Positions 1 to 64,000 of a stretch of 64,000 nucleotides of DNA are shown piece after piece; the first letter of the stretch is position 1; each line of letters starts with the position of its first letter. The notes under the pieces are model-generated. The model was not told where the DNA came from and did no database searches. It saw only the letters and a program-made list of their open reading frames with translations. The translations under genes were made by a program, and so were the position numbers. The stretch is from Spirosoma radiotolerans (GTDB taxonomy: Bacteria > Bacteroidota > Bacteroidia > Cytophagales > Spirosomataceae): assembly GCF_000974425.1 (NCBI RefSeq), contig NZ_CP010429.1:2976001-3040000 (forward strand). Direction: 5' to 3'.

Positions 1-254
1 ACCGCTTTAAAAATGGCTTCAATCAGGCCGCCATCATTGCCTTGCTGTTGGGTATACTCCCTAATATTCCAGGGTTTCTAACCACGATTAAAGTCATTTC
101 TTCGGATAGTATTCCGGCCTGGATTTCAGACCTGTATAGCTACGCCTGGTTCGTTGGCTTTTTCGTCAGTGGCGGTATTTATTTGGCGTTGATGCGAAGA
201 GACAGATTGCCTGTTTCTGACCAGCAAAAGCCAGAAAGGCTGACATTTTTATAG
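1..254 (+). CDS. NCS1-family nucleobase:cation symporter, C-terminal end (partial)
   Basis: The reading frame is open from base 3 and ends with TAG at 252-254, so only about the last 83 residues of a longer protein are present. The fragment has two hydrophobic segments. The first is followed by LLGILPNIPGFL and the second contains YSYAWFVGFFVSGGIYLALM. This pattern matches the last two helices of NCS1 permeases for uracil, cytosine, allantoin or hydantoins. The protein would be an inner-membrane importer. It lies directly before a complete set of pyrimidine-degradation genes on the same strand, so uracil or thymine (or their dihydro forms) are the likely substrates. That substrate assignment is inference from context. 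Confidence 0.75.
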   Translation, partial: RFKNGFNQAAIIALLLGILPNIPGFLTTIKVISSDSIPAWISDLYSYAWFVGFFVSGGIYLALMRRDRLPVSDQQKPERLTFL

Positions 255-285
255 AAAAAGGAATCATTATAAATGTTGTTTGTGG

Positions 286-360
286 AGTTGGTTACTTATA
301 ACCGACTAGTGAGGTTTTGAGAAACTTTATTAGTCACATTTAAGAATCTGACTTCACTCA
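286..360. repeat. Degenerate hairpin repeat (GGTTTTGAGAAAC type)
   Basis: The gap between the permease and dihydropyrimidinase holds a degenerate copy of the hairpin family seen more clearly at 4735-4850 and 9073-9140. It has a GTGAGGTTTTGAGAAAC-like half followed by a TTTAAGAATCTGACTTCACT half. Pairing is imperfect, and this copy is recognisable mainly through the better ones. Confidence 0.4.
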
Positions 361-363
361 AGA

Positions 364-1776
364 ATGAAAGAAACGGTTGTTATGTCAATTAAAATCAAAA
401 ACGGTCGCATCATAACGGCGACTGACGATTATATCGCCGATATTTTCGTGGATGGTGAAACCATAAAAGCCATCGGGAAAGATCTGCCTATTGACGCTGA
501 TAGCACGATTGATGCGTCGGGTAAACTGGTTTTTCCGGGTGGTATTGATCCGCACGTTCACCTGGATATGCCGTTCATGGGTACGTTTTCGAGCGATACG
601 CACGAAACGGGCACCCGAGCGGCCCTGTTTGGTGGCACAACGACCGTCATTGATTTCGTCCTGCAAAAGCAGGGGCACTCATTGAAAGAAGCCCTCGCCG
701 AATGGAAGTCCAGGGCCACGGGAACGGCCGCCGGTGACTACAGTTTCCACATGGCCGTCACGGACTTTAATGACAATACGAAAGCGGAAATTCAGGAAAT
801 GGTTGAGAACGAGGGGATTACTTCGTTCAAAACATTCATGGCGTACAAAGGGGCGTTGATGATCGACGACAGCCAGATGATTGGTCTGATGCAGGAAGTG
901 AAAAAGCAGGGCGGGTTGGTTACGGTGCATGCCACCAACGGTGATGTGATCGATTTCCTGGTTGCCAAACACAAACGCGAAGGCAAGTTGTCTCCGCTCT
1001 ACCACTACCTCTCGCAACCTGAGGTGACTGAAGCGGAGGCCAGCGGGCGGTTTTCTGACATGGCCGATTACACAGATTGCCCCGGCTATATTGTCCATAT
1101 GACCTGCGAAGGGGCGCTAAACGCGGTTCGGAATGCCACCCGTCGGAATCAGAAAGTTTTCGTAGAAACCTGCATTCAATACCTGCTTCTCGATGCGTCG
1201 CTTTATGAAGCGGGAGGCTCCCTGGATTTTGAGGGAGCCAAGTGGGTCATGAGTCCGCCGTTGCGGCAGAAAAAAGATCAACAAACCCTCTGGGCGGGTA
1301 TCAACCAGGGACTTGTCCAAGTTGTGGCCACCGACCATTGTCCGTTTATGTGGGCGCAAAAACTGATGGGGAAAGATGATTTTTCGAAGATTCCGAATGG
1401 ACATCCGGCTATCGAAAATCGTATGGAATTACTATTTAGCGAAGGGGTTGGAAAGGGCAAAATTACGTTAAATAAATACGTGGAAGTAGCCTGCACAAAT
1501 GCGGCAAAAATCTTCGGGATGTTTCCCCGAAAAGGCACCCTTGCCGTGGGCAGCGATGCCGACATTGTCATTTTTGATCCTAATGAAAAACATACCCTTT
1601 CGGCCAAAACGCACCATATGAATGTCGATTATTCGGGTTACGAAGGGTGGGAGGTAACGGGGAAAGTGAAAACCGTTTTGCTGCGGGGAAACGTAGTGAT
1701 TGATGCAAATAAATGCCTGGTCGAAAAAGGAAATGGTCAATTCATAAAGCGAAATAAAGTCAGCGGAAAAATTTAG
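364..1776 (+). CDS. hydA: Dihydropyrimidinase (D-hydantoinase family)
   Basis: A cytosolic amidohydrolase of 470 residues, the usual length for dihydropyrimidinase. It opens the ring of 5,6-dihydrouracil or dihydrothymine to give N-carbamoyl-beta-amino acids. The binuclear metal site is complete: H64 and H66 in PHVHLDMPF, the carbamylated lysine K156 in SFKTFMAYKG, H189 in VTVHATNGD, H245 in IVHMTCEG and D324 in VATDHCPF. These fit the family spacing. An alternative start is the ATG at 382 (MSIKIKNGR), which is where many homologues begin, so the first six residues are uncertain. The gene lies between the permease and the beta-ureidopropionase-like gene. Hydantoinase activity on other cyclic ureides cannot be excluded from sequence. 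Confidence 0.93.
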   Translation: MKETVVMSIKIKNGRIITATDDYIADIFVDGETIKAIGKDLPIDADSTIDASGKLVFPGGIDPHVHLDMPFMGTFSSDTHETGTRAALFGGTTTVIDFVLQKQGHSLKEALAEWKSRATGTAAGDYSFHMAVTDFNDNTKAEIQEMVENEGITSFKTFMAYKGALMIDDSQMIGLMQEVKKQGGLVTVHATNGDVIDFLVAKHKREGKLSPLYHYLSQPEVTEAEASGRFSDMADYTDCPGYIVHMTCEGALNAVRNATRRNQKVFVETCIQYLLLDASLYEAGGSLDFEGAKWVMSPPLRQKKDQQTLWAGINQGLVQVVATDHCPFMWAQKLMGKDDFSKIPNGHPAIENRMELLFSEGVGKGKITLNKYVEVACTNAAKIFGMFPRKGTLAVGSDADIVIFDPNEKHTLSAKTHHMNVDYSGYEGWEVTGKVKTVLLRGNVVIDANKCLVEKGNGQFIKRNKVSGKI

Positions 1777-1792
1777 ATTGATAGATGCCAGC

Positions 1793-1925
1793 TGGTTTGT
1801 CGTTTACGGTTTGTAGTTGTGCCTCTGTGGTCTTTGCCGACACGGACCACGGACAAAAACAGGGCTCAGATGTGTTCATGCGCCAGCCAACCGTAAACCA
1901 CAAACCATAAACCACAAACTGTAAA
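1793..1925. repeat. Intergenic inverted repeat, GTTTGTGGTTTACGG family
   Basis: The left arm (1793-1819, TGGTTTGTCGTTTACGGTTT...) pairs imperfectly with the right arm (1887-1925, ...AACCGTAAACCACAAACC...), which is itself a tandem of related motifs. The right arm ends six bases before the ATG at 1931. Related elements lie at 14894-14989, 59570-59648 and around the four-helix-bundle gene at 56523. All sit between co-oriented genes. Confidence 0.75.
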
Positions 1926-1930
1926 AAATC

Positions 1931-2797
1931 ATGCCTCGACTTATTAAATCCGGATTGATACAAATGAGTTTGCCGATGACCGAAGGGGAAGGCACCATAG
2001 AAGAAATAAAAGAAGCGATGATCCGGAAGCACATTCCGCTCATCGAAGAAGCCGGTGAAAAAGGCGTACAGATTCTGTGTCTGCAGGAAATTTTCAGTAC
2101 GCCCTATTTCTGTCCGGGGCAGGACAATGCCTGGTATGCGTCGGCGGAAAGTGTTCCCGGACCAACCACCGACCGAATGGCGGAATACGCCAAAAAATAC
2201 AACATGGTCATGATTGTGCCGGTCTATGAAAAAGAGCAGGCCGGTGTCTTGTACAACACCGCTGCTGTAATCGACGCCGACGGGACGTATCTGGGCAAAT
2301 ACCGCAAGAATCACATACCGCATACGTCGGGCTTCTGGGAAAAATTCTTTTTCAAACCCGGTAACCTCGGCTACCCGGTCTTTCAGACCCGATACGCCAA
2401 AATCGGTGTTTACATCTGCTATGACCGTCATTTCCCCGATGGAGCCCGTTGCCTGGGGTTGAACGGCGCCGAAATCGTGTATAACCCGTCGGCAACGGTG
2501 GCTGGTTTGTCACAGTATCTATGGAAACTTGAGCAGCCCGCCCACGCGGCTGCTAATGGCTACTTTATGGGTTGTATCAACCGCGTTGGGGAAGAGAAAC
2601 CCTGGAATCTGGGTCGGTTCTACGGTTCATCGTACTTCGTTGATCCGCGCGGACAAATTTTTGCGACGGCTTCGGACGATAAGGATGAATTACTCATCGC
2701 CGATTTTGATCTCGACATGATCGAACAGGTTCGGAATGTCTGGCAGTTCTTCCGCGACAGAAGACCCGAAACGTATGACAAATTGGTTGAACTGTGA
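1931..2797 (+). CDS. Nitrilase-superfamily amidohydrolase, probable beta-ureidopropionase
   Basis: A carbon-nitrogen hydrolase of 288 residues. It would hydrolyse N-carbamoyl-beta-alanine (or N-carbamoyl-beta-aminoisobutyrate) to the amino acid, CO2 and ammonia, the last step of reductive pyrimidine breakdown. The catalytic triad is visible: E53 in LCLQEIFS, K126 in KYRKNHIPH and C163 in GVYICYDRHFPD. Placement right after dihydropyrimidinase and before preTA supports this role. An N-carbamoyl-D-amino-acid hydrolase or N-carbamoylputrescine amidase would look similar. The ATG follows an inverted-repeat arm and has no clear Shine-Dalgarno sequence. Confidence 0.87.
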   Translation: MPRLIKSGLIQMSLPMTEGEGTIEEIKEAMIRKHIPLIEEAGEKGVQILCLQEIFSTPYFCPGQDNAWYASAESVPGPTTDRMAEYAKKYNMVMIVPVYEKEQAGVLYNTAAVIDADGTYLGKYRKNHIPHTSGFWEKFFFKPGNLGYPVFQTRYAKIGVYICYDRHFPDGARCLGLNGAEIVYNPSATVAGLSQYLWKLEQPAHAAANGYFMGCINRVGEEKPWNLGRFYGSSYFVDPRGQIFATASDDKDELLIADFDLDMIEQVRNVWQFFRDRRPETYDKLVEL

Positions 2798-2800
2798 TCA

Positions 2801-3300
2801 GTGAAGAGTTAATAGTGATGAGTGAACGATAAAAATACGGTGGCTATGTTTGGAAAAGAAAGTATTATCCAGGTTAAGTCTTTTGAGTTTTCTGTTCGTA
2901 TAATTCGCATGTATCAATGGCTCTGTAAAGAACATAACATCTATTCTTTAGCAGACCAAATCCTGCGAAGTGGAATTAGTATCGGATCTAATGTTGAAGA
3001 AGCCACCGGTGGACTAACTAAGCGGGAATTCACCGCTAAAATTGGAATTGCTTACAAAGAGGCTCGGGAAACTAGATACTGGTTGAGATTATTAGGCGCA
3101 ACGGAATACTTTGATAAAGAAACCTTTGATTCAATGCTTTTCGATTGTGAAGAATTAGTTAAAATTTTAGGGTCGATTCAAAAAACGTCACTAGGAAATC
3201 TTTTAAAAGAAAAGCTTGAGTTAAAAGCGAAGAATATAGATGAAGCTTAAAAAGTGTAAACCGACTTTTATTGTTCACTATACACTCTTCATTCTTAACT
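2801..3300. repeat. Imperfect inverted repeat pair enclosing a four-helix-bundle gene
   Basis: The left arm at 2801-2834 (GTGAAGAGTTAATAGTG...GTGAACGATAAAA) and the right arm at 3266-3300 (TTTTATTGTTCACTATACACTC...) are imperfect reverse complements sharing TGAAGAGT and TAGTGAACRATAAAA. Between them lies only the four-helix-bundle gene. The unit separates two genes of the pyrimidine operon. Confidence 0.65.
2822..3250 (+). CDS. Four-helix bundle protein (23S rRNA intervening-sequence protein family)
   Basis: A 142-residue protein with the family hallmarks QILRSGISIGSNVEEA near the middle and KEARETRYWLRLL in the third helix. It belongs to the family first found encoded in 23S rRNA intervening sequences; its biochemical role is unknown. 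The chosen start is GTG at 2822 (MNDKN..., a common beginning in the family). ATG at 2846 is the alternative. It lies inside the pyrimidine catabolism operon, and its start overlaps the left arm of an inverted repeat. Its base composition is visibly more AT-rich than that of its neighbours, which suggests separate origin. No role in pyrimidine metabolism is implied. Confidence 0.85.
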   Translation: MNDKNTVAMFGKESIIQVKSFEFSVRIIRMYQWLCKEHNIYSLADQILRSGISIGSNVEEATGGLTKREFTAKIGIAYKEARETRYWLRLLGATEYFDKETFDSMLFDCEELVKILGSIQKTSLGNLLKEKLELKAKNIDEA

Positions 3301-3308
3301 AAAAGGCT

Positions 3309-4676
3309 ATGGCTATCCTCAATAACCGATTAACGGCTGAGCAGTACGAGCAAAACTTCAGCGATATTCACCCGCCCTTCGACTCGCGGGATGCGGCCCT
3401 GGTAGAAGCCAATCGCTGTTTGTTTTGTTATGATGCTCCCTGCACGAAAAGTTGCCCGACGAGCATCAATATTCCCCGATTTATCAAGCAGATCACCACC
3501 GACAACATCAAGGGGTCGGCTTATACGATTCTCGATGCCAACATTATGGGGGCGGGCTGTTCAAAAGTTTGCCCGGTTGAAAAATTGTGCGAAGGGTCCT
3601 GCGTCTATAATTTTCTAGACGAACCGCCCATCCCAATTGCCAAACTGCAACGGTATTCGACCGAAAAGGCCATCGAACACAAATGGCCTCTTTTTCAGCG
3701 GAAACCGTCAACCGGCCGTAAAGTGGCGGTTGTAGGAGCGGGGCCGGCCGGATTGAGTTGTGCCCATGCGCTGAGTCGAGAGGGTGTCGATGTGACCATC
3801 TACGAGAAGGAAAACCAGGGCGGTGGGCTCATGACCTATGGGATTGCCGCCTATAAAGTGACCCCCGAATGCTGTAAAGATGAGGTCAGTTTTATCACCT
3901 CCCTAGGTGGTATTGACATCAAATACAAGCAGGCGCTTGGCCAAGATGTCTCCCTCGCCGAACTTCAAAACAACTACGACGCGGTGTATCTTGGCGTGGG
4001 CGTTGGGCTGGCTCGTCAACTCAACATTCCCGGTGAAGAACTGGCGGGTGTCGAGGATGCCATTCAATTTATTTACGATATCCGCGAAAAGGGCTATCCG
4101 TCCGTACCGGTTGGCGATAAAGTTGCCGTGATTGGTCTGGGCATGACGGCCATTGATGCCGCAACGCAGGCCAAACGATTAGGCGCTAAAGACGTGACGA
4201 TCGTTTACCGCCGGACACAAGCCGAAATGCCCAGCACCGAAGTCGAACTGAATCTGGCTAAACTGGACGGGTGCAACCTGATTTGGCTGGCATCACCCAA
4301 AGAAATAAAAGGAGAGAACGGTCGGGTTTCGCAACTGATTTGCCACGTCATGGAACTGAGCGTACCCGATACCAGCGGCCGCCGGGCACCGGTAGAGACA
4401 GGGGAAACCATCACCCTGAACGTCGATATGGTCATCAAAGCGGCCGGGCAGGTTCCTTACGAGGAACTGGTCAGCACTCATCAACTGGCGAACTGGAACG
4501 GCAAAGTCGCCATCGACAGCCGTTGCGCCACGAACATCCCCGGCGTTTTTGCGGGGGGCGACTGTGTGAATGGGGGCAAAGAAGTCGTTGACGCCGTTCA
4601 GGCGGGTAAGGACGGCGCGAAGGCGATTTTAGAATTTATAATGAGCGAAATCGGACCGCCGATGCGGAGTGAATGA
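3309..4676 (+). CDS. preT: NAD-dependent dihydropyrimidine dehydrogenase, PreT subunit
   Basis: A 455-residue flavin/Fe-S oxidoreductase that passes electrons from NADH to PreA for reduction of uracil and thymine, or the reverse. The N-terminal ferredoxin-like domain carries cysteines 37, 40, 45, 49 and 84, 88, 94, 98 (CLFCYDAPCTKSCP and GCSKVCPVEKLCEGSC). An FAD-binding VAVVGAGPAGLS lies near residue 140, an NAD-binding VAVIGLGMTAIDA near 272, and a C-terminal FAD motif GVFAGGDC follows. The last dozen codons (EIGPPMRSE) lie inside the left arm of a long inverted repeat at 4641-4934, so the natural C-terminus may have been altered by insertion of that element. Confidence 0.93.
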   Translation: MAILNNRLTAEQYEQNFSDIHPPFDSRDAALVEANRCLFCYDAPCTKSCPTSINIPRFIKQITTDNIKGSAYTILDANIMGAGCSKVCPVEKLCEGSCVYNFLDEPPIPIAKLQRYSTEKAIEHKWPLFQRKPSTGRKVAVVGAGPAGLSCAHALSREGVDVTIYEKENQGGGLMTYGIAAYKVTPECCKDEVSFITSLGGIDIKYKQALGQDVSLAELQNNYDAVYLGVGVGLARQLNIPGEELAGVEDAIQFIYDIREKGYPSVPVGDKVAVIGLGMTAIDAATQAKRLGAKDVTIVYRRTQAEMPSTEVELNLAKLDGCNLIWLASPKEIKGENGRVSQLICHVMELSVPDTSGRRAPVETGETITLNVDMVIKAAGQVPYEELVSTHQLANWNGKVAIDSRCATNIPGVFAGGDCVNGGKEVVDAVQAGKDGAKAILEFIMSEIGPPMRSE

Positions 4677-4934
4677 GCGAAAGAGCGAATTGCTGGCGCA
4701 TATCCCTCTCACTCATTCACTTATTGTGCGTGGTGTTGGGTTCTTAAACCCGACACAGTGAGGTTTCTCAAAACCTCAATTAATGACAAAAGAAGGTTTT
4801 AAGAAACCTAACTGGTCAGGTTTAAGAACCTGACCTCACAAAAATTACCAAAGAACGAAAGCATGGATGAGTGTGCGTCCTTCTTTTCGCTCTTTCACTC
4901 ATTGGCTCCGCATCGGCGGTCCGATTTTACTCAT
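4641..4934. repeat. 294-bp composite inverted repeat between preT and preA
   Basis: Arms of 50 bases at 4641-4690 and 4885-4934 match at about 44 positions, including an uninterrupted 22-base match (CTCCGCATCGGCGGTCCGATTT and its complement). The left arm is the end of the preT coding sequence; the right arm ends 6 bases before the preA ATG at 4941. The centre holds further hairpins with GGTTTCTCAAAACC, GGTTTTAAGAAACC and TCAGGTTTAAGAACCTGA. The GAATGAGCGAAAGAGCGAA motif recurs at 63461-63536. This looks like nested insertion of two repeat families. Confidence 0.8.
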
Positions 4935-4940
4935 TCACAA

Positions 4941-6209
4941 ATGGCAGATCTAAGCGCTAACTTCCTCGGTATCAAATCACCCAACCCATTCTGGCTGGCG
5001 AGTGCCCCACCAACGGATAAACAGTATAATGTATTACGGGCGTTCGAAGCCGGTTGGGGGGGCGTCGTCTGGAAAACGCTGGGTAGCCAGGTAAAGAACG
5101 TATCGTCCCGGTATTCGGCCATTGATTATGGTGGTACGAAAATGATGGGCTTCAACAACATTGAACTCATTTCGGACCGTCCGTTGGCCATTAACCTTCG
5201 CGAAATTGCCGAATGTGTTCGCCTGTTTCCCGACCGGGCCATGATTGTATCGCTGATGGCCGATAACTCGCGCGCGAAATGGCACGAACTCATTGCGCAG
5301 GTAGAAGATACGGGCGCTCACGGTCTTGAGCTCAACTTTGGCTGTCCGCACGGCATGACCGAACGCGGCATGGGGGCGGCCGTTGGTCAGGACCCGGAGA
5401 TTGCCAAAATGGTGGTCGAATGGGTAATGGAAAAAGCAACGATCCCGGTGATCACCAAACTGACGCCCAATGTTCATTCGGTTGTGCCCACGGGCCGGGC
5501 CACCGTTGAGGGGGGAACGCATGCGCTCTCCCTGATCAACACAATTCAGTCGGTAACGGGTGTCGATCTGGATACGTTGGTACCCAACCCGTATGTGGCG
5601 GGCAAGTCGGTGTATGGTGGCTATTGCGGCCCTGCCGTGAAGCCCATTGCCCTAAAAATGCTGACCACCATCGCCCAGGACCCTATTACGTCCCGCGTGC
5701 CGATTTCGGGCATTGGGGGCGTCAGCACCTGGAAAGATGCCGTTGAGTTTCTACTCCTGGGTGCTTCAAACGTGCAGGTTTGTACGGCCGTCATGAAACA
5801 CGGGTTTCGGATCGTGGAAGACATGTGCGATGGCATGAATAACTGGATGGACGAAAAAGGCTTTAAAACCCTCGACGATTTCATCGGTAAATCGGTGCCG
5901 ACTATCACGCATTGGGAAGACCTGGACATCAATTACCACATCGTCGCGAAGATAAATCAGGACAAGTGTATTCACTGCGGCTTGTGCTATATCGCCTGCG
6001 AAGACACCTCGCATCAGGCGATTAATCTGTCATACGGTAACCCCTACAACACCTATTCGATTAAAGAAGATGAATGTGTCGGTTGTAATTTGTGTAAACT
6101 GGTCTGTCCGGTTGATAGTTGCATTACGATGGTGGAGCAGCGAAAAGGAGATGAATATGTCAACTGGAAAGAGTTTCAGCGCCGTGGCCTACCGCTAAAT
6201 GACCACTAG
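4941..6209 (+). CDS. preA: NAD-dependent dihydropyrimidine dehydrogenase, PreA subunit
   Basis: The catalytic subunit, 422 residues from this start. It has a dihydroorotate-dehydrogenase-like FMN barrel (SANFLGIKSPNPFWLASAP at the N-terminus, LNFGCPHGM near residue 135), followed by two 4Fe-4S clusters (CIHCGLCYIAC at about 343-353, CVGCNLCKLVC at about 379-389). The frame stays open back to an ATG at 4863, but those 26 extra codons are the arm of an inverted repeat, and the family begins at MADLSANFLG. With PreT it interconverts uracil/thymine and the 5,6-dihydro forms. The length is close to that of E. coli PreA. Confidence 0.93.
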   Translation: MADLSANFLGIKSPNPFWLASAPPTDKQYNVLRAFEAGWGGVVWKTLGSQVKNVSSRYSAIDYGGTKMMGFNNIELISDRPLAINLREIAECVRLFPDRAMIVSLMADNSRAKWHELIAQVEDTGAHGLELNFGCPHGMTERGMGAAVGQDPEIAKMVVEWVMEKATIPVITKLTPNVHSVVPTGRATVEGGTHALSLINTIQSVTGVDLDTLVPNPYVAGKSVYGGYCGPAVKPIALKMLTTIAQDPITSRVPISGIGGVSTWKDAVEFLLLGASNVQVCTAVMKHGFRIVEDMCDGMNNWMDEKGFKTLDDFIGKSVPTITHWEDLDINYHIVAKINQDKCIHCGLCYIACEDTSHQAINLSYGNPYNTYSIKEDECVGCNLCKLVCPVDSCITMVEQRKGDEYVNWKEFQRRGLPLNDH

Positions 6210-6851
6210 TAAGAGTACACAGGAGGCTAAAATCACCAATTCCTGGAAAATTAGCGCTTGACACCCTTCATTCTAAATAATAAAGAAGTTAGCCAAAGCA
6301 GTGTATGAGTTCGTCAGGATTAGCGTCAATCTAGTCGAAGTTAACACTGTTAACATACTGTATAAGAACTAGATAGCCTTTGTTCCTGTCAGAGGGTATC
6401 GATGGTGAAAAGCTTGACAGGGATTTCCTCACCCATTGGTCCGGCCATTTAAAGTCAGACGCCCGAGGCAATTCCAGTCAGTATTGCTGCCGGGATTATC
6501 CGGGTGAAAAACAGCCCTAACCTGGAGCAATTCGCAACTATTTTTAGTTTTTACCCCCGCATCAAAAAAATTTTGATGCGGGGGTAATTTGTTTATAATC
6601 AATCGGTTATGGGTTAGTTTTTTGCTTGTACGTCGATTAGTTTACCTCTGTTTTTAAGACCAATTACTGATTTTCTAAAAAAACTTTGCGCTTGGTTAAA
6701 GTAAAAAGGAGCCCTTCGCCGTCATCCTTATCAAAGGCTCAAACAAAGAAAGGAAAGCACTGAAAAAACGAAATACGTTCGAACGTTAACGTAAGTCCCG
6801 GTCCACTAATCAATAGACGGAGCTTTTATAAACCATTTAAATTTTAGCAAC
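6210..6851. other. Long intergenic region without a convincing gene
   Basis: About 640 bases between preA and the small membrane protein gene. I find no ORF with family-like sequence on either strand. The only clear element is the hairpin at 6553-6585. The promoter for the Hsp20 pair should lie in the last 250 bases, but no confident -33/-7 pair could be picked by eye. Confidence 0.6.
6553..6585 (+). terminator. Perfect 15-bp hairpin, probable terminator
   Basis: ACCCCCGCATCAAAA at 6553-6567 pairs perfectly with TTTTGATGCGGGGGT at 6571-6585 across a 3-base loop. The A-run before and T-run within the stem suit a Rho-independent signal. It lies about 340 bases after preA, so it may end the pyrimidine operon or an unseen transcript. 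Confidence 0.7.
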
Positions 6852-7118
6852 ATGAACATCATTTGGAGAGTAGCTGGCTTAGCGCTGGCAGCCGGGTTGA
6901 TCCTATTTCTGGTATCGCTCATTGTCAAAGTACTTCTGGTTGCGCTGGGCGTAGCCGTAGTCGTTCGGGTGGTAGGCCCTCGTTTAATGGGCAGTCGGGC
7001 ATTTGGCCGATTCGAGCGTACTGGCTGGCAATCATCACAGATTATTTCCATCGATAATCCGACGTATCGGTCGCCTATGAGCAGCCAGAGTTTTGAACGG
7101 ATTATCCCAATCAATTAA
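6852..7118 (+). CDS. Small membrane protein of unknown function
   Basis: An 88-residue protein with a long hydrophobic stretch (about residues 5-43, enough for one long or two short membrane helices) rich in Leu, Val and Ala. A basic and polar tail with RAFGRFERTGW follows. I do not recognise the family. It lies 62 bases before the Hsp20 gene on the same strand and is probably cotranscribed with it, so an envelope or protein-stress role is a reasonable guess only. The ATG at 6852 follows an AGCAAC leader with no clear Shine-Dalgarno sequence. Confidence 0.6.
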   Translation: MNIIWRVAGLALAAGLILFLVSLIVKVLLVALGVAVVVRVVGPRLMGSRAFGRFERTGWQSSQIISIDNPTYRSPMSSQSFERIIPIN

Positions 7119-7180
7119 GACAAACCAAGTAAAATCACAACAACACAATCGGTAAACACAAGACTAAAACACACAGCATC

Positions 7181-7678
7181 ATGTATAACAAAGAAGCATA
7201 TCAGGCAGGTAATACCCAATCAGGCTATAAAGGTGGTTGCGGGTCAATGGGTCGTGGTCGGTTTGGTGGTCCCTGGGGCCGGGGAAAATTCGGCAGTTTC
7301 TGGGGCGGGCCATCGTTTGGCCGTCATGGGGGCGGCTCGCACCAGCCACCCGCCAATATTGAAGAGAACGAGACAAGCTATATAATCTCTCTATTTGCGG
7401 CTGGTCTGGTCAAAGAGAACGTAAAACTGTCCGTAAAAGACGATGTACTGACGATTTCCTACCAGGGTACCGATTCTGCCGAAAATCCCGGACAAGCAAC
7501 GTCAGGTAACTATACCTACCAGGAATACAGCGACCGTTCGTTCGACCGCTCGTTCCGGCTCAATGGCAAAGTCCTCACCGAAAGCATCTCGGCTAGCTAC
7601 GACGTTGGTATTCTGAATGTAGTTTTGCCTAAAAACCCGGAAACCAATAAGCCCGCGCAAACGATCACTGTAGGGTAA
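7181..7678 (+). CDS. Hsp20/alpha-crystallin small heat shock protein
   Basis: A 165-residue ATP-independent holdase. Residues 1-55 form an unusual arm rich in Gly, Arg and Phe (GRGRFGGPWGRGKFGSFWGG), replacing the usual short hydrophobic N-terminal arm. From about residue 60 the alpha-crystallin beta-sandwich follows, with VKLSVKDDVLTISYQG, then FDRSFRLNGKVLTESISASYDVGILNVVLPK. The C-terminus ends in QTITVG, where ITV can serve as the I-x-I/V oligomerisation motif. A strong terminator follows at 7741-7801. Confidence 0.9.
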   Translation: MYNKEAYQAGNTQSGYKGGCGSMGRGRFGGPWGRGKFGSFWGGPSFGRHGGGSHQPPANIEENETSYIISLFAAGLVKENVKLSVKDDVLTISYQGTDSAENPGQATSGNYTYQEYSDRSFDRSFRLNGKVLTESISASYDVGILNVVLPKNPETNKPAQTITVG

Positions 7679-7740
7679 ACGAGTAACTTCTTACCCGCAA
7701 AGGCTGGTCATGATGACTAGCTGACGGGTGCTACTAGTCA

Positions 7741-7801
7741 AAAACTCCCGACAGCAGCCCAATCAGGCCCACTGATTAAGCTACTGTCGGGAGTTTTTTT
7801 G
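7741..7801 (+). terminator. Terminator after hsp20
   Basis: AAAAACTCCCGACAG at 7741-7755 pairs with CTGTCGGGAGTTTTT around 7785-7799, followed by more T residues. The loop is about 29 bases. It is positioned to end the small membrane protein-hsp20 transcript. Confidence 0.75.
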
Positions 7802-7932
7802 ATCGTAAGTAGCGCTGACTGCTTATCAGTGACTGGGCAATCAGCGCTACTCACAGACCACTACCTTACTCGCAAACGGTCTTATAAACGAAAAACCATT
7901 CGTGAGGTTGCTATCCTAGCGATCAACACTCT

Positions 7933-8940
7933 ATGTTTATAACGACTGAACCAACAGTAGCCATTTGTTTATGTCTGGTTACGATGTTTTTTTGGGGTTC
8001 CTGGGCAAACGCGCAGAAGTTTGTTACCAAGTCAGCCCCGCTCTACGTCTTTTACCGGGATTATGTCTATGGTATTCTGCTTAGTGCGCTTTTGGTAGCG
8101 TTCACGTTGGGTAGTTTTGGTGGCCATGAACGGTCTGTGGTGGCGGATATTCAGCAGGCTGAGTGGCGCGCCATACTGATCGCCGTAGCGGGTGGGATCG
8201 TGTTTAACATCGGTAACATGTTGCTAACGGTCGGGATCAGCATGGCCGGCATCTCGATTGCCATGCCCGTCGGAACCGGCTTATCGCTGGCTATCGGGCT
8301 GGTGGTCAATTACCTGGCTGACCCAAAAGGGAGTGTGGCCTTGCTGGCCATTGGTGGCGGTTGTGTGCTGGTGGCCATGGTCTTTAGCGCACTGGCTTAT
8401 CAAAGCAAGCAAACGGAGGATAACAAAGAGCAGTCGTCTGGTAATAACAAAGGCATCTGGATTGCGCTGGCGGGTGGCCTGGTCGCGGGGTTTTTCTTCC
8501 GGCTCACGTCCGAAGCCCTGATTACGGATTTGACGAAACCGGAAACGGGATTGTTGACGCCCTACAGTGGGATATTGTTTTTCGCAATTGGCCTGAATCT
8601 CAGCAATCCGCTGGTTGAGTCCCTGGTTCGGCGCTTTATTCTGACCAATGAAGAGGACCAAAAAACCTACAAGCAAACTCCTCTGCGGGAACACCTGGTT
8701 GGGCTGGGCGGTGGGCTAATTTGGGGATTGGGCATGGCAACCTTGCTGGTCGGGTCCAAGCAAGCCGGTGATGCGGTGTCCTATGGGCTTAGCCAGGGAG
8801 CCACCATTGTGTCGGTACTTTGGGGCTTGTTTGCCTGGCACGAGTTTAAGGACGCACCGAAAAAAGCAAATCGATACCTCTGGTTCATGGGTATTGCCTA
8901 CCTGACGGGGTTAGTCTTAATCGTTCTGGCCCGATCCTGA
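7933..8940 (+). CDS. DMT-superfamily transporter (ureide-permease/GRP sugar transporter-like)
   Basis: A 335-residue polytopic inner-membrane protein with about ten predicted helices, beginning with CLVTMFFWGSWANAQKFV. The FWGSWAN motif and overall layout resemble the Bacteroidota group related to plant ureide permeases and GRP-type sugar transporters. The charged loop around residues 155-170 (KQTEDNKEQSSGNNKG) separates two halves of five helices. The substrate is unknown. Ureides or allantoin would fit the nearby hydantoinase pathway, but the gene is a separate unit 1.7 kb downstream, so this is only a suggestion. Sugar transport is the main alternative. Confidence 0.7.
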   Translation: MFITTEPTVAICLCLVTMFFWGSWANAQKFVTKSAPLYVFYRDYVYGILLSALLVAFTLGSFGGHERSVVADIQQAEWRAILIAVAGGIVFNIGNMLLTVGISMAGISIAMPVGTGLSLAIGLVVNYLADPKGSVALLAIGGGCVLVAMVFSALAYQSKQTEDNKEQSSGNNKGIWIALAGGLVAGFFFRLTSEALITDLTKPETGLLTPYSGILFFAIGLNLSNPLVESLVRRFILTNEEDQKTYKQTPLREHLVGLGGGLIWGLGMATLLVGSKQAGDAVSYGLSQGATIVSVLWGLFAWHEFKDAPKKANRYLWFMGIAYLTGLVLIVLARS

Positions 8941-9072
8941 GAGGCAACCGGGACAGCCCATGTTGTCGGTTAGTATCAATTTGACATCTTTTTCTATTCT
9001 CGCCGGATTAATCTGGCTGACTGTTTTGCGCCGGATGGCCGCTGCCGTTTTAGCCCGGTGAGAATAAAAAAC

Positions 9073-9140
9073 GGGAGGTTTCTTAAAACCTTGTTTATAG
9101 GTTTTAAGAAACCTCCCATGTCAGATGTAAGCATCTGACA
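9073..9140. repeat. Double hairpin repeat, possible bidirectional terminator
   Basis: GGGAGGTTTCTTAAAACCT at 9073-9091 pairs perfectly with 9099-9117 (19 bp, 7-base loop). A second hairpin, TGTCAGATG/CATCTGACA, follows at 9119-9140. The same GGTTTTAAGAAACC core occurs inside the preT-preA repeat. It lies between convergent genes, so it may also stop transcription from both sides. Confidence 0.75.
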
Positions 9141-9164
9141 GCACACCGCAGTAAACGAAACAGA

Positions 9165-9632
9165 CTATTGTTTTCTTACCTCGCCCCGAATCTCACCACC
9201 TGGATAGGTCTTTGTATGTAGGTTGGCGTAATATTGGCCAGCCTTAATCCGGTAAACCTGAAGCGGGCTTAGCGCCGATGTGCTACCGATGATTGGAGAC
9301 GTTAAACTTGGGAAAGGAATGTCAACGGGGCCGGTTCCATCCGTCTTCGTTGAATCAATTCGGTGTAAGTGACCACCGGTCAGTGCTTCATTGAAGCCAG
9401 CGTACGTGACTGTGTAGCTAAGTACGCGGGTTGTCTCATCCAGATTACCCACAAACGTGCCTGTCGCCGTAGATGTCGTGGAGGTTGGCTTCTCGCCCAA
9501 TCCGGTTAAGGTAGCCCCGAACCGGGTCGTTGTGGAGGAGATGGTCGGGTTTTCGTCGTTACCGCAGGATGAAATAGCAAGGCTAAGGCCTAGCAGGGCA
9601 GCAACGGAGAGGAGGATGTTTTTTTTGTTCAT
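9165..9632 (-). CDS. CHRD-domain lipoprotein
   Basis: A 155-residue exported lipoprotein. The signal peptide ends in a lipobox with the acylated cysteine at residue 23 (LAISSCGN). The rest matches a CHRD domain: FGATLTGLGEKPTST near the start, ATGTFVGNLDETTRVLSYTVTYAGF in the middle, then GGHLHRI and YYANLHTKTYPGGEIRGEV at the end. The final H-x-x-x-YPGGEIRGE pattern is typical. CHRD proteins occur in bacterial envelopes and in chordin; a biochemical role is not established. The gene stands alone, convergent with the transporter and divergent from aconitase. Confidence 0.87.
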   Translation of the reverse strand: MNKKNILLSVAALLGLSLAISSCGNDENPTISSTTTRFGATLTGLGEKPTSTTSTATGTFVGNLDETTRVLSYTVTYAGFNEALTGGHLHRIDSTKTDGTGPVDIPFPSLTSPIIGSTSALSPLQVYRIKAGQYYANLHTKTYPGGEIRGEVRKQ

Positions 9633-9938
9633 ACGGAATGGAGGCTGTGCGTCAATACATTTGCGCCAGTGATGAGGTTGGATAATCGATTAACGTGATT
9701 TTAATCGCCAAGATAAGTTTATTCTCCATTTAGTGCTACCCGGCGACATGGAAGCACCCTTATTTAGGTTGTTTCTACCTTAGTTTAGCCCTGTTTATAA
9801 TCCATTCGTGGGAATATTTCCAAAACGAGTCAGAATCTTCTAATTTTGACCCCATAACCGGAATCCATTTTCAAGATTCCTTGGTTGTTTCTAAGAGAGT
9901 ATACCGTTCAGTAATCCGTTTTTTTATTCCTACTTGCT
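9633..9938. other. Divergent promoter region between CHRD lipoprotein and aconitase
   Basis: 306 AT-rich bases between two divergent start codons. Promoters for both genes must lie here. I see no ORF, no strong hairpin, and no -33/-7 pair convincing enough to call. Confidence 0.5.
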
Positions 9939-12206
9939 ATGGCTTTTGATTTAGACATGATTCAGCGCGTTTACGCTAACCTCGGCAAACGCGTCGAAGC
10001 CGCCCGGCAGGCGGTCGGCAAACCGCTGACCTTGTCGGAGAAAATTTTGTATAGTCACCTCTTCAACGGTGAAACCACCCAGGCATTCGAGCGGGGTAAA
10101 GCGTATGTCGATTTTGCGCCCGACCGCGTAGCCATGCAGGATGCAACCGCTCAAATGGCGCTGCTGCAGTTTATGCAGGCTGGCCGGCCCAAAGTAGCTG
10201 TCCCGTCTACCGTTCACTGCGACCACCTGATTCAGGCCGAAGTAGGGGCCGAGAAGGATTTGGATATTGCCAAAAACAAGAACAAAGAAGTATATGATTT
10301 CCTGGCGTCCGTTTCGGATAAATACGGCATCGGTTTCTGGAAACCAGGCGGAGGAATTATTCACCAGGTCGTTCTGGAAAACTACGCCTTTCCGGGGGGT
10401 ATGATGATCGGTACGGATTCGCACACGCCCATGGCGGGCGGACTGGGTATGATCGCGATCGGGGTTGGCGGTGCCGATGCCTGCGACGTGATGGCGGGTT
10501 TGGCCTGGGAGTTGAAAATGCCGAAACTGATCGGGGTTAAACTAACCGGTAAACTAAGTGGCTGGTCGTCGGCAAAAGACGTTATCCTGCGCGTAGCGGG
10601 TATCCTGACCGTAAAAGGCGGAACTGGCTGCATTGTCGAGTACTTCGGCGAAGGAGCCGAAACCCTGTCGGCGGCTGGTAAAGGAACCATCTGCAACATG
10701 GGTGCCGAAATTGGTGCCACGACCTCGATCTTCGGTTATGATGATAAAATGGGGGACTACCTCCGGGCAACTAACCGGGGCGACATCGCCGATGCTGCGC
10801 AGGCCGTTAAAGCCGATCTGCGTGCCGATGAAGAAGTATACGCCGATCCCGCTTCGTACTACGATCAACTGATCGAGATCAACCTGTCGGAGTTGGAACC
10901 CCACATCAACGGGCCATTCACCCCCGATCTGGCGTGGCCGCTGTCTAACTTCGCCAAAGCGGTAAAAGAAAACAACTGGCCCGCCAAACTGGAAGTAGGC
11001 CTGATCGGTTCCTGCACCAACTCCAGCTACGAAGACATGACCCGGTCGGCGTCGGTAGCGGCTCAGGCAACGGCCAAGCACTTGAAAACCAAAGCCGAAT
11101 TCACGGTTACGCCCGGTTCGGAACTGGTTCGGTTCACGGCTGAGCGCGATGGTCTGCTGGACACGTTTGAAGAAATCGGCGGGGTGGTGCTGGCCAATGC
11201 CTGTGGTCCCTGTATTGGGCAGTGGGCACGTCACATGGACGATCCGACCCGCAAAAACTCGATCATCACCTCGTTTAACCGGAACTTCGCCAAGCGGAAT
11301 GACGGCAACGCCAGCACGCACGCCTTTGTGGCCTCGCCCGAAATCGTGACGGCTTTCGCCATTGCTGGTGACCTGACGTTCAACCCCATGACCGACACGC
11401 TGACCAATGAAAACGGTGAGCAGGTGAAACTGGATGAACCACAGGGCATTGAGCAGCCGGTGAAAGGCTATGCCGTTGATGACGCTGGCTATCAGGCCCC
11501 TGCCGAAGATGGTTCGGGGGTACAGGTGCTGGTGAGCCCCACCTCAGACCGGTTGCAGTTGCTGGCTCCCTTTGCGCCCTGGGAAGGAACCGACCTGAAA
11601 GGGTTGAAACTACTGATCAAAGCGAAAGGCAAGTGTACAACCGACCATATTTCGATGGCGGGTCCGTGGTTGAAATACCGGGGTCACCTGGACAATATCT
11701 CCAACAACATGCTGATCGGCGCTGTGAACTTCTACAACGAGAAGACCAACAGCGTAAAAAACCAGCTAACCGGTGAATACGGCGAAGTACCGGCTGTTCA
11801 GCGGGCTTACAAAGCCGCTGGTATCGGGTCGATTGTAGTAGGTGACGAAAACTATGGCGAAGGCTCGTCCCGCGAACATGCGGCCATGGAGCCTCGTTTC
11901 CTGGGTGTTCGGGCCATTCTGGTTCGGTCATTTGCCCGGATTCACGAAACCAACCTGAAAAAGCAGGGCATGCTGGCCTTAACGTTTGCCAATCCTGCCG
12001 ACTACGACAAGATTCAGGAAGATGACGTTATCGACATCGATGGTCTGACCGAATTCGCACCGGGTCGCCCGCTCGAAATCGTGCTGCACCACGCCGACGG
12101 GACAACGGATGAATTCCCCGTCAATCATACCTACAATGAAGGTCAGATCGAATGGTTCAAAGCGGGTGCCGCCCTGAACATCATTCGGATGAAGCAGAAC
12201 GCGTAG
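9939..12206 (+). CDS. Aconitate hydratase, mitochondrial type
   Basis: A 755-residue TCA-cycle enzyme converting citrate to isocitrate through cis-aconitate. The 4Fe-4S ligands are C359 (GSCTNSS), C422 and C425 (ACGPCIGQW), almost the numbering of pig mitochondrial aconitase. Substrate-binding motifs [21 protein letters not shown] and [10 protein letters not shown] are all present. The size and motif style are those of the mitochondrial aconitase group, not the longer IRP/AcnA group. It is a single-gene transcript with a terminator at 12224-12257 immediately downstream. Confidence 0.96.
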
Positions 12207-12223
12207 GTAAGTTGACGCCACAA

Positions 12224-12257
12224 AAAACAGCCCGGCCAATAATGGTCGGGCTGTTTT
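12224..12257 (+). terminator. Terminator after aconitase
   Basis: AAAACAGCCCGGCC at 12224-12237 pairs with GGTCGGGCTGTTTT at 12244-12257 with a 6-base loop (one G-T pair). It is a classic Rho-independent hairpin 17 bases after the aconitase stop codon. Confidence 0.88.
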
Positions 12258-12300
12258 ATTGATGGGCACGAGGCTGGAACCTCGTGCCCATCAATAAAAC
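12253..12300. terminator. Second, 21-bp perfect hairpin between convergent genes
   Basis: 12253-12273 (GTTTTATTGATGGGCACGAGG) pairs without mismatch with 12280-12300 over a 6-base loop. It overlaps the T-tract of the aconitase terminator and the last codons of the minus-strand GNAT gene, so it likely stops transcription of that gene. The GGGCACGAGG...CCTCGTGCCC palindrome looks like a repeat element recruited as terminator. Confidence 0.75.
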
Positions 12301-12824
12301 CGTTCATAAACTCGTTCTTTAATGAGCTTACTTAGTGAGTCGAACGTGTCGTGGTCCGAAATGGCGGGTATGGACATCAGATGCATCGGTATAGATGGAT
12401 TTCCGGCCTGATACGGAGGCTGGGCATAGCTGAAGGGGTTCACGGAAAAACCCTGCCGCTCATAAAATTGAATCCGTCGACGGCTGTTTGTGTCTTGGGG
12501 TAGCTCGACCTCGAGAAGAACATAGGGGCTTTTGCTTTCCAGAAGCAATAACTGACTGAGGGCCTGTTGGCCATATTGCTTCCCCCGTTGAGCGGGATCA
12601 ATAGCAAAATGTTCGACAAAGAGCATATCGGGCCAGTGCCAGTAGAGAATAAATCCAATAAGTTGGCCCTGGACGACCAATCCGCGGAGGTGCATAGCAG
12701 CGCAGGGGAGGAGTTGGCAAAGGGCCTGAAAGCTACGTCGTTCATCTGCCGGGAACGAGGTTTCGTACCAGGTTCGTATCGGTGTCAGGTAGGGATGGTC
12801 GGCCAAAATTGGCAATAAAGTCAT
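12291..12824 (-). CDS. GNAT-family N-acetyltransferase
   Basis: A 177-residue cytosolic acyltransferase. The fold is recognisable from FVEHFAIDPAQRGKQYGQQAL (strand 4 and the acetyl-CoA pyrophosphate loop, variant R-G-K-x-Y-G) and LLEVELPQDTNSRRRIQFYERQGF (helix with the family's FYERQGF end). The N-terminus IRTWYETSFPADERR and LIGFILYWHWPD is typical of a Bacteroidota subgroup of unknown substrate. The last codon lies within a strong hairpin shared with the aconitase gene. Confidence 0.87.
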   Translation of the reverse strand: MTLLPILADHPYLTPIRTWYETSFPADERRSFQALCQLLPCAAMHLRGLVVQGQLIGFILYWHWPDMLFVEHFAIDPAQRGKQYGQQALSQLLLLESKSPYVLLEVELPQDTNSRRRIQFYERQGFSVNPFSYAQPPYQAGNPSIPMHLMSIPAISDHDTFDSLSKLIKERVYERFY

Positions 12825-12958
12825 ACGATGTTAAAAAGATTTTAATCTAAATTTAATCTATCTCTGATTCTGTTAGCTTAATCCAAGTTTTATAACGATC
12901 TGATCTTACAGGGGTTGAGTTTTCGACTTCGCTGATTTACATTTGGTAGCGAATCGAT

Positions 12959-13363
12959 ATGAACAAACGCCAATATAACTTTCTGCTATACCGAATCCTA
13001 TGCTTTCTGATGGCCTTTCATGTCATTAACATAAGCCTGGATACACCTGACCGGTTGGCGTCAACGGGGCGGGCTACGGCTTATCATAAAGATTTGTCGG
13101 TCAATAAGATAGAAAGCATAGGCGAATTTATTCTGGAAACCTGCCTGGAAATCACCAATGCCATTCCGGAACACGATGATCCGGACGACGATTCGGAATT
13201 TGCTGAACTGGAGAAGGACTACGTCTTTGTCCATCTATTCATCTTCACCCCGCTCATGCCGTCGATTCACTATCTAACGACAGACAGTTTGCCGTTCCCA
13301 ACGGTTTTCCTTCCCGCACCTGTCTCGGAAATAATTGCCCCGCCCCCTCAAGTCTACGCGTAA
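12959..13363 (+). CDS. Hypothetical protein with N-terminal hydrophobic segment
   Basis: A 134-residue protein I do not recognise. Residues 8-27 (LLYRILCFLMAFHVINISL) form a hydrophobic stretch that may be a signal or anchor. The middle is very acidic (PEHDDPDDDSEFAELEKDY), and the C-terminus is rich in Pro. It is followed on the same strand by an RND efflux operon. Bacteroidota efflux loci sometimes begin with small proteins of this kind, so a link is possible but unproven. Confidence 0.55.
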   Translation: MNKRQYNFLLYRILCFLMAFHVINISLDTPDRLASTGRATAYHKDLSVNKIESIGEFILETCLEITNAIPEHDDPDDDSEFAELEKDYVFVHLFIFTPLMPSIHYLTTDSLPFPTVFLPAPVSEIIAPPPQVYA

Positions 13364-13747
13364 ACCAGCCCTTTGGCCGGTTTGTCATCGACTTCTTTTA
13401 TTGGCCTCCGTGCTCGACCGAACGCCATCGTTTGGTAGAACGCTTGTTGCCTTACTCCTGGTATCCAATGGTTCAGGCTCGGGTATTTCAGTCATTTGTG
13501 CCTGGTATTGGCGCTTACTAAGGAGTTTCTAAGGTTTACTTAAGTCAATCTTAAGTTGATAGGGCGTTGTTTGCTTTGTCCCTTGATGCGGCTGGATGTT
13601 GCGTTGACGGACACACGGAATTATCTAGAAAACACTCACTTTATAGGCAATCGCTACCCCTGTTTAGTCAAGGATAGCGCCAGGGAATGCGGTAAGGGAA
13701 CGATAAATTCCCATTGTGTTGCCCATATGGATTTATACCCAGGATTT
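13364..13747. other. Leader region upstream of the RND efflux operon
   Basis: 384 bases with no convincing gene. A frame stays open from 13556 into the membrane fusion protein, but the extra 64 codons have no resemblance to a protein N-terminus and precede a clear lipoprotein signal. A small hairpin (AAACCAGCC/GGCCGGTTT, near 13363-13383) follows the hypothetical gene. The efflux promoter should be here. Confidence 0.5.
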
Positions 13748-14893
13748 ATGAAAAACAAGCTAAGTCTGATTATCCTGATCGCCAGCCTGCTGATGACAGG
13801 CTGTGCAACAAAGAACAAGGAATCGGAAACCGAGCAGTCCGAAACGCTCACCCTGCCCGTGGTGCAATTGACGCGGCAAAACACGACGCTTAAACGGGAT
13901 TACGTAAGTCGTCTGGAAGCTACTCAAAACGTTGAAATACGGGCTAGGGTGTCTGGCTATTTAGAGAAGATATATGTGGATGAAGGCCAGATGGTTCATA
14001 AGGGGCAACTGCTCTTCAAATTGAACGAAGCTGAATACCAGGCCGAGTTTGACCGGGCCAACGCCAACCTCAAAAGCGCCGTCGCCAATGCCCGAACGGC
14101 CGAAGTCGAGATGGGGCGGGTGCAGTTGCTCGTGGAGAAAAAAATTGTATCGCCCTCGGAGCTGGAGCTGGCAAAGGCAAAACTGGAAGCCGCTAAAGCC
14201 GCTATCGATGAAGAAAAATCGACACGGGCTACGGCCGCGCTTCGCCTGTCGCATGCGGGTATCAAAGCGCCGTTTGATGGAACGATCAACCGGATTCCGT
14301 TCAAAATGGGCAGCCTGATCGAAGAGGGAGCCCTGCTGACGACTGTATCGGATGTTCGGGAAGTATATGCCTACTTCGATGTGTCGGAGAAAGAATACCT
14401 GAATTACCTCAAAAAGAACCCCACCCGCGACGGCCGGAATGGTCAGGAAGTCGAGATGGTGCTGGCCGATGAGACGCCCTACGCTTATAAGGGACGGATT
14501 GAAACCATGGAAAGTATCTTCGAAGAAGGGGCCGGGACCATTGCTTTCCGGGCGCGTTTCCCCAACCCGAATAAGCTGCTTCGGCACGGGTCGTCCGGTA
14601 AGATTCGTCTGGCCAATGCCGTCAGTGATGCCATTCTGGTACCGCAAAAGGCGGTTTTTGAAGTGCAGGACAAGAACTACGTGTATGTAGTCGATGCGGC
14701 CAACAAGGTTAAGACAAGAAGTTTTGTGCCACAGGGGCGGGTCGACAGTAATTACATTGTGCTGTCGGGTCTGAAAGCCGGTGAGCGGGTCGTTTATGAG
14801 GGTATTCAGAACATTCGTGATGGGGCTCGGATCATTCCTCGCTCCATTTCTACTGATAGCGTATCCGCACAGAACGCAGTTGCCAAACAATAA
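13748..14893 (+). CDS. RND efflux periplasmic adaptor (membrane fusion protein), lipoprotein
   Basis: 381 residues from ATG 13748, preceded by AGGA. The start is set by a lipoprotein signal with acylated cysteine 19 (LLMTGCAT). It follows the AcrA/MexA layout: beta-barrel strand VQLTRQNTTLKRDYVSRLEA, lipoyl half RVSGYLEKIYVDEGQMVHKGQLLFKL, an alpha-helical hairpin (EFDRANANLKSAVANARTAE...), the second lipoyl half IKAPFDGTINRI, and a C-terminal membrane-proximal domain. It bridges the inner-membrane pump and outer-membrane channel encoded next. An inverted-repeat element separates it from the pump gene. Confidence 0.93.
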   Translation: MKNKLSLIILIASLLMTGCATKNKESETEQSETLTLPVVQLTRQNTTLKRDYVSRLEATQNVEIRARVSGYLEKIYVDEGQMVHKGQLLFKLNEAEYQAEFDRANANLKSAVANARTAEVEMGRVQLLVEKKIVSPSELELAKAKLEAAKAAIDEEKSTRATAALRLSHAGIKAPFDGTINRIPFKMGSLIEEGALLTTVSDVREVYAYFDVSEKEYLNYLKKNPTRDGRNGQEVEMVLADETPYAYKGRIETMESIFEEGAGTIAFRARFPNPNKLLRHGSSGKIRLANAVSDAILVPQKAVFEVQDKNYVYVVDAANKVKTRSFVPQGRVDSNYIVLSGLKAGERVVYEGIQNIRDGARIIPRSISTDSVSAQNAVAKQ

Positions 14894-14989
14894 CGGTTTG
14901 TGGTTTACGGGTTTGTGGTTTATGGTTGCTGGCGCGAAGCTATACATGCGTCGGCCAACCACAAACCCAAAACCGTAAACCACAAACCG
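14894..14989. repeat. Intergenic inverted repeat, GTTTGTGGTTTACGG family
   Basis: The left arm 14894-14928 (CGGTTTGTGGTTTACGG...) pairs, with one small indel, with the right arm 14956-14989 (...ACCGTAAACCACAAACCG). It fills the gap between adaptor and pump genes, and a further partial motif CACGTAAACCGAC follows right up to the pump ATG at 15011. Confidence 0.8.
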
Positions 14990-15010
14990 ACCCACGTAAA
15001 CCGACTTCTC

Positions 15011-18000
15011 ATGTTCAATTTATTTATCAAGCGACCGTTGCTTTCGGCGGTCATATCGGTTGCCATTACCCTGCTCGGAGTGCTGGCCCTGACGGGCTTA
15101 CCCATTACGCAGTTTCCCGATATTGTGCCGCCTTCTGTGACGGTAACGGCCAAGTACACCGGTGCGAATGCCGAAGTAGCGACCAAGGCGGTGGCCATGC
15201 CACTGGAGCGGGCCATCAACGGGGTTCCGGGCATGGTGTACATGAACTCGGTTTCGGGCAACGATGGCAGTACCATCATTCAGGTTTTCTTCAACGTCGG
15301 TACCGATCCCGATTTAGCGGCCATGGGCGTGCAGAACCGGGTAACAACCGTGCTTGATGAGTTGCCCGAAGAAGTAATCAAGGCGGGTGTATCGACTGAA
15401 AAAGAGGTGAACAGTATGTTGCTGTACCTCAACATATTCAGTGATGACCCAACCGTCGATGAGAAGTTCATCTACAACTTCGCCGACATCAACGTGCTGG
15501 CTGAACTCAAACGAATCGATGGCGTGGGATTTGTCGACATCATGGGGTCGCGGGAGTACTCGATGCGGGTATGGCTCAAACCCGACCGGATGACCGCCTA
15601 CGATATATCGCCGGATGAGGTGATTGCTGCCATTCGTAAGCAGAACGTCGAAGCCGCTCCTGGTAAAGCCGGCGAAAGTGCCGACCGGGCTCCGCAGATG
15701 CTCCAGTACGTACTTCGGTATAGCGGTAAGTTTTTTGAACCCAAGCAATACGAAAACCTGGTGCTGCGGGCTGAAGCCGATGGCTCGATTCTGCGCCTGA
15801 AAGATGTGGCCGAGGTTGAATTTGGCTCGCTCGATTACGACGTGCTGTCGAAGACCGATGGGCGCCCGTCGGCATCCATCATGCTCAAGCAGCGCCCCGG
15901 TTCCAACGCCCGCGACGTGATCAACAATGTGAAGACGCGGATGGCAGAGTTGAAGCAGTCGAACTTTCCGCCGGGCATGACCTACAACTTCGCGTATGAT
16001 GTATCCCGCTTTCTGGATGCCTCCATTCACGAAGTAATCCGTACCCTGATCGAAGCGTTCGTGCTGGTATTTCTGGTCGTGTTTCTGTTTTTGCAGGATT
16101 GGCGCTCAACCCTCATTTGTGCCCTGGCCGTACCGGTGGCGCTGGTGGGTGCGTTTGCGTTCATGAGTATGATTGGGTTTTCTATCAACCTGCTCACCCT
16201 GTTTGCGTTGGTTCTGGCCATTGGGATTGTGGTCGATAATGCCATTGTCGTGGTAGAAGCCGTTCACGCCAAGATGGCTGAAGCCGCAGCTGCACACAGC
16301 CATCTGTCACCACGGGCCGCCACGTTTGCGGCCATGAAGGAAATCAGTGGCGCCCTGGTCGCCATTACGCTGGTGATGTCGGCGGTGTTTATTCCCGTGG
16401 CGTTTATGTCGGGACCCGTGGGTATCTTCTATCGGCAGTTCTCGCTCACCCTGGCCGTCGCCATCGTTATTTCCGGGGTGAACGCCGTCACCCTGACCCC
16501 CGCTTTATGCGCGTTACTGCTTCGGTCGACGCACGATACGGCGCCCACGGGTCTGTTGGGGCGTTTCTTCGCCAGCTTCAACCGGGGCTTCGATAAACTG
16601 ACGGGGCGTTATCAGCAAGTACTCCGGCGGGTAGCCAGTCGAGGAGCGGTAACGATTGCTATGTTTCTGTTATTTGTCGGGGGGACCTGGGGAATTAGTT
16701 CGGTTCTGCCCAGCGGATTCATTCCAACTGAAGATCAGGGCATGATCTACGTCAACGTGACGACCCCGGTAGGCGCAACCGTCAAGCGGACGGAAGATGT
16801 GCTGGACAAAGTGCAGCAGGTAGCCTCGAAGATGGACGCCGTCGAAAACGTATCGACGCTGGCCGGTTTTAGTTTGATGACCGACGGCGTGGGCGCGTCG
16901 TACGGCATGGGCATGATCAACCTCAAAGACTGGGATGCCCGGACGCAAACGCTAGACGAGGTGATCGAGGCTCTGCAGGAGAAAACGAAGACGATTCAGG
17001 ATGCCAGTATCCAGTTTTTCCCGCCACCGACCGTGCCCGGTTTTGGGAATTCCAGTGGTTTTGAACTGCGAATGCTGGACCGGACGGGTTCCGGCGACTT
17101 GCAAAAGACCAAAAAAGTAGCCGATGCATTCATTGCCGCGCTGAAAAAACGGCCTGAAATCGCGGATGCCTTCACCAGTTTCGACCCCAGTTTTCCGCAG
17201 TATCTGTTACAGGTCGATCAGGATAAGGCGGCTCAGAAAGGTGTCTCGATTGACAACGCCATGGGAACCCTGCAGACCCTGATGGGCAGCTATTATGCGT
17301 CCAACTTCATTCGGTTTGGGCAAATGTACAAAGTGATGGTGCAGGCCTCGCCCGAATACCGGGCCAAACCCGAGGATGTGCTGAGCCTCCGGGTCAAGAA
17401 TGACGCGGGCGAAATGGTGCCTTTCTCCAATTTTATCAGCTTGAAACGGGTGTACGGGCCCGAGCAGATTACCCGCTATAATATGTACATGTCGGCGCTC
17501 ATCAACGGCGATCCGGCACCGGGGTATAGTAGTGGTGATGCATTGAGTGCCGTGCAGGAGGTAGCCGATAAAGTGCTGCCCAGAGGCTACTCGTTTGCCT
17601 GGTCGGGGATGTCGCGGGAAGAAGTGTTGTCGGGCGATCAGGCGATCTATATTTTCCTGATCTGTCTGGTATTCGTCTACCTGCTGCTGGTCGCGCAATA
17701 TGAGAGCTTGTTTTTACCGCTGTCCGTACTCCTCTCGTTACCGGCTGGAATTTTTGGCTCGTTTTTGTGCCTGCAACTGGCCGGGCTGCAAAATAATATC
17801 TACGCTCAGGTTTCGCTGGTTATGCTCATTGGTTTATTGGGCAAGAACGCTATCCTGATCGTGGAGTTTGCCAATCAGCGCCAGCAGGAAGGGCTGCCTA
17901 TTGTAAAGGCGGCCATCGAGGGGGCCGTAACGCGGCTGCGTCCCATTCTGATGACGTCGCTGGCCTTCATTGCCGGACTCATTCCGCTTTGCGTGGCCTC

Positions 18001-18217
18001 CGGGGCCGGTGCGCTGGGCAACCGCTCCATCGGGACAGCGGCTGCCGGCGGCATGTTCATCGGAACCGTGTTCGGGCTGGTGCTCGTGCCCGGCTTATAT
18101 ATCCTGTTTGCAAAGTTGGCCCAGCGATTTGCCCCCAAAAATCCGCCGGTCGACGACGAACCTCAACCACACATCTCATCTGCAAAAACCAATGGTGCCC
18201 TACTTGAACAAGCGTAA
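15011..18217 (+). CDS. RND multidrug efflux permease, HAE1/AcrB type
   Basis: A 1068-residue inner-membrane proton-driven exporter. The start at 15011 (MFNLFIKRPLLSAVISVAI) is the standard family N-terminus. The open frame back to 14900 is repeat DNA. Motifs include PDIVPPSVTVTAKYTGANA, the TM4 segment LALVLAIGIVVDNAIVVVE with the Asp pair partner of proton translocation, GNSSGFELRMLDR in the porter domain and the late-helix motif GLLGKNAILIVEFA. The gene encodes the pump of a tripartite system and overlaps the outer-membrane factor gene by 26 bases. Drug specificity cannot be read from sequence. Confidence 0.95.
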   Translation: MFNLFIKRPLLSAVISVAITLLGVLALTGLPITQFPDIVPPSVTVTAKYTGANAEVATKAVAMPLERAINGVPGMVYMNSVSGNDGSTIIQVFFNVGTDPDLAAMGVQNRVTTVLDELPEEVIKAGVSTEKEVNSMLLYLNIFSDDPTVDEKFIYNFADINVLAELKRIDGVGFVDIMGSREYSMRVWLKPDRMTAYDISPDEVIAAIRKQNVEAAPGKAGESADRAPQMLQYVLRYSGKFFEPKQYENLVLRAEADGSILRLKDVAEVEFGSLDYDVLSKTDGRPSASIMLKQRPGSNARDVINNVKTRMAELKQSNFPPGMTYNFAYDVSRFLDASIHEVIRTLIEAFVLVFLVVFLFLQDWRSTLICALAVPVALVGAFAFMSMIGFSINLLTLFALVLAIGIVVDNAIVVVEAVHAKMAEAAAAHSHLSPRAATFAAMKEISGALVAITLVMSAVFIPVAFMSGPVGIFYRQFSLTLAVAIVISGVNAVTLTPALCALLLRSTHDTAPTGLLGRFFASFNRGFDKLTGRYQQVLRRVASRGAVTIAMFLLFVGGTWGISSVLPSGFIPTEDQGMIYVNVTTPVGATVKRTEDVLDKVQQVASKMDAVENVSTLAGFSLMTDGVGASYGMGMINLKDWDARTQTLDEVIEALQEKTKTIQDASIQFFPPPTVPGFGNSSGFELRMLDRTGSGDLQKTKKVADAFIAALKKRPEIADAFTSFDPSFPQYLLQVDQDKAAQKGVSIDNAMGTLQTLMGSYYASNFIRFGQMYKVMVQASPEYRAKPEDVLSLRVKNDAGEMVPFSNFISLKRVYGPEQITRYNMYMSALINGDPAPGYSSGDALSAVQEVADKVLPRGYSFAWSGMSREEVLSGDQAIYIFLICLVFVYLLLVAQYESLFLPLSVLLSLPAGIFGSFLCLQLAGLQNNIYAQVSLVMLIGLLGKNAILIVEFANQRQQEGLPIVKAAIEGAVTRLRPILMTSLAFIAGLIPLCVASGAGALGNRSIGTAAAGGMFIGTVFGLVLVPGLYILFAKLAQRFAPKNPPVDDEPQPHISSAKTNGALLEQA

Positions 18218-19646
18218 GCATATCTATCGATTCGGCTTCCTGCTTTTTCTGCTTAGTCTAAGCAGTTGCCAGATTTTACATACCCCTCAGAAAACCCAGG
18301 CGGTTCAATTGCCCATATCGTTTTCGGGGAGTACCGATTCGACGACAATTGGGAGCCTTTCCCGGCAAACGCTCTTTACTGATCAAAACCTGGTCCGGTT
18401 GATTGATACAGCCCTGGCGCAAAACCCCGACCTGCGGATGGCGATGCAGCGGATCGAGGTGGCGCAGGCTACCTACCAGATCAGCCGGGGCGCCCTGCTG
18501 CCCAGCGTGAATGCGGTGGCAGCCGCCGGAGTTGATCGATACGGGAAGTACACGATGAACGGCGTGGGCAATTACGATACCAACTTGTCCGAAAATATTG
18601 CCGGACAAAGCCGGATTCCCAATCCCACACCCGATTATTTTTTGGGCCTGCGCAGTTCGTGGGAACTGGATATCTGGGGGAAACTCCGGAATCGTCGCCG
18701 GGCTGCCTACACCCGTTTACTCGCTTCGCAGGAGGGTCGTAATCTGATTGTTACGGCACTCACGGGCGAGGTTGCGCGGCTTTATTACACGCTCCTTGCG
18801 CTCGATGCTGAACTGGAAATCATTCGGGAGAACGAAGCCCTGCAACGGCGCGCCGTCGAACTGGTCAATGTGCAGAAAGCGGCCGGCCGGGTCACGGAGC
18901 TGGCGGTGCAGCAGTTCACCGCGCAACTGCTCAATACCCGCAGTCTGGAAGGGCGGGTTCGGCAGGAAATTGCCGAAGCGGAGAACCAGTTAAATGCCTT
19001 GTTAGGGCGGTATCCGCAGCCGATTGTCCGTGGACAATCGATTGAAGACCAGAAGATTCCGGCGCTGGTCATGGCTGGTTTACCGGCTCAGCTGGTGCGC
19101 CGTCGGCCCGACATCCGGCAGGCTGAGCGTGAACTGGAAGCGGCTAATATCGATATTGCCGTTGCCCAGGCCGAGTTTTTACCCTCGCTGACCCTGACGC
19201 CTTACGTGGGCCTGAACGCGTTCCGCCTTTCGTCTCTCCTGAATCCAGTCTCTATAGCGGCTGGTGTGGTAGGTGGACTGGCTGCACCAATTTTCAATCG
19301 GCGGTTGCTGAAAGGAAACTATGCCGTATCGGTTGCCCGCAGCCGGGAGGCCTATTTTGCGTATCAGAAAACCGTTCTGACGGGCGTCAGCGAAGTGGTT
19401 AGCAACCTGAAAGGCCTTGACAACTACCAGAATGTGGCTGATCTTCAGCGCCAGGAGGTGGCTGTGCTTCGGCAGGCAGCCACCACGTCCAATGAACTGT
19501 TTGTCGTTGGCTATGCCACGTACCTGGAAGTAATTACGGCCCAGCGGAGTGTACTGGATGCTGAACTGGCTCTGATCGAGACAAAACGGGCGCAGTTCCT
19601 GTCCTTGGTTGGGTTATATCGGGCGCTGGGTGGCGGCTGGCAGTAA
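18192..19646 (+). CDS. Outer-membrane efflux channel, NodT/OprM family lipoprotein
   Basis: 484 residues from ATG 18192, which overlaps the end of the pump gene. The start is supported by a lipoprotein signal with cysteine 26 (LLSLSSCQI). Family features include LIDTALAQNPDLRMAMQRIEVAQATYQI, SSWELDIWGKLRNRRRAA, LPAQLVRRRPDIRQAERELEAANIDIAVAQAEFLPSLTL and a C-terminal coiled coil with SNELFVVGYATYLEVITAQRSVLDAEL. It forms the trimeric TolC-like duct for the adaptor and pump encoded upstream. A frame open back to 17970 is a shadow inside the pump gene. Confidence 0.94.
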   Translation: MVPYLNKRKHIYRFGFLLFLLSLSSCQILHTPQKTQAVQLPISFSGSTDSTTIGSLSRQTLFTDQNLVRLIDTALAQNPDLRMAMQRIEVAQATYQISRGALLPSVNAVAAAGVDRYGKYTMNGVGNYDTNLSENIAGQSRIPNPTPDYFLGLRSSWELDIWGKLRNRRRAAYTRLLASQEGRNLIVTALTGEVARLYYTLLALDAELEIIRENEALQRRAVELVNVQKAAGRVTELAVQQFTAQLLNTRSLEGRVRQEIAEAENQLNALLGRYPQPIVRGQSIEDQKIPALVMAGLPAQLVRRRPDIRQAERELEAANIDIAVAQAEFLPSLTLTPYVGLNAFRLSSLLNPVSIAAGVVGGLAAPIFNRRLLKGNYAVSVARSREAYFAYQKTVLTGVSEVVSNLKGLDNYQNVADLQRQEVAVLRQAATTSNELFVVGYATYLEVITAQRSVLDAELALIETKRAQFLSLVGLYRALGGGWQ

Positions 19647-19650
19647 CTGC

Positions 19651-19708
19651 GTTTTGGCCTTTGCCAGCGGTGAATAGCTAATTCATTTAGCTGGCAAAGG
19701 CCGAAAAC
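19651..19708. terminator. Bidirectional terminator between efflux operon and histidine kinase
   Basis: GTTTTGGCCTTTGCCAGC (19651-19668) pairs with GCTGGCAAAGGCCGAAAAC (19690-19708) with one bulge. It lies between convergent stop codons and has A/T ends on both sides, so it can serve both transcripts. Confidence 0.75.
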
Positions 19709-19725
19709 TAACTCGGCTAGCCGGG

Positions 19726-22700
19726 TCAAGTAGGCAAATAAACGCTGAATGTGGCGCCCTGTCCGGGCTTGCTGGTGCCAGTAATGGCCCCGCCATGATT
19801 CACAACGACCTTCTCACAGATGGCCAGCCCAATGCCCGTACCGACAAACTCACTCCGGCCGTGTAGCCGTTGAAACACCTGAAAGATGCGATCCAAATAT
19901 TTCTCGTCGAAGCCAATGCCATTATCCACAACCTGAATGCGTTGATACGTCAGAGCCGTTCGGATGGGTTTGACCCCCGTCGGCAACTGGTCTGCCCCAA
20001 TCAGGTCGGCCTGCACCCGAATCACGGGAGGGACCCCCGGCTGCCGAAACTTGAGGGAGTTACTCAACAGGTTGCTGAACAACTGGCCTAATTGCAGGGC
20101 ATCGCCAATCACCGTGGGCAACGGCTCCACGAACACCTGCGCGCTGGTTTCTTCAATGACTAAGTCCAGATCGGATAGTACAGTCTGCACAATCTGGTTC
20201 AGAGAAACGGGTTCACCCGTTTCTCGCTGGGTCGAAATGCGCGAAAAATTCAACAAATCCCGGATCAGCACCGACATTCGGCTGGCCGCTGACTGCATCC
20301 GCTCCAGGTACCCCAGTTCGTTGCCTAACCGATCTCCGTAGGCCGTCTTTAACAGATCCCCGAATTGCTGAATTTTGCGCAGTGGCTCCTGCAAATCGTG
20401 GGAGGCTACATAGGCAAACCGTTGCAGGTTTTCATTAGAACGAACCAGCAACTGATTCGATTCGGTCAGTTCCTCATTGGTGGCAGTCAGTTCTTCGCTA
20501 CTGGCCAGTAGCTCTTCGTTGGTAGCTTCCAGTTCTTCTGTGCGTTCCTGTACCTGACGCTCCAGTTCCTGCTGCAGGCGCCGTTGCTCGGTAACATCCT
20601 GCGCCGTTCCGCTTAACTTATACGTTTCACCCTGATCGTTGACGAACGCCCGCCCCTGAATATGAAGCACCCGTTCCCGGCCCGTTTCGTCGGGATTTAG
20701 CGTGTATTCAATGTCATAAATGCCGTCGGAACCGGGTGCGATGGCGTGGGCAATGGCTGCCTGAACGCGTGGGCGATCTTCCGCCCGCACAGGCTGGTAG
20801 GCCCGTTCGGGGGTGATGATCTCGTCTTTGCCGATGCCAAACCACCCACGCAGTCGCTCCGAATAGTCGAGAATGCGTGTTTTCAGGTCAATTTGCCAGG
20901 TTCCCAGCTCGGCCAGTTCGATGGCATCCCGCAGGGTCGCGCCGGTTTCTTCGACCTGCTGTTTTGCCAGGGCCAGGTCGGTTATGTCCGCAGCCGTATT
21001 CATGACTCCATACACCTTGCCACTGGCGTCATAAAGCGGAGTAAAGCTGTAATTGAAAAAATACGGCGTCAATTGGCCATTGACAACCAGATCGACCCGC
21101 TGATTTTTGGCATGAAACGGAATGCCCGTCATATAGACACCATCCAACTGGTCAAAGATTTCCTGATTCTCCAGTTCCGGGAGTATATCGGCATACCGCT
21201 GGCCAATGACATCATTTCCCTTTCCCCAAATGTCCAGAATCGACTGATTCGCCAATTGAATACGCATCTCCCGGCCCGTATAAGCCGCAATGGGGAAAGG
21301 GGCACTTTCGACCAGACTACGGATTTGGGCTTCGCTTTCTTCGACCTTCTTGCGCGCATTCACCTGTTCGGTAATATCATTGGCCACGACAATGATACCG
21401 GTGATGGTGCCATCCGCTTCGCGAAGGGCCTGGTACACAAAGTTGAAATAAACCGTTTCCAACTTCCCGTTTCGAACGAGGGGAGCGTGTAGTTCGTTGG
21501 CAAAGAACGGCTCTCCGGTGGTCAGCACCTGCGCCAGTATTTCTTCGAAGCCCTGCCCACTCGCTTCTGGCAGGGCAGTAAACAGGGGTTTGTTCAGCAC
21601 CTCATCGGCCCGTCGTCCCCATAACTCAAGGTGCGCGTCATTCGCCAGTTCAATAATGTGTTCGGGCCCCCGGAAGATGGCCGTGGCTATAGGCGCCACG
21701 TCAATTAAATTCCGGAACCGGGCTTCACTTTCGCGCAGTGCTGCTTCGGCCCGGCGCTGCTCAGTAAGGTTCGTATGTACACCAACCCATTCTTTAACCG
21801 AATGGTGTGCATCGAATAAGGGCATGGCCCGGATGGAAAAAATGCCCCAGGTGCCGTCTTTGAGCCGTAACCGGTGTTCGAAGATAAAGGGCTTCTGCTC
21901 CCGGACAGCGATTGCCCAGGCATCGATAGTTGGCTGAACGTCATCGGGATGAACGACCTTCGACCAGCCAAAGCCCTGATACTCTTCATAGGTTTGTCCC
22001 GTGAGGGCAGTCCAGCCGGGTTGCTCACCCTCCATTTCGCCTACCGCATTGTTGGTCCATAAGACGCCCTGCACGGCGGCAACGGCCGACTGAAACCGCT
22101 GTTCACTTTCTTTCAACGACTGTTCGGCTTTTTTCTGCCCGGTCACGTCCTGGCAGAGTACCATAACGCCGGTGATGTTGCCATCCTGCTCCCGATACGG
22201 TTGATAAATGAGATTGAGAAAGCCTTCTTTCTCGGCTCCATTGACATAAACCGTGTACGGTTGACCGTAGAGGTAAAGCGGTTCTCCGCTGGTGCGGACC
22301 CTGTCGATGATAGGTCGAAAAACCGCTTCCGTTTCGGGGATGACGGTGAACAAGGGTTTTCCGGTAAGCTCATGACGCTTGCGGTCAATCAATTGAGCGT
22401 AGGCATCGTTTACCTCGTCCACCACCATATTTTCACCACTCAGGATGATGATTCCGACGGATGCTTCCTGCACCAGGTTCTGAAAACGCCGTTCCGATGT
22501 TTGCAGCTTGTGCAACGTCCGGACGCGTTCCGTCGTCTCGGTGCAGGTGACCAATACTCCGCCAATTTGGCCATCATCGCCATAAGCGGGGCTGTAGCTG
22601 AACGTCCAGTAAACGTCGTCAAGCTGACCATTGCGGTATATAGGCAACAACTGATCCTCAAACCAGGCGGGCTCGCCGGTCGTCATGACCTGCTCAATCA

Positions 22701-23010
22701 GCGGCCCAATAAATGCCCAGATCTCGGGCCATACGGCCTGAGCGCATTTGCCCAGAGCAGGGTGCTTGCCGCTGATGCCGAGGCTGGGTCGGTAAGCGTC
22801 ATTGTAGAAACAAATCAACTCCTTTCCCCAAAACAGAAACATGGGAAAGGCCGAATGCAGCACGATGCCCAGCGTTGTTCGTAAACTCAACGGCCAGGTG
22901 TCCGGTGAACCAAGGGGCGTTGTTTGCCAGTCAAAGGTGCGGGTTAGGTGCCCCATTTCGCCACCACCAGCCAGGAAAGGGTAATGATTACCGGAAGTTT
23001 CTGTTTTCAA
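19726..23010 (-). CDS. Multi-PAS sensor histidine kinase
   Basis: A 1094-residue soluble kinase with no membrane segment. About six PAS domains in tandem (roughly residues 25-160, 170-300, 305-430, 435-560, 565-695 and 700-825) are followed by a coiled coil of EELxATNEELxASSEEL type. The dimerisation box has phospho-acceptor H871 in VASHDLQEPLRKI. ATPase boxes follow: N (LFSNLLSNSLKFR), G1 (VVDNGIGFDEKYLDRIF) and G2 (GTGIGLAICEKV). The start codon appears to be TTG at 23010, because the family's YPFLAGGGEMG motif lies before the first ATG at 22956. No response regulator is adjacent, so the partner is unknown. A fragment related to its ATPase domain lies at 48090-48190. Confidence 0.92.
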   Translation of the reverse strand: MKTETSGNHYPFLAGGGEMGHLTRTFDWQTTPLGSPDTWPLSLRTTLGIVLHSAFPMFLFWGKELICFYNDAYRPSLGISGKHPALGKCAQAVWPEIWAFIGPLIEQVMTTGEPAWFEDQLLPIYRNGQLDDVYWTFSYSPAYGDDGQIGGVLVTCTETTERVRTLHKLQTSERRFQNLVQEASVGIIILSGENMVVDEVNDAYAQLIDRKRHELTGKPLFTVIPETEAVFRPIIDRVRTSGEPLYLYGQPYTVYVNGAEKEGFLNLIYQPYREQDGNITGVMVLCQDVTGQKKAEQSLKESEQRFQSAVAAVQGVLWTNNAVGEMEGEQPGWTALTGQTYEEYQGFGWSKVVHPDDVQPTIDAWAIAVREQKPFIFEHRLRLKDGTWGIFSIRAMPLFDAHHSVKEWVGVHTNLTEQRRAEAALRESEARFRNLIDVAPIATAIFRGPEHIIELANDAHLELWGRRADEVLNKPLFTALPEASGQGFEEILAQVLTTGEPFFANELHAPLVRNGKLETVYFNFVYQALREADGTITGIIVVANDITEQVNARKKVEESEAQIRSLVESAPFPIAAYTGREMRIQLANQSILDIWGKGNDVIGQRYADILPELENQEIFDQLDGVYMTGIPFHAKNQRVDLVVNGQLTPYFFNYSFTPLYDASGKVYGVMNTAADITDLALAKQQVEETGATLRDAIELAELGTWQIDLKTRILDYSERLRGWFGIGKDEIITPERAYQPVRAEDRPRVQAAIAHAIAPGSDGIYDIEYTLNPDETGRERVLHIQGRAFVNDQGETYKLSGTAQDVTEQRRLQQELERQVQERTEELEATNEELLASSEELTATNEELTESNQLLVRSNENLQRFAYVASHDLQEPLRKIQQFGDLLKTAYGDRLGNELGYLERMQSAASRMSVLIRDLLNFSRISTQRETGEPVSLNQIVQTVLSDLDLVIEETSAQVFVEPLPTVIGDALQLGQLFSNLLSNSLKFRQPGVPPVIRVQADLIGADQLPTGVKPIRTALTYQRIQVVDNGIGFDEKYLDRIFQVFQRLHGRSEFVGTGIGLAICEKVVVNHGGAITGTSKPGQGATFSVYLPT

Positions 23011-23513
23011 AGTAAAAGGTCGTAACGAGCTCAGATGGAGCGAATAACGTTGTTCGGCGTTTGCAAATTTAACTTTTAGGAAATAGTAACGTTCCCATTT
23101 ATCTAATCCATATAATTAATGATTTTGTTATCCCGTTCTTCTTTCTACTCACAATGAGCGCCTTGTGTAAGAGGTCAGGTTGTTTCAAGGTGAATTATTA
23201 ACTGTGTTAGGTTGTCGGAAGAAGGTGATCTGCGTACGTGTTGGGGCATAAGGTATAGTTGGCGCTTGTTAGCCCTGCACTCGTTCCTTCAACTAGCTCG
23301 TTTAAATAATACACTCGTCTGATGGTAAAGTGTTTACATAAACTCGACAGTAGTACGGATTTCTTTTTCCGCCAAACATACGCCATAAAGAACAACCTAT
23401 GCCGCATTTGAATAGAATTTTGGCTGCTTTTCTCGACGGCACGATCGATTGATGCTCTGAAGACGAACTCAGCTCTGTCATGCTGGAGTAGGACCGTGCG
23501 GGCAGGTAATCTG
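23011..23513. other. Intergenic region between SDR gene and histidine kinase
   Basis: About 500 bases downstream of the SDR gene and upstream of the kinase on the minus strand. A 104-codon frame at 23207-23521 with a TTG start shows no recognisable family and overlaps the SDR stop, so I do not call it. The kinase promoter should lie near 23011-23100. Confidence 0.5.
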
Positions 23514-24242
23514 TTAGACAATGGGGTTCATTCGGTCGAATACTGCACGTAGTTCATCTGGGGAGGCTTTAGTCATGGCCTCGCTAAACCCAAAAGTTAG
23601 TTCTATCTTTCCTTGTTTCAACTGCTCAAAAATGGCGTCGATAAAGGCGCTCACGGGCGGGGCTTGATCGTGCAGTCCCTTTCCGCCCAGATCTGTATTG
23701 AGCGCAGGCGGAATTAGTTCGATCACCTCGATGCCTCTCGGCTTCACCAACGCACGTAGGGAGAGGGTAAACGAGTGAAAGAACGCTTTCGTAGCCGAAT
23801 AGACGGGTACTTTGGTAAGCGGAACAAAGGCTAACCCCGACGTTACATTGATAATGGCCGTCAGGGAGGGCAGCTTAATAAATAGCGAGGCCAGATGAAG
23901 TGGTGCTTCGATGTTGACCTGAATTTCCTCTTTAGCCCGCTCAAAAAAGTCATCATCTGCAACAGACATCCATTGTTGAATACCCGCGTTATTTACCAGC
24001 ACCGTCAAGTCGCTGTGTTCTTCCTGAATCCATTGGTAAAGCGCCTGTCGTTCGGCAGCTTTGGATAAATCACATACTCGGGTGATAACGGACGGAAATC
24101 TGGTGGCCACTTCGTTGAGGGCAGCGGCTCTACGTCCACAAATAATAACCGTATTATTTTCCTGGATAAACCGTTCGGTAAGTCCCAGACCGATACCTGA
24201 TGCACCGCCGGTAATTAGAATTTTGTTGTTTGCGCTATTCAT
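23514..24242 (-). CDS. Short-chain dehydrogenase/reductase, DltE-like
   Basis: A 242-residue Rossmann oxidoreductase. The cofactor loop is TGGASGIGLGL near residue 11, the structural motif NNAG near 88, and the catalytic Ser-Tyr-Lys is present in INVTSGLAF and VYSATKAFF. Lack of an acidic residue and presence of CGRRA after the second strand favour NADPH. Sequence style (LILTGGASGIG..., LIPPALNTDLGG) is that of DltE/YdfG-like SDRs of unknown substrate. It stands alone. The SnoaL-like remnant upstream may be debris of a former neighbour. Confidence 0.88.
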   Translation of the reverse strand: MNSANNKILITGGASGIGLGLTERFIQENNTVIICGRRAAALNEVATRFPSVITRVCDLSKAAERQALYQWIQEEHSDLTVLVNNAGIQQWMSVADDDFFERAKEEIQVNIEAPLHLASLFIKLPSLTAIINVTSGLAFVPLTKVPVYSATKAFFHSFTLSLRALVKPRGIEVIELIPPALNTDLGGKGLHDQAPPVSAFIDAIFEQLKQGKIELTFGFSEAMTKASPDELRAVFDRMNPIV

Positions 24243-24690
24243 GCTTTTTGAGTTGTATCCTGAATTATTTCCTTGTTCAATGAGTGTAAAAATAAAGAAA
24301 ATATGGCCCTGCTTCAGCCTATTGGCCGATACGAACCGGGAAATCTAAAAAAGGGCAGTTTGATTAGCCGATTCGTAGTGGGAAAGGGGATCGTGGATGC
24401 TGGTGCAACAATGTGGTAATTGTCGAAGTGATCTGGCGGGGAGTACTGGCTATTCCCATTGGTCAGATTCCGGCCGGTGGCGAAATGAAGACTACGTTCG
24501 CTCAGTTTTTTGACTACGCTGACGGAAAGATCATTCGGCAGCGAAACTATGACTGTTTTGACACGTTTGACTAGTCAATTGGCGAATGGAAGGGGGCTGT
24601 AAAACTCATCGAAAAGCGTCGATTGGCATGTGAATAAAATTTGGAACGTAATCCAGGAAAAGTCGCGTCTTCGTTGTTTGCACAACTACC
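24243..24690. other. Junction region between the SDR gene and the eCIS locus
   Basis: A gene-poor stretch of about 450 bases containing a decayed SnoaL-like fragment at 24413-24574. The remainder holds no convincing ORF or hairpin. It marks the boundary where the 23-kb eCIS operon ends. Confidence 0.6.
24413..24574 (+). pseudogene. C-terminal remnant of a SnoaL-like/NTF2-fold protein
   Basis: An open stretch of 53 codons ends in TAG and translates as ...VIVEVIWRGVLAIP, then IPAGGEMKTTFAQFFDYADG, then KIIRQRNYDCFDTFD. The pattern (W-x-G, P-x-GG-x-M/K, FAQFFxxxDGKIxRQRNYDCF) is the last third of SnoaL-like nuclear-transport-factor-2-fold proteins. The upstream two thirds are missing: an in-frame stop occurs at 24365-24367 and the intervening residues do not fit the family. 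It is therefore a 3' remnant. Confidence 0.7.
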
Positions 24691-26841
24691 CTAAAAGTGT
24701 GGCACCCCATATAGATTGTAAATGTTTCTGGTCCAGTCGCGTTCTACTTCTTCTACCTTATCCACCACCGGAGTTACTACATTCTCGCCGACAAAATTAC
24801 CAACCTCATGCCCGATTGTACCGCCAATTACACCAAACAATAATCCACCGACGAAGCCACCTACTACACAAACGGCGTCCAGGGGGCCGGTAGGGGCACA
24901 GAATACGGCACCAGCAGCGGCTCCCCCTAAAGCTGACCCCAATATGCCACCCGTCCAGCTTCCGGCTTCTTCGCTAATAACAGTAGGCAGTTGGCCCGTT
25001 CCAATGGCCCCTCTGATTCGTTCTTCGGTATGGTAGATCCCATAAACGAGCATGACCCGGCCACCGCCCCGAATCAGGAACATACTGGCTGATGCTCCCG
25101 GTGTTACCTGGATTCGCAGCCGACTAAGTCCTTCCGCTAGCGGTCCTTCGCTCATGGCATCAGTCATTAGTCGTCCACGGCCTGCATAATGCGGATCAAC
25201 CATCCCATTTGGCCCCCGACCAGTCATCACATCTACTCCGCTGGTCGTGGTGGGCCGGGTGCCAATAGCGGCTTCAATCTCGGCCGTTGGTACGGTTATG
25301 CAGTTGTTGGTACATAAAGGAGCCTGACCTCTAGAGACAAGTTCGCTACGTAAACCGGCTTCCGTCGGTCGGACGGGGCCCAGGATGGGGTCTGGCGTAG
25401 AGCGCGGAGGACTGTATGTATACTCTCCGCCATACTGAGTAGCCTGTAGTTGGGCGGCAAATGCATCGGCCTGGGAACAGGATCGATTAGCAAACACATA
25501 ATACTGATCGCCGGGCATCAGCGGAAACCAGGCATCATTTGCAAAGCTGCCCGGCACACCTTCATGTAATCTCACCGTAAACCGTCGTCCTATAATCGGA
25601 AGCATCTCACCCAGGTAATACCCCAGATTTCCCCGATACCCTCGTATCGTGGGCGAGAAGGCACCTTGGGGATTTGCGAAAATAGAGGTGTGGCCCTGGG
25701 TCCAAAGAACGCCCGTTGTATCTCTCGGAATAAATGACCAGGGTGTTGGCGAATAATAACTGGCCCCTGCTCCGGCAGGCCCGACGACTGAAGGCAGTGA
25801 CCGGTTGAGTAAATTTGACAGAGGAACCATGACTCCCTCCTGAATCGTATCCACCGGATTGCCTGTCAGGTCGTAAAATTCCTGGGGCGTCAATTGCCTG
25901 GCGTTAAACTGAATATTCCCGAAACCGGCGGCTGATCTTGACGTGTTGGTACAGATAACCGGAACCCGTCTCTGGTTTTGAAAGAAAGTATTCGGGGTAG
26001 GTTGGCCGGGCGCTACGGAATAGCCAAAATCAAATTGAGTACCCTGTGGCACGATTCCCAGGTCAAATTCGACCCGGTTCAGCCCCAAGCTAACAGCTGC
26101 ATCGTAGGTGCCATCAGTTACCTGACAATGATCGAGTGCGTAATCCGTGCTGGTACCGTCGTGGCTAAACCGGATCTGACTGTCGGCGCAGTTGACTTCT
26201 ACCTGATCCACGGTTCGCTGAATAAGCCGGTTAAGGCTTCCGTTTTGCTGCACCGTATGGGTGAGTTCGTGGGCCAATAACGCTTTGCCCGTCGATGTGT
26301 CAGGCGAGAATTTCCCGGCGTTAAAAAAGATGTCGCTGCCCACAGTAAACGCCTGGGCATTCAGGCGCGTGGATAGGCCCGCAGCTTCGGCATCCGAATG
26401 AATCCGCACATTGGAGAAGTTTGCTCCGAAGCGGCTTTCCATAAACGTTTTTGTGGGCGTCGGTAAAGGGCTGCCCCCGCCTTGCCGGGTCTGAATCTGA
26501 CGGCTAACGGATTCGCTGACCGTAGTACCGCCTGCATCGGTTTTTCGCTGGATGAACGACGCCGTCGGTTTGCGCTGGAGTTGTTCCTCTTCCTGACAAT
26601 GGGCGCACTTACGCTGGATGAACGAGGGTTCGGCCATGCGCATGACGCGGTCGGCCATCGCGTCGGCTTCGGCTTCCAGGGGGTCATCGACGGCCCCGAC
26701 GGTGAGTTTGCGCTGGATGGGTAGGCGTTGGAAGCCCGTCAAATAGGGTTTCTGGCTGACGGAGTCAAGCGACACGATCTCTCGCTCTGCTGCCGCTGGA
26801 GCCGGTTGAGGTTGGGGCGATATAAGACTGTGTTCCGGCAT
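24691..26841 (-). CDS. eCIS cargo candidate 1: DUF4157 protein with glycine-zipper C-terminus
   Basis: 716 residues from ATG 26841; an upstream TTG at 26874 is also in frame. Layout: a proline-rich leader, repeated QRK motifs with a CAHC pair (C79, C82), then the DUF4157 domain with MESRFGANFSNVRIHSD, NAQAFTVGSDIFFNAG and the metal-binding-like HELTHTVQQ (H191-H195). A unique region of about 400 residues follows, then a hydrophobic glycine-zipper tail (GGILGSALGGAAAGAVF..., GGFVGGLLFGVIGGTIG). DUF4157 is known as a marker of eCIS-loaded proteins. The tail suggests membrane insertion or pore formation; this is inference. Last gene of the operon. Confidence 0.82.
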   Translation of the reverse strand: MPEHSLISPQPQPAPAAAEREIVSLDSVSQKPYLTGFQRLPIQRKLTVGAVDDPLEAEADAMADRVMRMAEPSFIQRKCAHCQEEEQLQRKPTASFIQRKTDAGGTTVSESVSRQIQTRQGGGSPLPTPTKTFMESRFGANFSNVRIHSDAEAAGLSTRLNAQAFTVGSDIFFNAGKFSPDTSTGKALLAHELTHTVQQNGSLNRLIQRTVDQVEVNCADSQIRFSHDGTSTDYALDHCQVTDGTYDAAVSLGLNRVEFDLGIVPQGTQFDFGYSVAPGQPTPNTFFQNQRRVPVICTNTSRSAAGFGNIQFNARQLTPQEFYDLTGNPVDTIQEGVMVPLSNLLNRSLPSVVGPAGAGASYYSPTPWSFIPRDTTGVLWTQGHTSIFANPQGAFSPTIRGYRGNLGYYLGEMLPIIGRRFTVRLHEGVPGSFANDAWFPLMPGDQYYVFANRSCSQADAFAAQLQATQYGGEYTYSPPRSTPDPILGPVRPTEAGLRSELVSRGQAPLCTNNCITVPTAEIEAAIGTRPTTTSGVDVMTGRGPNGMVDPHYAGRGRLMTDAMSEGPLAEGLSRLRIQVTPGASASMFLIRGGGRVMLVYGIYHTEERIRGAIGTGQLPTVISEEAGSWTGGILGSALGGAAAGAVFCAPTGPLDAVCVVGGFVGGLLFGVIGGTIGHEVGNFVGENVVTPVVDKVEEVERDWTRNIYNLYGVPHF
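26566..26717. repeat. 152-bp direct repeat copy A in cargo leader region
   Basis: Nearly identical to 28626-28777 with two differences only. It encodes the LTVGAVDDPLEAEAD...CAHCQEEEQLQRK leader of cargo proteins 1 and 2. Confidence 0.92.
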
Positions 26842-26895
26842 TTTACTTTTAAGCTGCGTAATACGGATTATCAACCGTTTTTGTGATCGAGTCCG

Positions 26896-27222
26896 TTAGT
26901 GCCAGGCATCGCGCAACGGGGAAACGTCAGACTGCCGGATTAGTGGGTTGTTGTTGAGCCACTCAATTACGTTATTCCGTTGCGTTTCGGAAACGCTGCC
27001 TCGGCGGGCATCTAGCGTAACAAATCCATCCCATTGATTATGGCCACCACCCCCGCCAAATACAAGCTTATTGGCTTCGATCGCGTCGCGGATAAAGGCA
27101 TCCAGTAAGCTATTGCGCTCATTAGTGGATAAGTCGGGATTGAACTGAAAGGATAGCGCAAAACCAAACTCCGTAAATTCACCACGATGAAATTTTTTTC
27201 TAAACCGCTTACCAGATCGCAT
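26896..27222 (-). CDS. YggL/DUF469-family 50S ribosome-binding protein
   Basis: A 108-residue protein aligning by eye along its full length with E. coli YggL. Shared positions include RFRKKFHRGEFTEFGF at the N-terminus, LLDAFIRDAIEANKLVFGGGG in the middle, the QWDGFVT strand, and a C-terminal VIEWLNNN...SPLRDAW. YggL binds the 50S subunit; its exact role is not settled. The location is unexpected: it is embedded between two DUF4157 cargo genes with gaps of about 40-55 bases on either side. It has no DUF4157 leader itself, so it is more likely an accessory or self-protection protein than cargo. A chance insertion is also possible. Confidence 0.82.
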   Translation of the reverse strand: MRSGKRFRKKFHRGEFTEFGFALSFQFNPDLSTNERNSLLDAFIRDAIEANKLVFGGGGGHNQWDGFVTLDARRGSVSETQRNNVIEWLNNNPLIRQSDVSPLRDAWH

Positions 27223-27260
27223 TTTTCAGTACAATTCAAGAACCTGATTTTAGAAATAGA

Positions 27261-28907
27261 CTAGGAAAGGCAATTGTCATTCAACGCTTTAATAATACTC
27301 CGACATGTGCCATTTTCTTTTATACTCCTGGGGATGGTCGTGATTTGCTGGTCATTTTTATAGACGATGGTATGGCTGCCGCCTTCTTTCGTACTACAGC
27401 CCCCTTTATTAGCGGCATTAATCAGTGTATTTCGCTTACAGTCAGACGGATAGCTGAGTTTGCCCTTCAGCGCCGTAACGTCAGCCGATTCTGATTCTGA
27501 GGGCGTGACGGGCCGTGCTGCGGGCGCAGGCCGGCTTTGCCAGTTCACCAAGCCAATCAAACCGGAAGCGGTTGAGTAATTGTGATTGCGGGAAATCCAG
27601 GGGGCTAGCCCAAACATCGCCGTTTCTATCTCGGCATCGGCCTCTACCCGGGCACCCATAAATACATCCACCTCGTCAACGCTGTTCGGTACGTCATACA
27701 GTGGCTGAACCGAGTCACTATAAGGTACGAGCGTGCCTTCATTTACTTTTTTTAGCGGTATCGTCACCTTCGCAGTACCATCGCCGACGGGGTGCTCGAC
27801 TTCGATCAGGCCAAGGTCGCCAACGGTTGCTGCGGAGATACCGCCATTTTTTATTTCAAACAAATTTTTTCCGGGTGGAGTAGGGTTGGCCGCTGTTCGT
27901 TCAACGGCCCGTCCCCATACGACAGAAGCGGCTCTGGCATAATAAAGGTCTTCGGCTTTGGCATTACCGGCATATTGACCAAATAACTTCAGTTGAAGAA
28001 AATCAGCGTCTTTGCCGTCATTCTTAAAGACAAAATGCTGGGTACGCCATTGCGAGGATTGGGCTTTACCGCCAACTTGTTGGTGAACAAAACCAGTTTC
28101 CTGCCAGGTACTAGCTTTGCTAAGGAGACCGCCCACAGAAGGACTGTTGTAACTCATGGGTAAAACGGAGCCATTTTCCTCGGTCATGTTGATTTCTGTC
28201 ATGGCATTGGCCTCTACCTTATCCAGACTCCATTTTCTTTGGATAACGAGTGTCGGTTTCGTATTGATTATCCCCGCGTTTTCGCCACCCCGATTGGACT
28301 GCCCCTGCTGCACCGTATGAGTCAATTCATGAGCTAGTAAGTGCCTGCCCTCCGCCGAGTCTGGGGCGTATTTTCCCTGATTAAAATAGATGTCGCTGCC
28401 CACGGTGAATGCCTGAGCATTTAACTCCCGCGAGAGCTGTACGGCATACTCGCCCGTATGAATGTTAACGCCCGAAAAATCCACGCCGAAGCGAGTTTCC
28501 ATGAAGCTGCGAGTGTTTTCGGCCAAGGGGGTGCCTCCCCCTTTCGTAGCCTGAATCTGGTTGGTTACCGCCAGGCTGGTCGTTCCTGCGCCCGCATCGG
28601 TTTTTCGCTGGATAAAGGAAACCAGCGGTTTGCGCTGGAGTTGTTCCTCTTCCTGACAATGGGCGCACTTACGCTGGATGAACGAGGGTTCGGCCATGCG
28701 CATGACACGGTCGGCCATCGAGTCGGCTTCGGCTTCCAGGGGGTCATCGACGGCCCCGACGGTGAGTTTGCGCTGGAGGGGCAGACGCTGGACGCTGATT
28801 GGCTGCACAGGCTGATTGAATGTCTCTGTGGGCACAGCTACGGCTGGCTTACTCGCTGCAGCTGGCGTAAGTTGAGACGGGGTCGATAGGGGAGCGTGTT
28901 CAGTCAT
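27261..28907 (-). CDS. eCIS cargo candidate 2: DUF4157 protein with HicA-like C-terminal domain
   Basis: 548 residues. The N-terminal part mirrors cargo 1: leader with CAHC (C81, C84), METRFGVDFSGVNIHTGEYA, AQAFTVGSDIYFNQGKYAPDS and HELTHTVQQ at 193-201. The middle (about 225-470) is unfamiliar. The last 59 residues contain LINAANKGGCSTKEGGSHTI, then VYKNDQQITTIPR and NGTCRSIIKALND. This follows the order of HicA mRNA interferases: helix, G-S-H on the central strand, T-I/V-P, then GT-x-R-x-I-x-K. H512 would be the catalytic histidine. This makes an RNA-degrading injected toxin likely, though the assignment rests on motif order and not on a search. Confidence 0.8.
   Translation of the reverse strand: MTEHAPLSTPSQLTPAAASKPAVAVPTETFNQPVQPISVQRLPLQRKLTVGAVDDPLEAEADSMADRVMRMAEPSFIQRKCAHCQEEEQLQRKPLVSFIQRKTDAGAGTTSLAVTNQIQATKGGGTPLAENTRSFMETRFGVDFSGVNIHTGEYAVQLSRELNAQAFTVGSDIYFNQGKYAPDSAEGRHLLAHELTHTVQQGQSNRGGENAGIINTKPTLVIQRKWSLDKVEANAMTEINMTEENGSVLPMSYNSPSVGGLLSKASTWQETGFVHQQVGGKAQSSQWRTQHFVFKNDGKDADFLQLKLFGQYAGNAKAEDLYYARAASVVWGRAVERTAANPTPPGKNLFEIKNGGISAATVGDLGLIEVEHPVGDGTAKVTIPLKKVNEGTLVPYSDSVQPLYDVPNSVDEVDVFMGARVEADAEIETAMFGLAPWISRNHNYSTASGLIGLVNWQSRPAPAARPVTPSESESADVTALKGKLSYPSDCKRNTLINAANKGGCSTKEGGSHTIVYKNDQQITTIPRSIKENGTCRSIIKALNDNCLS
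28626..28777. repeat. 152-bp direct repeat copy B in cargo leader region
   Basis: Copy of 26566-26717 differing at two positions. The repeat suggests recent duplication or gene conversion of the cargo leader. Confidence 0.92.
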
Positions 28908-28958
28908 TCGATTCGTGCCGTTAAGTCTATTTTGTAGATGATGAATCCGTTAACATGC

Positions 28959-30026
28959 CTAATCGCTGAGCCATTCCCAAAGGGCTTGTGCCCCACCCAT
29001 AACGGCTCCACCAACTAGGCCACCCAAGCCGGCTCCATACGCAGCACCGGCAACTCCGCCCGCTGCCCCACCGCCAACGGTCCCTACACCCGGCGCAACC
29101 AGTGTACCACCGACTCCGCCACCAAGTGCGCCCAGGATCGCTCCGCCTACCATACCAATGCCTGCGCCAACGGCCGTGGCGGTCGCAATACGTCTGGTTG
29201 CGGCTGAACTTCTCGCTGGAGCATTTTCGGGCACGGGCACGGTTGTCGGTTGATTTCTACACCGGACCGTATGGCCTATGCAATTCGCTAGTGCGTTTTG
29301 CAACTCCGCTATCTCCACCGCATGCCTTCCATTCGGATAGTCAGGCGTCGGATTTGCGATATCCCATTGCTGGTGCCTTAAAATAGTGTGTCGTAAGTAA
29401 TTGATTTTTAGGGAAAGCTGCGAACAGGTATCAGTACTTGTACATCTTAGATCGGTTCCTTCGGGAGGATGGTAAGGTCCTCCCGGCTCGTGTTGCCTTT
29501 GGACTATTCTATGGATGGGTGATTGGCTGCTCTGCTGCACCGTGTGCGTCAGCTCATGGGCCAGTAAGTGCCTACCGTCCATTGAATCGGGGGCATACTT
29601 GCCGGAATTAAAATAGATGTCGCTGCCCACGGTAAATGCCTGGGCATTTAACTCACGGGACAGTTGTACGGCATACTCGCCCGTATGAATGTTAACGCCC
29701 GAAAAATCCGTGCCGAAGCGAGTCTCCATGAAGGTTCGGGTTGTTGCGGGCAACGGATTACCCCCGCCCTGAGTTGCCTGAATCTGGCTGGTGGTAGCCT
29801 GAGTGGCCTGACTGCCGCCCGCTTCGGTTTTTCGCTGGATGAACGAGGCCATCGGTTTGCGCTGAAACTGTTCCTTTTCCTGACAGTGGGCGCATTTGCG
29901 CTGCACGAAAGGCTGCTCCGGCATCCGCATAATTTGGCCGGCTACGGCGTTAGCCTGTTGCTCGTAGGCATCGTTGGCTGCGCCAACAGTGAGCGTCGGT
30001 TCAGCGGTTTCGGTGGTGTGTGTCAT
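28959..30026 (-). CDS. eCIS cargo candidate 3: DUF4157 protein with glycine-zipper tail
   Basis: 355 residues. A short leader with CAHC (C45, C48) and FIQRK, METRFGTDFSGVNIHTGEYA, AQAFTVGSDIYFNSGKYAPDS and HELTHTVQQ (157-165) define the DUF4157 part. Residues of about 190-260 contain a small cysteine-bearing domain (CTSTDTCSQLSLKINYLRHT, then GRHAVEIAELQNALANC) that I cannot name. The last 75 residues are Gly/Ala/Val with GxxxG repeats ending in WEWLSD, suited to membrane insertion. The ATG overlaps the TGA of the AAA+ gene (ATGA at 30023-30026), so it is translated in coupling with the ATPase. Confidence 0.8.
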   Translation of the reverse strand: MTHTTETAEPTLTVGAANDAYEQQANAVAGQIMRMPEQPFVQRKCAHCQEKEQFQRKPMASFIQRKTEAGGSQATQATTSQIQATQGGGNPLPATTRTFMETRFGTDFSGVNIHTGEYAVQLSRELNAQAFTVGSDIYFNSGKYAPDSMDGRHLLAHELTHTVQQSSQSPIHRIVQRQHEPGGPYHPPEGTDLRCTSTDTCSQLSLKINYLRHTILRHQQWDIANPTPDYPNGRHAVEIAELQNALANCIGHTVRCRNQPTTVPVPENAPARSSAATRRIATATAVGAGIGMVGGAILGALGGGVGGTLVAPGVGTVGGGAAGGVAGAAYGAGLGGLVGGAVMGGAQALWEWLSD

Positions 30027-31579
30027 AAACTTTTCCCTTCCTTTCGATACTCTTTTCGAATGCCCTGTACGATGTCTTCCAGCAAAATAACCGTTCGTCC
30101 GTCTGATGGCTCGGCTTCCGTGGCGACTCCGGCTTCGGTGGCTGGGTCAGTTGCGTTTGGGGGGCCGGCTTCGGTGGCTCGTTTGGTACGGTTCAGCGCC
30201 ATGAGCGACGCATACTGAACGACGTTCACAATCGAACCTCCGGCCAGATCGTACTGCCGGGCGCACTGGTCAAGGTCAACGCTTTTCTCCAGGACGGCTT
30301 TGGGGCTGATCGCATTTTGCCATAATTTCAGTCGTTCTTTGGGTTGTGGCTTTGGGAAATAAATGACCGACTGCAAGCGCCGACTAAAGGCTTCATCGAC
30401 GTTCTGGCGCATGTTCGACGCCAGGATGACCAGGCCCGCGTAATCCTCCAGCCGTTGAAGCAGGTAGGCAATCTCCTGGTTGGCATATTTATCGTGCGAA
30501 TCGGAGATGTTCGTGCGTTTGCCAAAGAGCGCGTCGGCCTCGTCGAAAAACAAGATCCAGTTTTTATTCTCGGCTTTGCGAAACACTTTTTCCAGGTTTT
30601 TCTCGGTTTCACCAATATACTTCGAGACCACCATCGACAGGTCAATTCGGTACACTTGAAGGCCAAATGTCTTGCCCAGGAGTGCGGCCGTCAGGGTTTT
30701 GCCCGTACCAGGCGGCCCATAGAACAGGGCTTTATAGCCAGGCTTGGTGCGCTTGCCCATATCCCAGGTTTCGTAGAGCGTGCGCCCGTGTTCAAGCCAG
30801 ATTCTGATTTCTTCGATTTGGCGGGCCGTGTTCTCGTCCATGACCAGATCACTCCAGGTCATGCGGGTATACAGCCGTTTTGCCGGAAACTCCAGGCTAA
30901 AGGGTGGGGTACGCAGTTGACCGGTCGTAAAAAAGTCGACGTACTCTTCGCTTACCCCAAGCTGACTGCTGTAATAAGGTTCGTTTCCGTTGGACGAATC
31001 GATGTATAAAACGTTGTGTTCCAGGAGAATATGAGTAGGCTCGAACAGCCGATAGGCATCAAACCGTTTGCCCAGATCATTGCCCGCCAGAATAAACAGA
31101 GCCGTCTCAACCGTTGGCAGAAAGCCGCCGTGTTTCACTCCCTTTACCCCGCCAAATTCGGCATAACCGCGCCCTAACGCTTTGTTGGGCATGAAAAAGA
31201 TGTCTAACAAGTGCGGCTGTATGTGTGGAATAAGAGCCAGCATTAACAGCGTACGTTCCTGCGCGGAGAGTTTGTAGAACCCGACAAACTCCGCATACAC
31301 CGAGCGTTCCGTCGATACGTTGGGTGGGCTATCGAGTGGATCGGGTTCCGAATCGGGGGCGGGTGCTTCCAGGAGTTTAAGCCGGGGAGTGGCTCCCCGC
31401 AGGGACCACCAGTGTTTTTCTTGCTGCTCCCTTTCGGGGGGGGGCGCTTCCTGGGGGAAATAATTGGCTAGACGAAAATTAACGACACGCGCAAACCAAC
31501 TGATTTCGCGGGACAGCGTATCGGCGTTGAGCAGTAATTGCTGCTCCGAAGGTTGAGTGGAGGTTGGTTCGGCTACCAT
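30023..31579 (-). CDS. eCIS AAA+ ATPase (Afp15-like)
   Basis: 518 residues from the ATG at 31579, which overlaps the tape-measure stop; a GTG at 31633 is an alternative. Walker A is GPPGTGKT (about 288-295), Walker B ILFFDEAD (342-349), with sensor-type LASNMRQNVDEAFSRR downstream. An N-terminal domain of about 250 residues precedes the ATPase, as in the Afp15/Pvc15 group required for particle assembly or cargo loading. Odd feature: near the C-terminus a low-complexity stretch repeats TEAGPP/TEAG/TEAEP (30095-30185). It lies between the tape measure and the cargo genes. Confidence 0.92.
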   Translation of the reverse strand: MVAEPTSTQPSEQQLLLNADTLSREISWFARVVNFRLANYFPQEAPPPEREQQEKHWWSLRGATPRLKLLEAPAPDSEPDPLDSPPNVSTERSVYAEFVGFYKLSAQERTLLMLALIPHIQPHLLDIFFMPNKALGRGYAEFGGVKGVKHGGFLPTVETALFILAGNDLGKRFDAYRLFEPTHILLEHNVLYIDSSNGNEPYYSSQLGVSEEYVDFFTTGQLRTPPFSLEFPAKRLYTRMTWSDLVMDENTARQIEEIRIWLEHGRTLYETWDMGKRTKPGYKALFYGPPGTGKTLTAALLGKTFGLQVYRIDLSMVVSKYIGETEKNLEKVFRKAENKNWILFFDEADALFGKRTNISDSHDKYANQEIAYLLQRLEDYAGLVILASNMRQNVDEAFSRRLQSVIYFPKPQPKERLKLWQNAISPKAVLEKSVDLDQCARQYDLAGGSIVNVVQYASLMALNRTKRATEAGPPNATDPATEAGVATEAEPSDGRTVILLEDIVQGIRKEYRKEGKSL

Positions 31580-32928
31580 TGTGTGTATAAAAGGCTGGGC
31601 ATCCAGGGGAGTTTGATCAGGGAGAAACTCCACGGAATGCTGTCAAGCAATACGTCGATTGTTTGTCGTTCAACCTGCAACTCCCAGGCTGAGTTGGTAA
31701 AGGTGAGCACCCCATCGCGTTGCAGAAACCCCTCGCGTAAGCCGTTCACCGACGTACTTTTTAGGGCTTGCCAATGCGAAATAACGTCGGTCAGCAGGGC
31801 GTACGCTTCGCGGTAGCCGGCTTCGGTCAGGTCGATCTTTCGGGGAACGGGTACCTTGAGCGGAATGCCGCACAGCAATTTGCCAAGGGTAAGCAGGTAT
31901 TCGGAAGCATGGGTTTCTCCCGTAGCCAGATAATGCAAACTATGCAGCGCCTTCTCCCGAGACAGGTCATCAATAAATTCGCCGTTTTCAATCCAGCCCA
32001 CTTCTCTGAAAAACGGGGATAAAAACGGGGACAGAAGGATTATTCCTGCGTTTTTAACGAAATACTTAGGTCTGTCGCCAACGGCCGAATCCGTCGCCGA
32101 CTGAAGAAAGGGAGCCTCCGTCGGTTCGAAAGCTACTTGAGAAACGGCGTTGTCTTTCGAAACAGCCTTGTAGTCAGTTAATTGGGTTTTCGATAATTGA
32201 TGGACCGTTGGCCGTTGCAAGGGGCGGTTAAGTACCTGTTCAATGATAGCCCCGGTCTGACTAACCAACGTTGGTTGATGCGTAACGTAGGGCATTAGCC
32301 GTAGATAAACCTCCGCCGGAAGTGGCTCTTGCTTCAGTAAGCTGGCTTCAATTGGTTCGGCATGAACCCAGGTTTGCAGTTCAGGAAAACATCGGCCTAT
32401 TAAATCCGCTGCAACTTCGGTCGTGAATTGGTAGATCAACCGTTGGACAACCTGCGGAGCGCGGATAATACGAAGTAGTTCGGAACGAAGCGTTTCGGGC
32501 TGTTGGTGAATCAGTTCGTTAAGAATAGTGTCCAATTTCGTTGTTTCGGCAATGGCCCACCAAGGTAACTGACCCGTCAGAAGGAAATGAATCAGCGTAT
32601 CGAGATCCGTTTTCTGCCGAGAAACCGCACCGGTTGTCGCCGTAGATAAGGCTAGCTGCTTCACGAAAGCGGCTTCGAAATGGTGCTCAAACGCAGTCGC
32701 AAACAGGTTTTCATCGGGAAAGTCGGTAACGAAAACGGGTAGTTGAACCACCAGTTTATCCAGCCGCAACCACTGATCTTCGGAGATGTAGCGCGAGCAG
32801 ATCCGGTCTATTGCCGACACCAGCAGAGGTTGCAGGGTCCGCCCAACTTCAGCCCCAACCCGCATGGCCTGCTCGTCGGAGGGGCAGGTCATCTCGAACT
32901 GTAGGCTGTTGACAAGGTGCGTTTGCAT
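31573..32928 (-). CDS. eCIS tape-measure protein (Afp14-like)
   Basis: A 451-residue protein beginning MQTHLVNSLQFEMTCPSDEQA, typical of the contractile-injection-system tape-measure family that sets tube length. The C-terminal part contains GIILLSPFLSPFFREVGWIENGEF and YLATGETHASEYLLTLGKLLCGIPL, both family-like. Its stop codon overlaps the start of the AAA+ gene. The gap upstream to the large baseplate gene is about 106 bases, the biggest inside the structural part of the operon. Confidence 0.85.
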   Translation of the reverse strand: MQTHLVNSLQFEMTCPSDEQAMRVGAEVGRTLQPLLVSAIDRICSRYISEDQWLRLDKLVVQLPVFVTDFPDENLFATAFEHHFEAAFVKQLALSTATTGAVSRQKTDLDTLIHFLLTGQLPWWAIAETTKLDTILNELIHQQPETLRSELLRIIRAPQVVQRLIYQFTTEVAADLIGRCFPELQTWVHAEPIEASLLKQEPLPAEVYLRLMPYVTHQPTLVSQTGAIIEQVLNRPLQRPTVHQLSKTQLTDYKAVSKDNAVSQVAFEPTEAPFLQSATDSAVGDRPKYFVKNAGIILLSPFLSPFFREVGWIENGEFIDDLSREKALHSLHYLATGETHASEYLLTLGKLLCGIPLKVPVPRKIDLTEAGYREAYALLTDVISHWQALKSTSVNGLREGFLQRDGVLTFTNSAWELQVERQTIDVLLDSIPWSFSLIKLPWMPSLLYTQW

Positions 32929-33034
32929 AATTCCGAAATTATGGGGCGCAGGTCAAAATACTGGGTATGATTCGATAAGATCATCCCGTTATCATACCCG
33001 GTACATTGATCTGCTTTCTTTGCATAAACGTCCA

Positions 33035-36000
33035 CTAACCCTCGTGTCCGCAGTCGTCCTGGCAATGTCCACAGGTTTGGAGCGTATCCAGCGCTGTGAC
33101 CAATGGATTCACGTTTTCGTAGGCCGGTACTTCATTCGTCGCCATCTCGGTCAGCCAGGCAAGGTAGGTTTGTTCAAACGTCCGCATCTGTTCGATGCCT
33201 ACCCATTTCACCCGCATCTGCACATGGGCCGGTGCCTGGGTCTGTATGGTTTTTTCCACCAGGTTCCGATACGTCCGATCTTTAAACCGGCTGGGCCAGC
33301 AGGGCAGTATCACCGTTGTGCGAAACGAGTACGGGTCTTCATTATGATCGCAGGGATTGGACGCGCAATACCAGTCTAACTGAAACGAGAAAAAGCGAAT
33401 CAGGGCCCCGATGGCCTCCTCTACGTCGAAGGAAACTTTTGGGCCGCCGGGCATTCTGCGATTAAAACTATACCCGCTTTGCCCCAGCACGTCGTTGGGA
33501 TTGTCCGTATGCAGGATGAAGCCATATTTCAGGGCAGACCCCTGTTCACCGTTGTTTACAATCTGATAATTTGCCCGCTCAGAACCATATTCCCGCAGAG
33601 CCGCCAGCCGGTCGCTGAGTTGCTCATATCGCTTGAATTTCAACGGCATATACGTTGTCGCTGGGCCGTAGATAACGCGCTGATACAATAGGCTGATCGA
33701 TTCGGTTGTTTTTTTCGCCCGCGTGAGCACTTCGAGTTTCCAGGGCATTTTGTCGTAACACTGGTCAGCAGGCAGGCGACTTACGCTGATACGGTGGGTG
33801 GGAGCTTCCCCTTCGTCAAGGCCAATGCCCAAGTCGCATTCATCCAGGCAGATGGCAGGCAAGGCTACCGGTATATCGTTCCTCCCCGATTCATCAAGAA
33901 CTTCGTCTAAGCGGGGGCGCAGGAGGATGTGCTCCACCAAGTGCAGCCCCTCCCGTGCATTGACGGCGCTGACCCAGGCCATTATTTTTTTGATAGTGGC
34001 TTCACGGATCTCCCGTTTAGGGTAATACCCACTGGTGGCAATAACCGTGTCGCCGTTGGCGGCCATGAGTTCAAACCAGAACTGCCCAACGTCACCCTGG
34101 TTTTTGCGCGCCCGGTAGTTTACATCGTCGTGAAGCCGGTAATACGACCGTTTTCCGGCCTGCTCAATAAGCAGGTGCATAAGGTCTTCCGTACAGCAAC
34201 CTACGGCTACCTCTACGCTTGTTAACCAAACCTCAGATGGTGAATCAGGGTTTTGCACCTGAATCACCTGGACGGGACTGCCTTTTGGGTTCGTTTTTGG
34301 CTTTTCGCCCGATTTACTTTTTTCCAAAACAGCCTGTGTCAGGATATTCGTCGGGACTAAACTTCGGGTGGCCAGGTCAGGCATACCCAGCAACCGCCTG
34401 ATTCGCCGTTCGGTGCCGGATATATTTTCGATCATGCGTGGTTTGTCGCCATCCTTGCTGTAGACGTCCCACCTCTCATCGATTGAATAATCGAACCCAC
34501 GCGCCCGGTCTCCACTGATTTTTACGTAATCCTGCAGTAGCTTACTTTTGTCGTTTAGCAGCCGATGGTCTACGTTTTGGGGCGAAACTAAGCGGGTCTG
34601 GGCTTCATACTCGTCTATGTCTTCCGAAAAACGCGCCATCAGGTGATTCAAAAACCGGTTTCTTCGTTCTGAAAACTGGTTTGGTTTCTCGACTAAATCT
34701 TCCAGAATCTCCTGGAAGATCGCCTGTACGGACTGCCCGTTTTGGCTATCCCGCGCCCCAGGCTGAGTACCTTTCTGGGGCGGTTCTGGGTGTTCGATCA
34801 GTAGCCGGTCAAGGTCTGTTATTTCCGATAAAACGCGGGTAAAATAGGTTCGTTCAATTCGGTCATCGAATGAAAACAAGTCCCGCAGGTGATCCAGCTG
34901 AACGAGGTAATCGGCCAGTAGTTGCTCAAAAACCAGTAGATAGCCGCGCAACTGGAGTGTCTGTGCCTGGCGCGTGGGACTTTCGATGGCCCCGGCCTCA
35001 TCATACTCTTTCACGGTATAACAGGCCGGTAGCGAATACTGAACAGGGTAGTAGTCGGCCAGTTCCATGTTCTCACCTACCGGAACCGGCAAATCGACGG
35101 CCTGTTTCTGGAGTTTATAGGCTTTTTCCTGCGCTTTAAGATCGGCAAAGAGTTTGTTGACCCGCGCCGGCCGGCGGTCGGTGGAGCTTCCGGTCTGATA
35201 CGTGATAAGCTCTCGCTGCTTGCAAAAAACTGCCTGGCAACCAGTCGTAATCAGCCGGGCCACTTTGCGTTCCTGCCGCAGTCGATCGACCCACTGCCCG
35301 AAATAAGGACCCGTGATGAGCTCGCCCTGCGCATTCATCAAGTAAAATCTCGATATGGCTTTCACTCCCGGCAAATCCATTACCTGATTGATAACATCTG
35401 ATACGTGCAAATTCCGGAACAGGTCAGTTTTGTCGAGCTCGTTGCTGTCAATGAATCCATGACGTAAGGCGGGCCCGTCAAAAATTTCGTCGATGGTCCA
35501 GCCCTTTTCCAGCATTTGGTCAATGGTGTGGTGCCAGACGGCGGGCGTAAAGTATTGGAAGAGCGTATAGTAAATTTGGGCCAGGACCTGGTCAGGGTCG
35601 GCCTGCTCATCCAGATCAACAGCGAGTTGTACGGTGAAATCGTCGTATTCCACCTCATTGACGGCGATAAAATCTTCGCACAGATTGCGGTTACGATTGA
35701 GTCGATCCACTACTTTACGGCGTACTTCCTCCTGGGTCTGCGTGCGTTGTATGTCTTCTTCATACTCGATCAGAACGGTGTATAACCCGTTTAACTCCAG
35801 GATCTTCGTGCCATATGTAGTCGTATTGTGCCGGTTAATTTTTTCCCGGTAGGCTATTTTTTTCGCCTGCAGCTCTACCTTCTCCTCTTTTTGCCTGACC
35901 AGTTCCTCCTTTTCCTGCTCCAGTATCTGACGATTAGGATGGCCCTCCGGCAAATCATTTATCTGACTGGTTAAGGCGTCGATTTCTTTTTCGAGTTGCG

Positions 36001-36574
36001 TACGATCATCCGCATACTGATTTATCTGCTTATCCAGCAGTGATAAATAGGCCTTTTTACTGGTTTCTGCTTCCTTTTGCTGATCGTCTTTATCACCACT
36101 CAGCGTCAGGTTACCATAGCAGGGTGAATCTGTCGTATCGCATCCGCAGGCGTGGGAATTGGGCCGGATAGCGTTGTAATTAAGAAAGAGCGGTACTTCG
36201 TAATCTTTGCTCGGCTCAAGCCAGGCATTACGAACGCCGTCAATGTCGATAAGCAATTTTCTGTAATCATTGATGGTCTGGGGGCGGCAATGCAGTATCT
36301 GGCGGGCCGTATAAAAAATATGGTCCCAGGTATTCGTGCTCGGATTGGCGGGCGTCAGCAAATCCTTCATGTCCCAGTCGGTGCGGTAGGCCAGATCAGT
36401 TATAGCATAGCAAACCGCTTCGAGCATGGTAATGCCCGGATCGTGGGTGTTGTAGTCGGTCCAGAGGGAGCTGCCCAGTTTTTCGATGTGTTCAACCCCC
36501 AGTTTCCGTAACGCAACGTAGTCTTCGGCGGGAAGCAGCGGGTGATCTTTGACAAGACGAATGGATTCTGACAT
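33035..36574 (-). CDS. eCIS baseplate wedge protein (Afp12-like) with coiled-coil insert
   Basis: 1179 residues. The N-terminus (YVALRKLGVEHIEKLGSSLWTDYNTHDPGITMLE and AYRTDWDM) is characteristic of the Afp12-type giant baseplate protein. A striking coiled coil runs from about residue 163 to 248, rich in Glu, Lys and Gln (LEKEIDALTSQINDL, LEQEKEELVRQKEEK), just after a cysteine cluster (CGCDTTDSPCYG). The C-terminus ends in another cysteine cluster (TCGHCQDDCGHEG). It is 6 bases from the gp47-like gene upstream. The insert may lengthen the baseplate or bind a partner such as the envelope; that is inference. Confidence 0.87.
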   Translation of the reverse strand: MSESIRLVKDHPLLPAEDYVALRKLGVEHIEKLGSSLWTDYNTHDPGITMLEAVCYAITDLAYRTDWDMKDLLTPANPSTNTWDHIFYTARQILHCRPQTINDYRKLLIDIDGVRNAWLEPSKDYEVPLFLNYNAIRPNSHACGCDTTDSPCYGNLTLSGDKDDQQKEAETSKKAYLSLLDKQINQYADDRTQLEKEIDALTSQINDLPEGHPNRQILEQEKEELVRQKEEKVELQAKKIAYREKINRHNTTTYGTKILELNGLYTVLIEYEEDIQRTQTQEEVRRKVVDRLNRNRNLCEDFIAVNEVEYDDFTVQLAVDLDEQADPDQVLAQIYYTLFQYFTPAVWHHTIDQMLEKGWTIDEIFDGPALRHGFIDSNELDKTDLFRNLHVSDVINQVMDLPGVKAISRFYLMNAQGELITGPYFGQWVDRLRQERKVARLITTGCQAVFCKQRELITYQTGSSTDRRPARVNKLFADLKAQEKAYKLQKQAVDLPVPVGENMELADYYPVQYSLPACYTVKEYDEAGAIESPTRQAQTLQLRGYLLVFEQLLADYLVQLDHLRDLFSFDDRIERTYFTRVLSEITDLDRLLIEHPEPPQKGTQPGARDSQNGQSVQAIFQEILEDLVEKPNQFSERRNRFLNHLMARFSEDIDEYEAQTRLVSPQNVDHRLLNDKSKLLQDYVKISGDRARGFDYSIDERWDVYSKDGDKPRMIENISGTERRIRRLLGMPDLATRSLVPTNILTQAVLEKSKSGEKPKTNPKGSPVQVIQVQNPDSPSEVWLTSVEVAVGCCTEDLMHLLIEQAGKRSYYRLHDDVNYRARKNQGDVGQFWFELMAANGDTVIATSGYYPKREIREATIKKIMAWVSAVNAREGLHLVEHILLRPRLDEVLDESGRNDIPVALPAICLDECDLGIGLDEGEAPTHRISVSRLPADQCYDKMPWKLEVLTRAKKTTESISLLYQRVIYGPATTYMPLKFKRYEQLSDRLAALREYGSERANYQIVNNGEQGSALKYGFILHTDNPNDVLGQSGYSFNRRMPGGPKVSFDVEEAIGALIRFFSFQLDWYCASNPCDHNEDPYSFRTTVILPCWPSRFKDRTYRNLVEKTIQTQAPAHVQMRVKWVGIEQMRTFEQTYLAWLTEMATNEVPAYENVNPLVTALDTLQTCGHCQDDCGHEG

Positions 36575-36580
36575 GGCCGT

Positions 36581-39500
36581 TTAGGGGTTCTTCCGCTTTT
36601 CGCAGGGCGTTTGCTCGGGTTCTTCTTCGTATAACAAAATCAAATGCTGGGGCACGGAGACCACTAGCGACCGTGAGGTAGAGGGCGCAATGGTTACCTG
36701 CCAGGGGTTATCGCCTTCCAGGAGTTGCTCCAGATCGTCGCAGTTTGTTATCCCCTTCAACACATCAGCCGATAAGGTTTCAGGGGCGCCCTGGGGTACC
36801 TTCGTCGTGTCGGGCGGACAACACTGTTCCTGGCAGACCCCCATTTTGAAATCGGTGATGAAGTCCACGTACAGGCGTTCTTCAATAAAGTTAATGACCG
36901 CCGAAGCGTAGATTTTCTGGTCGAACGATACGTCGGCGGTTTCCTCAAAGGCCCAGGGCGTGAGGTAGCGTACCAGTTCATCGTTGAGCTTTTTCAGGTG
37001 AAACCCTTTATCGACGCCCTCGTAAAATTTAACCCTGAAGGTGACGATGACCTCCTCGTAGCGAGGGTTACGGGCATGAATGGTAACGAAGGGCGATGTC
37101 CGTTTTTTTAGGAATTCCTCCATCCTGCGCAAAAGCCGGTAGCTTGTTTTCGGCTGAAGCGGATTGACGGCATTCCGGTTTTTAAAGTCAGAAATGGGTA
37201 TAATCAGCACATGCCCCGGTGCAACCTGTGGCCCGCAGCAAATGGGCGCTGGGTTGCCTGCTGGTGGGGTCGTGAGTGGAGTCGGTTCCCGACACAAACA
37301 GGTTGGGTCTGTATGGGTAATACATTTGACTTTGTAAGTATGTGGGAAAGCCTCCAGGATAAGGTGTTCGTAATCCCAGGTGTTGATGGCGCGGGCTTTG
37401 TGCCGCAGCCGCTCACTGACCCGGGCATAGAAAAAGCCACCTGCTTCCTGCGGTTTGCCATCGAAGGAGGCAAAAGGCTGTTCGATTCGTTTTATTTCGG
37501 CCTGGTTCGTCAGCAGTTTAGAAATGCTGGTTGCCGGGAGAGGCTGTAGGTAATGAGCCGGGGCATTCTGCTGATCGGTGAAAACGGCTTCGGTGGCCTG
37601 TGCCCGTACGTCGATCAGTTTAGGAACGCGGTCGGCGTGTTCGGTGACGCTGGCACAGAGCCATGATAAACCATCCGTCAACAGGGTATTCGTACTGACG
37701 AGGTCTTTGGGAATATCAAATTTGATGATGCCCGTCGTTTGCAGCCCATACGTGCCGTCGGACAGGATTCGTTCGGACGGTAGGGGCCGCATTTCGTCGT
37801 CGACGACATACGACCAGTGGATTTCGGGCGGATCTTCCGTATAGTCTTCGTCTTCGGCGGTCCCTTCGGCAATCTGGAAGAGTAACGAAAGCGTTTGCAG
37901 GGGCTTCAATCCGGTCAGGCCAATGTATAAAAATCCTTCTTCCTGTTGAATAGGGTCAATGTTGCCGGCAGGGGGAGGATTACTTTCTGTTGCATAGGTG
38001 TACTGATTCAGGCGATAGGCTTTCTTTACCTGATCGGCTATAAAAACGGGCAGGGCATCCGCCACGTTGATTGCTCTCTTGTTCGCATTGGCAAGAAGGG
38101 GAACTGGCTGCGGGGGCAAATCAAGTTTAGCCAGTTCCTGAAGCAGTGATTTGGTTGCATTCGGGTAAACAAACTGCGGAAAAAGCGCTACCAGCTGTTT
38201 ATTAACCGTCGCGTCGGCAATGCCGAACGGGTAGATGTGCAAAAATTGATCGATCCCTTTCTGTAAGCCGGTCAACTTAGAATCGTAGCAAACCGCGATG
38301 GATTTCATGCGTAATCGTTGCGCCACCTGCTGTTGTAGGACAAAGAAATTCGGGTCTCTTTCCTCCGAAAATCCCAGGCCATTAATCGTCCAGCGGACAA
38401 AGCCTTTCAGCGTGTCGTTATTGGCCAGGGTGACCGGTAAAACAGGTGTGCGTTTGGCCTCCTTCAGGAAAGGCTCAAGCTCTTTCCAAGTCCGATTGTA
38501 TAGGTATTTAAATACCTGTTTCTCGTTGCCTGGACCAGCTGGAATAAGTTCTGAACGACCATTTGCCCATTCCACCTGCAATACAACCGCGCTGGGTGGC
38601 TTATTGAATACTTCGTCGCTTCCTATATAAAGTGACGGAAAATTAACAGGATACGCTGTGAAAGGATCAAACGAATTGCTCGCATCGATCAGGCCCGCAT
38701 CGTTCTGGAGAACCAGCTTTTTTAACCCATCCAAATCGGATAAGGGGTTGAGCCGACCAGCTATGTCCTGATTAGTTACGGCGGTCGATCCTACTTTAGT
38801 GCGAATTATGACATCGTCTAACGACAGTTTTTGGGCAAATGCAAGTTCGGACGTGTCGATTTCCCTGACCAGGCATGTCAGTACGGGCTGCACGACGCTC
38901 TTCCGCAAACCACCATGTTTCTCGCTGTCATACGGCACAATAGCGGGTGCCGAAAGGGGCAGGTAGATATGGAGTGTATCCGCATTAAAAAAATACAGTC
39001 CGGTTTTCAACACCTCTTCATCCTGCCTGATGGGATCGGGCAGCGTAAACAAACCGTTCTTGAGTTGCTCTTCTATGTTTAGTATTTCAGCCTGATCGGT
39101 CAATTGATGGGCCACCCGAATCCATTCTTTATCACCTGTTAACCAGATTTCGAGCGTCTCCGGGTGCTTGCTAAGTTCAGTTAACCCCTTGATGGTCAAT
39201 TCCAGTTTGCGATTGCCGCCTTGCAGCAGAAGTTGTGGAGAGGCAATGCCAAAGCCGATGGCCTTCTGATCGATCCTGACTTCGGCATCAGCCCGGACGA
39301 TGTCGCAGGGATTTCTGAGCGCCCCCAAGTCGATGTCCCCTTTGCCGAAGGCGTCCCATTTTCCATACTCATCATCGAAGGCCTCGCCCTGGCCGTCTTT
39401 CGATTTTGCATTGGGCCGAGCATACAATCGGTTGATCGTCTTCGTCGCGGGATTTTTAACTAATCGTATGGTTTTTAATTCCTTAACCTGAGCCTGGTTG

Positions 39501-40522
39501 GCAACAAAGTCATCGCTTAGGTGGTAAATCAGGTCTTTCCCCAGCGCATCGCGTCCGGCCAGCAGGGGGGTGCCTTTTGGTAAAAAATAATCAGACACGT
39601 CCTGCGCCAGTTCAAATACGACATGCACATGGTCGGGGCGGGCGGGCTGTTCGTGTAACCGAAGCACATCGCGGTAATAAAACGCCAGGTGTTTCTGAGT
39701 GAGCGTGTTCAGTTGATCCTGTGCCAGCCTGAACAATTCGAGAAAGGCAATAAACAGCGCCATATGGGGCTGATGGGCCGGGTACTGCTCCAGCGCAAAC
39801 TGCATGTACTTGTCCGAACCCTCGACCAGCCGCCGTAACGCATTGTAGAACGCCTGAAACACATCGTCCACAAATAAGGCGGCATTCCGCAGTTGATCGG
39901 CCAGGTCATCGCCTTCATAAATGGACGATGTGGCGGGGATATCGTCGTCCAGTCCCCAGAGTTTCGGGTTCTCGAAATGGCTGTAATCCAGGTTTAGTCC
40001 TTTATTGGCATTGATGGCGCGGAATGACTCCTCGTAGGCCATGATCTGCCCGATCTGCGCCCGCAACACGGAGTTGATGAGGAGCGTAAGATCGTTATGA
40101 AGGGGCTTTCCCGGAATGGCCACCGAATACCAGCGGTCAAGCCGACGGGCCATGCCCAAAATCGGATCGAACAGAGCGCGGAATCTATCGCGGGTAGGTG
40201 TTGCTTCCACGTCACGGCGAATGTCGTCGTAGTCTTTTCGAATCTGGACCAGGTCGGTTACCGCCACCGAAGCGGCCACCACCGCGCAGTCGCGTCGGAA
40301 AAACTCCCGCCAGCTTTCCTGATCGTCTCCCTGCTGATCGTCGGGTATCGGCCAGAAGCGGATTTGAGCCGCATACCGTTTGGCATAAACCAGCAAATCT
40401 TCCAGGCTACGCGCATCGATGGGGGCGTAGGTGGGGTCGAGCGCTTTAAGATAACGTTGGCGCTGCCCCGAACCGTCGCGGGGAATGTCGTGCTGGCAGT
40501 GGCAATCAGTTGTCGTTTTCAT
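36581..40522 (-). CDS. eCIS baseplate J/gp47-like protein (Afp11-like)
   Basis: 1313 residues, the largest gene of the cluster. It carries features of the Afp11/gp47 baseplate family, with a C-terminal J-like part containing RARAINTWDYEHLILEAFPHTYKVKCITH and APGHVLIIPISDFKNRNAVNPLQPK. With the gp25-like and Afp12-like proteins it forms the wedges around the spike. Its ATG overlaps the gp25 stop as ATGA (40519-40522), implying coupled translation. Cysteine clusters occur near both ends (CHCQ, CQEQCCPP). Confidence 0.88.
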   Translation of the reverse strand: MKTTTDCHCQHDIPRDGSGQRQRYLKALDPTYAPIDARSLEDLLVYAKRYAAQIRFWPIPDDQQGDDQESWREFFRRDCAVVAASVAVTDLVQIRKDYDDIRRDVEATPTRDRFRALFDPILGMARRLDRWYSVAIPGKPLHNDLTLLINSVLRAQIGQIMAYEESFRAINANKGLNLDYSHFENPKLWGLDDDIPATSSIYEGDDLADQLRNAALFVDDVFQAFYNALRRLVEGSDKYMQFALEQYPAHQPHMALFIAFLELFRLAQDQLNTLTQKHLAFYYRDVLRLHEQPARPDHVHVVFELAQDVSDYFLPKGTPLLAGRDALGKDLIYHLSDDFVANQAQVKELKTIRLVKNPATKTINRLYARPNAKSKDGQGEAFDDEYGKWDAFGKGDIDLGALRNPCDIVRADAEVRIDQKAIGFGIASPQLLLQGGNRKLELTIKGLTELSKHPETLEIWLTGDKEWIRVAHQLTDQAEILNIEEQLKNGLFTLPDPIRQDEEVLKTGLYFFNADTLHIYLPLSAPAIVPYDSEKHGGLRKSVVQPVLTCLVREIDTSELAFAQKLSLDDVIIRTKVGSTAVTNQDIAGRLNPLSDLDGLKKLVLQNDAGLIDASNSFDPFTAYPVNFPSLYIGSDEVFNKPPSAVVLQVEWANGRSELIPAGPGNEKQVFKYLYNRTWKELEPFLKEAKRTPVLPVTLANNDTLKGFVRWTINGLGFSEERDPNFFVLQQQVAQRLRMKSIAVCYDSKLTGLQKGIDQFLHIYPFGIADATVNKQLVALFPQFVYPNATKSLLQELAKLDLPPQPVPLLANANKRAINVADALPVFIADQVKKAYRLNQYTYATESNPPPAGNIDPIQQEEGFLYIGLTGLKPLQTLSLLFQIAEGTAEDEDYTEDPPEIHWSYVVDDEMRPLPSERILSDGTYGLQTTGIIKFDIPKDLVSTNTLLTDGLSWLCASVTEHADRVPKLIDVRAQATEAVFTDQQNAPAHYLQPLPATSISKLLTNQAEIKRIEQPFASFDGKPQEAGGFFYARVSERLRHKARAINTWDYEHLILEAFPHTYKVKCITHTDPTCLCREPTPLTTPPAGNPAPICCGPQVAPGHVLIIPISDFKNRNAVNPLQPKTSYRLLRRMEEFLKKRTSPFVTIHARNPRYEEVIVTFRVKFYEGVDKGFHLKKLNDELVRYLTPWAFEETADVSFDQKIYASAVINFIEERLYVDFITDFKMGVCQEQCCPPDTTKVPQGAPETLSADVLKGITNCDDLEQLLEGDNPWQVTIAPSTSRSLVVSVPQHLILLYEEEPEQTPCEKRKNP

Positions 40523-40938
40523 CGCTCAAGATCAGTGGCTTCGTACACGTAAAAGGGAAATACGTAGTTATAGCGCGTGTTGGTCGTGATGACAGTATAG
40601 TTGATAGCAATATCGAGCCGCCCTTCCGTTGCGTCAAACGTCGTCGTTAGATCTTCCTGTCGCACAATGATGCGTGGCTCATGGTACACGATGGCCTCGT
40701 AGACGAGTTTCTGAACGAGCGCCTGCGCGCTGGGTGTCATCGTTTCGAATACATAGGGGCGAAGGTCGGCTCCGTAGCGGGGCAGCATAACTCGTTCGCC
40801 CGTTACCGTATGGAGCAGAATTTGCAGACTGCTGGTAATGTCGGCCTCACCAACCAGCATATCGACCCGGTAGCCGGTGCTGCGGAAGGTTGGCGGGAAG
40901 CTCCATCCCCGCCCCAGAAAATCGTTGTTGTCCGTCAT
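40519..40938 (-). CDS. eCIS baseplate gp25/GPW-like protein (Afp9-like)
   Basis: 139 residues from ATG 40938 (MTDNNDFLGRGWSFPPTF). The frame is open back to 41256, but that part is the shadow of the PAAR gene. GPW/gp25 hallmarks: FLGRGWSFPP, LVGEADITSSLQILLHTVTGERVMLPRYGADLRPYVFE and RLDIAINYTV. Gp25-like proteins initiate sheath assembly at the baseplate. Overlaps the gp47-like start by 4 bases. Confidence 0.92.
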   Translation of the reverse strand: MTDNNDFLGRGWSFPPTFRSTGYRVDMLVGEADITSSLQILLHTVTGERVMLPRYGADLRPYVFETMTPSAQALVQKLVYEAIVYHEPRIIVRQEDLTTTFDATEGRLDIAINYTVITTNTRYNYVFPFYVYEATDLER

Positions 40939-40970
40939 CGTTTTAGTACCTAAGCTTAGCCGGGAATTAC

Positions 40971-41291
40971 TTATCCAACCTGAACGGAGGCCAGTCCGCC
41001 TGTAATCAGCCCCCCATGCGCGGTGGCATCGCCCTGTCGGGCAACGGGCCGGTTGCCAATAAATACGCCCGAAGACCCCGCCTGAATAACATCGGGTGGC
41101 CCGGCACAGGTGCATTGACTCCCGACCACCGCCACCCGTAGTCCGCCCGCAAAAACGGTCAGTAACGTAGGTGGCATTATGGGCGGGATCACTGTCGGCA
41201 AAATGGGTCCGCCGGTGTGGGGCGTAGCGGCCGGGGCCGGATTGGTCAATGGACACGTATGCGCATCGGTGACCCGAGCAATGGCTTTCAT
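40971..41291 (-). CDS. PAAR-domain spike tip protein (Afp10-like)
   Basis: 106 residues. It begins MKAIARVTDAHTCPL and continues with HTGGPI, VFAGGLRVAVVGSQCTC and GVFIGNRPVARQGDATAHGG, the PAAR repeat arrangement that folds into the sharp tip on a VgrG spike, usually holding a metal via His and Cys. No C-terminal extension is present, so it does not itself carry a toxin. Lies 2 bases after the VgrG-like gene. Confidence 0.93.
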   Translation of the reverse strand: MKAIARVTDAHTCPLTNPAPAATPHTGGPILPTVIPPIMPPTLLTVFAGGLRVAVVGSQCTCAGPPDVIQAGSSGVFIGNRPVARQGDATAHGGLITGGLASVQVG

Positions 41292-41293
41292 GG

Positions 41294-42946
41294 TTAGCCG
41301 GGTGGGTTAAGGTCTATTCTCGTTCCTTTGATGGTGATGTTCTTCCCAGCACCGGCCTGTATGGTGATGCCCGATGCGTCCAGTTTGATCGAATTGCCGA
41401 AATTATCGTTCAATTCGCAGGCTCCTCCATCGTTCAACGTAAACGTTTTTTCGCCGGATGCCGCCGGAACCCGTAGTTTTAGCTGCTTCTTGCTATCGTC
41501 CAGAATAACCTGTAGCCCCTCTTTCGTCAGCAGCCCATATACCTTGGGATCGCTCTCGAAGAGGGAGGCTTTTTGCGAGTCTTTGTTGTGGAAATAACCC
41601 AGAATGACCGGATTGCGGGGGTCGTCGTTTAAAAAGCCAAGCACTACTTCATCGCCGGTTTGTGGACGGAACACCACACCGTGATCCGTACCGGCGTTCA
41701 GCGTGGCGACCCGCGCCCAAACGCCTTCGCTGGACGAGCTGATGCGCGTCAGGTGTACCTTGATTCGGTACTTCTGTTCGGGGTCCTGCACAGACACAAC
41801 CTTGCCAATCTGTAGGCCACTCACACCCGGCAGCAGACCGGCGGCTGGTTTATCCATCACATTCTCTTTCTGATAAAACCAGCTATCGGCCCAGCCAAAC
41901 TGCACGTCGGTTTCCCAGCCGCCCGAATATTGGTGTAGAATTCCCGTGATATAAACGGTTCCGTTAAATCGGTCGCCCACGCCCATCAGCCGTAACAGCT
42001 GGCCTGGTTTGAGGGCCGCATTACCCCGGATGCGCACCCGGCCACTCGCCCTGGAAAGCTGGGTTTTCATCGCATAGGCGTTGGCCCAGTCACGTAGTTG
42101 GTCGCTGTCTAAATTGCCGGGGTGATGAAGGGTCACATCGGCCCCGATGACGTTGCCCAAGGACTCCGCCGACAGATTCCCGCTTTGGGGTAGGTTAACC
42201 TGCCCTTCTACGGTTTCCAGCGACTGCGATACTGAATTCCAGGATTGCCCCTTTACGTCTTTTAACTGCCGATGGGCGTCCATTTCAGCTTCGAATTCAA
42301 TGATGTTTTCGCCGTAAGTCGCCACAACTGGGGCGCCCCCGCCCATCGTTGAGGGTTTTTTAATGACTAAGGTAGTATCATCCGTCAGGACGAGCATTCC
42401 GTTCATCTCCGCCCGTGAAATCAGGAAATCCCAGTCCGTGCAGTCGTACTGTAGCATCTGTTTGTGCACAAGCGTGGTGGGGTCTGCCTGGGGCGTCAAT
42501 CCGGCGCTCCGGGCAATAGTCTCCCAAATCTGGCTGTCGGTCTTGTCGGGATAGTAAGTATTTTTTCGCGCCCCGGTTAGCTTGATAGCTTTGTTTTTGG
42601 CTTCGATCACTAACTGCGACGCCCCTCCTGAACGGGCTTTTACCGCGTGCCTGATAATGATTCCCTCAAACACCGTGGTTACGTCGCCATCGTAGCCCAG
42701 TTGAATTTTCAGGGTATTACCTGGTTTAAACAGCGCCTGATTACTCACCAGAAAATCACGACTGGCTGCGTCACCATCCTGCAGGGATACCCTTGCGTGG
42801 GCCAGTTTATTAAACGTTTTGTTGACCAGAATGTGGTTGATCCGTCCGATGGTATCGGGCACAATAACGCCGTCTACGAATAGTTTTCGTGTGATCACGC
42901 TCGTAGGCGCTGAGGTTCCCGGTGGCAGATTGTCCAGAAGGCTCAT
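41294..42946 (-). CDS. VgrG-like spike protein (Afp8-like)
   Basis: 550 residues. The N-terminal gp27-like hub domain has ALFKPGNTLKIQLGYDGDVTTVFEGII. The gp5 OB fold follows with VSVQDPEQKYRIKVHLTRISSSSEGVWARVATLNAG and the typical PQTGDEVVLGFLNDDPRNPVILGYFHN. The C-terminal beta-helix ends ITIQAGAGKNITIKGTRIDLNPPG. It forms the central spike under the PAAR tip. Its ATG overlaps the tube-baseplate protein stop (ATGA, 42943-42946). Confidence 0.94.
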   Translation of the reverse strand: MSLLDNLPPGTSAPTSVITRKLFVDGVIVPDTIGRINHILVNKTFNKLAHARVSLQDGDAASRDFLVSNQALFKPGNTLKIQLGYDGDVTTVFEGIIIRHAVKARSGGASQLVIEAKNKAIKLTGARKNTYYPDKTDSQIWETIARSAGLTPQADPTTLVHKQMLQYDCTDWDFLISRAEMNGMLVLTDDTTLVIKKPSTMGGGAPVVATYGENIIEFEAEMDAHRQLKDVKGQSWNSVSQSLETVEGQVNLPQSGNLSAESLGNVIGADVTLHHPGNLDSDQLRDWANAYAMKTQLSRASGRVRIRGNAALKPGQLLRLMGVGDRFNGTVYITGILHQYSGGWETDVQFGWADSWFYQKENVMDKPAAGLLPGVSGLQIGKVVSVQDPEQKYRIKVHLTRISSSSEGVWARVATLNAGTDHGVVFRPQTGDEVVLGFLNDDPRNPVILGYFHNKDSQKASLFESDPKVYGLLTKEGLQVILDDSKKQLKLRVPAASGEKTFTLNDGGACELNDNFGNSIKLDASGITIQAGAGKNITIKGTRIDLNPPG

Positions 42947-43614
42947 TGGTCAGCAATTGGGGGGAAAAAGAGCGTCGTACCGGCGGTTAACCGGCGAAAA
43001 TTCTTCAGGCGGTTAACCCTGGCTACCTGTAAGTAATAGCGTTGATCCTGGTAAATCTGGTGAACCAGCAACGGCAGACTGTCGCCCTCCTTCACCGCCC
43101 GAACGTGGGTCAGGTCGGGGGATGATAGCATACCGACGATCTTGCTGAACACATTGTCGACGACTTCAGTAAAACTGGCGCTGATCTTGGCCCGAATGGG
43201 CAGGCCAAATTTGTCGAACATGGTGTAGGTAACGGTTGAGGAATTCAGGATGCAGCGGACGATGAAGGTTCCGTACTGCACAAGCAGGTAGGCTGGTCGG
43301 TGAATAATGCCCTTCAGTTCGGTTGTGGCCGCTCTAAACAGGGCAATTTGTACCGGAATCGGAATTTTTACCCCGTTGGTATTGACGCCCGTTCCGTCGA
43401 TGGTTAGCTCCAGGGTAAACGTTCGGGCTTTAATCCGTACGAAGGCCGGATCGCTGCCGGTTTCGCCGGTTGTGCAGTGCGGGTTATACTCAACGTCTTC
43501 TTTAATGGCTACGCTTTCCGGATTGAACATGGCCAGAAACGGCACACCCATCGGGATGCCCTGCGGGCTTACCGGAATAATTTTGAGATTGAAAGGCAGT
43601 TTTAGTGTGTCCAT
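42943..43614 (-). CDS. LysM-containing tube-baseplate connector (Afp7-like)
   Basis: 223 residues. The N-terminal domain (FLAMFNPESVAIKEDVEYNP) is the eCIS tube-initiator type. The C-terminal 50 residues form a LysM-like module (VKEGDSLPLLVHQIYQDQRYYLQVARVNRLKNFRRLTAGTTLFFPP). In Afp and PVC this protein joins the inner tube to the spike. Overlaps both neighbours by a few bases, consistent with strict co-translation. Confidence 0.9.
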   Translation of the reverse strand: MDTLKLPFNLKIIPVSPQGIPMGVPFLAMFNPESVAIKEDVEYNPHCTTGETGSDPAFVRIKARTFTLELTIDGTGVNTNGVKIPIPVQIALFRAATTELKGIIHRPAYLLVQYGTFIVRCILNSSTVTYTMFDKFGLPIRAKISASFTEVVDNVFSKIVGMLSSPDLTHVRAVKEGDSLPLLVHQIYQDQRYYLQVARVNRLKNFRRLTAGTTLFFPPIADQ

Positions 43615-43778
43615 CAGCGTTCCTGTTTTTCACGAAGGATTTCCAGCACTTTCTCCACAATCTCCGATACCGAATCCAGCCCGCCACTACCGGGTGGGCA
43701 ATCGATCTCAGTTACGCCGGTGCTGGGCGTGGCCTGAACGACGGTTCGCACAACGAGTTCGTTAATCTGTACGGGCAT
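43614..43778 (-). CDS. Small eCIS protein, DUF5908-like (Afp6 position)
   Basis: A 54-residue protein reading MPVQINELVVRTVVQATPST..., with a C-terminal amphipathic helix of EIVEKVLEILREKQER type. The MPVxINELVVR start and helical end are typical of the small DUF5908 proteins found in eCIS clusters between tube and LysM genes. The stop TGA overlaps the ATG of the next gene (43614-43616). Function is unknown; a structural linker is likely from position. Confidence 0.82.
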   Translation of the reverse strand: MPVQINELVVRTVVQATPSTGVTEIDCPPGSGGLDSVSEIVEKVLEILREKQER

Positions 43779-43796
43779 ACTGGGTTTGGTTAGAGG

Positions 43797-44264
43797 TTAT
43801 TGTTGTCGCTCAAAAAACTGGTAAGCCAGTTCAATCGTCTCGACAACCAGTGCGTTGTCGGCCGCTTTAAAATCAGAGGTGTTCCACTTAACGGGGTAGG
43901 CCTGCATCACTTTCCAGACAGCCAGTGGATCGCCCGATTCATTCTGAAGCGTAATAAGGATATCGCTCGGTTTGAACGAAAAATCCAGCGCAATAAAATA
44001 CGTGCTCATGGCATCCTGCAGCCACTGCCGCAACGCACTGTTGGGGAGCATTCCCCGTTTGAGCACCAGGTTTGGGTATTTTGCCCGCTTGGGAAGTTTA
44101 TAGGTAAATCCATTTTCGCCCCCCTCGTTTAGTTCATCGGTCGTAATCTCGACCGATAGGCCGCTTACTTCCTGAAACCGCTGCTCAGTATCGCCACCGG
44201 CACCGGGCACATCCAGAAAGTCCACTTTGAAGGAGAACGCTGCGGGCGGATGGTAACTGGGCAT
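43797..44264 (-). CDS. Inner tube protein 2 (Afp5/Afp1-like)
   Basis: 155 residues of the gp19-like tube family. Features are FSFKVDFLDVPG, FQEVSGLSVEITTDELNEGG, LPKRAKYPNLVLKRGML, and VWKVMQAYPVKWNTSDFKAADNALVVETIELAYQFF at the C-terminus. The longer EGGENGF loop suggests the variant nearest the baseplate (Afp5 role). 2 bases separate it from the first tube gene. Confidence 0.92.
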   Translation of the reverse strand: MPSYHPPAAFSFKVDFLDVPGAGGDTEQRFQEVSGLSVEITTDELNEGGENGFTYKLPKRAKYPNLVLKRGMLPNSALRQWLQDAMSTYFIALDFSFKPSDILITLQNESGDPLAVWKVMQAYPVKWNTSDFKAADNALVVETIELAYQFFERQQ

Positions 44265-44266
44265 AA

Positions 44267-44701
44267 TCAGGCGGGTCGGAGGGTGATGCCTTCGTGGGCT
44301 AGTTCAACCGATTCGATGGCAATGTCGTTGCCCGTTGCTTTCAGGCTGGGTCCTTCGCATTTGACGGGCCATGCCTGCGCAATAGTCCACACAAAAACCG
44401 GCTGGCTCTCGTCATTCAACAGCATAATGGTCAGATCCCGACGTTCGACGTTGGGCGTACCATTGTTATTGAACCACATAAAAAAGTCGTTGTCAGCCGT
44501 TAGCAGGCCCCGTTTGAGCGTTATGTTGCCCGATTTTCGCAGGCCGGGTCGCTTCAGGGGGAGTGTGGTTGGCCCCATCATACCGTCGCGGTATTCGATG
44601 GCCTGTATTTCCTGTGTAAGGCCACTTACCTCAGAGAAGCCAACGTTGGTTCCACCCCAGGACACGCTGAAATGGAAAACGGGAATGTGATATTTTGCCA
44701 T
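44267..44701 (-). CDS. Inner tube protein 1 (Afp1-like)
   Basis: 144 residues. FHFSVSWGGTNVGFSEVSGLTQEIQAIEYRDG, LKRPGLRKSGNITLKRGLLT and VWTIAQAWPVKCEGPSLKATGNDIAIESVELAHEGI place it in the gp19-like tube family. It is probably the major tube subunit that stacks into hexameric rings and holds cargo in the lumen. It follows the sheath gene by 18 bases. Confidence 0.92.
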   Translation of the reverse strand: MAKYHIPVFHFSVSWGGTNVGFSEVSGLTQEIQAIEYRDGMMGPTTLPLKRPGLRKSGNITLKRGLLTADNDFFMWFNNNGTPNVERRDLTIMLLNDESQPVFVWTIAQAWPVKCEGPSLKATGNDIAIESVELAHEGITLRPA

Positions 44702-44719
44702 GTGTGTAACAAATATGGA

Positions 44720-46189
44720 TTAAGATTCCTGCGCTTTTTGCATGATTCGGAGCACGATAAACTCAGCCGGACGAGCTACCGCCAGCTTAATCTCGACAAT
44801 CATCAGGCCCTCCAGTACGTCGTCGGGCGTCATGGTTTTGTTCAAACCCACCTGCACCTGATAGGCCTGTTCGGGTTTGGCTCCGGCCAGGGCACCATCG
44901 CGCCATTTCAGAAATAGGTAGCTTTCGATCATGGCCTGAACCCGTACCCAGGTTGGCGCGGTGTTCGGCTCGAAGACGGCCCAGTTGATGGACTTCTTAA
45001 TGGATTCTTCTACGACACTTACAAACCGCCGGACGTTGATGTAGCGCCATTCTTTGTCGTTGCCGTCGAGGGTACGGGCGCCAAAAACCTGGGTACCATA
45101 GCCTGGCATATTGATAATGGCATTGATGGATTTGCCCGCTACGTCATCGATGTTCAGGGTGTCCTGGTCGATGCGGGAGATGGTGATCACGGCTTTTACC
45201 ACGTTGGCAAGCCCTACGTTGGCCGGGGCTTTCCAGACTCCTCTGGATTCGTCGACGCGGGCGTAGATGCCGGCGATGGCCGCCGAGGGAGGCAACACCA
45301 GATGATGTTGTTCAAACACATCCTTAATGCGATTGTAAAGTACCTCATTGGCGGTTTTTACGGCATCGACCGTAGTCCCCTTAAAGGCGCCGGTATCCGT
45401 GGCGGCAGCCCCATCGACCGATACAAAATGATTCGTTATTTTAATCGTCTTAAATTTATTCGTAACGAAATCTGCATTGTCGTTGTAGGTATACGATGTT
45501 TCTACATCCGGGTAATACGCAGCCGCGTACCGACGGAATTCTTTATCCAGCGAAATGGCGCGGATCTTATCGACATCCGTTTTGATGTTTGCCGAATTTT
45601 TCGGGATAGTCGTACTCGGTACGTCCAGTATCACGAAGCGGTCCTGCAGATCATGGGCCTGCTTCACGGCGGCTTCGGCCACCAGCATAAACTGGCCACC
45701 GTTAAGGCTAACGGCTTCGGGCACAACCAGTAGTGTGGGCACGTCTTCGCTGGCTACCACGTCGATGCCGGCTATTAATTCAGCACTCGTGATGGTATTC
45801 GTTGCCTTCCCGACCGATACGATATAGCAGGGGCCTCCGCCGTTGGCGAAGTACAATTTCATACACTGATGTAAAATATTTTTACTGATCGTAGCCGCCA
45901 CTTTATCGACATCGATTACGTATCGTATGGGTTCGGTGCCTTGCTTATATTCGTTGATTTTAATCGAAAAAGCAGCCGGGTCTTCGCTGGGCGATTTACC
46001 ATAATATTGCTCAAATTCGCTGAATCCGTTGATTCTGAAAGCGACGTTGGTTAGGTCCTCTCCCAGCGTATCTTTCGCTTTTTCGGTATAGCCGATAAAC
46101 GCCGGTATAGCCGTTTCTACTTCGGCGACGGAGGGAGGAAAAACGGGAATTTCTTCCACATAGACTCCCGGTGAACGGTATGTTGCCAT
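44720..46189 (-). CDS. Contractile sheath protein (Afp2/3/4-like)
   Basis: 489 residues, the only sheath gene in the cluster. It begins MATYRSPGVYVEEIPVFPPSVAEVETAIPAFIGYTEKA, the standard tail-sheath N-terminus. The C-terminal part contains GYGTQVFGARTLDGNDKEWRYINVRRFVSVVEESIKKSINWAVFEPN, then DVLEGLMIVEIKLAVARPAEFIVLRI, the conserved interlocking region. Afp and PVC carry three sheath paralogues, so this system is simpler. Confidence 0.95.
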   Translation of the reverse strand: MATYRSPGVYVEEIPVFPPSVAEVETAIPAFIGYTEKAKDTLGEDLTNVAFRINGFSEFEQYYGKSPSEDPAAFSIKINEYKQGTEPIRYVIDVDKVAATISKNILHQCMKLYFANGGGPCYIVSVGKATNTITSAELIAGIDVVASEDVPTLLVVPEAVSLNGGQFMLVAEAAVKQAHDLQDRFVILDVPSTTIPKNSANIKTDVDKIRAISLDKEFRRYAAAYYPDVETSYTYNDNADFVTNKFKTIKITNHFVSVDGAAATDTGAFKGTTVDAVKTANEVLYNRIKDVFEQHHLVLPPSAAIAGIYARVDESRGVWKAPANVGLANVVKAVITISRIDQDTLNIDDVAGKSINAIINMPGYGTQVFGARTLDGNDKEWRYINVRRFVSVVEESIKKSINWAVFEPNTAPTWVRVQAMIESYLFLKWRDGALAGAKPEQAYQVQVGLNKTMTPDDVLEGLMIVEIKLAVARPAEFIVLRIMQKAQES

Positions 46190-46206
46190 TGGGTCTGCCT
46201 GGTTGT

Positions 46207-47148
46207 TTAAATAGTTATGGATACAGTTGAATACACGGTCAGGGCCTGGGTTGCCGAATCAATTTCCGAGCTTACTGATTCGGGCGTAGGGTAGGGGAGA
46301 ATCCGCTCCAGAGCCGTGCCCGAAAGAGGAAGATCGTCCACAACATTAACCCTGTAAGCAAGCGTTACTGTTGGTTTCGGGTCGGGTTTTTCCAGTATAT
46401 CAGCCACCGCATCGCCCACAAACCGGACGCGGTTTGTGGCGAGGTTCTGTCGAGAGAAACTGGGTAGATTCTGCCCGCTCAACTCGTCTATGGCTACGTC
46501 GGATCGACTCAGGTTTATGTCGTATCGCCAGCGACTTTTTCGGTGCTGAAATGGTATTTTAAACACAGGCCGCTCCATGGATAGCGTATGGTCAGCCTCC
46601 GTAATACGATAGATAGCTGGCTGCGTAGGGTCCAGCACGAGCTCGACAGCACCGAAAACGGGGTCGTTGGCCAGTGCACCAAGCTGATTCAATAAGGCCG
46701 TTCGCTGGTCAGCGGTTTGTAGCTGATCGTCGGGCTTGACAGCCAGTGCTTTGGTAATTGGCAAGTTGCCCCGGTTTACTTCCGCTTCGGCGTGTATGTG
46801 CTGATTGGTAAAAAAGAACAACGGCATACGAACGTCGGTGTTGGTGGGCAAATCCGTTAGGGCAGGGAGGGCTGAGTTTTGTAAACGCATAACAAACAGG
46901 AGTTTAACGCCATTCGGGAGTTGGGTTGTCCGGTTGCCGGCCTCATTTTTTCGTATATCGGCAAGCACTAGAAAGCCGGTTGCCGTCGGCCGAAAGAGCA
47001 ACCCATATCGTTTCAGCATCTCAACGGTACCTGGTGCAGGCAACCAGTTGAAATCAGCGGCTTCGCCATTGGTCATACCGGTCTGATTGGCATAATACGT
47101 GTTTTCAACGACTAGGCTGAATAGCGTCAGATACGTGCTTTTAAACAT
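46207..47148 (-). CDS. eCIS-associated protein of unknown function (possible cap adaptor)
   Basis: A 313-residue protein I do not recognise. Residues are mostly beta-prone with no signal peptide or membrane segment. It begins MFKSTYLTLFSLVVENTYYA, contains ADFNWLPAPGTVEMLKRYGLLFRPTATGFLV, and ends SVSSEIDSATQALTVYSTVSITI. Its position between the DUF4255 terminator gene, with which it overlaps by 8 bases, and the sheath suggests a structural part at the distal end of the particle. No role is assigned from sequence. Confidence 0.7.
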   Translation of the reverse strand: MFKSTYLTLFSLVVENTYYANQTGMTNGEAADFNWLPAPGTVEMLKRYGLLFRPTATGFLVLADIRKNEAGNRTTQLPNGVKLLFVMRLQNSALPALTDLPTNTDVRMPLFFFTNQHIHAEAEVNRGNLPITKALAVKPDDQLQTADQRTALLNQLGALANDPVFGAVELVLDPTQPAIYRITEADHTLSMERPVFKIPFQHRKSRWRYDINLSRSDVAIDELSGQNLPSFSRQNLATNRVRFVGDAVADILEKPDPKPTVTLAYRVNVVDDLPLSGTALERILPYPTPESVSSEIDSATQALTVYSTVSITI

Positions 47149-47752
47149 GGCTGTCTCCGCTAATTGTGGTAATCGGTACCGCGTTTTGTTTGCTGCGTGT
47201 TGAGAAAATAGTTAACAGGCGCATTTTATAGACTACACTAGGCATTTGCTTCGTGCCCAGTGAGGCCCATAGATTATTTTGTTGCTCAAACGTCAGGTTG
47301 TGTAAGCGCATGGTCAACCGATCAACCAGTTGCCAGCTTTTGTTGAGTGGGTCAGTCACCCGGGTGTTTAAATTCGGGTAATGAGCCTGGTCGAAAACTG
47401 GGTTCTCCTGAAAAAAGCCAATGACATTCGATACGTCGCGCAGAGCCGATAGATAAAAGGGTTTATGGGCCACAAAAAGGACATATAGATTTAAACTAAC
47501 GGGCGGCTGCAATTCAACGAACTGATTGTTTTCTGCCGGTCGGTGCCGCAGGTATTTTGAGTCGATTTGTTCTTCTTCAATGCCGGCCAGCACAATCGCA
47601 ATGTGGTTTGTGTCATTAAACCCTGGACTTCCATCCGGGCGAATTAATGACACAACTTCAGAAATATTTCCTGCGCTATAATTGTCAGGATCCCGTTCAG
47701 CCAAAAAGGCATCCAATTCTTCCTGGATAAATTCTAATGCAGTCCTGACCAT
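47141..47752 (-). CDS. DUF4255 tail terminator/cap protein (Afp16-like)
   Basis: 203 residues from ATG 47752 (MVRTALEFIQEELDAFLAER); the frame back to 47845 is not coding-like. DUF4255/Pvc16 features: VSLIRPDGSPGFNDTNHIAIVLAGIEEE, PPVSLNLYVLFVAHKPFYLSALRDVSNVIGFFQENPVFDQ and NLTFEQQNNLWASLGTKQMPSVVYKMRLLTI. Afp16-type proteins cap tube and sheath and are needed for their length control. First gene of the eCIS operon, so the operon promoter lies just upstream. Confidence 0.92.
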   Translation of the reverse strand: MVRTALEFIQEELDAFLAERDPDNYSAGNISEVVSLIRPDGSPGFNDTNHIAIVLAGIEEEQIDSKYLRHRPAENNQFVELQPPVSLNLYVLFVAHKPFYLSALRDVSNVIGFFQENPVFDQAHYPNLNTRVTDPLNKSWQLVDRLTMRLHNLTFEQQNNLWASLGTKQMPSVVYKMRLLTIFSTRSKQNAVPITTISGDSHV

Positions 47753-48268
47753 ACATTTTCGTTTCCAATAAGGTTTTATAAAGACTGAATAGAATTTTTT
47801 AGGCCTATCGGAAAGGATTATCGAAGGATGGAAAAAAAGTAACACCGTTCTTGTTCGGCTTATTTAACGGTTATTGCCCCTATGAGGATATTATTAAAAG
47901 GTATATGTAGATCAGTACCAGGGAATTAATTGGAAGTCCAGGCCAACTGGACGCTGGTCATGTGCCGCGGTACAAATCAAACCACGAATGGAATTAACCG
48001 GAGCGGTATAACCACGGTTAGTTTATAGGGGGTGGTCAATGCGTCACGCCTGGAAACACGAACGACCAAATTCCTGATCGCTTGCGTGGCTTCCTGAAGC
48101 GGTCCAGGTATTTCTCATCGAAGCCAGTTCCGTTATCGGCTACCTCATGGGGTGTTTCTTCTGACAAGAGCATAAATTGTAGCTGCCTGATGCAACCAGA
48201 AGCGGTAGTAATTCATCTACTGGTTACTAAGCAGACGCCCTGTTCAGTCAACGTAAAACACCTTCATA
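47753..48268. other. Upstream region of the eCIS operon
   Basis: About 515 bases containing the presumed promoter of the eCIS operon (minus strand) and a degraded kinase fragment at 48090-48190. No promoter motif is clear enough to name. AT content rises next to the DUF4255 start. Confidence 0.5.
48090..48190 (-). pseudogene. Histidine-kinase ATPase-domain remnant
   Basis: Read on the minus strand, the segment encodes CIRQLQFMLLSEETPHEVAD followed by NGTGFDEKYLDR, which matches the G1 box of histidine kinases (compare VVDNGIGFDEKYLDR in the kinase at 19726-23010). Nothing before or after continues the domain, so it is a fragment of a lost kinase gene beside the eCIS locus. Confidence 0.7.
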
Positions 48269-48634
48269 ATGACCCGTCTCATTTTATACCTTGTTATCGG
48301 CTCTTTTTTTAGTTCGTGCGCTTATACCAAAAACTGGCAGGGAACATCCAACGCTCAGGTTGCTCAGGCCGAGTTCAAAGAACTAACCGGTAAACAAGTC
48401 TTTGTAATGCATGTGCCCAATAACGATACCTATCTGGCTTACCGATTTAAAGAAACGGATGGTGAATTAAAGGCTTCTATACGGTCAACTTCAGCGTTCA
48501 TCGTCAACAAGACAATTGACTTCTCGGAGGAAAATGCTGTTCACCTGGTTAATCAGAAGGGAGCGGAGTATAAGGTGACCCTAAAAGGTAAGCACGCGTC
48601 GGGTGCGTTTGATGTTAGATTCCTAAAGGCCTAA
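48269..48634 (+). CDS. Small lipoprotein of unknown function
   Basis: 121 residues. The N-terminus is a short signal with lipobox cysteine 17 (GSFFSSCAY). The rest is a single beta-rich domain with FVMHVPNNDTYLAYRFKETDGELKASI and EYKVTLKGKHASGAFDVRF. I do not recognise a family. It is encoded divergently from the eCIS operon and convergently with the XRE regulator, so it is probably monocistronic. Confidence 0.65.
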   Translation: MTRLILYLVIGSFFSSCAYTKNWQGTSNAQVAQAEFKELTGKQVFVMHVPNNDTYLAYRFKETDGELKASIRSTSAFIVNKTIDFSEENAVHLVNQKGAEYKVTLKGKHASGAFDVRFLKA

Positions 48635-48736
48635 AAATAAGACCTTTAGTCCACTCAGTTTAACCAAGGCATGGCGAATGTAGGCCATTCTGCCAGAACC
48701 ATTCTGTGTTTACGGGTGGCTTCGCCGTTGAAACGG

Positions 48737-50245
48737 TCAGCGTAAGGCCTCTATGGCTGTTTTCATGGCCGCGAACTGCCGTTTCTTTTGGAGGACGGTG
48801 GGTGGCGCCACCCGTTCCCGGCAATCGAAAATGCCGCAGCGTTCACAGGCCTGGTTTACGACCCGAAACGAGACTTCACTAGCTGGATTCAGGCTGGCGC
48901 CTGGCGTGGCCGGGAGAAAGTTCATTTTACTCTTAAGGGCGTCATTGACCGCAAAACACATCGACACGCTGATGTTTTGGTGACCAACGGCCTGAAACGG
49001 ATGCGCGACCGAAATAATCAGGTATTGCTGCCCCGAATCGGCATATTCGGAAATCTGGGCCCGGCAAAGGGTGCCGTTAAAGCCTTTATTCTGTTGCAGA
49101 AACTGAAGCTCCTGCAAAATCGTCCAGGCAATCCAGCGTCGGCAGAAATGCTCGTCGACAATGCCCCGGGGGCCCTGCTGCCGTGATAAATGCATTTCTT
49201 TGGTCAACTGGAATGTGCTTTGGCCGGGTGTGTGATTAAATCGGTAGAAAAACAACTGATCAATGCCAAAGGCACTGGGCAACACATTACTCAACCGGTA
49301 GAAGAACTGTTCGGGGGTAGCCCTAAACTCCCCAATGAGCTTCAGGAAGTCGTCATTGCTCCAGGTGGTGCGGGCAAACAGGTCCGTTAATTTCGCAACC
49401 AGAGCCGCCCGCCGAATCAGGATGGCCCCGGCAAAATAAGACGCTTTGTAGTTGTTCAGTATCTGCTCAAACGACTCCGCTTCGACCCAGGAATAGCTGT
49501 AGGGGCGGTTCTTGAGGGCCATAAACTGAAACCCGACCTCCCGCGACAGAATAAACGAGCGTTGTTCGGCCGTTAAGCCAGCGTTGAGGTGAAGGGTGTG
49601 TTGTTCGGGCCGATACACCGATCGCAACGATACCAGTTCCGGTTGGCTGAGGGGATCAAAATACTCAATCCGAGTGGCATACCGCGTTTTGAGCAGGTTG
49701 ATCAGTAAGGCTTCAGTAACGGGCTGATCAGGCATCGGCGCAAATTCAGCCAGAAAACGATCCGCGTCGGCTTCAATATCCGGGAAATAATTGTCATGCA
49801 TTTCCTGATACGACCGCAGCATGGTCAGGTATAACCGCTCAACGCTCATGTTATAACTAAGGGCAATGTCCATGAACGTTCGGATCATGGCACTGACTTT
49901 AGCGGGCGCTTCGGCCAGTAGTTCGAGCAGATCGGACGGGTCGATGCCGAAAAGTTCGAGCGGGATTTCGGTTAGGAATTTGGAGCGGAGAAGATCTGAA
50001 ATAGGTTCTAACTTCTTGCTCAGCTTCAGCGAAACCAGGGTATCGTAGTCGACCTGCATGGCGTTGGCCAGCGCCGAAATTTTATCCGCTTTGGGGTATT
50101 TACGGCCCTTCTCGATCTCCGTGACGTACGAAATCGACAGCCCTGATTGTTGAGCCAGTTCGCTCACCGACAGCCCTTTATCCAGTCTAAGCTGGCGAAG
50201 TTTCAGGCCAAACAACAGGCGGATATGATCAGCTGGTAAATTCAA
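48737..50245 (-). CDS. XRE-family regulator with ImmA/IrrE-like and DUF2083-type domains
   Basis: 502 residues. Residues 8-65 form a helix-turn-helix (LRQLRLDKGLSVSELAQQSGLSISYVTEIEKGRKYP). The long C-terminal region resembles the short-chain acyl/RamB-type regulators. It has an IrrE-like central part without an obvious HExxH site and a terminal zinc-like cysteine motif (ACERCGIFDCRERVAPP). Such proteins control isocitrate lyase or acyl-CoA metabolism in other bacteria. The start codon must be TTG at 50245, because an in-frame stop lies just upstream and no ATG occurs before the HTH. It begins 15 bases after menC and is likely cotranscribed. Confidence 0.85.
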   Translation of the reverse strand: MNLPADHIRLLFGLKLRQLRLDKGLSVSELAQQSGLSISYVTEIEKGRKYPKADKISALANAMQVDYDTLVSLKLSKKLEPISDLLRSKFLTEIPLELFGIDPSDLLELLAEAPAKVSAMIRTFMDIALSYNMSVERLYLTMLRSYQEMHDNYFPDIEADADRFLAEFAPMPDQPVTEALLINLLKTRYATRIEYFDPLSQPELVSLRSVYRPEQHTLHLNAGLTAEQRSFILSREVGFQFMALKNRPYSYSWVEAESFEQILNNYKASYFAGAILIRRAALVAKLTDLFARTTWSNDDFLKLIGEFRATPEQFFYRLSNVLPSAFGIDQLFFYRFNHTPGQSTFQLTKEMHLSRQQGPRGIVDEHFCRRWIAWTILQELQFLQQNKGFNGTLCRAQISEYADSGQQYLIISVAHPFQAVGHQNISVSMCFAVNDALKSKMNFLPATPGASLNPASEVSFRVVNQACERCGIFDCRERVAPPTVLQKKRQFAAMKTAIEALR

Positions 50246-50260
50246 TGAGTCAGGACGGAG

Positions 50261-51361
50261 TTAGTGAGAAGCATCAACCAAAAGCGGACTGAGGTTCCAG
50301 GACCGGGCCGGGTCGTAGTGGAGCTGACCCTGTTCGACAACCAGTGGGCTATCCACATTGTTGTGATAGAGCTGGCCCGTGCCCAGACCTTGCGGCAACA
50401 GGTGTTTAAACTGGGCCGTGTACTGTGCAATGGCGTTCAGGCCGATATTTGATTCCAGGGCTGAGGTCAGCCACCAGCCAATATTGAGCCGCCCGGCTAG
50501 TTCGATCCACTCATCGCAATGGCGTAACCCACCCAAAAGGGTTGGTTTGAGAATAATATACTGCGGCTGGATTTTTTTCAGCAGGCGGAATTTATGCACA
50601 TACTCCATCTGGCCGATCAGTTCCTCATCCAGCGCGATGGGCAGGGGCGAGTGGAGGCAAAGATCCGCCATCAGATCCGGCTGCCCGGCCCGGATCGGCT
50701 GCTCGATCGAATGCAGATCAAAGGCCGCCAGCCGTTCGAGTTTCGCCATCGCGTCGGCCGGCTGAAACGCCCCGTTGGCATCTACCCGAAGGGTAATCTG
50801 ATCCGCTGGAAAGCGGCTGCGGATCATGGCCAGCAGCTCACACTCCTGTTCGAAGTCGATCGCGCCAATTTTAAGCTTCAGGGTCGTGTAACCCGCCTGG
50901 AGTTTCTCTTCGATCTGCTTGCGCATGAACGACTGGTTACCCATCCAGATGAGTCCATTGATAGGAAGCATTCGCTGACCAGCACTGAAATCAGACGCCC
51001 GGATCAGGCGACTACCTCCCGATAAGAAATCGAGCATGGCGGTTTCAAAGCCAAAGATAATGCTGGGGAAAGCCGGGCTGATAAGCTGATTGAGGATGAT
51101 CGGGATGTTCCAACTAAAGAGCTGAAGGTCCATTTCCGTAAACTCGGCACAATATTGATCGAGTTTTTCCTCAAAGTCGGGTCGGTCATCAAAACTTAGC
51201 CCTTTTAGCGGGCCACACTCACCGTAGCCAATGACCGCCGGGTTATCGTCATCACAAATCCGGATTATGTAAGACGTTTTTTCCGTAAGGGTGCCGCGTG
51301 ACGTACCCGCTTCGAAGCGAAAATGCAACGTGTATTTCAGGTAGTCGGCTTTTAAACTCAT
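50261..51361 (-). CDS. menC: o-Succinylbenzoate synthase
   Basis: 366 residues of the enolase superfamily. It dehydrates SHCHC to o-succinylbenzoate in menaquinone synthesis. Visible active-site elements: the TLKLKIG double lysine, the metal ligands in RVDANGAF, SIEQP and ALDEEL, and the second-barrel lysine in YIILKPTLLGG. Dipeptide epimerases share this frame, but the N-terminus (YTLHFRFEAGTSRGTLTEK) and overall style are MenC-like of the Bacteroidota. No other men gene is in the window. Divergent from lpxK. Confidence 0.87.
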   Translation of the reverse strand: MSLKADYLKYTLHFRFEAGTSRGTLTEKTSYIIRICDDDNPAVIGYGECGPLKGLSFDDRPDFEEKLDQYCAEFTEMDLQLFSWNIPIILNQLISPAFPSIIFGFETAMLDFLSGGSRLIRASDFSAGQRMLPINGLIWMGNQSFMRKQIEEKLQAGYTTLKLKIGAIDFEQECELLAMIRSRFPADQITLRVDANGAFQPADAMAKLERLAAFDLHSIEQPIRAGQPDLMADLCLHSPLPIALDEELIGQMEYVHKFRLLKKIQPQYIILKPTLLGGLRHCDEWIELAGRLNIGWWLTSALESNIGLNAIAQYTAQFKHLLPQGLGTGQLYHNNVDSPLVVEQGQLHYDPARSWNLSPLLVDASH

Positions 51362-51404
51362 TGTACTAAACGGTGAGGACGGGATTTCCCAGTCCTAAAA
51401 GTAC

Positions 51405-51412
51405 TAATTTTG
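51405..51412 (+). promoter_or_regulatory. Candidate -7 element for lpxK
   Basis: TAATTTTG matches the Bacteroidota TAnnTTTG -7 consensus and lies 34 bases before the lpxK ATG. No good -33 TTG at standard spacing is visible, so the call rests on one half-site. Confidence 0.4.
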
Positions 51413-51445
51413 ACTGCTCAAGCTGGCAATATTACGAAATTATTA

Positions 51446-52510
51446 ATGAAGCGTTTAGTGGGTAAGTGGCTACTCTTGCCATTTAGTGGAGTATATGGGC
51501 TCGTCATGGCTATTCGTAATTGGCTATTTAACAGTCACTTATTGGTCTCATTTTGCCCTTCTGTTTACACAATCAGTGTAGGGAATTTGACGGTTGGGGG
51601 TACCGGAAAAACACCTATGATTGAATTTTTGATTAAACGGTCTGTTTCCCGGCAACCCAATCGATCGGGAGCGACGGCTACCCTGAGCCGGGGTTATGGT
51701 CGCCAAACAACCGGGTTCCGCCTAGCCAATGAGACCGATACCGCGTCGACAATCGGGGATGAACCCCTGCAGCTTTACCGTAAATTTTCGCCTGCCATTC
51801 GGGTATATGTCGGCGAGCGCCGGGCGGATGCCATTCAGGCCATTATGGCGCTTGAGCCTGAGACAAAACAGGTTCTGCTGGACGATGCCTACCAGCATCG
51901 GGCTGTTCAGCCGCACCTGAATATCCTGCTCATGGACTATAATCGACCCTTTTATGCTGATTACCCCTTTCCGGCGGGCCGTCTGCGCGAAGGGCGAAAT
52001 GGAGCCCGCCGGGCCGATGCTGTTGTGGTGACCAAATGCCCTACTGATTTATTTGCGACCGAGCAACAGCGTATATCGGCAAAGATTCGCCCGTATACCC
52101 GGCCGGACGTACCAATATTTTTCGCTGGTCTGCAGTATGATCTACCCGTATCGTTCGCGACAAGGCAAGCCGTATCCCGTCTCGGTGATGTTTTGTTGGT
52201 ATCAGGATTGGCCAATGCCAGCCCGCTGGAACAGTACGTCCGGCAAACCTACCGGTTGGTTCGTCATGTTCCATTTTCCGACCACCATGCTTACAGCCGA
52301 CCTGACTTCGATACCCTGCTGGACCGCCTGCCTCCCCAAACGGCCCTGCTGACCACCGAGAAAGACTGGGTAAAACTCGATGCGTTGCTGACCGATCAGG
52401 AGCGAGCCACATTGCCGTTGTACTACCTGCCGGTTGCGGTACGGTTTCTGCCCGGACAGGAAGCCAGGTTCATGGCGTTTTTAGACCAGTCTCGCCTTAA
52501 AAATCGTTAA
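51446..52510 (+). CDS. lpxK: Tetraacyldisaccharide 4'-kinase
   Basis: 354 residues from ATG 51446 (MKRLVGKWLLLPFSGVYGL); the frame back to a TTG at 51410 overlaps the promoter. An N-terminal hydrophobic anchor precedes the P-loop VGNLTVGGTGKTPMI. Further family motifs are SRGYGRQTTGF, VLLDDAYQHRAVQPHLNILLMDYNRPF, PAGRLREGRNGARRADAVVVTK and HVPFSDHHAYS. It phosphorylates the lipid A precursor at the inner membrane, so the organism makes lipid A. The porin gene follows after 52 bases. Confidence 0.95.
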   Translation: MKRLVGKWLLLPFSGVYGLVMAIRNWLFNSHLLVSFCPSVYTISVGNLTVGGTGKTPMIEFLIKRSVSRQPNRSGATATLSRGYGRQTTGFRLANETDTASTIGDEPLQLYRKFSPAIRVYVGERRADAIQAIMALEPETKQVLLDDAYQHRAVQPHLNILLMDYNRPFYADYPFPAGRLREGRNGARRADAVVVTKCPTDLFATEQQRISAKIRPYTRPDVPIFFAGLQYDLPVSFATRQAVSRLGDVLLVSGLANASPLEQYVRQTYRLVRHVPFSDHHAYSRPDFDTLLDRLPPQTALLTTEKDWVKLDALLTDQERATLPLYYLPVAVRFLPGQEARFMAFLDQSRLKNR

Positions 52511-52549
52511 CGGCGCGACAGAAACGAATCGGTGTCCGCTGTTTTAACG

Positions 52550-52557
52550 TACTTTTG
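52550..52557 (+). promoter_or_regulatory. Candidate -7 element very close to the porin start
   Basis: TACTTTTG matches TAnnTTTG and ends 5 bases before the porin ATG. A start site at the usual distance would give a leaderless or nearly leaderless message. No clear -33 partner is visible. Confidence 0.3.
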
Positions 52558-52562
52558 ACCTG

Positions 52563-54590
52563 ATGAAGCGGAGTTTAGTTGCCCTGGTTATTAGTTTAAG
52601 TGTATCGCTCACCGCCTGGGCGCAGCAATTTCCGGGTAGTACGGGTACCGGTAATATACCCGGTGGCTTTGGTGGCCGGCAGGCAATGCCTACCTCGACA
52701 ACCGGTACGAATGGGATCGATGATTCGACGAAGGTCATTTATGGGCCTAAATCGACCCGCTATGTCCTAGAAGACGATATTTTCAACAACCGCCGGAAAC
52801 TGTACACCCTCGATACGACGATGGACGAAGTGCATCGGTTTACGTACGTCCAGCGGAGTAAAAATATGTACCAGGATTTAGGCGAACTGGGCACTGCCAT
52901 GCGGCCGGTTTTTCTGCAGGTCCCTCAGCAACTGGGTGCGCAATCGGGCTATTACGTCTTCTCGCCCTATGCCTACCAGAGCCAGGACGTCAAGTATTTC
53001 GATACGAAATCGCCTTTCACCGACATGTACATTGCCCTGGGCGGCAACAATCAGAATATTTTGCGCTTCGACATGGCCCAGAATATTTCGCCCCGCTGGA
53101 ACGTAGGGTTTGACATACAGCGGTTTACGGCTCAAAAACAATTCGGGACGAGTGGTAACAATGACCCGTATAAATTGCTGGCTCAGAACTGGGGCGTACA
53201 GCTTCACACCAACTACCGCTCAAAAAACGATAAATACACGCTGCTGGCTAATTTCATCAACATGAACCACAGCGTCGATGAACAGGGAGGTGTACTGCCG
53301 GGGCAGACCGCCAGCGGTGAACCGATTCCGTTTAACTACACCGGCGATGCCCGCCTGCGCAGCGGAACCACCACGACCCAGGGACCACACGGCTGGGAGA
53401 TTCGGAACAACTGGCACGTGTATCATCAGTATATTCTGGATAAGGGCTTCCAGCTTTACCATAAATTCGATTACCAGACGCAGAAGAATTTCTACCGGGA
53501 CGATACGCTCCGGTTGAACCTGACGGATGTCAATTTGATAGATTCTAACCAGGTTCGGCGGTTTTATCCCACCGTTTTAGGAGACACCTCGCGGCTGGAG
53601 CAACATGCCCGGTTCCGGTTGTTCGAAAATCAGTTCGGTATTAAAGGAATTGCTCAATATAAAGGAGCCTCGTTCAATTACCGGGCTTACCTGCGGATTC
53701 GGAATTATGCCCAGTCCATGCTCTACAACACCTCACGCACCAATTATAATCAGTACGGAACAAACCGGATCGAGACCTTTGTAGGGGGCTGGCTGGGGTA
53801 TTATTTCCCGGATAGTCTGTCGCGATTAACAGCGGAAACCGAGCTGGGCGCCGGAGGAAGTTACCGCGTTCAGGGGCAGGTCGAAAGTAAATTTCTGACG
53901 GCGGGCGGCTCCTACCTGAACGTCGAACCCACGCTTTTGCAGGAACGCTTTCAGAGCAAAGTATACATATGGCCGGATGCCGCGCGCGGGCTGACGCCGT
54001 TATCCAAGCGCAATTACCTATATGCGTATGGGAAATTAAACGTGCGCATCAAAAACCTGCGTCTGGAACCAAGTCTGGATTATTACCTGGTGAAGAATTA
54101 TGTCTATTTCGATACCGCCGGGTATGTCCAGCAGGAGAAATCGCCCATCAGTATTGTTCGGCCGGGGCTGGGCTATCACCTGCAAATCGGGAAGTTTCTG
54201 ATATCCGGCCAGGCGTATTATACCGCCAAGGAAGGCCCCGACGTTATTCGAATGCCGCCGTTTTTTATGAATACCCGCATTCAGTATGAATTTCTGTATG
54301 CCAAGGTACTCTATATTCAGACCGGGGTCGATTTACACTACAAGTCGCCTTATTATGCCGATGCCTACATGCCGCTCACTCAGCAGTATCATCTTCAGGA
54401 TCGGCAGCAGGTAGAAGGGTATGTGCTAGCCGACCTGTACGCTAACCTTCGGATCAACCGGACACGGCTGTTTATCAAACTTACTCATGCAAATCAGGGC
54501 CTGATTACGCCCGGTTATTTCGTTGCTCCCGATTACCTGCAAATGCGCCGGGGCTTCGCCTTTGGGGTCGACTGGTATTTATTTGACTGA
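52563..54590 (+). CDS. Putative outer-membrane porin (Bacteroidota Porin_10-like)
   Basis: 675 residues with a cleavable signal (VISLSVSLTAWAQQ). After a short Gly/Thr-rich linker, most of the protein is amphipathic beta-strands with many Tyr, Asn and Arg, and it ends in an aromatic residue pattern (FGVDWYLFD) suitable for barrel insertion. Phrases such as GPKSTRYVLEDDIFNNRRKLYTLDTTMDEVHRF and LGELGTAMRPVF are typical of the 'putative porin' family of this phylum. Substrate unknown. It may be cotranscribed with lpxK. Confidence 0.82.
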   Translation: MKRSLVALVISLSVSLTAWAQQFPGSTGTGNIPGGFGGRQAMPTSTTGTNGIDDSTKVIYGPKSTRYVLEDDIFNNRRKLYTLDTTMDEVHRFTYVQRSKNMYQDLGELGTAMRPVFLQVPQQLGAQSGYYVFSPYAYQSQDVKYFDTKSPFTDMYIALGGNNQNILRFDMAQNISPRWNVGFDIQRFTAQKQFGTSGNNDPYKLLAQNWGVQLHTNYRSKNDKYTLLANFINMNHSVDEQGGVLPGQTASGEPIPFNYTGDARLRSGTTTTQGPHGWEIRNNWHVYHQYILDKGFQLYHKFDYQTQKNFYRDDTLRLNLTDVNLIDSNQVRRFYPTVLGDTSRLEQHARFRLFENQFGIKGIAQYKGASFNYRAYLRIRNYAQSMLYNTSRTNYNQYGTNRIETFVGGWLGYYFPDSLSRLTAETELGAGGSYRVQGQVESKFLTAGGSYLNVEPTLLQERFQSKVYIWPDAARGLTPLSKRNYLYAYGKLNVRIKNLRLEPSLDYYLVKNYVYFDTAGYVQQEKSPISIVRPGLGYHLQIGKFLISGQAYYTAKEGPDVIRMPPFFMNTRIQYEFLYAKVLYIQTGVDLHYKSPYYADAYMPLTQQYHLQDRQQVEGYVLADLYANLRINRTRLFIKLTHANQGLITPGYFVAPDYLQMRRGFAFGVDWYLFD

Positions 54591-54660
54591 TTTATACGCA
54601 AAACAGGTAAGTATATGCACTTTCCTGCTTCTTCTAATGGAGGGGTAGTTTTTAAAAAAT

Positions 54661-54693
54661 TTTGCTTATTACTCAATCGTTGGGTTACTTTCC
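54661..54693 (+). promoter_or_regulatory. Candidate promoter for the GMC oxidoreductase
   Basis: TTTG at 54661-54664 is followed 21 bases later by TACTTTCC at 54686-54693, similar to the Bacteroidota TTTG/TAnnTTTG pair with two mismatches in the -7 box. The ATG is 29 bases downstream. Confidence 0.35.
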
Positions 54694-54722
54694 GGTCTAA
54701 TCAATTAATCTTTACTTAGTAC

Positions 54723-56468
54723 ATGGATCCATTTCAGATTCAAAAAGCACCCGTTCAATATGACGTAGCCATTGTGGGCTCAGGGGCTGGGGGCGGTATG
54801 GCGGCCTATACACTGGCAAAAGCCGGTGCCAAAGTTGTTTTGCTGGAAGCCGGTGGCTATTTTGATCCGGCCGACCCCAAATACATTACCCAACTGAAAT
54901 GGCCCTGGGAATCGCCCCGTCGGGGTGCGGGAACTACCCGCGCGTTTGGTGATTTTGATGCGGCCTGGGGTGGCTGGGACATTGAAGGCGAGCCGTATAC
55001 AAACGCCAAAGGGTCTGATTTTCAGTGGTTCCGCTCCCGAATGCTGGGTGGCCGTACCAACCACTGGGGGCGTATCTCCCTTCGGTTTGCACCCGATGAT
55101 TTCCGGCGTAAAAGCATGACCGGTGTGGGAGAGGACTGGCCGATTGGGTATGATGATATCAAACCGTTTTACGACCGGATCGACCGGATGATCGGGGTTT
55201 TCGGTTCTGTCGAAAACATGCCGTCGGAGCCAGATGGTATCTTTCTGCCCGCGCCCAAACCGCGGTTACACGAACTCATGATTCGGAAAGGAGCGCGCAG
55301 CATTGGTATTCCGGTTATTCCATCGCGTTTGTCCATCCTGACCAAACCCGTCAACAACGAACGGGGTGCCTGTTTTTACTGTAGCCAGTGCGGTCGGGGA
55401 TGTCAGGCGTATGCCGATTTCTCGTCGTCCTCGGTACTGGTGAAGCCCGCCCTGAAAACGGGGAACGTGACCCTCATCAACGGGGCCATGGTTCGGGAAG
55501 TGCTCACCGATCCGGCTACCGGCCTGGCAACGGGGGTTAGCTATGTCGATACCCAAACGTTGCAGGAAGTTACCGTAAAGGCAAAGTCGGTTATTCTGGC
55601 GGCCAGTGCGGGCGAAACGGCGCGGCTGCTCCTCAACTCAAAATCGAGCCGTTTTTCGACGGGGCTGGCTAACTCCAGCAACGTGGTCGGTAAATACATC
55701 AATGACTCGACGGGTGCCAGCCGGTCGGCCTTTATCCCGGCGCTGATGGATCGCAAACGCTACAATGAAGATGGCGTTGGCGGCATGCACGTGTTTACAC
55801 CCTGGTGGCTCGACAATAAGAAATTGGATTTCCCCCGGGGTTACCATATCGAATACTGGGGTGGTATGGGTATGCCCGCCTACGGATTTGGCTGGGGTAT
55901 CGAAGCCATGAACGGGATGATTCCCGGCCGGGATGGTAAAATGAAGCCGGGTGGCGGCTATGGTGCCAGTCTGAAAGATGATTACCGCCGATTCTACGGA
56001 GCCTACGTCGGCATGGCGGGACGGGGCGAACCAGTGCCACTCGAAAGTAACTACTGCGAAATAGATCCGAACGTGGTCGACAAATACGGTATTCCGGTGT
56101 TGCGGTTCAACTACAAATGGTCGGACTACGAAGTGAAACAGGCCAAGCACATGCAGGAAACCTTCGAGGAGATTATTCATTCGATGGGTGGGATTGCCCT
56201 GGGCGATAAACCCAACGCGGCTAACAACTACGGGCTGGCAGCACCGGGGCAGATCATCCACGAGGTCGGCACGGCCCGGATGGGGAACGACCCTAAAACG
56301 TCGGTGCTGAATAAATACCAGCAGGCGCACGATGTGAAAAACCTGTTTGTGGTCGATGCGGCTCCTTTCCCGTCGCAGGGCGACAAAAACGTGACCTGGA
56401 CGATTCTTGCCAGTTCCATGCGCACCAGTGAATACCTGATTGATCAGGTTAAGCAGAAGAATATTTAA
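54723..56468 (+). CDS. GMC-family FAD oxidoreductase, large subunit
   Basis: 581 residues. The FAD-binding start is YDVAIVGSGAGGGMAAYTLAKAGAKVVLLEAGG. A cysteine-rich patch (CFYCSQCGRGC, about residues 219-229) and the C-terminal HEVGTARMGNDP...NLFVVDAAPFPSQGDKNVTWTI motifs define the membrane-linked GMC dehydrogenase group (gluconate/sorbitol/fructose dehydrogenase type). It oxidises a sugar, polyol or related alcohol; substrate not deducible. Its partner subunit is at 57025, separated by an inserted four-helix-bundle gene. No cytochrome subunit is seen nearby. Confidence 0.9.
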   Translation: MDPFQIQKAPVQYDVAIVGSGAGGGMAAYTLAKAGAKVVLLEAGGYFDPADPKYITQLKWPWESPRRGAGTTRAFGDFDAAWGGWDIEGEPYTNAKGSDFQWFRSRMLGGRTNHWGRISLRFAPDDFRRKSMTGVGEDWPIGYDDIKPFYDRIDRMIGVFGSVENMPSEPDGIFLPAPKPRLHELMIRKGARSIGIPVIPSRLSILTKPVNNERGACFYCSQCGRGCQAYADFSSSSVLVKPALKTGNVTLINGAMVREVLTDPATGLATGVSYVDTQTLQEVTVKAKSVILAASAGETARLLLNSKSSRFSTGLANSSNVVGKYINDSTGASRSAFIPALMDRKRYNEDGVGGMHVFTPWWLDNKKLDFPRGYHIEYWGGMGMPAYGFGWGIEAMNGMIPGRDGKMKPGGGYGASLKDDYRRFYGAYVGMAGRGEPVPLESNYCEIDPNVVDKYGIPVLRFNYKWSDYEVKQAKHMQETFEEIIHSMGGIALGDKPNAANNYGLAAPGQIIHEVGTARMGNDPKTSVLNKYQQAHDVKNLFVVDAAPFPSQGDKNVTWTILASSMRTSEYLIDQVKQKNI

Positions 56469-57015
56469 GGTTTGTGGTATACCGTTTTCGGTGGGTCGGC
56501 TCGGCAAGGATGCGTTAGGACAATGGCTAAGATAAATCGGTTTGAAGAGTTAGACGTTTGGCAATTAGCCCGACAGGTATCAGACGATATTTATTGGCTA
56601 ACCCAGAAAGGGACATTCTCGAAAGATTTTGAATTAAAGAATCAAATCAATTGGGCAAGTGGTTCCATCATGGATAATATTGCCGAAGGCTTTAGACGAG
56701 CAAATCGAGCTGAGTTTATTTTGTTTCTGGGCTATTCGTCCGGTTCTGGCACCGAAGTTAAGTCGCAATTGTACCGAGCTTTAGATCGGCACCATGTAAC
56801 ATTGGATTGTTTTAATGAGCTTTATGCTCGTACTGACCGCATTGGTAACATGTTGTTTTGGTTGATTCAGTCCTTAAAAAAATCACCGGTACGCGGTTTA
56901 CGGTATAAAGTAGATGAACCTGAAATAGCCTATCTCGTAGAGGACTTTCCTGATCTGGCGCCGTAATGACGGACCACCGTAGCGACGGACCGCCGTAAAC
57001 CATAAATTAAAAACC
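56468..57015. repeat. Imperfect inverted repeat enclosing the second four-helix-bundle gene
   Basis: The left arm (56468-56518, GGTTTGTGGTATACCGTTTTC...) and right arm (56967-57015, ...CCGCCGTAAACCATAAATT...AAACC) are imperfect reverse complements of the same GTTT-GTGGTTTACGG family found alone at 1793, 14894 and 59570. The four-helix-bundle gene is the only content. Confidence 0.65.
56523..56966 (+). CDS. Four-helix bundle protein, second copy
   Basis: 147 residues from ATG 56523 (MAKINRFEELDVWQLARQVS). Family motif QINWASGSIMDNIAEGF near the middle, then FILFLGYSSGSGTEVKSQLYRAL. It is a divergent paralogue of the protein at 2822. It separates the GMC dehydrogenase from its subunit-3 gene and is more AT-rich than both. 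The frame back to 56472 is repeat sequence. Function unknown. Confidence 0.87.
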   Translation: MAKINRFEELDVWQLARQVSDDIYWLTQKGTFSKDFELKNQINWASGSIMDNIAEGFRRANRAEFILFLGYSSGSGTEVKSQLYRALDRHHVTLDCFNELYARTDRIGNMLFWLIQSLKKSPVRGLRYKVDEPEIAYLVEDFPDLAP

Positions 57016-57024
57016 TTTCGACAT

Positions 57025-57663
57025 ATGAAACGCAGAGATTCCTTAAAAGCCCTCTCGCTCGCTGGTTTTGGCATGGCTGTCAATCCGGTTGAAGCCGCAG
57101 TCCCCGCACCACCCGACGTAAAACCGCTGAAAATTCCCGGTGGCCGGCAGAAGTTTGAAGCCGAGCGCGACGCCAAACTGCATGCCGAAAAATTTTTTAC
57201 GCCCCACGAACTGCAAACCGTAACGGTGCTGTCAGACATTATTCTGCCCGCCGATGAGCGGTCGGGGAGTGCCTCCCAGGCGGGTGTTCCGGCCTTCATC
57301 GAATTTATGATGAAGGACCAGCCCAAAAATCAGACCCCCATGCGTGGGGGAATTCGCTGGCTGGACAATACCTGCACCAAGCGGTACGGAAAGGCCTTTG
57401 TTCTGTGTACTAAAGCCCAGCAGATCGACATGGTGGAGCAGATTGCCTACCCCGCCAAAGCCAAGCCTGACATGACCCAGGGCGCATCGTTCTTCAGCTT
57501 TGTGCGGAATATGGTCGCCACGGGCTTTTATACCAGCCAGATGGGTATTAAAGACCTGGGGTATGTGGGTAACGTGCCTAACCAGTGGGATGGCGTACCG
57601 GCCGATGTGCTGAAGCAGTATGGACTTGCTTACGAAGAACGCGAGTTAACGCAAGGCAAATAA
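57025..57663 (+). CDS. Gluconate 2-dehydrogenase subunit 3-like protein
   Basis: 212 residues. The N-terminus carries a twin-arginine-like signal (MKRRDSLKALSLAGFGMAV). The rest fits the gluconate 2-dehydrogenase gamma-subunit family: FFTPHELQTVTVLSDIILPADERSGSASQAGVPAFIEFMM, then GIRWLDNTCTKRYGKAFVLCTKAQQIDMVEQIAYP and FFSFVRNMVATGFYTSQMGIKDLGY. It probably escorts the GMC subunit through the Tat pathway and joins the complex. A strong terminator follows. Confidence 0.88.
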   Translation: MKRRDSLKALSLAGFGMAVNPVEAAVPAPPDVKPLKIPGGRQKFEAERDAKLHAEKFFTPHELQTVTVLSDIILPADERSGSASQAGVPAFIEFMMKDQPKNQTPMRGGIRWLDNTCTKRYGKAFVLCTKAQQIDMVEQIAYPAKAKPDMTQGASFFSFVRNMVATGFYTSQMGIKDLGYVGNVPNQWDGVPADVLKQYGLAYEERELTQGK

Positions 57664-57677
57664 AGAACGGAATCGTT

Positions 57678-57720
57678 TAGTGAAAAAGCCCCGGTTGAAC
57701 CAACCGGGGCTTTTTCACTA
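57678..57720 (+). terminator. Strong terminator after the GMC/subunit-3 operon
   Basis: TAGTGAAAAAGCCCCGGTTG (57678-57697) pairs perfectly with 57701-57720 over a 3-base loop. The stem has A-rich and T-rich ends, giving a 20-bp Rho-independent signal. Confidence 0.9.
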
Positions 57721-57837
57721 AATACATGACGACCAACTGATTACCAGGAGGTGGCCAATTTTTCCCTTTATTTTTCGCTCATTCCGCCTTTTTTCTCGTA
57801 CTTTTACATCCCGTAACGACCTAATTAGGTTTTAATC

Positions 57838-59535
57838 ATGGCAGCTACGGGACCCAAATCCGCGAAATATATTTTTGTTACCGGCGGAGTAACTTCATCA
57901 CTTGGCAAGGGCATTATCGCTTCTTCGTTAGCCAAACTCCTTCAGGCTCGGGGCCTTACGGTAACGATCCAAAAATTCGATCCGTACATCAACATTGATC
58001 CCGGCACCCTGAATCCATACGAACATGGTGAGTGCTATGTAACCGACGATGGGGCCGAAACGGACCTTGACCTTGGTCACTACGAACGATTCCTGAACCG
58101 GCCCACGTCGCAGGCCAACAACATTACCACGGGTCGTATTTACAACAACGTGATCACCCGCGAACGCCGGGGCGATTTTCTGGGAAAAACCGTTCAGGTT
58201 GTCCCCCACATCACGGATGAGATCAAACGGAACATCAGGCTATTGGGCGAAACAGGTGATTACGACATTGTGATCACCGAAATTGGCGGTTGTGTCGGCG
58301 ATATCGAATCCCTGCCCTTTGTCGAAGCGGTTCGGCAGTTAAAGTTTGAACTGGGTGAGAAAGATACCCTGGTTATTCACCTGACGCTGGTGCCGTATCT
58401 ACGGTCGGCCGGGGAGCTGAAAACCAAACCCACGCAGCACTCCGTCCGGATGCTGCTCGAAAACGGGGTGCAGCCCGACATCATCGCCTGCCGGACCGAA
58501 CACCCACTGCCGCAGGATATTCGCCGGAAAATTGCGCAGTTCTGTAACGTTCAGGTGAGTTCCGTCATCGAAGCCCTCGACGCCGAAACCATTTATGATG
58601 TTCCGCTGCTTATGCAAAAAGAGCGGCTTGACCAGCGCGCGCTCTACGTACTCGATCTCTACAATGATAAAGATGCGGATCTGGATGCCTGGAAAGCTTT
58701 TTTAGGCCGGCTCAAGAATCCGGGTGATACGGTGAAAATTGGGCTGGTGGGTAAGTATGTCGAACTACACGACGCCTACAAATCCATCGCCGAGTCGTTT
58801 ATCCACGCGGGGGCGGCCAATGAATGCAAAGTACAACTGGAGTGGATTCAGTCGGAAACGCTGGTCGACGAACACCATTGCGCCGACGTACTGAGTGAAC
58901 TGGACGGTGTGCTCGTGGCACCGGGCTTTGGTGAACGCGGTATTGAGGGTAAGATCAATGCGGTCCGCTTCGTGCGCGAACGGGGCATCCCGTTTCTGGG
59001 TATTTGCCTGGGGATGCAGATGGCCGTGATCGAATACGCCCGCAATGTGATGGGGATTCAGGATGCGCACTCGACGGAGATGGAACCGCATACGCCCAAC
59101 CCCGTCATCAGCATGATGGAAGCCCAGAAAAGTGTTACCGACAAGGGTGGCACCATGCGTCTGGGAGCGTATGCCTGTAAGCTCAAGCGCGATTCGATGG
59201 CGCACCATATTTACGGTAAAACGCAGATCAGCGAACGGCACCGCCACCGCTACGAGTTCAACAACGATTACCTGGATGCCTTCGAAAAGGCAGGATTGCG
59301 GCCAACGGGCATTAATCCGGACACCGGGCTGGTCGAAATTGTTGAATTAAAAGGGCATCCCTGGTTTGTGGGTGTTCAGTTTCACCCCGAGCTGAAAAGT
59401 ACCGTCATGAACCCACATCCCCTGTTTGTGCAGTTTGTGAAGGCCGCTCTGACCTTCAGCCAGCAAAAGCGCACAGCCCAAGCTACATCCGGTCTGTCAA
59501 CCGTCCGTGTAGAAACCGCCGAGGTGGTTGATTAA
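57838..59535 (+). CDS. pyrG: CTP synthase
   Basis: 565 residues. The amidoligase domain starts KYIFVTGGVTSSLGKGI and continues with KFDPYINIDPGTLNPYEHGE, FVTDDGAETDLDLGHYERF and KTVQVVPHITDEIK. The C-terminal glutaminase domain has the nucleophile C390 in GICLGMQ and the His/Glu pair in VQFHPELKS. It makes CTP from UTP using glutamine nitrogen. A near-consensus -7 box (TACTTTTA at 57799-57806) lies upstream. The gene starts a new transcript after a strong terminator. Confidence 0.98.
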   Translation: MAATGPKSAKYIFVTGGVTSSLGKGIIASSLAKLLQARGLTVTIQKFDPYINIDPGTLNPYEHGECYVTDDGAETDLDLGHYERFLNRPTSQANNITTGRIYNNVITRERRGDFLGKTVQVVPHITDEIKRNIRLLGETGDYDIVITEIGGCVGDIESLPFVEAVRQLKFELGEKDTLVIHLTLVPYLRSAGELKTKPTQHSVRMLLENGVQPDIIACRTEHPLPQDIRRKIAQFCNVQVSSVIEALDAETIYDVPLLMQKERLDQRALYVLDLYNDKDADLDAWKAFLGRLKNPGDTVKIGLVGKYVELHDAYKSIAESFIHAGAANECKVQLEWIQSETLVDEHHCADVLSELDGVLVAPGFGERGIEGKINAVRFVRERGIPFLGICLGMQMAVIEYARNVMGIQDAHSTEMEPHTPNPVISMMEAQKSVTDKGGTMRLGAYACKLKRDSMAHHIYGKTQISERHRHRYEFNNDYLDAFEKAGLRPTGINPDTGLVEIVELKGHPWFVGVQFHPELKSTVMNPHPLFVQFVKAALTFSQQKRTAQATSGLSTVRVETAEVVD

Positions 59536-59569
59536 GCCGGTAGATTGGCGTAATTTCGCATCTTACTAT

Positions 59570-59648
59570 GGTTTACGGTTTTCAGTTTATGGTTGAAGGG
59601 AGCGCGCATTCGCTTTCTCAAAACCCGATTAACTGAAAACCGTAAACT
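59570..59648. repeat. Intergenic inverted repeat, GTTTACGGTTTTCAGTT variant
   Basis: GGTTTACGGTTTTCAGTT (59570-59587) pairs at 17 of 18 positions with 59631-59648. Further AACTGAAAA motifs continue to the yidC ATG at 59662. It fills the pyrG-yidC gap and is related to the other GTTTACGG elements. Confidence 0.8.
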
Positions 59649-59661
59649 GAAAACTGAAAAA

Positions 59662-61539
59662 ATGGATCGTAATCAAATTATTGGCATTGTCCTGATTCTG
59701 GCGATGCTGGTTGGCTACCAGTTACTGGTACCAAAACCTGTGCCCGACGCGGCCCGTCAAGGGAAACAGACGGCTACACAAACACAGCCTACCAAACCCA
59801 CCACCGCATCCTCTGCTACAGCCGTCAACAAGGGTGATTCGGCCGGGCAGCCAATCGACTCGGCTGCTGTTAAAGCACAGTTTGGCGATTTTGCCAACGT
59901 GGCGACCGGTCAGGCCCGCGATATTGTTATCGAGAATAAAGACATTAAACTCACCTTCAGCACACAGGGGGGGCGGGTAAAAGAAGTTATTCTGAAAGAT
60001 TACAAGACCTTCGATCAAAAACCGCTGGTCCTGATTGACGAGAACAGCAGCCAGACAGTACTTAACCTGCCAACCCGCCAGGGGGCCGTCGATCTTCACA
60101 AACTGTATTACCAGACAACCACCCAAAGCGGTACGGTGAGCGGACAGCCACAGCAAATCGTGTTTCGGGCAGAAGTCGCGCCGGGACAGTCGGTGGAGCA
60201 GGTATACACCGTTCCCGCCGAAGGCTATGTGCTGGATTATGACCTGAAGCTGAACGGGCTGACCAATACCGTTGCCAACGGAAACATTCAGTTCTTCTGG
60301 GAAGATAAAATGCGGCAGTACGAAAATGACCTGTCGAATAACCGCAAAGCTGCCACAATTAATTACCTGACGGCTGACGAAAGTTTCGAGAAGCTTACCG
60401 AGGGCGAAAGCAGCCAGGAGGTCACCGTCGAAGAGCCGGTGCAATGGTTTACCATCAAGCACAAATATTTTCTGGCGGGTTTTGTGGCTAAAAACACCGC
60501 CTTCCCCAAGGCCAGCTTTAAAACTCTGGTCGATCCGGCCGACAGTAGTGTGGTAAAAACGGCGATTGCCGATGTGACGCTGCCCCTTGCCGATGTCAAT
60601 GCCGGGAAAGGGCAATACAAGTTCTTTTATGGCCCGAATGATTTTCAGTTGCTGGGCAAGGTAGCCCCTGAATTTGATCAAAACGTTTACCTGGGGTACT
60701 CCATTCTGAAGCCGATCAACAAATACTTTTTTGTGCCGGTTTTCAATTTCATGGGGCAGTTCATTACCAACTACGGCTTGTTGATCATTGCGCTGGTGGT
60801 GTTCGTAAAGCTGATTCTAACACCGTTAACCTACAAGTCATACATCAGTATGGCTAAAATGCGGGTCCTGCAGCCGGAGTTGAATGAGATGAAAGAGCGG
60901 GTTGGCGATGATATGGCTAAGCAGCAGTCGGAGCAAATGAAACTGTATCAGGAGGTGGGCGTCAGTCCGCTGAGCGGTTGTGTGCCTGTGCTGGCTACCA
61001 TGCCGATCCTGTTCGCCCTGTTCATGCTCTTCCCAAACCTGATCGAGTTGCGGCAGAAATCCTTCCTGTGGGCCAATGACCTGTCGACCTATGATGCGTT
61101 TATCAAGTTTCCGGCTATCCCGTTCATTGGCAGTCACCTCAGTTTGTTTACGGTGCTGATGACCATGTCGTCGATTGCGTACGCGTATTACAACAACCAG
61201 ACGACCCCAACCCAGCCGGGTCCGGTGAACATGAAGGCGATGAGTTACGTATTCCCGCTCATGTTCATGTTCGTACTAAACTCGTATCCCGCTGGTCTGA
61301 CGTTCTACTATTTTGTCTCGAACGTCGTTACGATTGCGCAGCAGTTGCTCATTCGCCGGTTCGTTGACGAAGATAAAATCAAGGCCGTACTGGACGAAAA
61401 CCGGCGTAAGAACGCAGCGGGCGAAGGCAAGAAACCCGGCGGGTTTCAGGCACTGCTGCAAAAACAACTGGCGGCTGCCGAAGAAGCCCGTAAGCAGGCA
61501 GACGAAGCCCAGCGCCGGGCAAAATCAAAAAATAAGTAA
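59662..61539 (+). CDS. yidC: Membrane protein insertase YidC
   Basis: 625 residues from ATG 59662 (MDRNQIIGIVLILAMLVGYQLL); the frame back to 59593 is repeat DNA. Layout: first transmembrane helix, Thr/Ala-rich linker, large periplasmic beta domain, then the five-helix insertase core from about residue 355 (YGLLIIALVVFVKLILTPLTYKSYISMAKM, GCVPVLATMPILFALFMLFPN). The tail is rich in Lys, Ala and Glu (EEARKQADEAQRRAKSKNK) and could contact ribosomes. It inserts and folds inner-membrane proteins with or without Sec. Confidence 0.97.
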   Translation: MDRNQIIGIVLILAMLVGYQLLVPKPVPDAARQGKQTATQTQPTKPTTASSATAVNKGDSAGQPIDSAAVKAQFGDFANVATGQARDIVIENKDIKLTFSTQGGRVKEVILKDYKTFDQKPLVLIDENSSQTVLNLPTRQGAVDLHKLYYQTTTQSGTVSGQPQQIVFRAEVAPGQSVEQVYTVPAEGYVLDYDLKLNGLTNTVANGNIQFFWEDKMRQYENDLSNNRKAATINYLTADESFEKLTEGESSQEVTVEEPVQWFTIKHKYFLAGFVAKNTAFPKASFKTLVDPADSSVVKTAIADVTLPLADVNAGKGQYKFFYGPNDFQLLGKVAPEFDQNVYLGYSILKPINKYFFVPVFNFMGQFITNYGLLIIALVVFVKLILTPLTYKSYISMAKMRVLQPELNEMKERVGDDMAKQQSEQMKLYQEVGVSPLSGCVPVLATMPILFALFMLFPNLIELRQKSFLWANDLSTYDAFIKFPAIPFIGSHLSLFTVLMTMSSIAYAYYNNQTTPTQPGPVNMKAMSYVFPLMFMFVLNSYPAGLTFYYFVSNVVTIAQQLLIRRFVDEDKIKAVLDENRRKNAAGEGKKPGGFQALLQKQLAAAEEARKQADEAQRRAKSKNK

Positions 61540-61629
61540 AGCAGGTACACGGGTCTGCTGTCGCGATGAAGCGTAAACAATAAATTTACCTATGTTTCAT
61601 ACGGTTGCCGTTGGCCTGTCCTTATTCGC

Positions 61630-61653
61630 AAAGCAACGCGTCAGCGTTGCTTT
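61630..61653 (+). terminator. Short terminator after yidC
   Basis: AAAGCAACGC (61630-61639) pairs with GCGTTGCTTT (61644-61653) over a 4-base loop, followed by TTG. It is about 90 bases after yidC and 23 before the next gene. Confidence 0.7.
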
Positions 61654-61675
61654 TGTGTATTATCCCTACTGATAT

Positions 61676-63466
61676 ATGAGTAATACAGTTTATTGGTTTA
61701 GACGGGTAGCGATTCTCTGCATTGGGCTGGTAAGCTGGCAGCTCGCCACGGCACAGGTCGCGCCTGACGTACAGAGACGTTATTCGGTCGCCGTAAAACA
61801 GGTGCAGGCTGGCGATTACGAGCGGGCTAAATCAGAACTCAATGTCCTGATTCAGCAGCGTGGGGTTTTGGCACCTTATGCCAGTTATTACTATGCGATT
61901 GCGGCTTATCGGCAAAAAAACTATAACCAGTCCCGGCTGATGCTCAAACAACTGATGGAGTTGTTTCCTGACTGGCGAAAAATGGACGATGCCAGCTACC
62001 TGCTTGCCGCTAACTGTATGGAAATGGGCCAGTATGAAGAGGCACTGACGGCTCTCCAAACGATCAGCGATCCCACGCTGCGGCCGTACAGCACCAAACT
62101 GGAACAAAATTTTATTCCCCGGATAACGGACCTTACCCGGCTTAAACAACTGAACAAATCCTTCCCAAATGACCGGGTTATCGGACTGCTCCTGATTGAC
62201 CTGATCCAGCGGACAGCTACTGACAAAGATGATCTGGAATTGTCGGATCGGTTAACCAACCGCTTTGGGGTTCCCCCGGCGCAGGTCGCAGCACCTGCCA
62301 CGACCAATCCGCAGGTATCGGGAGCTCGTTCCACCAGGCCCGGTACGCAGCCGGGCAGAAACACGCGACCCAAGGGTTACTACAATGTGGCGGTTATGTT
62401 CCCGTTCCGGGTCGATGAGTTCAGCAGCGATAAGCGGTTGCGGTCGAGCCAGTACGTATATGATCTTTACAATGGAATAAAGCTGGCCAAAACTAAATTG
62501 CAGGAGGAGGGTATCACCGTCAATCTGTTTGCCTATGACCTGGACAATGATGCCAACAAAGCGCTTGAGTTGGTCAACAGTCCTGCTTTTGCCCAGACCG
62601 ATCTGATTATTGGCCCCTTGTATGCCGAGCCCAACCGGATTGCCTCTGCCTACGCCAACCAGAACAACATTCTGTTGCTGAATCCAATTGCGACCAGCAG
62701 CGAGCTGGTGGCGAATCAGCCCCTGTCTTTTCTGGCCCAGCCATCATTAAACCAGCAGGCCCAGAAAGTTGCCGAGCAGGTTCGGACGCTGAATGGCGCT
62801 CGCCGGGCGGCCATCTATTTTGGGTCGAGCCGTAAAGATTCCCTACTGGCTAGTGCCTACCAGGCAGAGTTGACCCAACAAAATGTTAAAATTGTTGATT
62901 TTCGGCGTGTGGGCGGTAGTGCCCAGGCAATGGCTGATGCCATGCAACTCACCGGGCCTGCTGCCACGACGCGTCCTGCCAGCGCTACAGCTCAGCAGGC
63001 GGGTATACCACTGGGGCATGTCTTTTTCGCCAGCAGCAATGATGACGATGGCCCCCGTATGCTCGATGCCTTAAGTCGCCGGAAAGTGAGTGGCCCCCTG
63101 ATTGCTACCGCGTCGGCCTTCGACTTCTACAAGAATCCACTGTCAACCTTCACGCGCCGGGAGTTGTATTTGTTGTATCCCGATTTTATAGACCCGACGC
63201 GGGAACCGGTCAATTTGTTTCAGGAGGAATACATTGCCAAACGCAATACCATTCCGTCTGTTTTTGCGAGTGAGGGGTATGATATGATGCTCTTCTTTGG
63301 GCGGCAACTGGCAAAAAATGCACTTCAGTCGCGTAATCGGAGCAATCTGCGTTCCGATACGGACGATTACCTGTTATCGGGTTTCGATTATACACAAAGT
63401 AATGATAATCAAATCGTTCCTATCGTAAAATACGAAGACGGGCGGTTTGTGAAAATTAATGAGTGA
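61676..63466 (+). CDS. TPR-periplasmic binding protein type 1 fusion (LppC/ABC substrate-binding-like)
   Basis: 596 residues. A signal peptide ([16 protein letters not shown]) is followed by tetratricopeptide-like helices ([46 protein letters not shown]), a Pro/Thr linker near residue 205-235, and a type-1 periplasmic-binding-protein domain ([46 protein letters not shown]). Architecture is like LpoA/LppC activators of penicillin-binding proteins, but ligand binding is equally possible. The stop codon lies in the left arm of an inverted repeat. It precedes hemL. Confidence 0.8.
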
Positions 63467-63536
63467 ACGAATGACTGAGCGAAAGAGTGAAAAAGCCGAG
63501 GCCAATTCGCTCTTTCGCTCAGCCATTCGTTCACTC
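63461..63536. repeat. Inverted repeat, GAGTGAACGAATGACTGAGCG family
   Basis: The arms 63461-63491 and 63506-63536 match at 29 of 31 positions around a 14-base loop. The left arm contains the stop codon of the preceding gene; the right arm ends 9 bases before the hemL ATG. The GAGCGAAAGAG core recurs in the preT-preA repeat. Confidence 0.88.
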
Positions 63537-63545
63537 CTTCAGAAG

Positions 63546-64000
63546 ATGACGACAAGCGAACAACTGTTTGAAAAAGCCAAAACACTGATTCCTGGTGGGG
63601 TTAACTCACCCGTTCGGGCGTTTCGGGCGGTGGGCGGATCGCCCATCTTTATTAAGTCGGCTAAAGGACCTTATCTGTTCGATGAAGATGGCCGGCAATA
63701 CATTGAGCTGATCAACTCCTGGGGACCGATGATACTGGGTCATGCCTTTGAGCCGGTTGAAAAAGCCGTTCGGGATGCCATTCAGCACTCGTTTTCCTTC
63801 GGAGCACCGACCCGGAAAGAAGTGGAAATGGCGGAGTTAATCACTGCTATGGTGCCGTCGGTCGAGAAAGTCCGGATGGTCAATTCAGGTACCGAAGCCA
63901 CCATGGCCGCCATTCGGGTGGCGCGTGGGTTTACGGGGCGCGACAAGCTCATCAAGTTTGAGGGCTGCTACCACGGGCATGGCGATTCGTTTCTCATTGC
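63546..64000 (+). CDS. hemL: Glutamate-1-semialdehyde 2,1-aminomutase (5' part)
   Basis: The frame is open from ATG 63546 to the window end (about 151 residues of a protein usually near 430). [26 protein letters not shown] is the classic HemL start, followed by [68 protein letters not shown]. It makes 5-aminolevulinate for heme by the C5 pathway with PLP. The PLP lysine lies beyond the window. Confidence 0.96.

What the first reader, a model, noticed from the sequence alone, without database searches (positions are those of the whole stretch)
27261..28907. A DUF4157 eCIS cargo protein that ends in a HicA-like RNase domain
The last 59 residues keep the order of HicA mRNA-interferase landmarks: an N-terminal helix, GGSHTI with a candidate catalytic His (H512), TTIP, and GTCRSIIK. 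HicA toxins normally act inside the cell that makes them. Here the domain is fused to the DUF4157 leader of a contractile injection system, which would make it an injected RNA-degrading toxin. I know of no well-described case of this fusion. The HicA match is by motif order only.
Basis: partly seen in the sequence, partly recalled or inferred. Interest (0 to 1): 0.85.

Follow-up and report, generated by a model that had tools for sequence, protein, structure and literature searches.

The report
Injected HicA-like toxin beside YggL
A bacterium's phage-tail-like injection machine appears to carry a cargo protein tipped with an RNA-cutting toxin domain related to an ordinary bacterial self-poison, and the gene in the usual antidote position encodes a ribosome-binding protein not known to act as an antidote.

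Summary
ORF 27261-28907 (-), 548 aa, has a DUF4157/eCIS_core domain (E 3.8e-32) and a C-terminal HicA match (E 3.7e-5 on the last 77 aa; 24.2 bits, under Pfam's cut-off of 27). A stand-alone-HicA profile scores it 42.8 bits; the best of 5000 shuffles scores 10.9. The homology-guided model has the HicA fold with H512 opening strand 2. It lies at the end of an eCIS operon. Among 32 HicA-like matches in 296 genomes of the phylum only this one is in a long frame. In genus-mates, two of nine scanned genes behind such cargo are recognised immunity families (Tdi1, SUKH), so YggL sits where immunity genes sit. Best reading: an eCIS-injected HicA-type RNase, probably antibacterial, with YggL as candidate immunity. 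Activity, injection and immunity are untested. Toxin-antitoxin-type eCIS cargo is already reported in general (PMC11297309): new variant of a known kind.

The parts
27261..28907 (-). eCIS cargo ORF, 548 aa: DUF4157 leader, linker of unknown kind, HicA-like tip
28299..28529 (-). eCIS_core (DUF4157) domain, residues 127-203
   Evidence: PF13699, E 3.8e-32
27495..28229 (-). linker, residues 227-471
   Evidence: no Pfam match for 220-471; for 227-471 no other match in 222 family genomes, none credible in 203 phylum genomes
27282..27425 (-). HicA-like toxin domain, residues 495-542
   Evidence: PF07927, E 3.7e-5 on the 77-residue tip; 42.8 bits to a HicA profile
27372..27374 (-). H512 codon, candidate catalytic His at the start of the second strand
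   Evidence: role by homology (PMC12297915, passages)
26896..27222 (-). YggL-family gene, 108 aa, candidate immunity gene, 38 bp after the cargo stop
   Evidence: PF04320, E 1.1e-30, 107 bits, cut-off 27; 1 of 222 family genomes
28959..30026 (-). upstream DUF4157 cargo ORF, 355 aa
   Evidence: PF13699, E 1.9e-32
24691..26874 (-). downstream DUF4157 cargo ORF, 727 aa
   Evidence: PF13699, E 1.2e-31
30023..47845 (-). eCIS operon: AAA ATPase, CIS tape measure, gp25, hub/spike, CIS tube, two gp19 tube proteins, sheath, Pvc16-like; three further ORFs without Pfam match
   Evidence: 9 of 12 ORFs matched; no tail-fibre gene identified

Best explanation
The gene encodes a polymorphic-toxin-style cargo of an extracellular contractile injection system. 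The DUF4157 leader would mark it for the particle (inferred from published eCIS work). The C-terminal HicA-related domain would bind and cut RNA in the cell into which it is injected, with H512 as the catalytic residue (inferred from homology), most likely in competing bacteria. The YggL-family gene beside it sits in the immunity slot and is the best candidate for protecting the producer, by binding the toxin or through the ribosome (my estimate for immunity alone: 0.45). Shown here: homology, fusion, operon context, the slot, and the fold in a homology-guided model. Not shown: RNase activity, loading, injection, target, immunity.
For: HicA profile match and shuffle control; nearest relatives are stand-alone HicAs, 51-52% identical at best, read beside HicB-like genes; model with helix-strand-strand-strand-helix and H512 at the start of the second strand, top three VIA-align rows are HicAs; DUF4157 leader and eCIS operon; in genus-mates the same leader precedes other toxin tips such as Ntox15, and two of nine scanned downstream genes are recognised immunity families at 35 and 27 bp; YggL otherwise absent from the 221 other family genomes; lower G+C in tip (0.455) and YggL (0.491) than in the leader (0.569).
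Confidence: 0.7

Rival explanations
1. An injected HicA-type RNase aimed at eukaryotic cells (protists or hosts), with YggL an unrelated passenger gene.
For: eCIS toxins acting on yeast and lacking immunity genes are reported (PMC8213781, passages); YggL is not linked to HicA in the 80 closest loci and lies in unrelated contexts elsewhere.
Against: YggL is in the one place where two genus-mates have recognised immunity genes and is otherwise absent from the 221 other family genomes searched; the genus carries cargo tips of known antibacterial kinds such as Ntox15 (antibacterial role recalled).
Confidence: 0.15
2. The tip is HicA-derived but inactive or used only to bind RNA or a partner, so the cargo is not an RNase.
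For: Ser replaces the PRH His; no His at the His29 offset (numbering, PMC12297915); a single sequence, so no test of purifying selection was possible.
Against: G510 and H512, the two residues reported as needed across HicAs, are kept.
Confidence: 0.1
3. The HicA likeness is chance and the tip is another small fold.
For: Short domain, sub-threshold Pfam score, no NCBIfam hit; alignment-free model uninformative.
Against: 42.8 bits against at most 10.9 in 5000 shuffles; 51% identity over 55 residues to phage HicAs.
Confidence: 0.04

Closest known systems
HicA toxin of type II HicAB modules (PF07927), e.g. in Moraxella phage Mcat24
   Same: Domain homology (50.9% identity over residues 20-74 of the tip), catalytic His and Gly kept, modelled fold
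   Different: Fused to a 471-residue DUF4157 leader and linker, no hicB beside it and no PF15919 match in the genome; YggL stands next to it instead
DUF4157 (eCIS_core) cargo with C-terminal toxins (EATs; PMC8213781, PMC11297309)
   Same: N-terminal DUF4157, place at the 3' end of an eCIS operon, variable C-terminal tip
   Different: HicA-related tip; the papers' main texts do not contain the word HicA, though PMC11297309 names BrnT, HigB-like and YoeB toxins
YggL 50S ribosome-binding family (PF04320)
   Same: Full-length profile match, E 1.1e-30
   Different: Described as a likely late 50S assembly factor (PMC8058203, passage); here behind a cargo toxin gene in a family of genomes that otherwise lacks it
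Ntox15 cargo with Tdi1-type immunity gene in a genus-mate (L166)
   Same: DUF4157 leader, C-terminal toxin, small gene 35 bp downstream
   Different: Different toxin and immunity families

Membership tests
HicA domain family (PF07927) | Profile match over the curated cut-off (27 bits) | tested here: not met
   24.2 bits on the tip, 20.8 in the whole protein; hence called HicA-related, not filed as a HicA member
HicA domain family (PF07927) | Significant profile similarity | tested here: met
   E 3.7e-5; 42.8 bits to a 27-member HicA profile, shuffles at most 10.9
HicA domain family (PF07927) | Helix-strand-strand-strand-helix fold with His at the start of the second strand | tested here: met
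   Homology-guided model, pLDDT 83.8, so not independent of the HicA relatives; alignment-free model uninformative
HicA domain family (PF07927) | RNase activity dependent on the His | not testable with these tools
   bench test needed
Type II HicAB toxin-antitoxin module | Small stand-alone toxin next to hicB | tested here: not met
   548-aa fusion; no PF15919 match in the genome at E <= 1; other HicB families were not searched
DUF4157 eCIS cargo (EAT) | N-terminal DUF4157 and position in or beside an eCIS operon | tested here: met
DUF4157 eCIS cargo (EAT) | Loaded into and injected by the particle | not testable with these tools
   proteomics of particles needed
Polymorphic toxin with cognate immunity gene | Shared leader with exchangeable tips | tested here: met
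   BLASTP of the cargo against 17 other cargo ORFs aligns in the leader only, ending at residue 247 at most
Polymorphic toxin with cognate immunity gene | Immunity gene directly downstream | tested here: inconclusive
   YggL is in the position, but YggL is not a known immunity family ('YggL' with 'immunity protein': 0 papers) and the pair does not recur in the 80 closest YggL loci
YggL (PF04320) | Full-length profile match over cut-off | tested here: met
   107 bits, cut-off 27, profile positions 1-102 of 102

The most novel reading that the evidence does not exclude
A ribosome-binding YggL protein has been recruited as the immunity protein of an injected HicA-type RNase. It may protect the producer at the target (the large ribosomal subunit) instead of, or as well as, binding the toxin, which would imply that this HicA-related domain attacks ribosomal or ribosome-bound RNA.
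Probability: 0.15. Interest if true: 0.78.

Novelty: new variant of a known kind. Interest (0 to 1): 0.52.

Why it matters
If right, a toxin type that normally acts inside the cell that makes it has become a weapon fired into other cells, adding a HicA-type tip to the eCIS arsenal. The YggL pairing offers a concrete candidate for a question that PMC8213781 leaves open (passages): how producers of antibacterial eCIS toxins avoid poisoning themselves when no known immunity gene is found. It also suggests a new role for YggL, so far described as a ribosome-associated factor (PMC8058203, passage).

Tried and rejected
Linker relatives: none credible. Only the own genome matched among 222 of the family; among 203 of the phylum the own genome and G648 matched, the latter at E 6.8e-4, in an ORF that reads by eye like a PAS-type sensor kinase, taken as chance. 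No linker match in plasmids; best PDB-sequence hit E 0.26.

Cysteines as a sign of secretion: C490, C504, C535 and C546 looked suggestive, but many stand-alone HicAs gathered also carry Cys, several of them at the C504 position; dropped.

YggL linked to HicA or HicB elsewhere: in none of the 80 loci did the A1 profile find a HicA-like frame at E <= 1 (6 kb flanks where held, 73 of the 80 titled Pseudomonas). An ORF upstream of an Acidobacteria YggL (L074) looked HicB-like by eye but has no Pfam match at E <= 0.1; dropped. No YggL relative was confirmed in viral contigs. The tip searched alone gave nothing in viral contigs or plasmids. YggL on plasmids: 23 records; of the four neighbourhoods opened (the first read through) I saw no cargo toxin beside it.

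Limits and slips. Alignment A2 held one row read from the wrong strand (L011); it was replaced by A3 without that row. In the 27-member HicA set one member is a short fragment (L045), because a second weak domain row overwrote the first; it was left in. Of 22 genus DUF4157 matches, 3 are the window's and 15 lie in the 9 regions fetched; G189, G194, G199 and a second place in G208 were not fetched. Ten of those 15 cargo ORFs were scanned with Pfam; L159_4013, L160_4442, L160_8604, L163_4301 and L163_12549 were not. Two HicB-side proteins were scanned (P0005, and L003's partner, which scores as UPF0150 and only weakly as HicB); the HicB-like ORFs behind 9 of the 10 viral HicAs were judged by eye. 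The genome samples overlap. Gene starts are mechanical first-start calls, so the spacings are approximate.

Full report
OBSERVATION. The ORF is real: 27261-28907, minus strand, 548 aa. Pfam gives eCIS_core (DUF4157) at 127-203, E 3.8e-32, and HicA_toxin at 495-542, E 4.2e-4 for the whole protein and 3.7e-5 for the last 77 residues; the latter scores 24.2 bits against a curated cut-off of 27. NCBIfam gives no HicA match, PDB sequences give none, and the own-genome PF07927 search did not report the place. A profile built from 27 distinct HicA stretches, found in 42 loci scanned, scored the tip 42.8 bits; the best of 5000 shuffles scored 10.9 (4557 reported). Of 531 window frames only this ORF was hit. 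The set was gathered with a model containing the query, so the independent evidence is Pfam's.

NEAREST RELATIVES. tblastn of the tip against phage records found 9 of 50,697 records, all Moraxella phages, at best 50.9% identity over residues 20-74. Two were opened: a small ORF followed by a 137-aa ORF. In Pfam the two small ORFs are HicA (E 2.9e-7 and 6.6e-9) and the one partner scanned is HicB-like (E 5.8e-11). A viral-contig scan with alignment A1 gave 10 loci, 40-52% identical; 9 of 10 are followed by a 137-140-aa ORF like that partner (by eye). So the tip belongs with HicA toxins of ordinary toxin-antitoxin modules.

FUSION. In 296 genomes of the phylum, the HicA profile A1 gave 32 matches in 25 genomes; 31 lie in open frames of at most 103 aa and only the window's lies in a long one (562 aa). 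Tip searches in 222 genomes of the family and 390 of the order found no second copy in a long frame (the samples overlap).

CONTEXT. Upstream in the operon, 9 of 12 ORFs match Pfam families: AAA ATPase, CIS tape measure, gp25, hub/spike, CIS tube, two gp19 tube proteins, sheath and Pvc16-like; no tail-fibre gene was identified. The genome's three eCIS_core matches are the three here. Pairwise, the three leaders are 69-80% identical in DNA over 401-494 alignment columns. G+C falls from 0.569 (leader) through 0.516 (linker) to 0.455 (tip), with 0.491 in the next gene and 0.519 in the window.

THE NEXT GENE. At 26896-27222, 38 bp after the cargo stop, lies a 108-aa YggL protein (PF04320, 107 bits, cut-off 27). 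YggL is present in 1 of 222 genomes of the family, this one, and in 2 of 395 of the phylum, this one and one more; that other copy lies between ORFs that read by eye like an acyl-CoA dehydrogenase and a thiolase. PMC8058203 (passage) describes YggL as a 50S-associated protein of gamma- and beta-proteobacteria, likely in late subunit assembly.

THE SLOT. In the genus, 13 of 36 genomes have eCIS_core proteins, 22 matches. Nine regions were read, giving 15 cargo ORFs besides the window's three. BLASTP of the window cargo against the other 17 aligns in the leader only, ending at residue 247 at most. Ten of the 15 were scanned: tips include Ntox15 (E 6.3e-15, over cut-off), NERD (one just over, one under), Tox-REase-7 and Ntox1 (both under); the rest had no recognised toxin tip. 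Nine downstream proteins were scanned: one is GAD-like/T6SS Tdi1 (over cut-offs; 35 bp after the Ntox15 cargo), one is SUKH-1 (24.6 bits, cut-off 25.4; 27 bp after its cargo), one is WD40-like, and six have no meaningful match (spacings). So the gene directly behind the toxin is an immunity slot in at least two genus-mates, and here YggL fills it. Recurrence was not found: of the 80 closest YggL loci none has a HicA-like frame nearby.

MECHANISM. Most likely the cargo is loaded through its leader and injected, and the tip cuts RNA in the target with H512; YggL protects the producer. The first half follows from homology and published eCIS work. The YggL step rests on position, rarity and genus practice only. 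Both proteins are basic (pI 9.0 for the tip, 9.5 for YggL), which does not favour a simple charge-based toxin-YggL interface and leaves a ribosome-side action open. PMC8213781 (passages) says most tested antibacterial eCIS toxins lack recognisable immunity genes, which leaves room for unrecognised families such as this.

NOVELTY. PMC11297309 (passages) already lists predicted eCIS toxins annotated as BrnT, HigB-like and YoeB, so toxin-antitoxin-type eCIS cargo is known in kind. The word HicA occurs in the main text of neither that paper nor PMC8213781. Library searches for HicA with 'contractile injection' gave 0 papers, with 'polymorphic toxin' 7, with 'type VI secretion' and 'effector' 24, of which 15 were listed, and with 'contact-dependent growth inhibition' 4. 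Two of these papers were opened for HicA, as passages, and neither passage set reports such a fusion (PMC9846239; PMC7180214); the others were seen as listings only. 'YggL' with 'immunity protein' gave 0. Supplements and most subscription papers were not searchable. Verdict: a new variant of a known kind, with the YggL pairing as the more novel part.

Noticed in passing
28959-30026 and 24691-26874: The two other DUF4157 cargo ORFs end in glycine-rich, membrane-like stretches and have no further Pfam match; possible membrane-active tips.
   Followed up: no
L166 4250-8202: Genus-mate cargo with DUF4157 and Ntox15, followed 35 bp later by a GAD-like/Tdi1 immunity gene.
   Followed up: partly
L163 12028-12549 and L165 9835-10356: Two similar 174-aa genes with no Pfam match follow the two long NERD-tipped cargo ORFs; candidate new immunity family.
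   Followed up: no
L012 around 5001-5315: The closest plasmid YggL (Gemmatirosa) lies among small ORFs that repeat a similar peptide motif, like an integron cassette array (reading by eye).
   Followed up: no
L062 6110-6959: A Latescibacterota YggL is followed by DUF4160 and DUF2442 genes, a pairing recalled from toxin-antitoxin-like loci.
   Followed up: no
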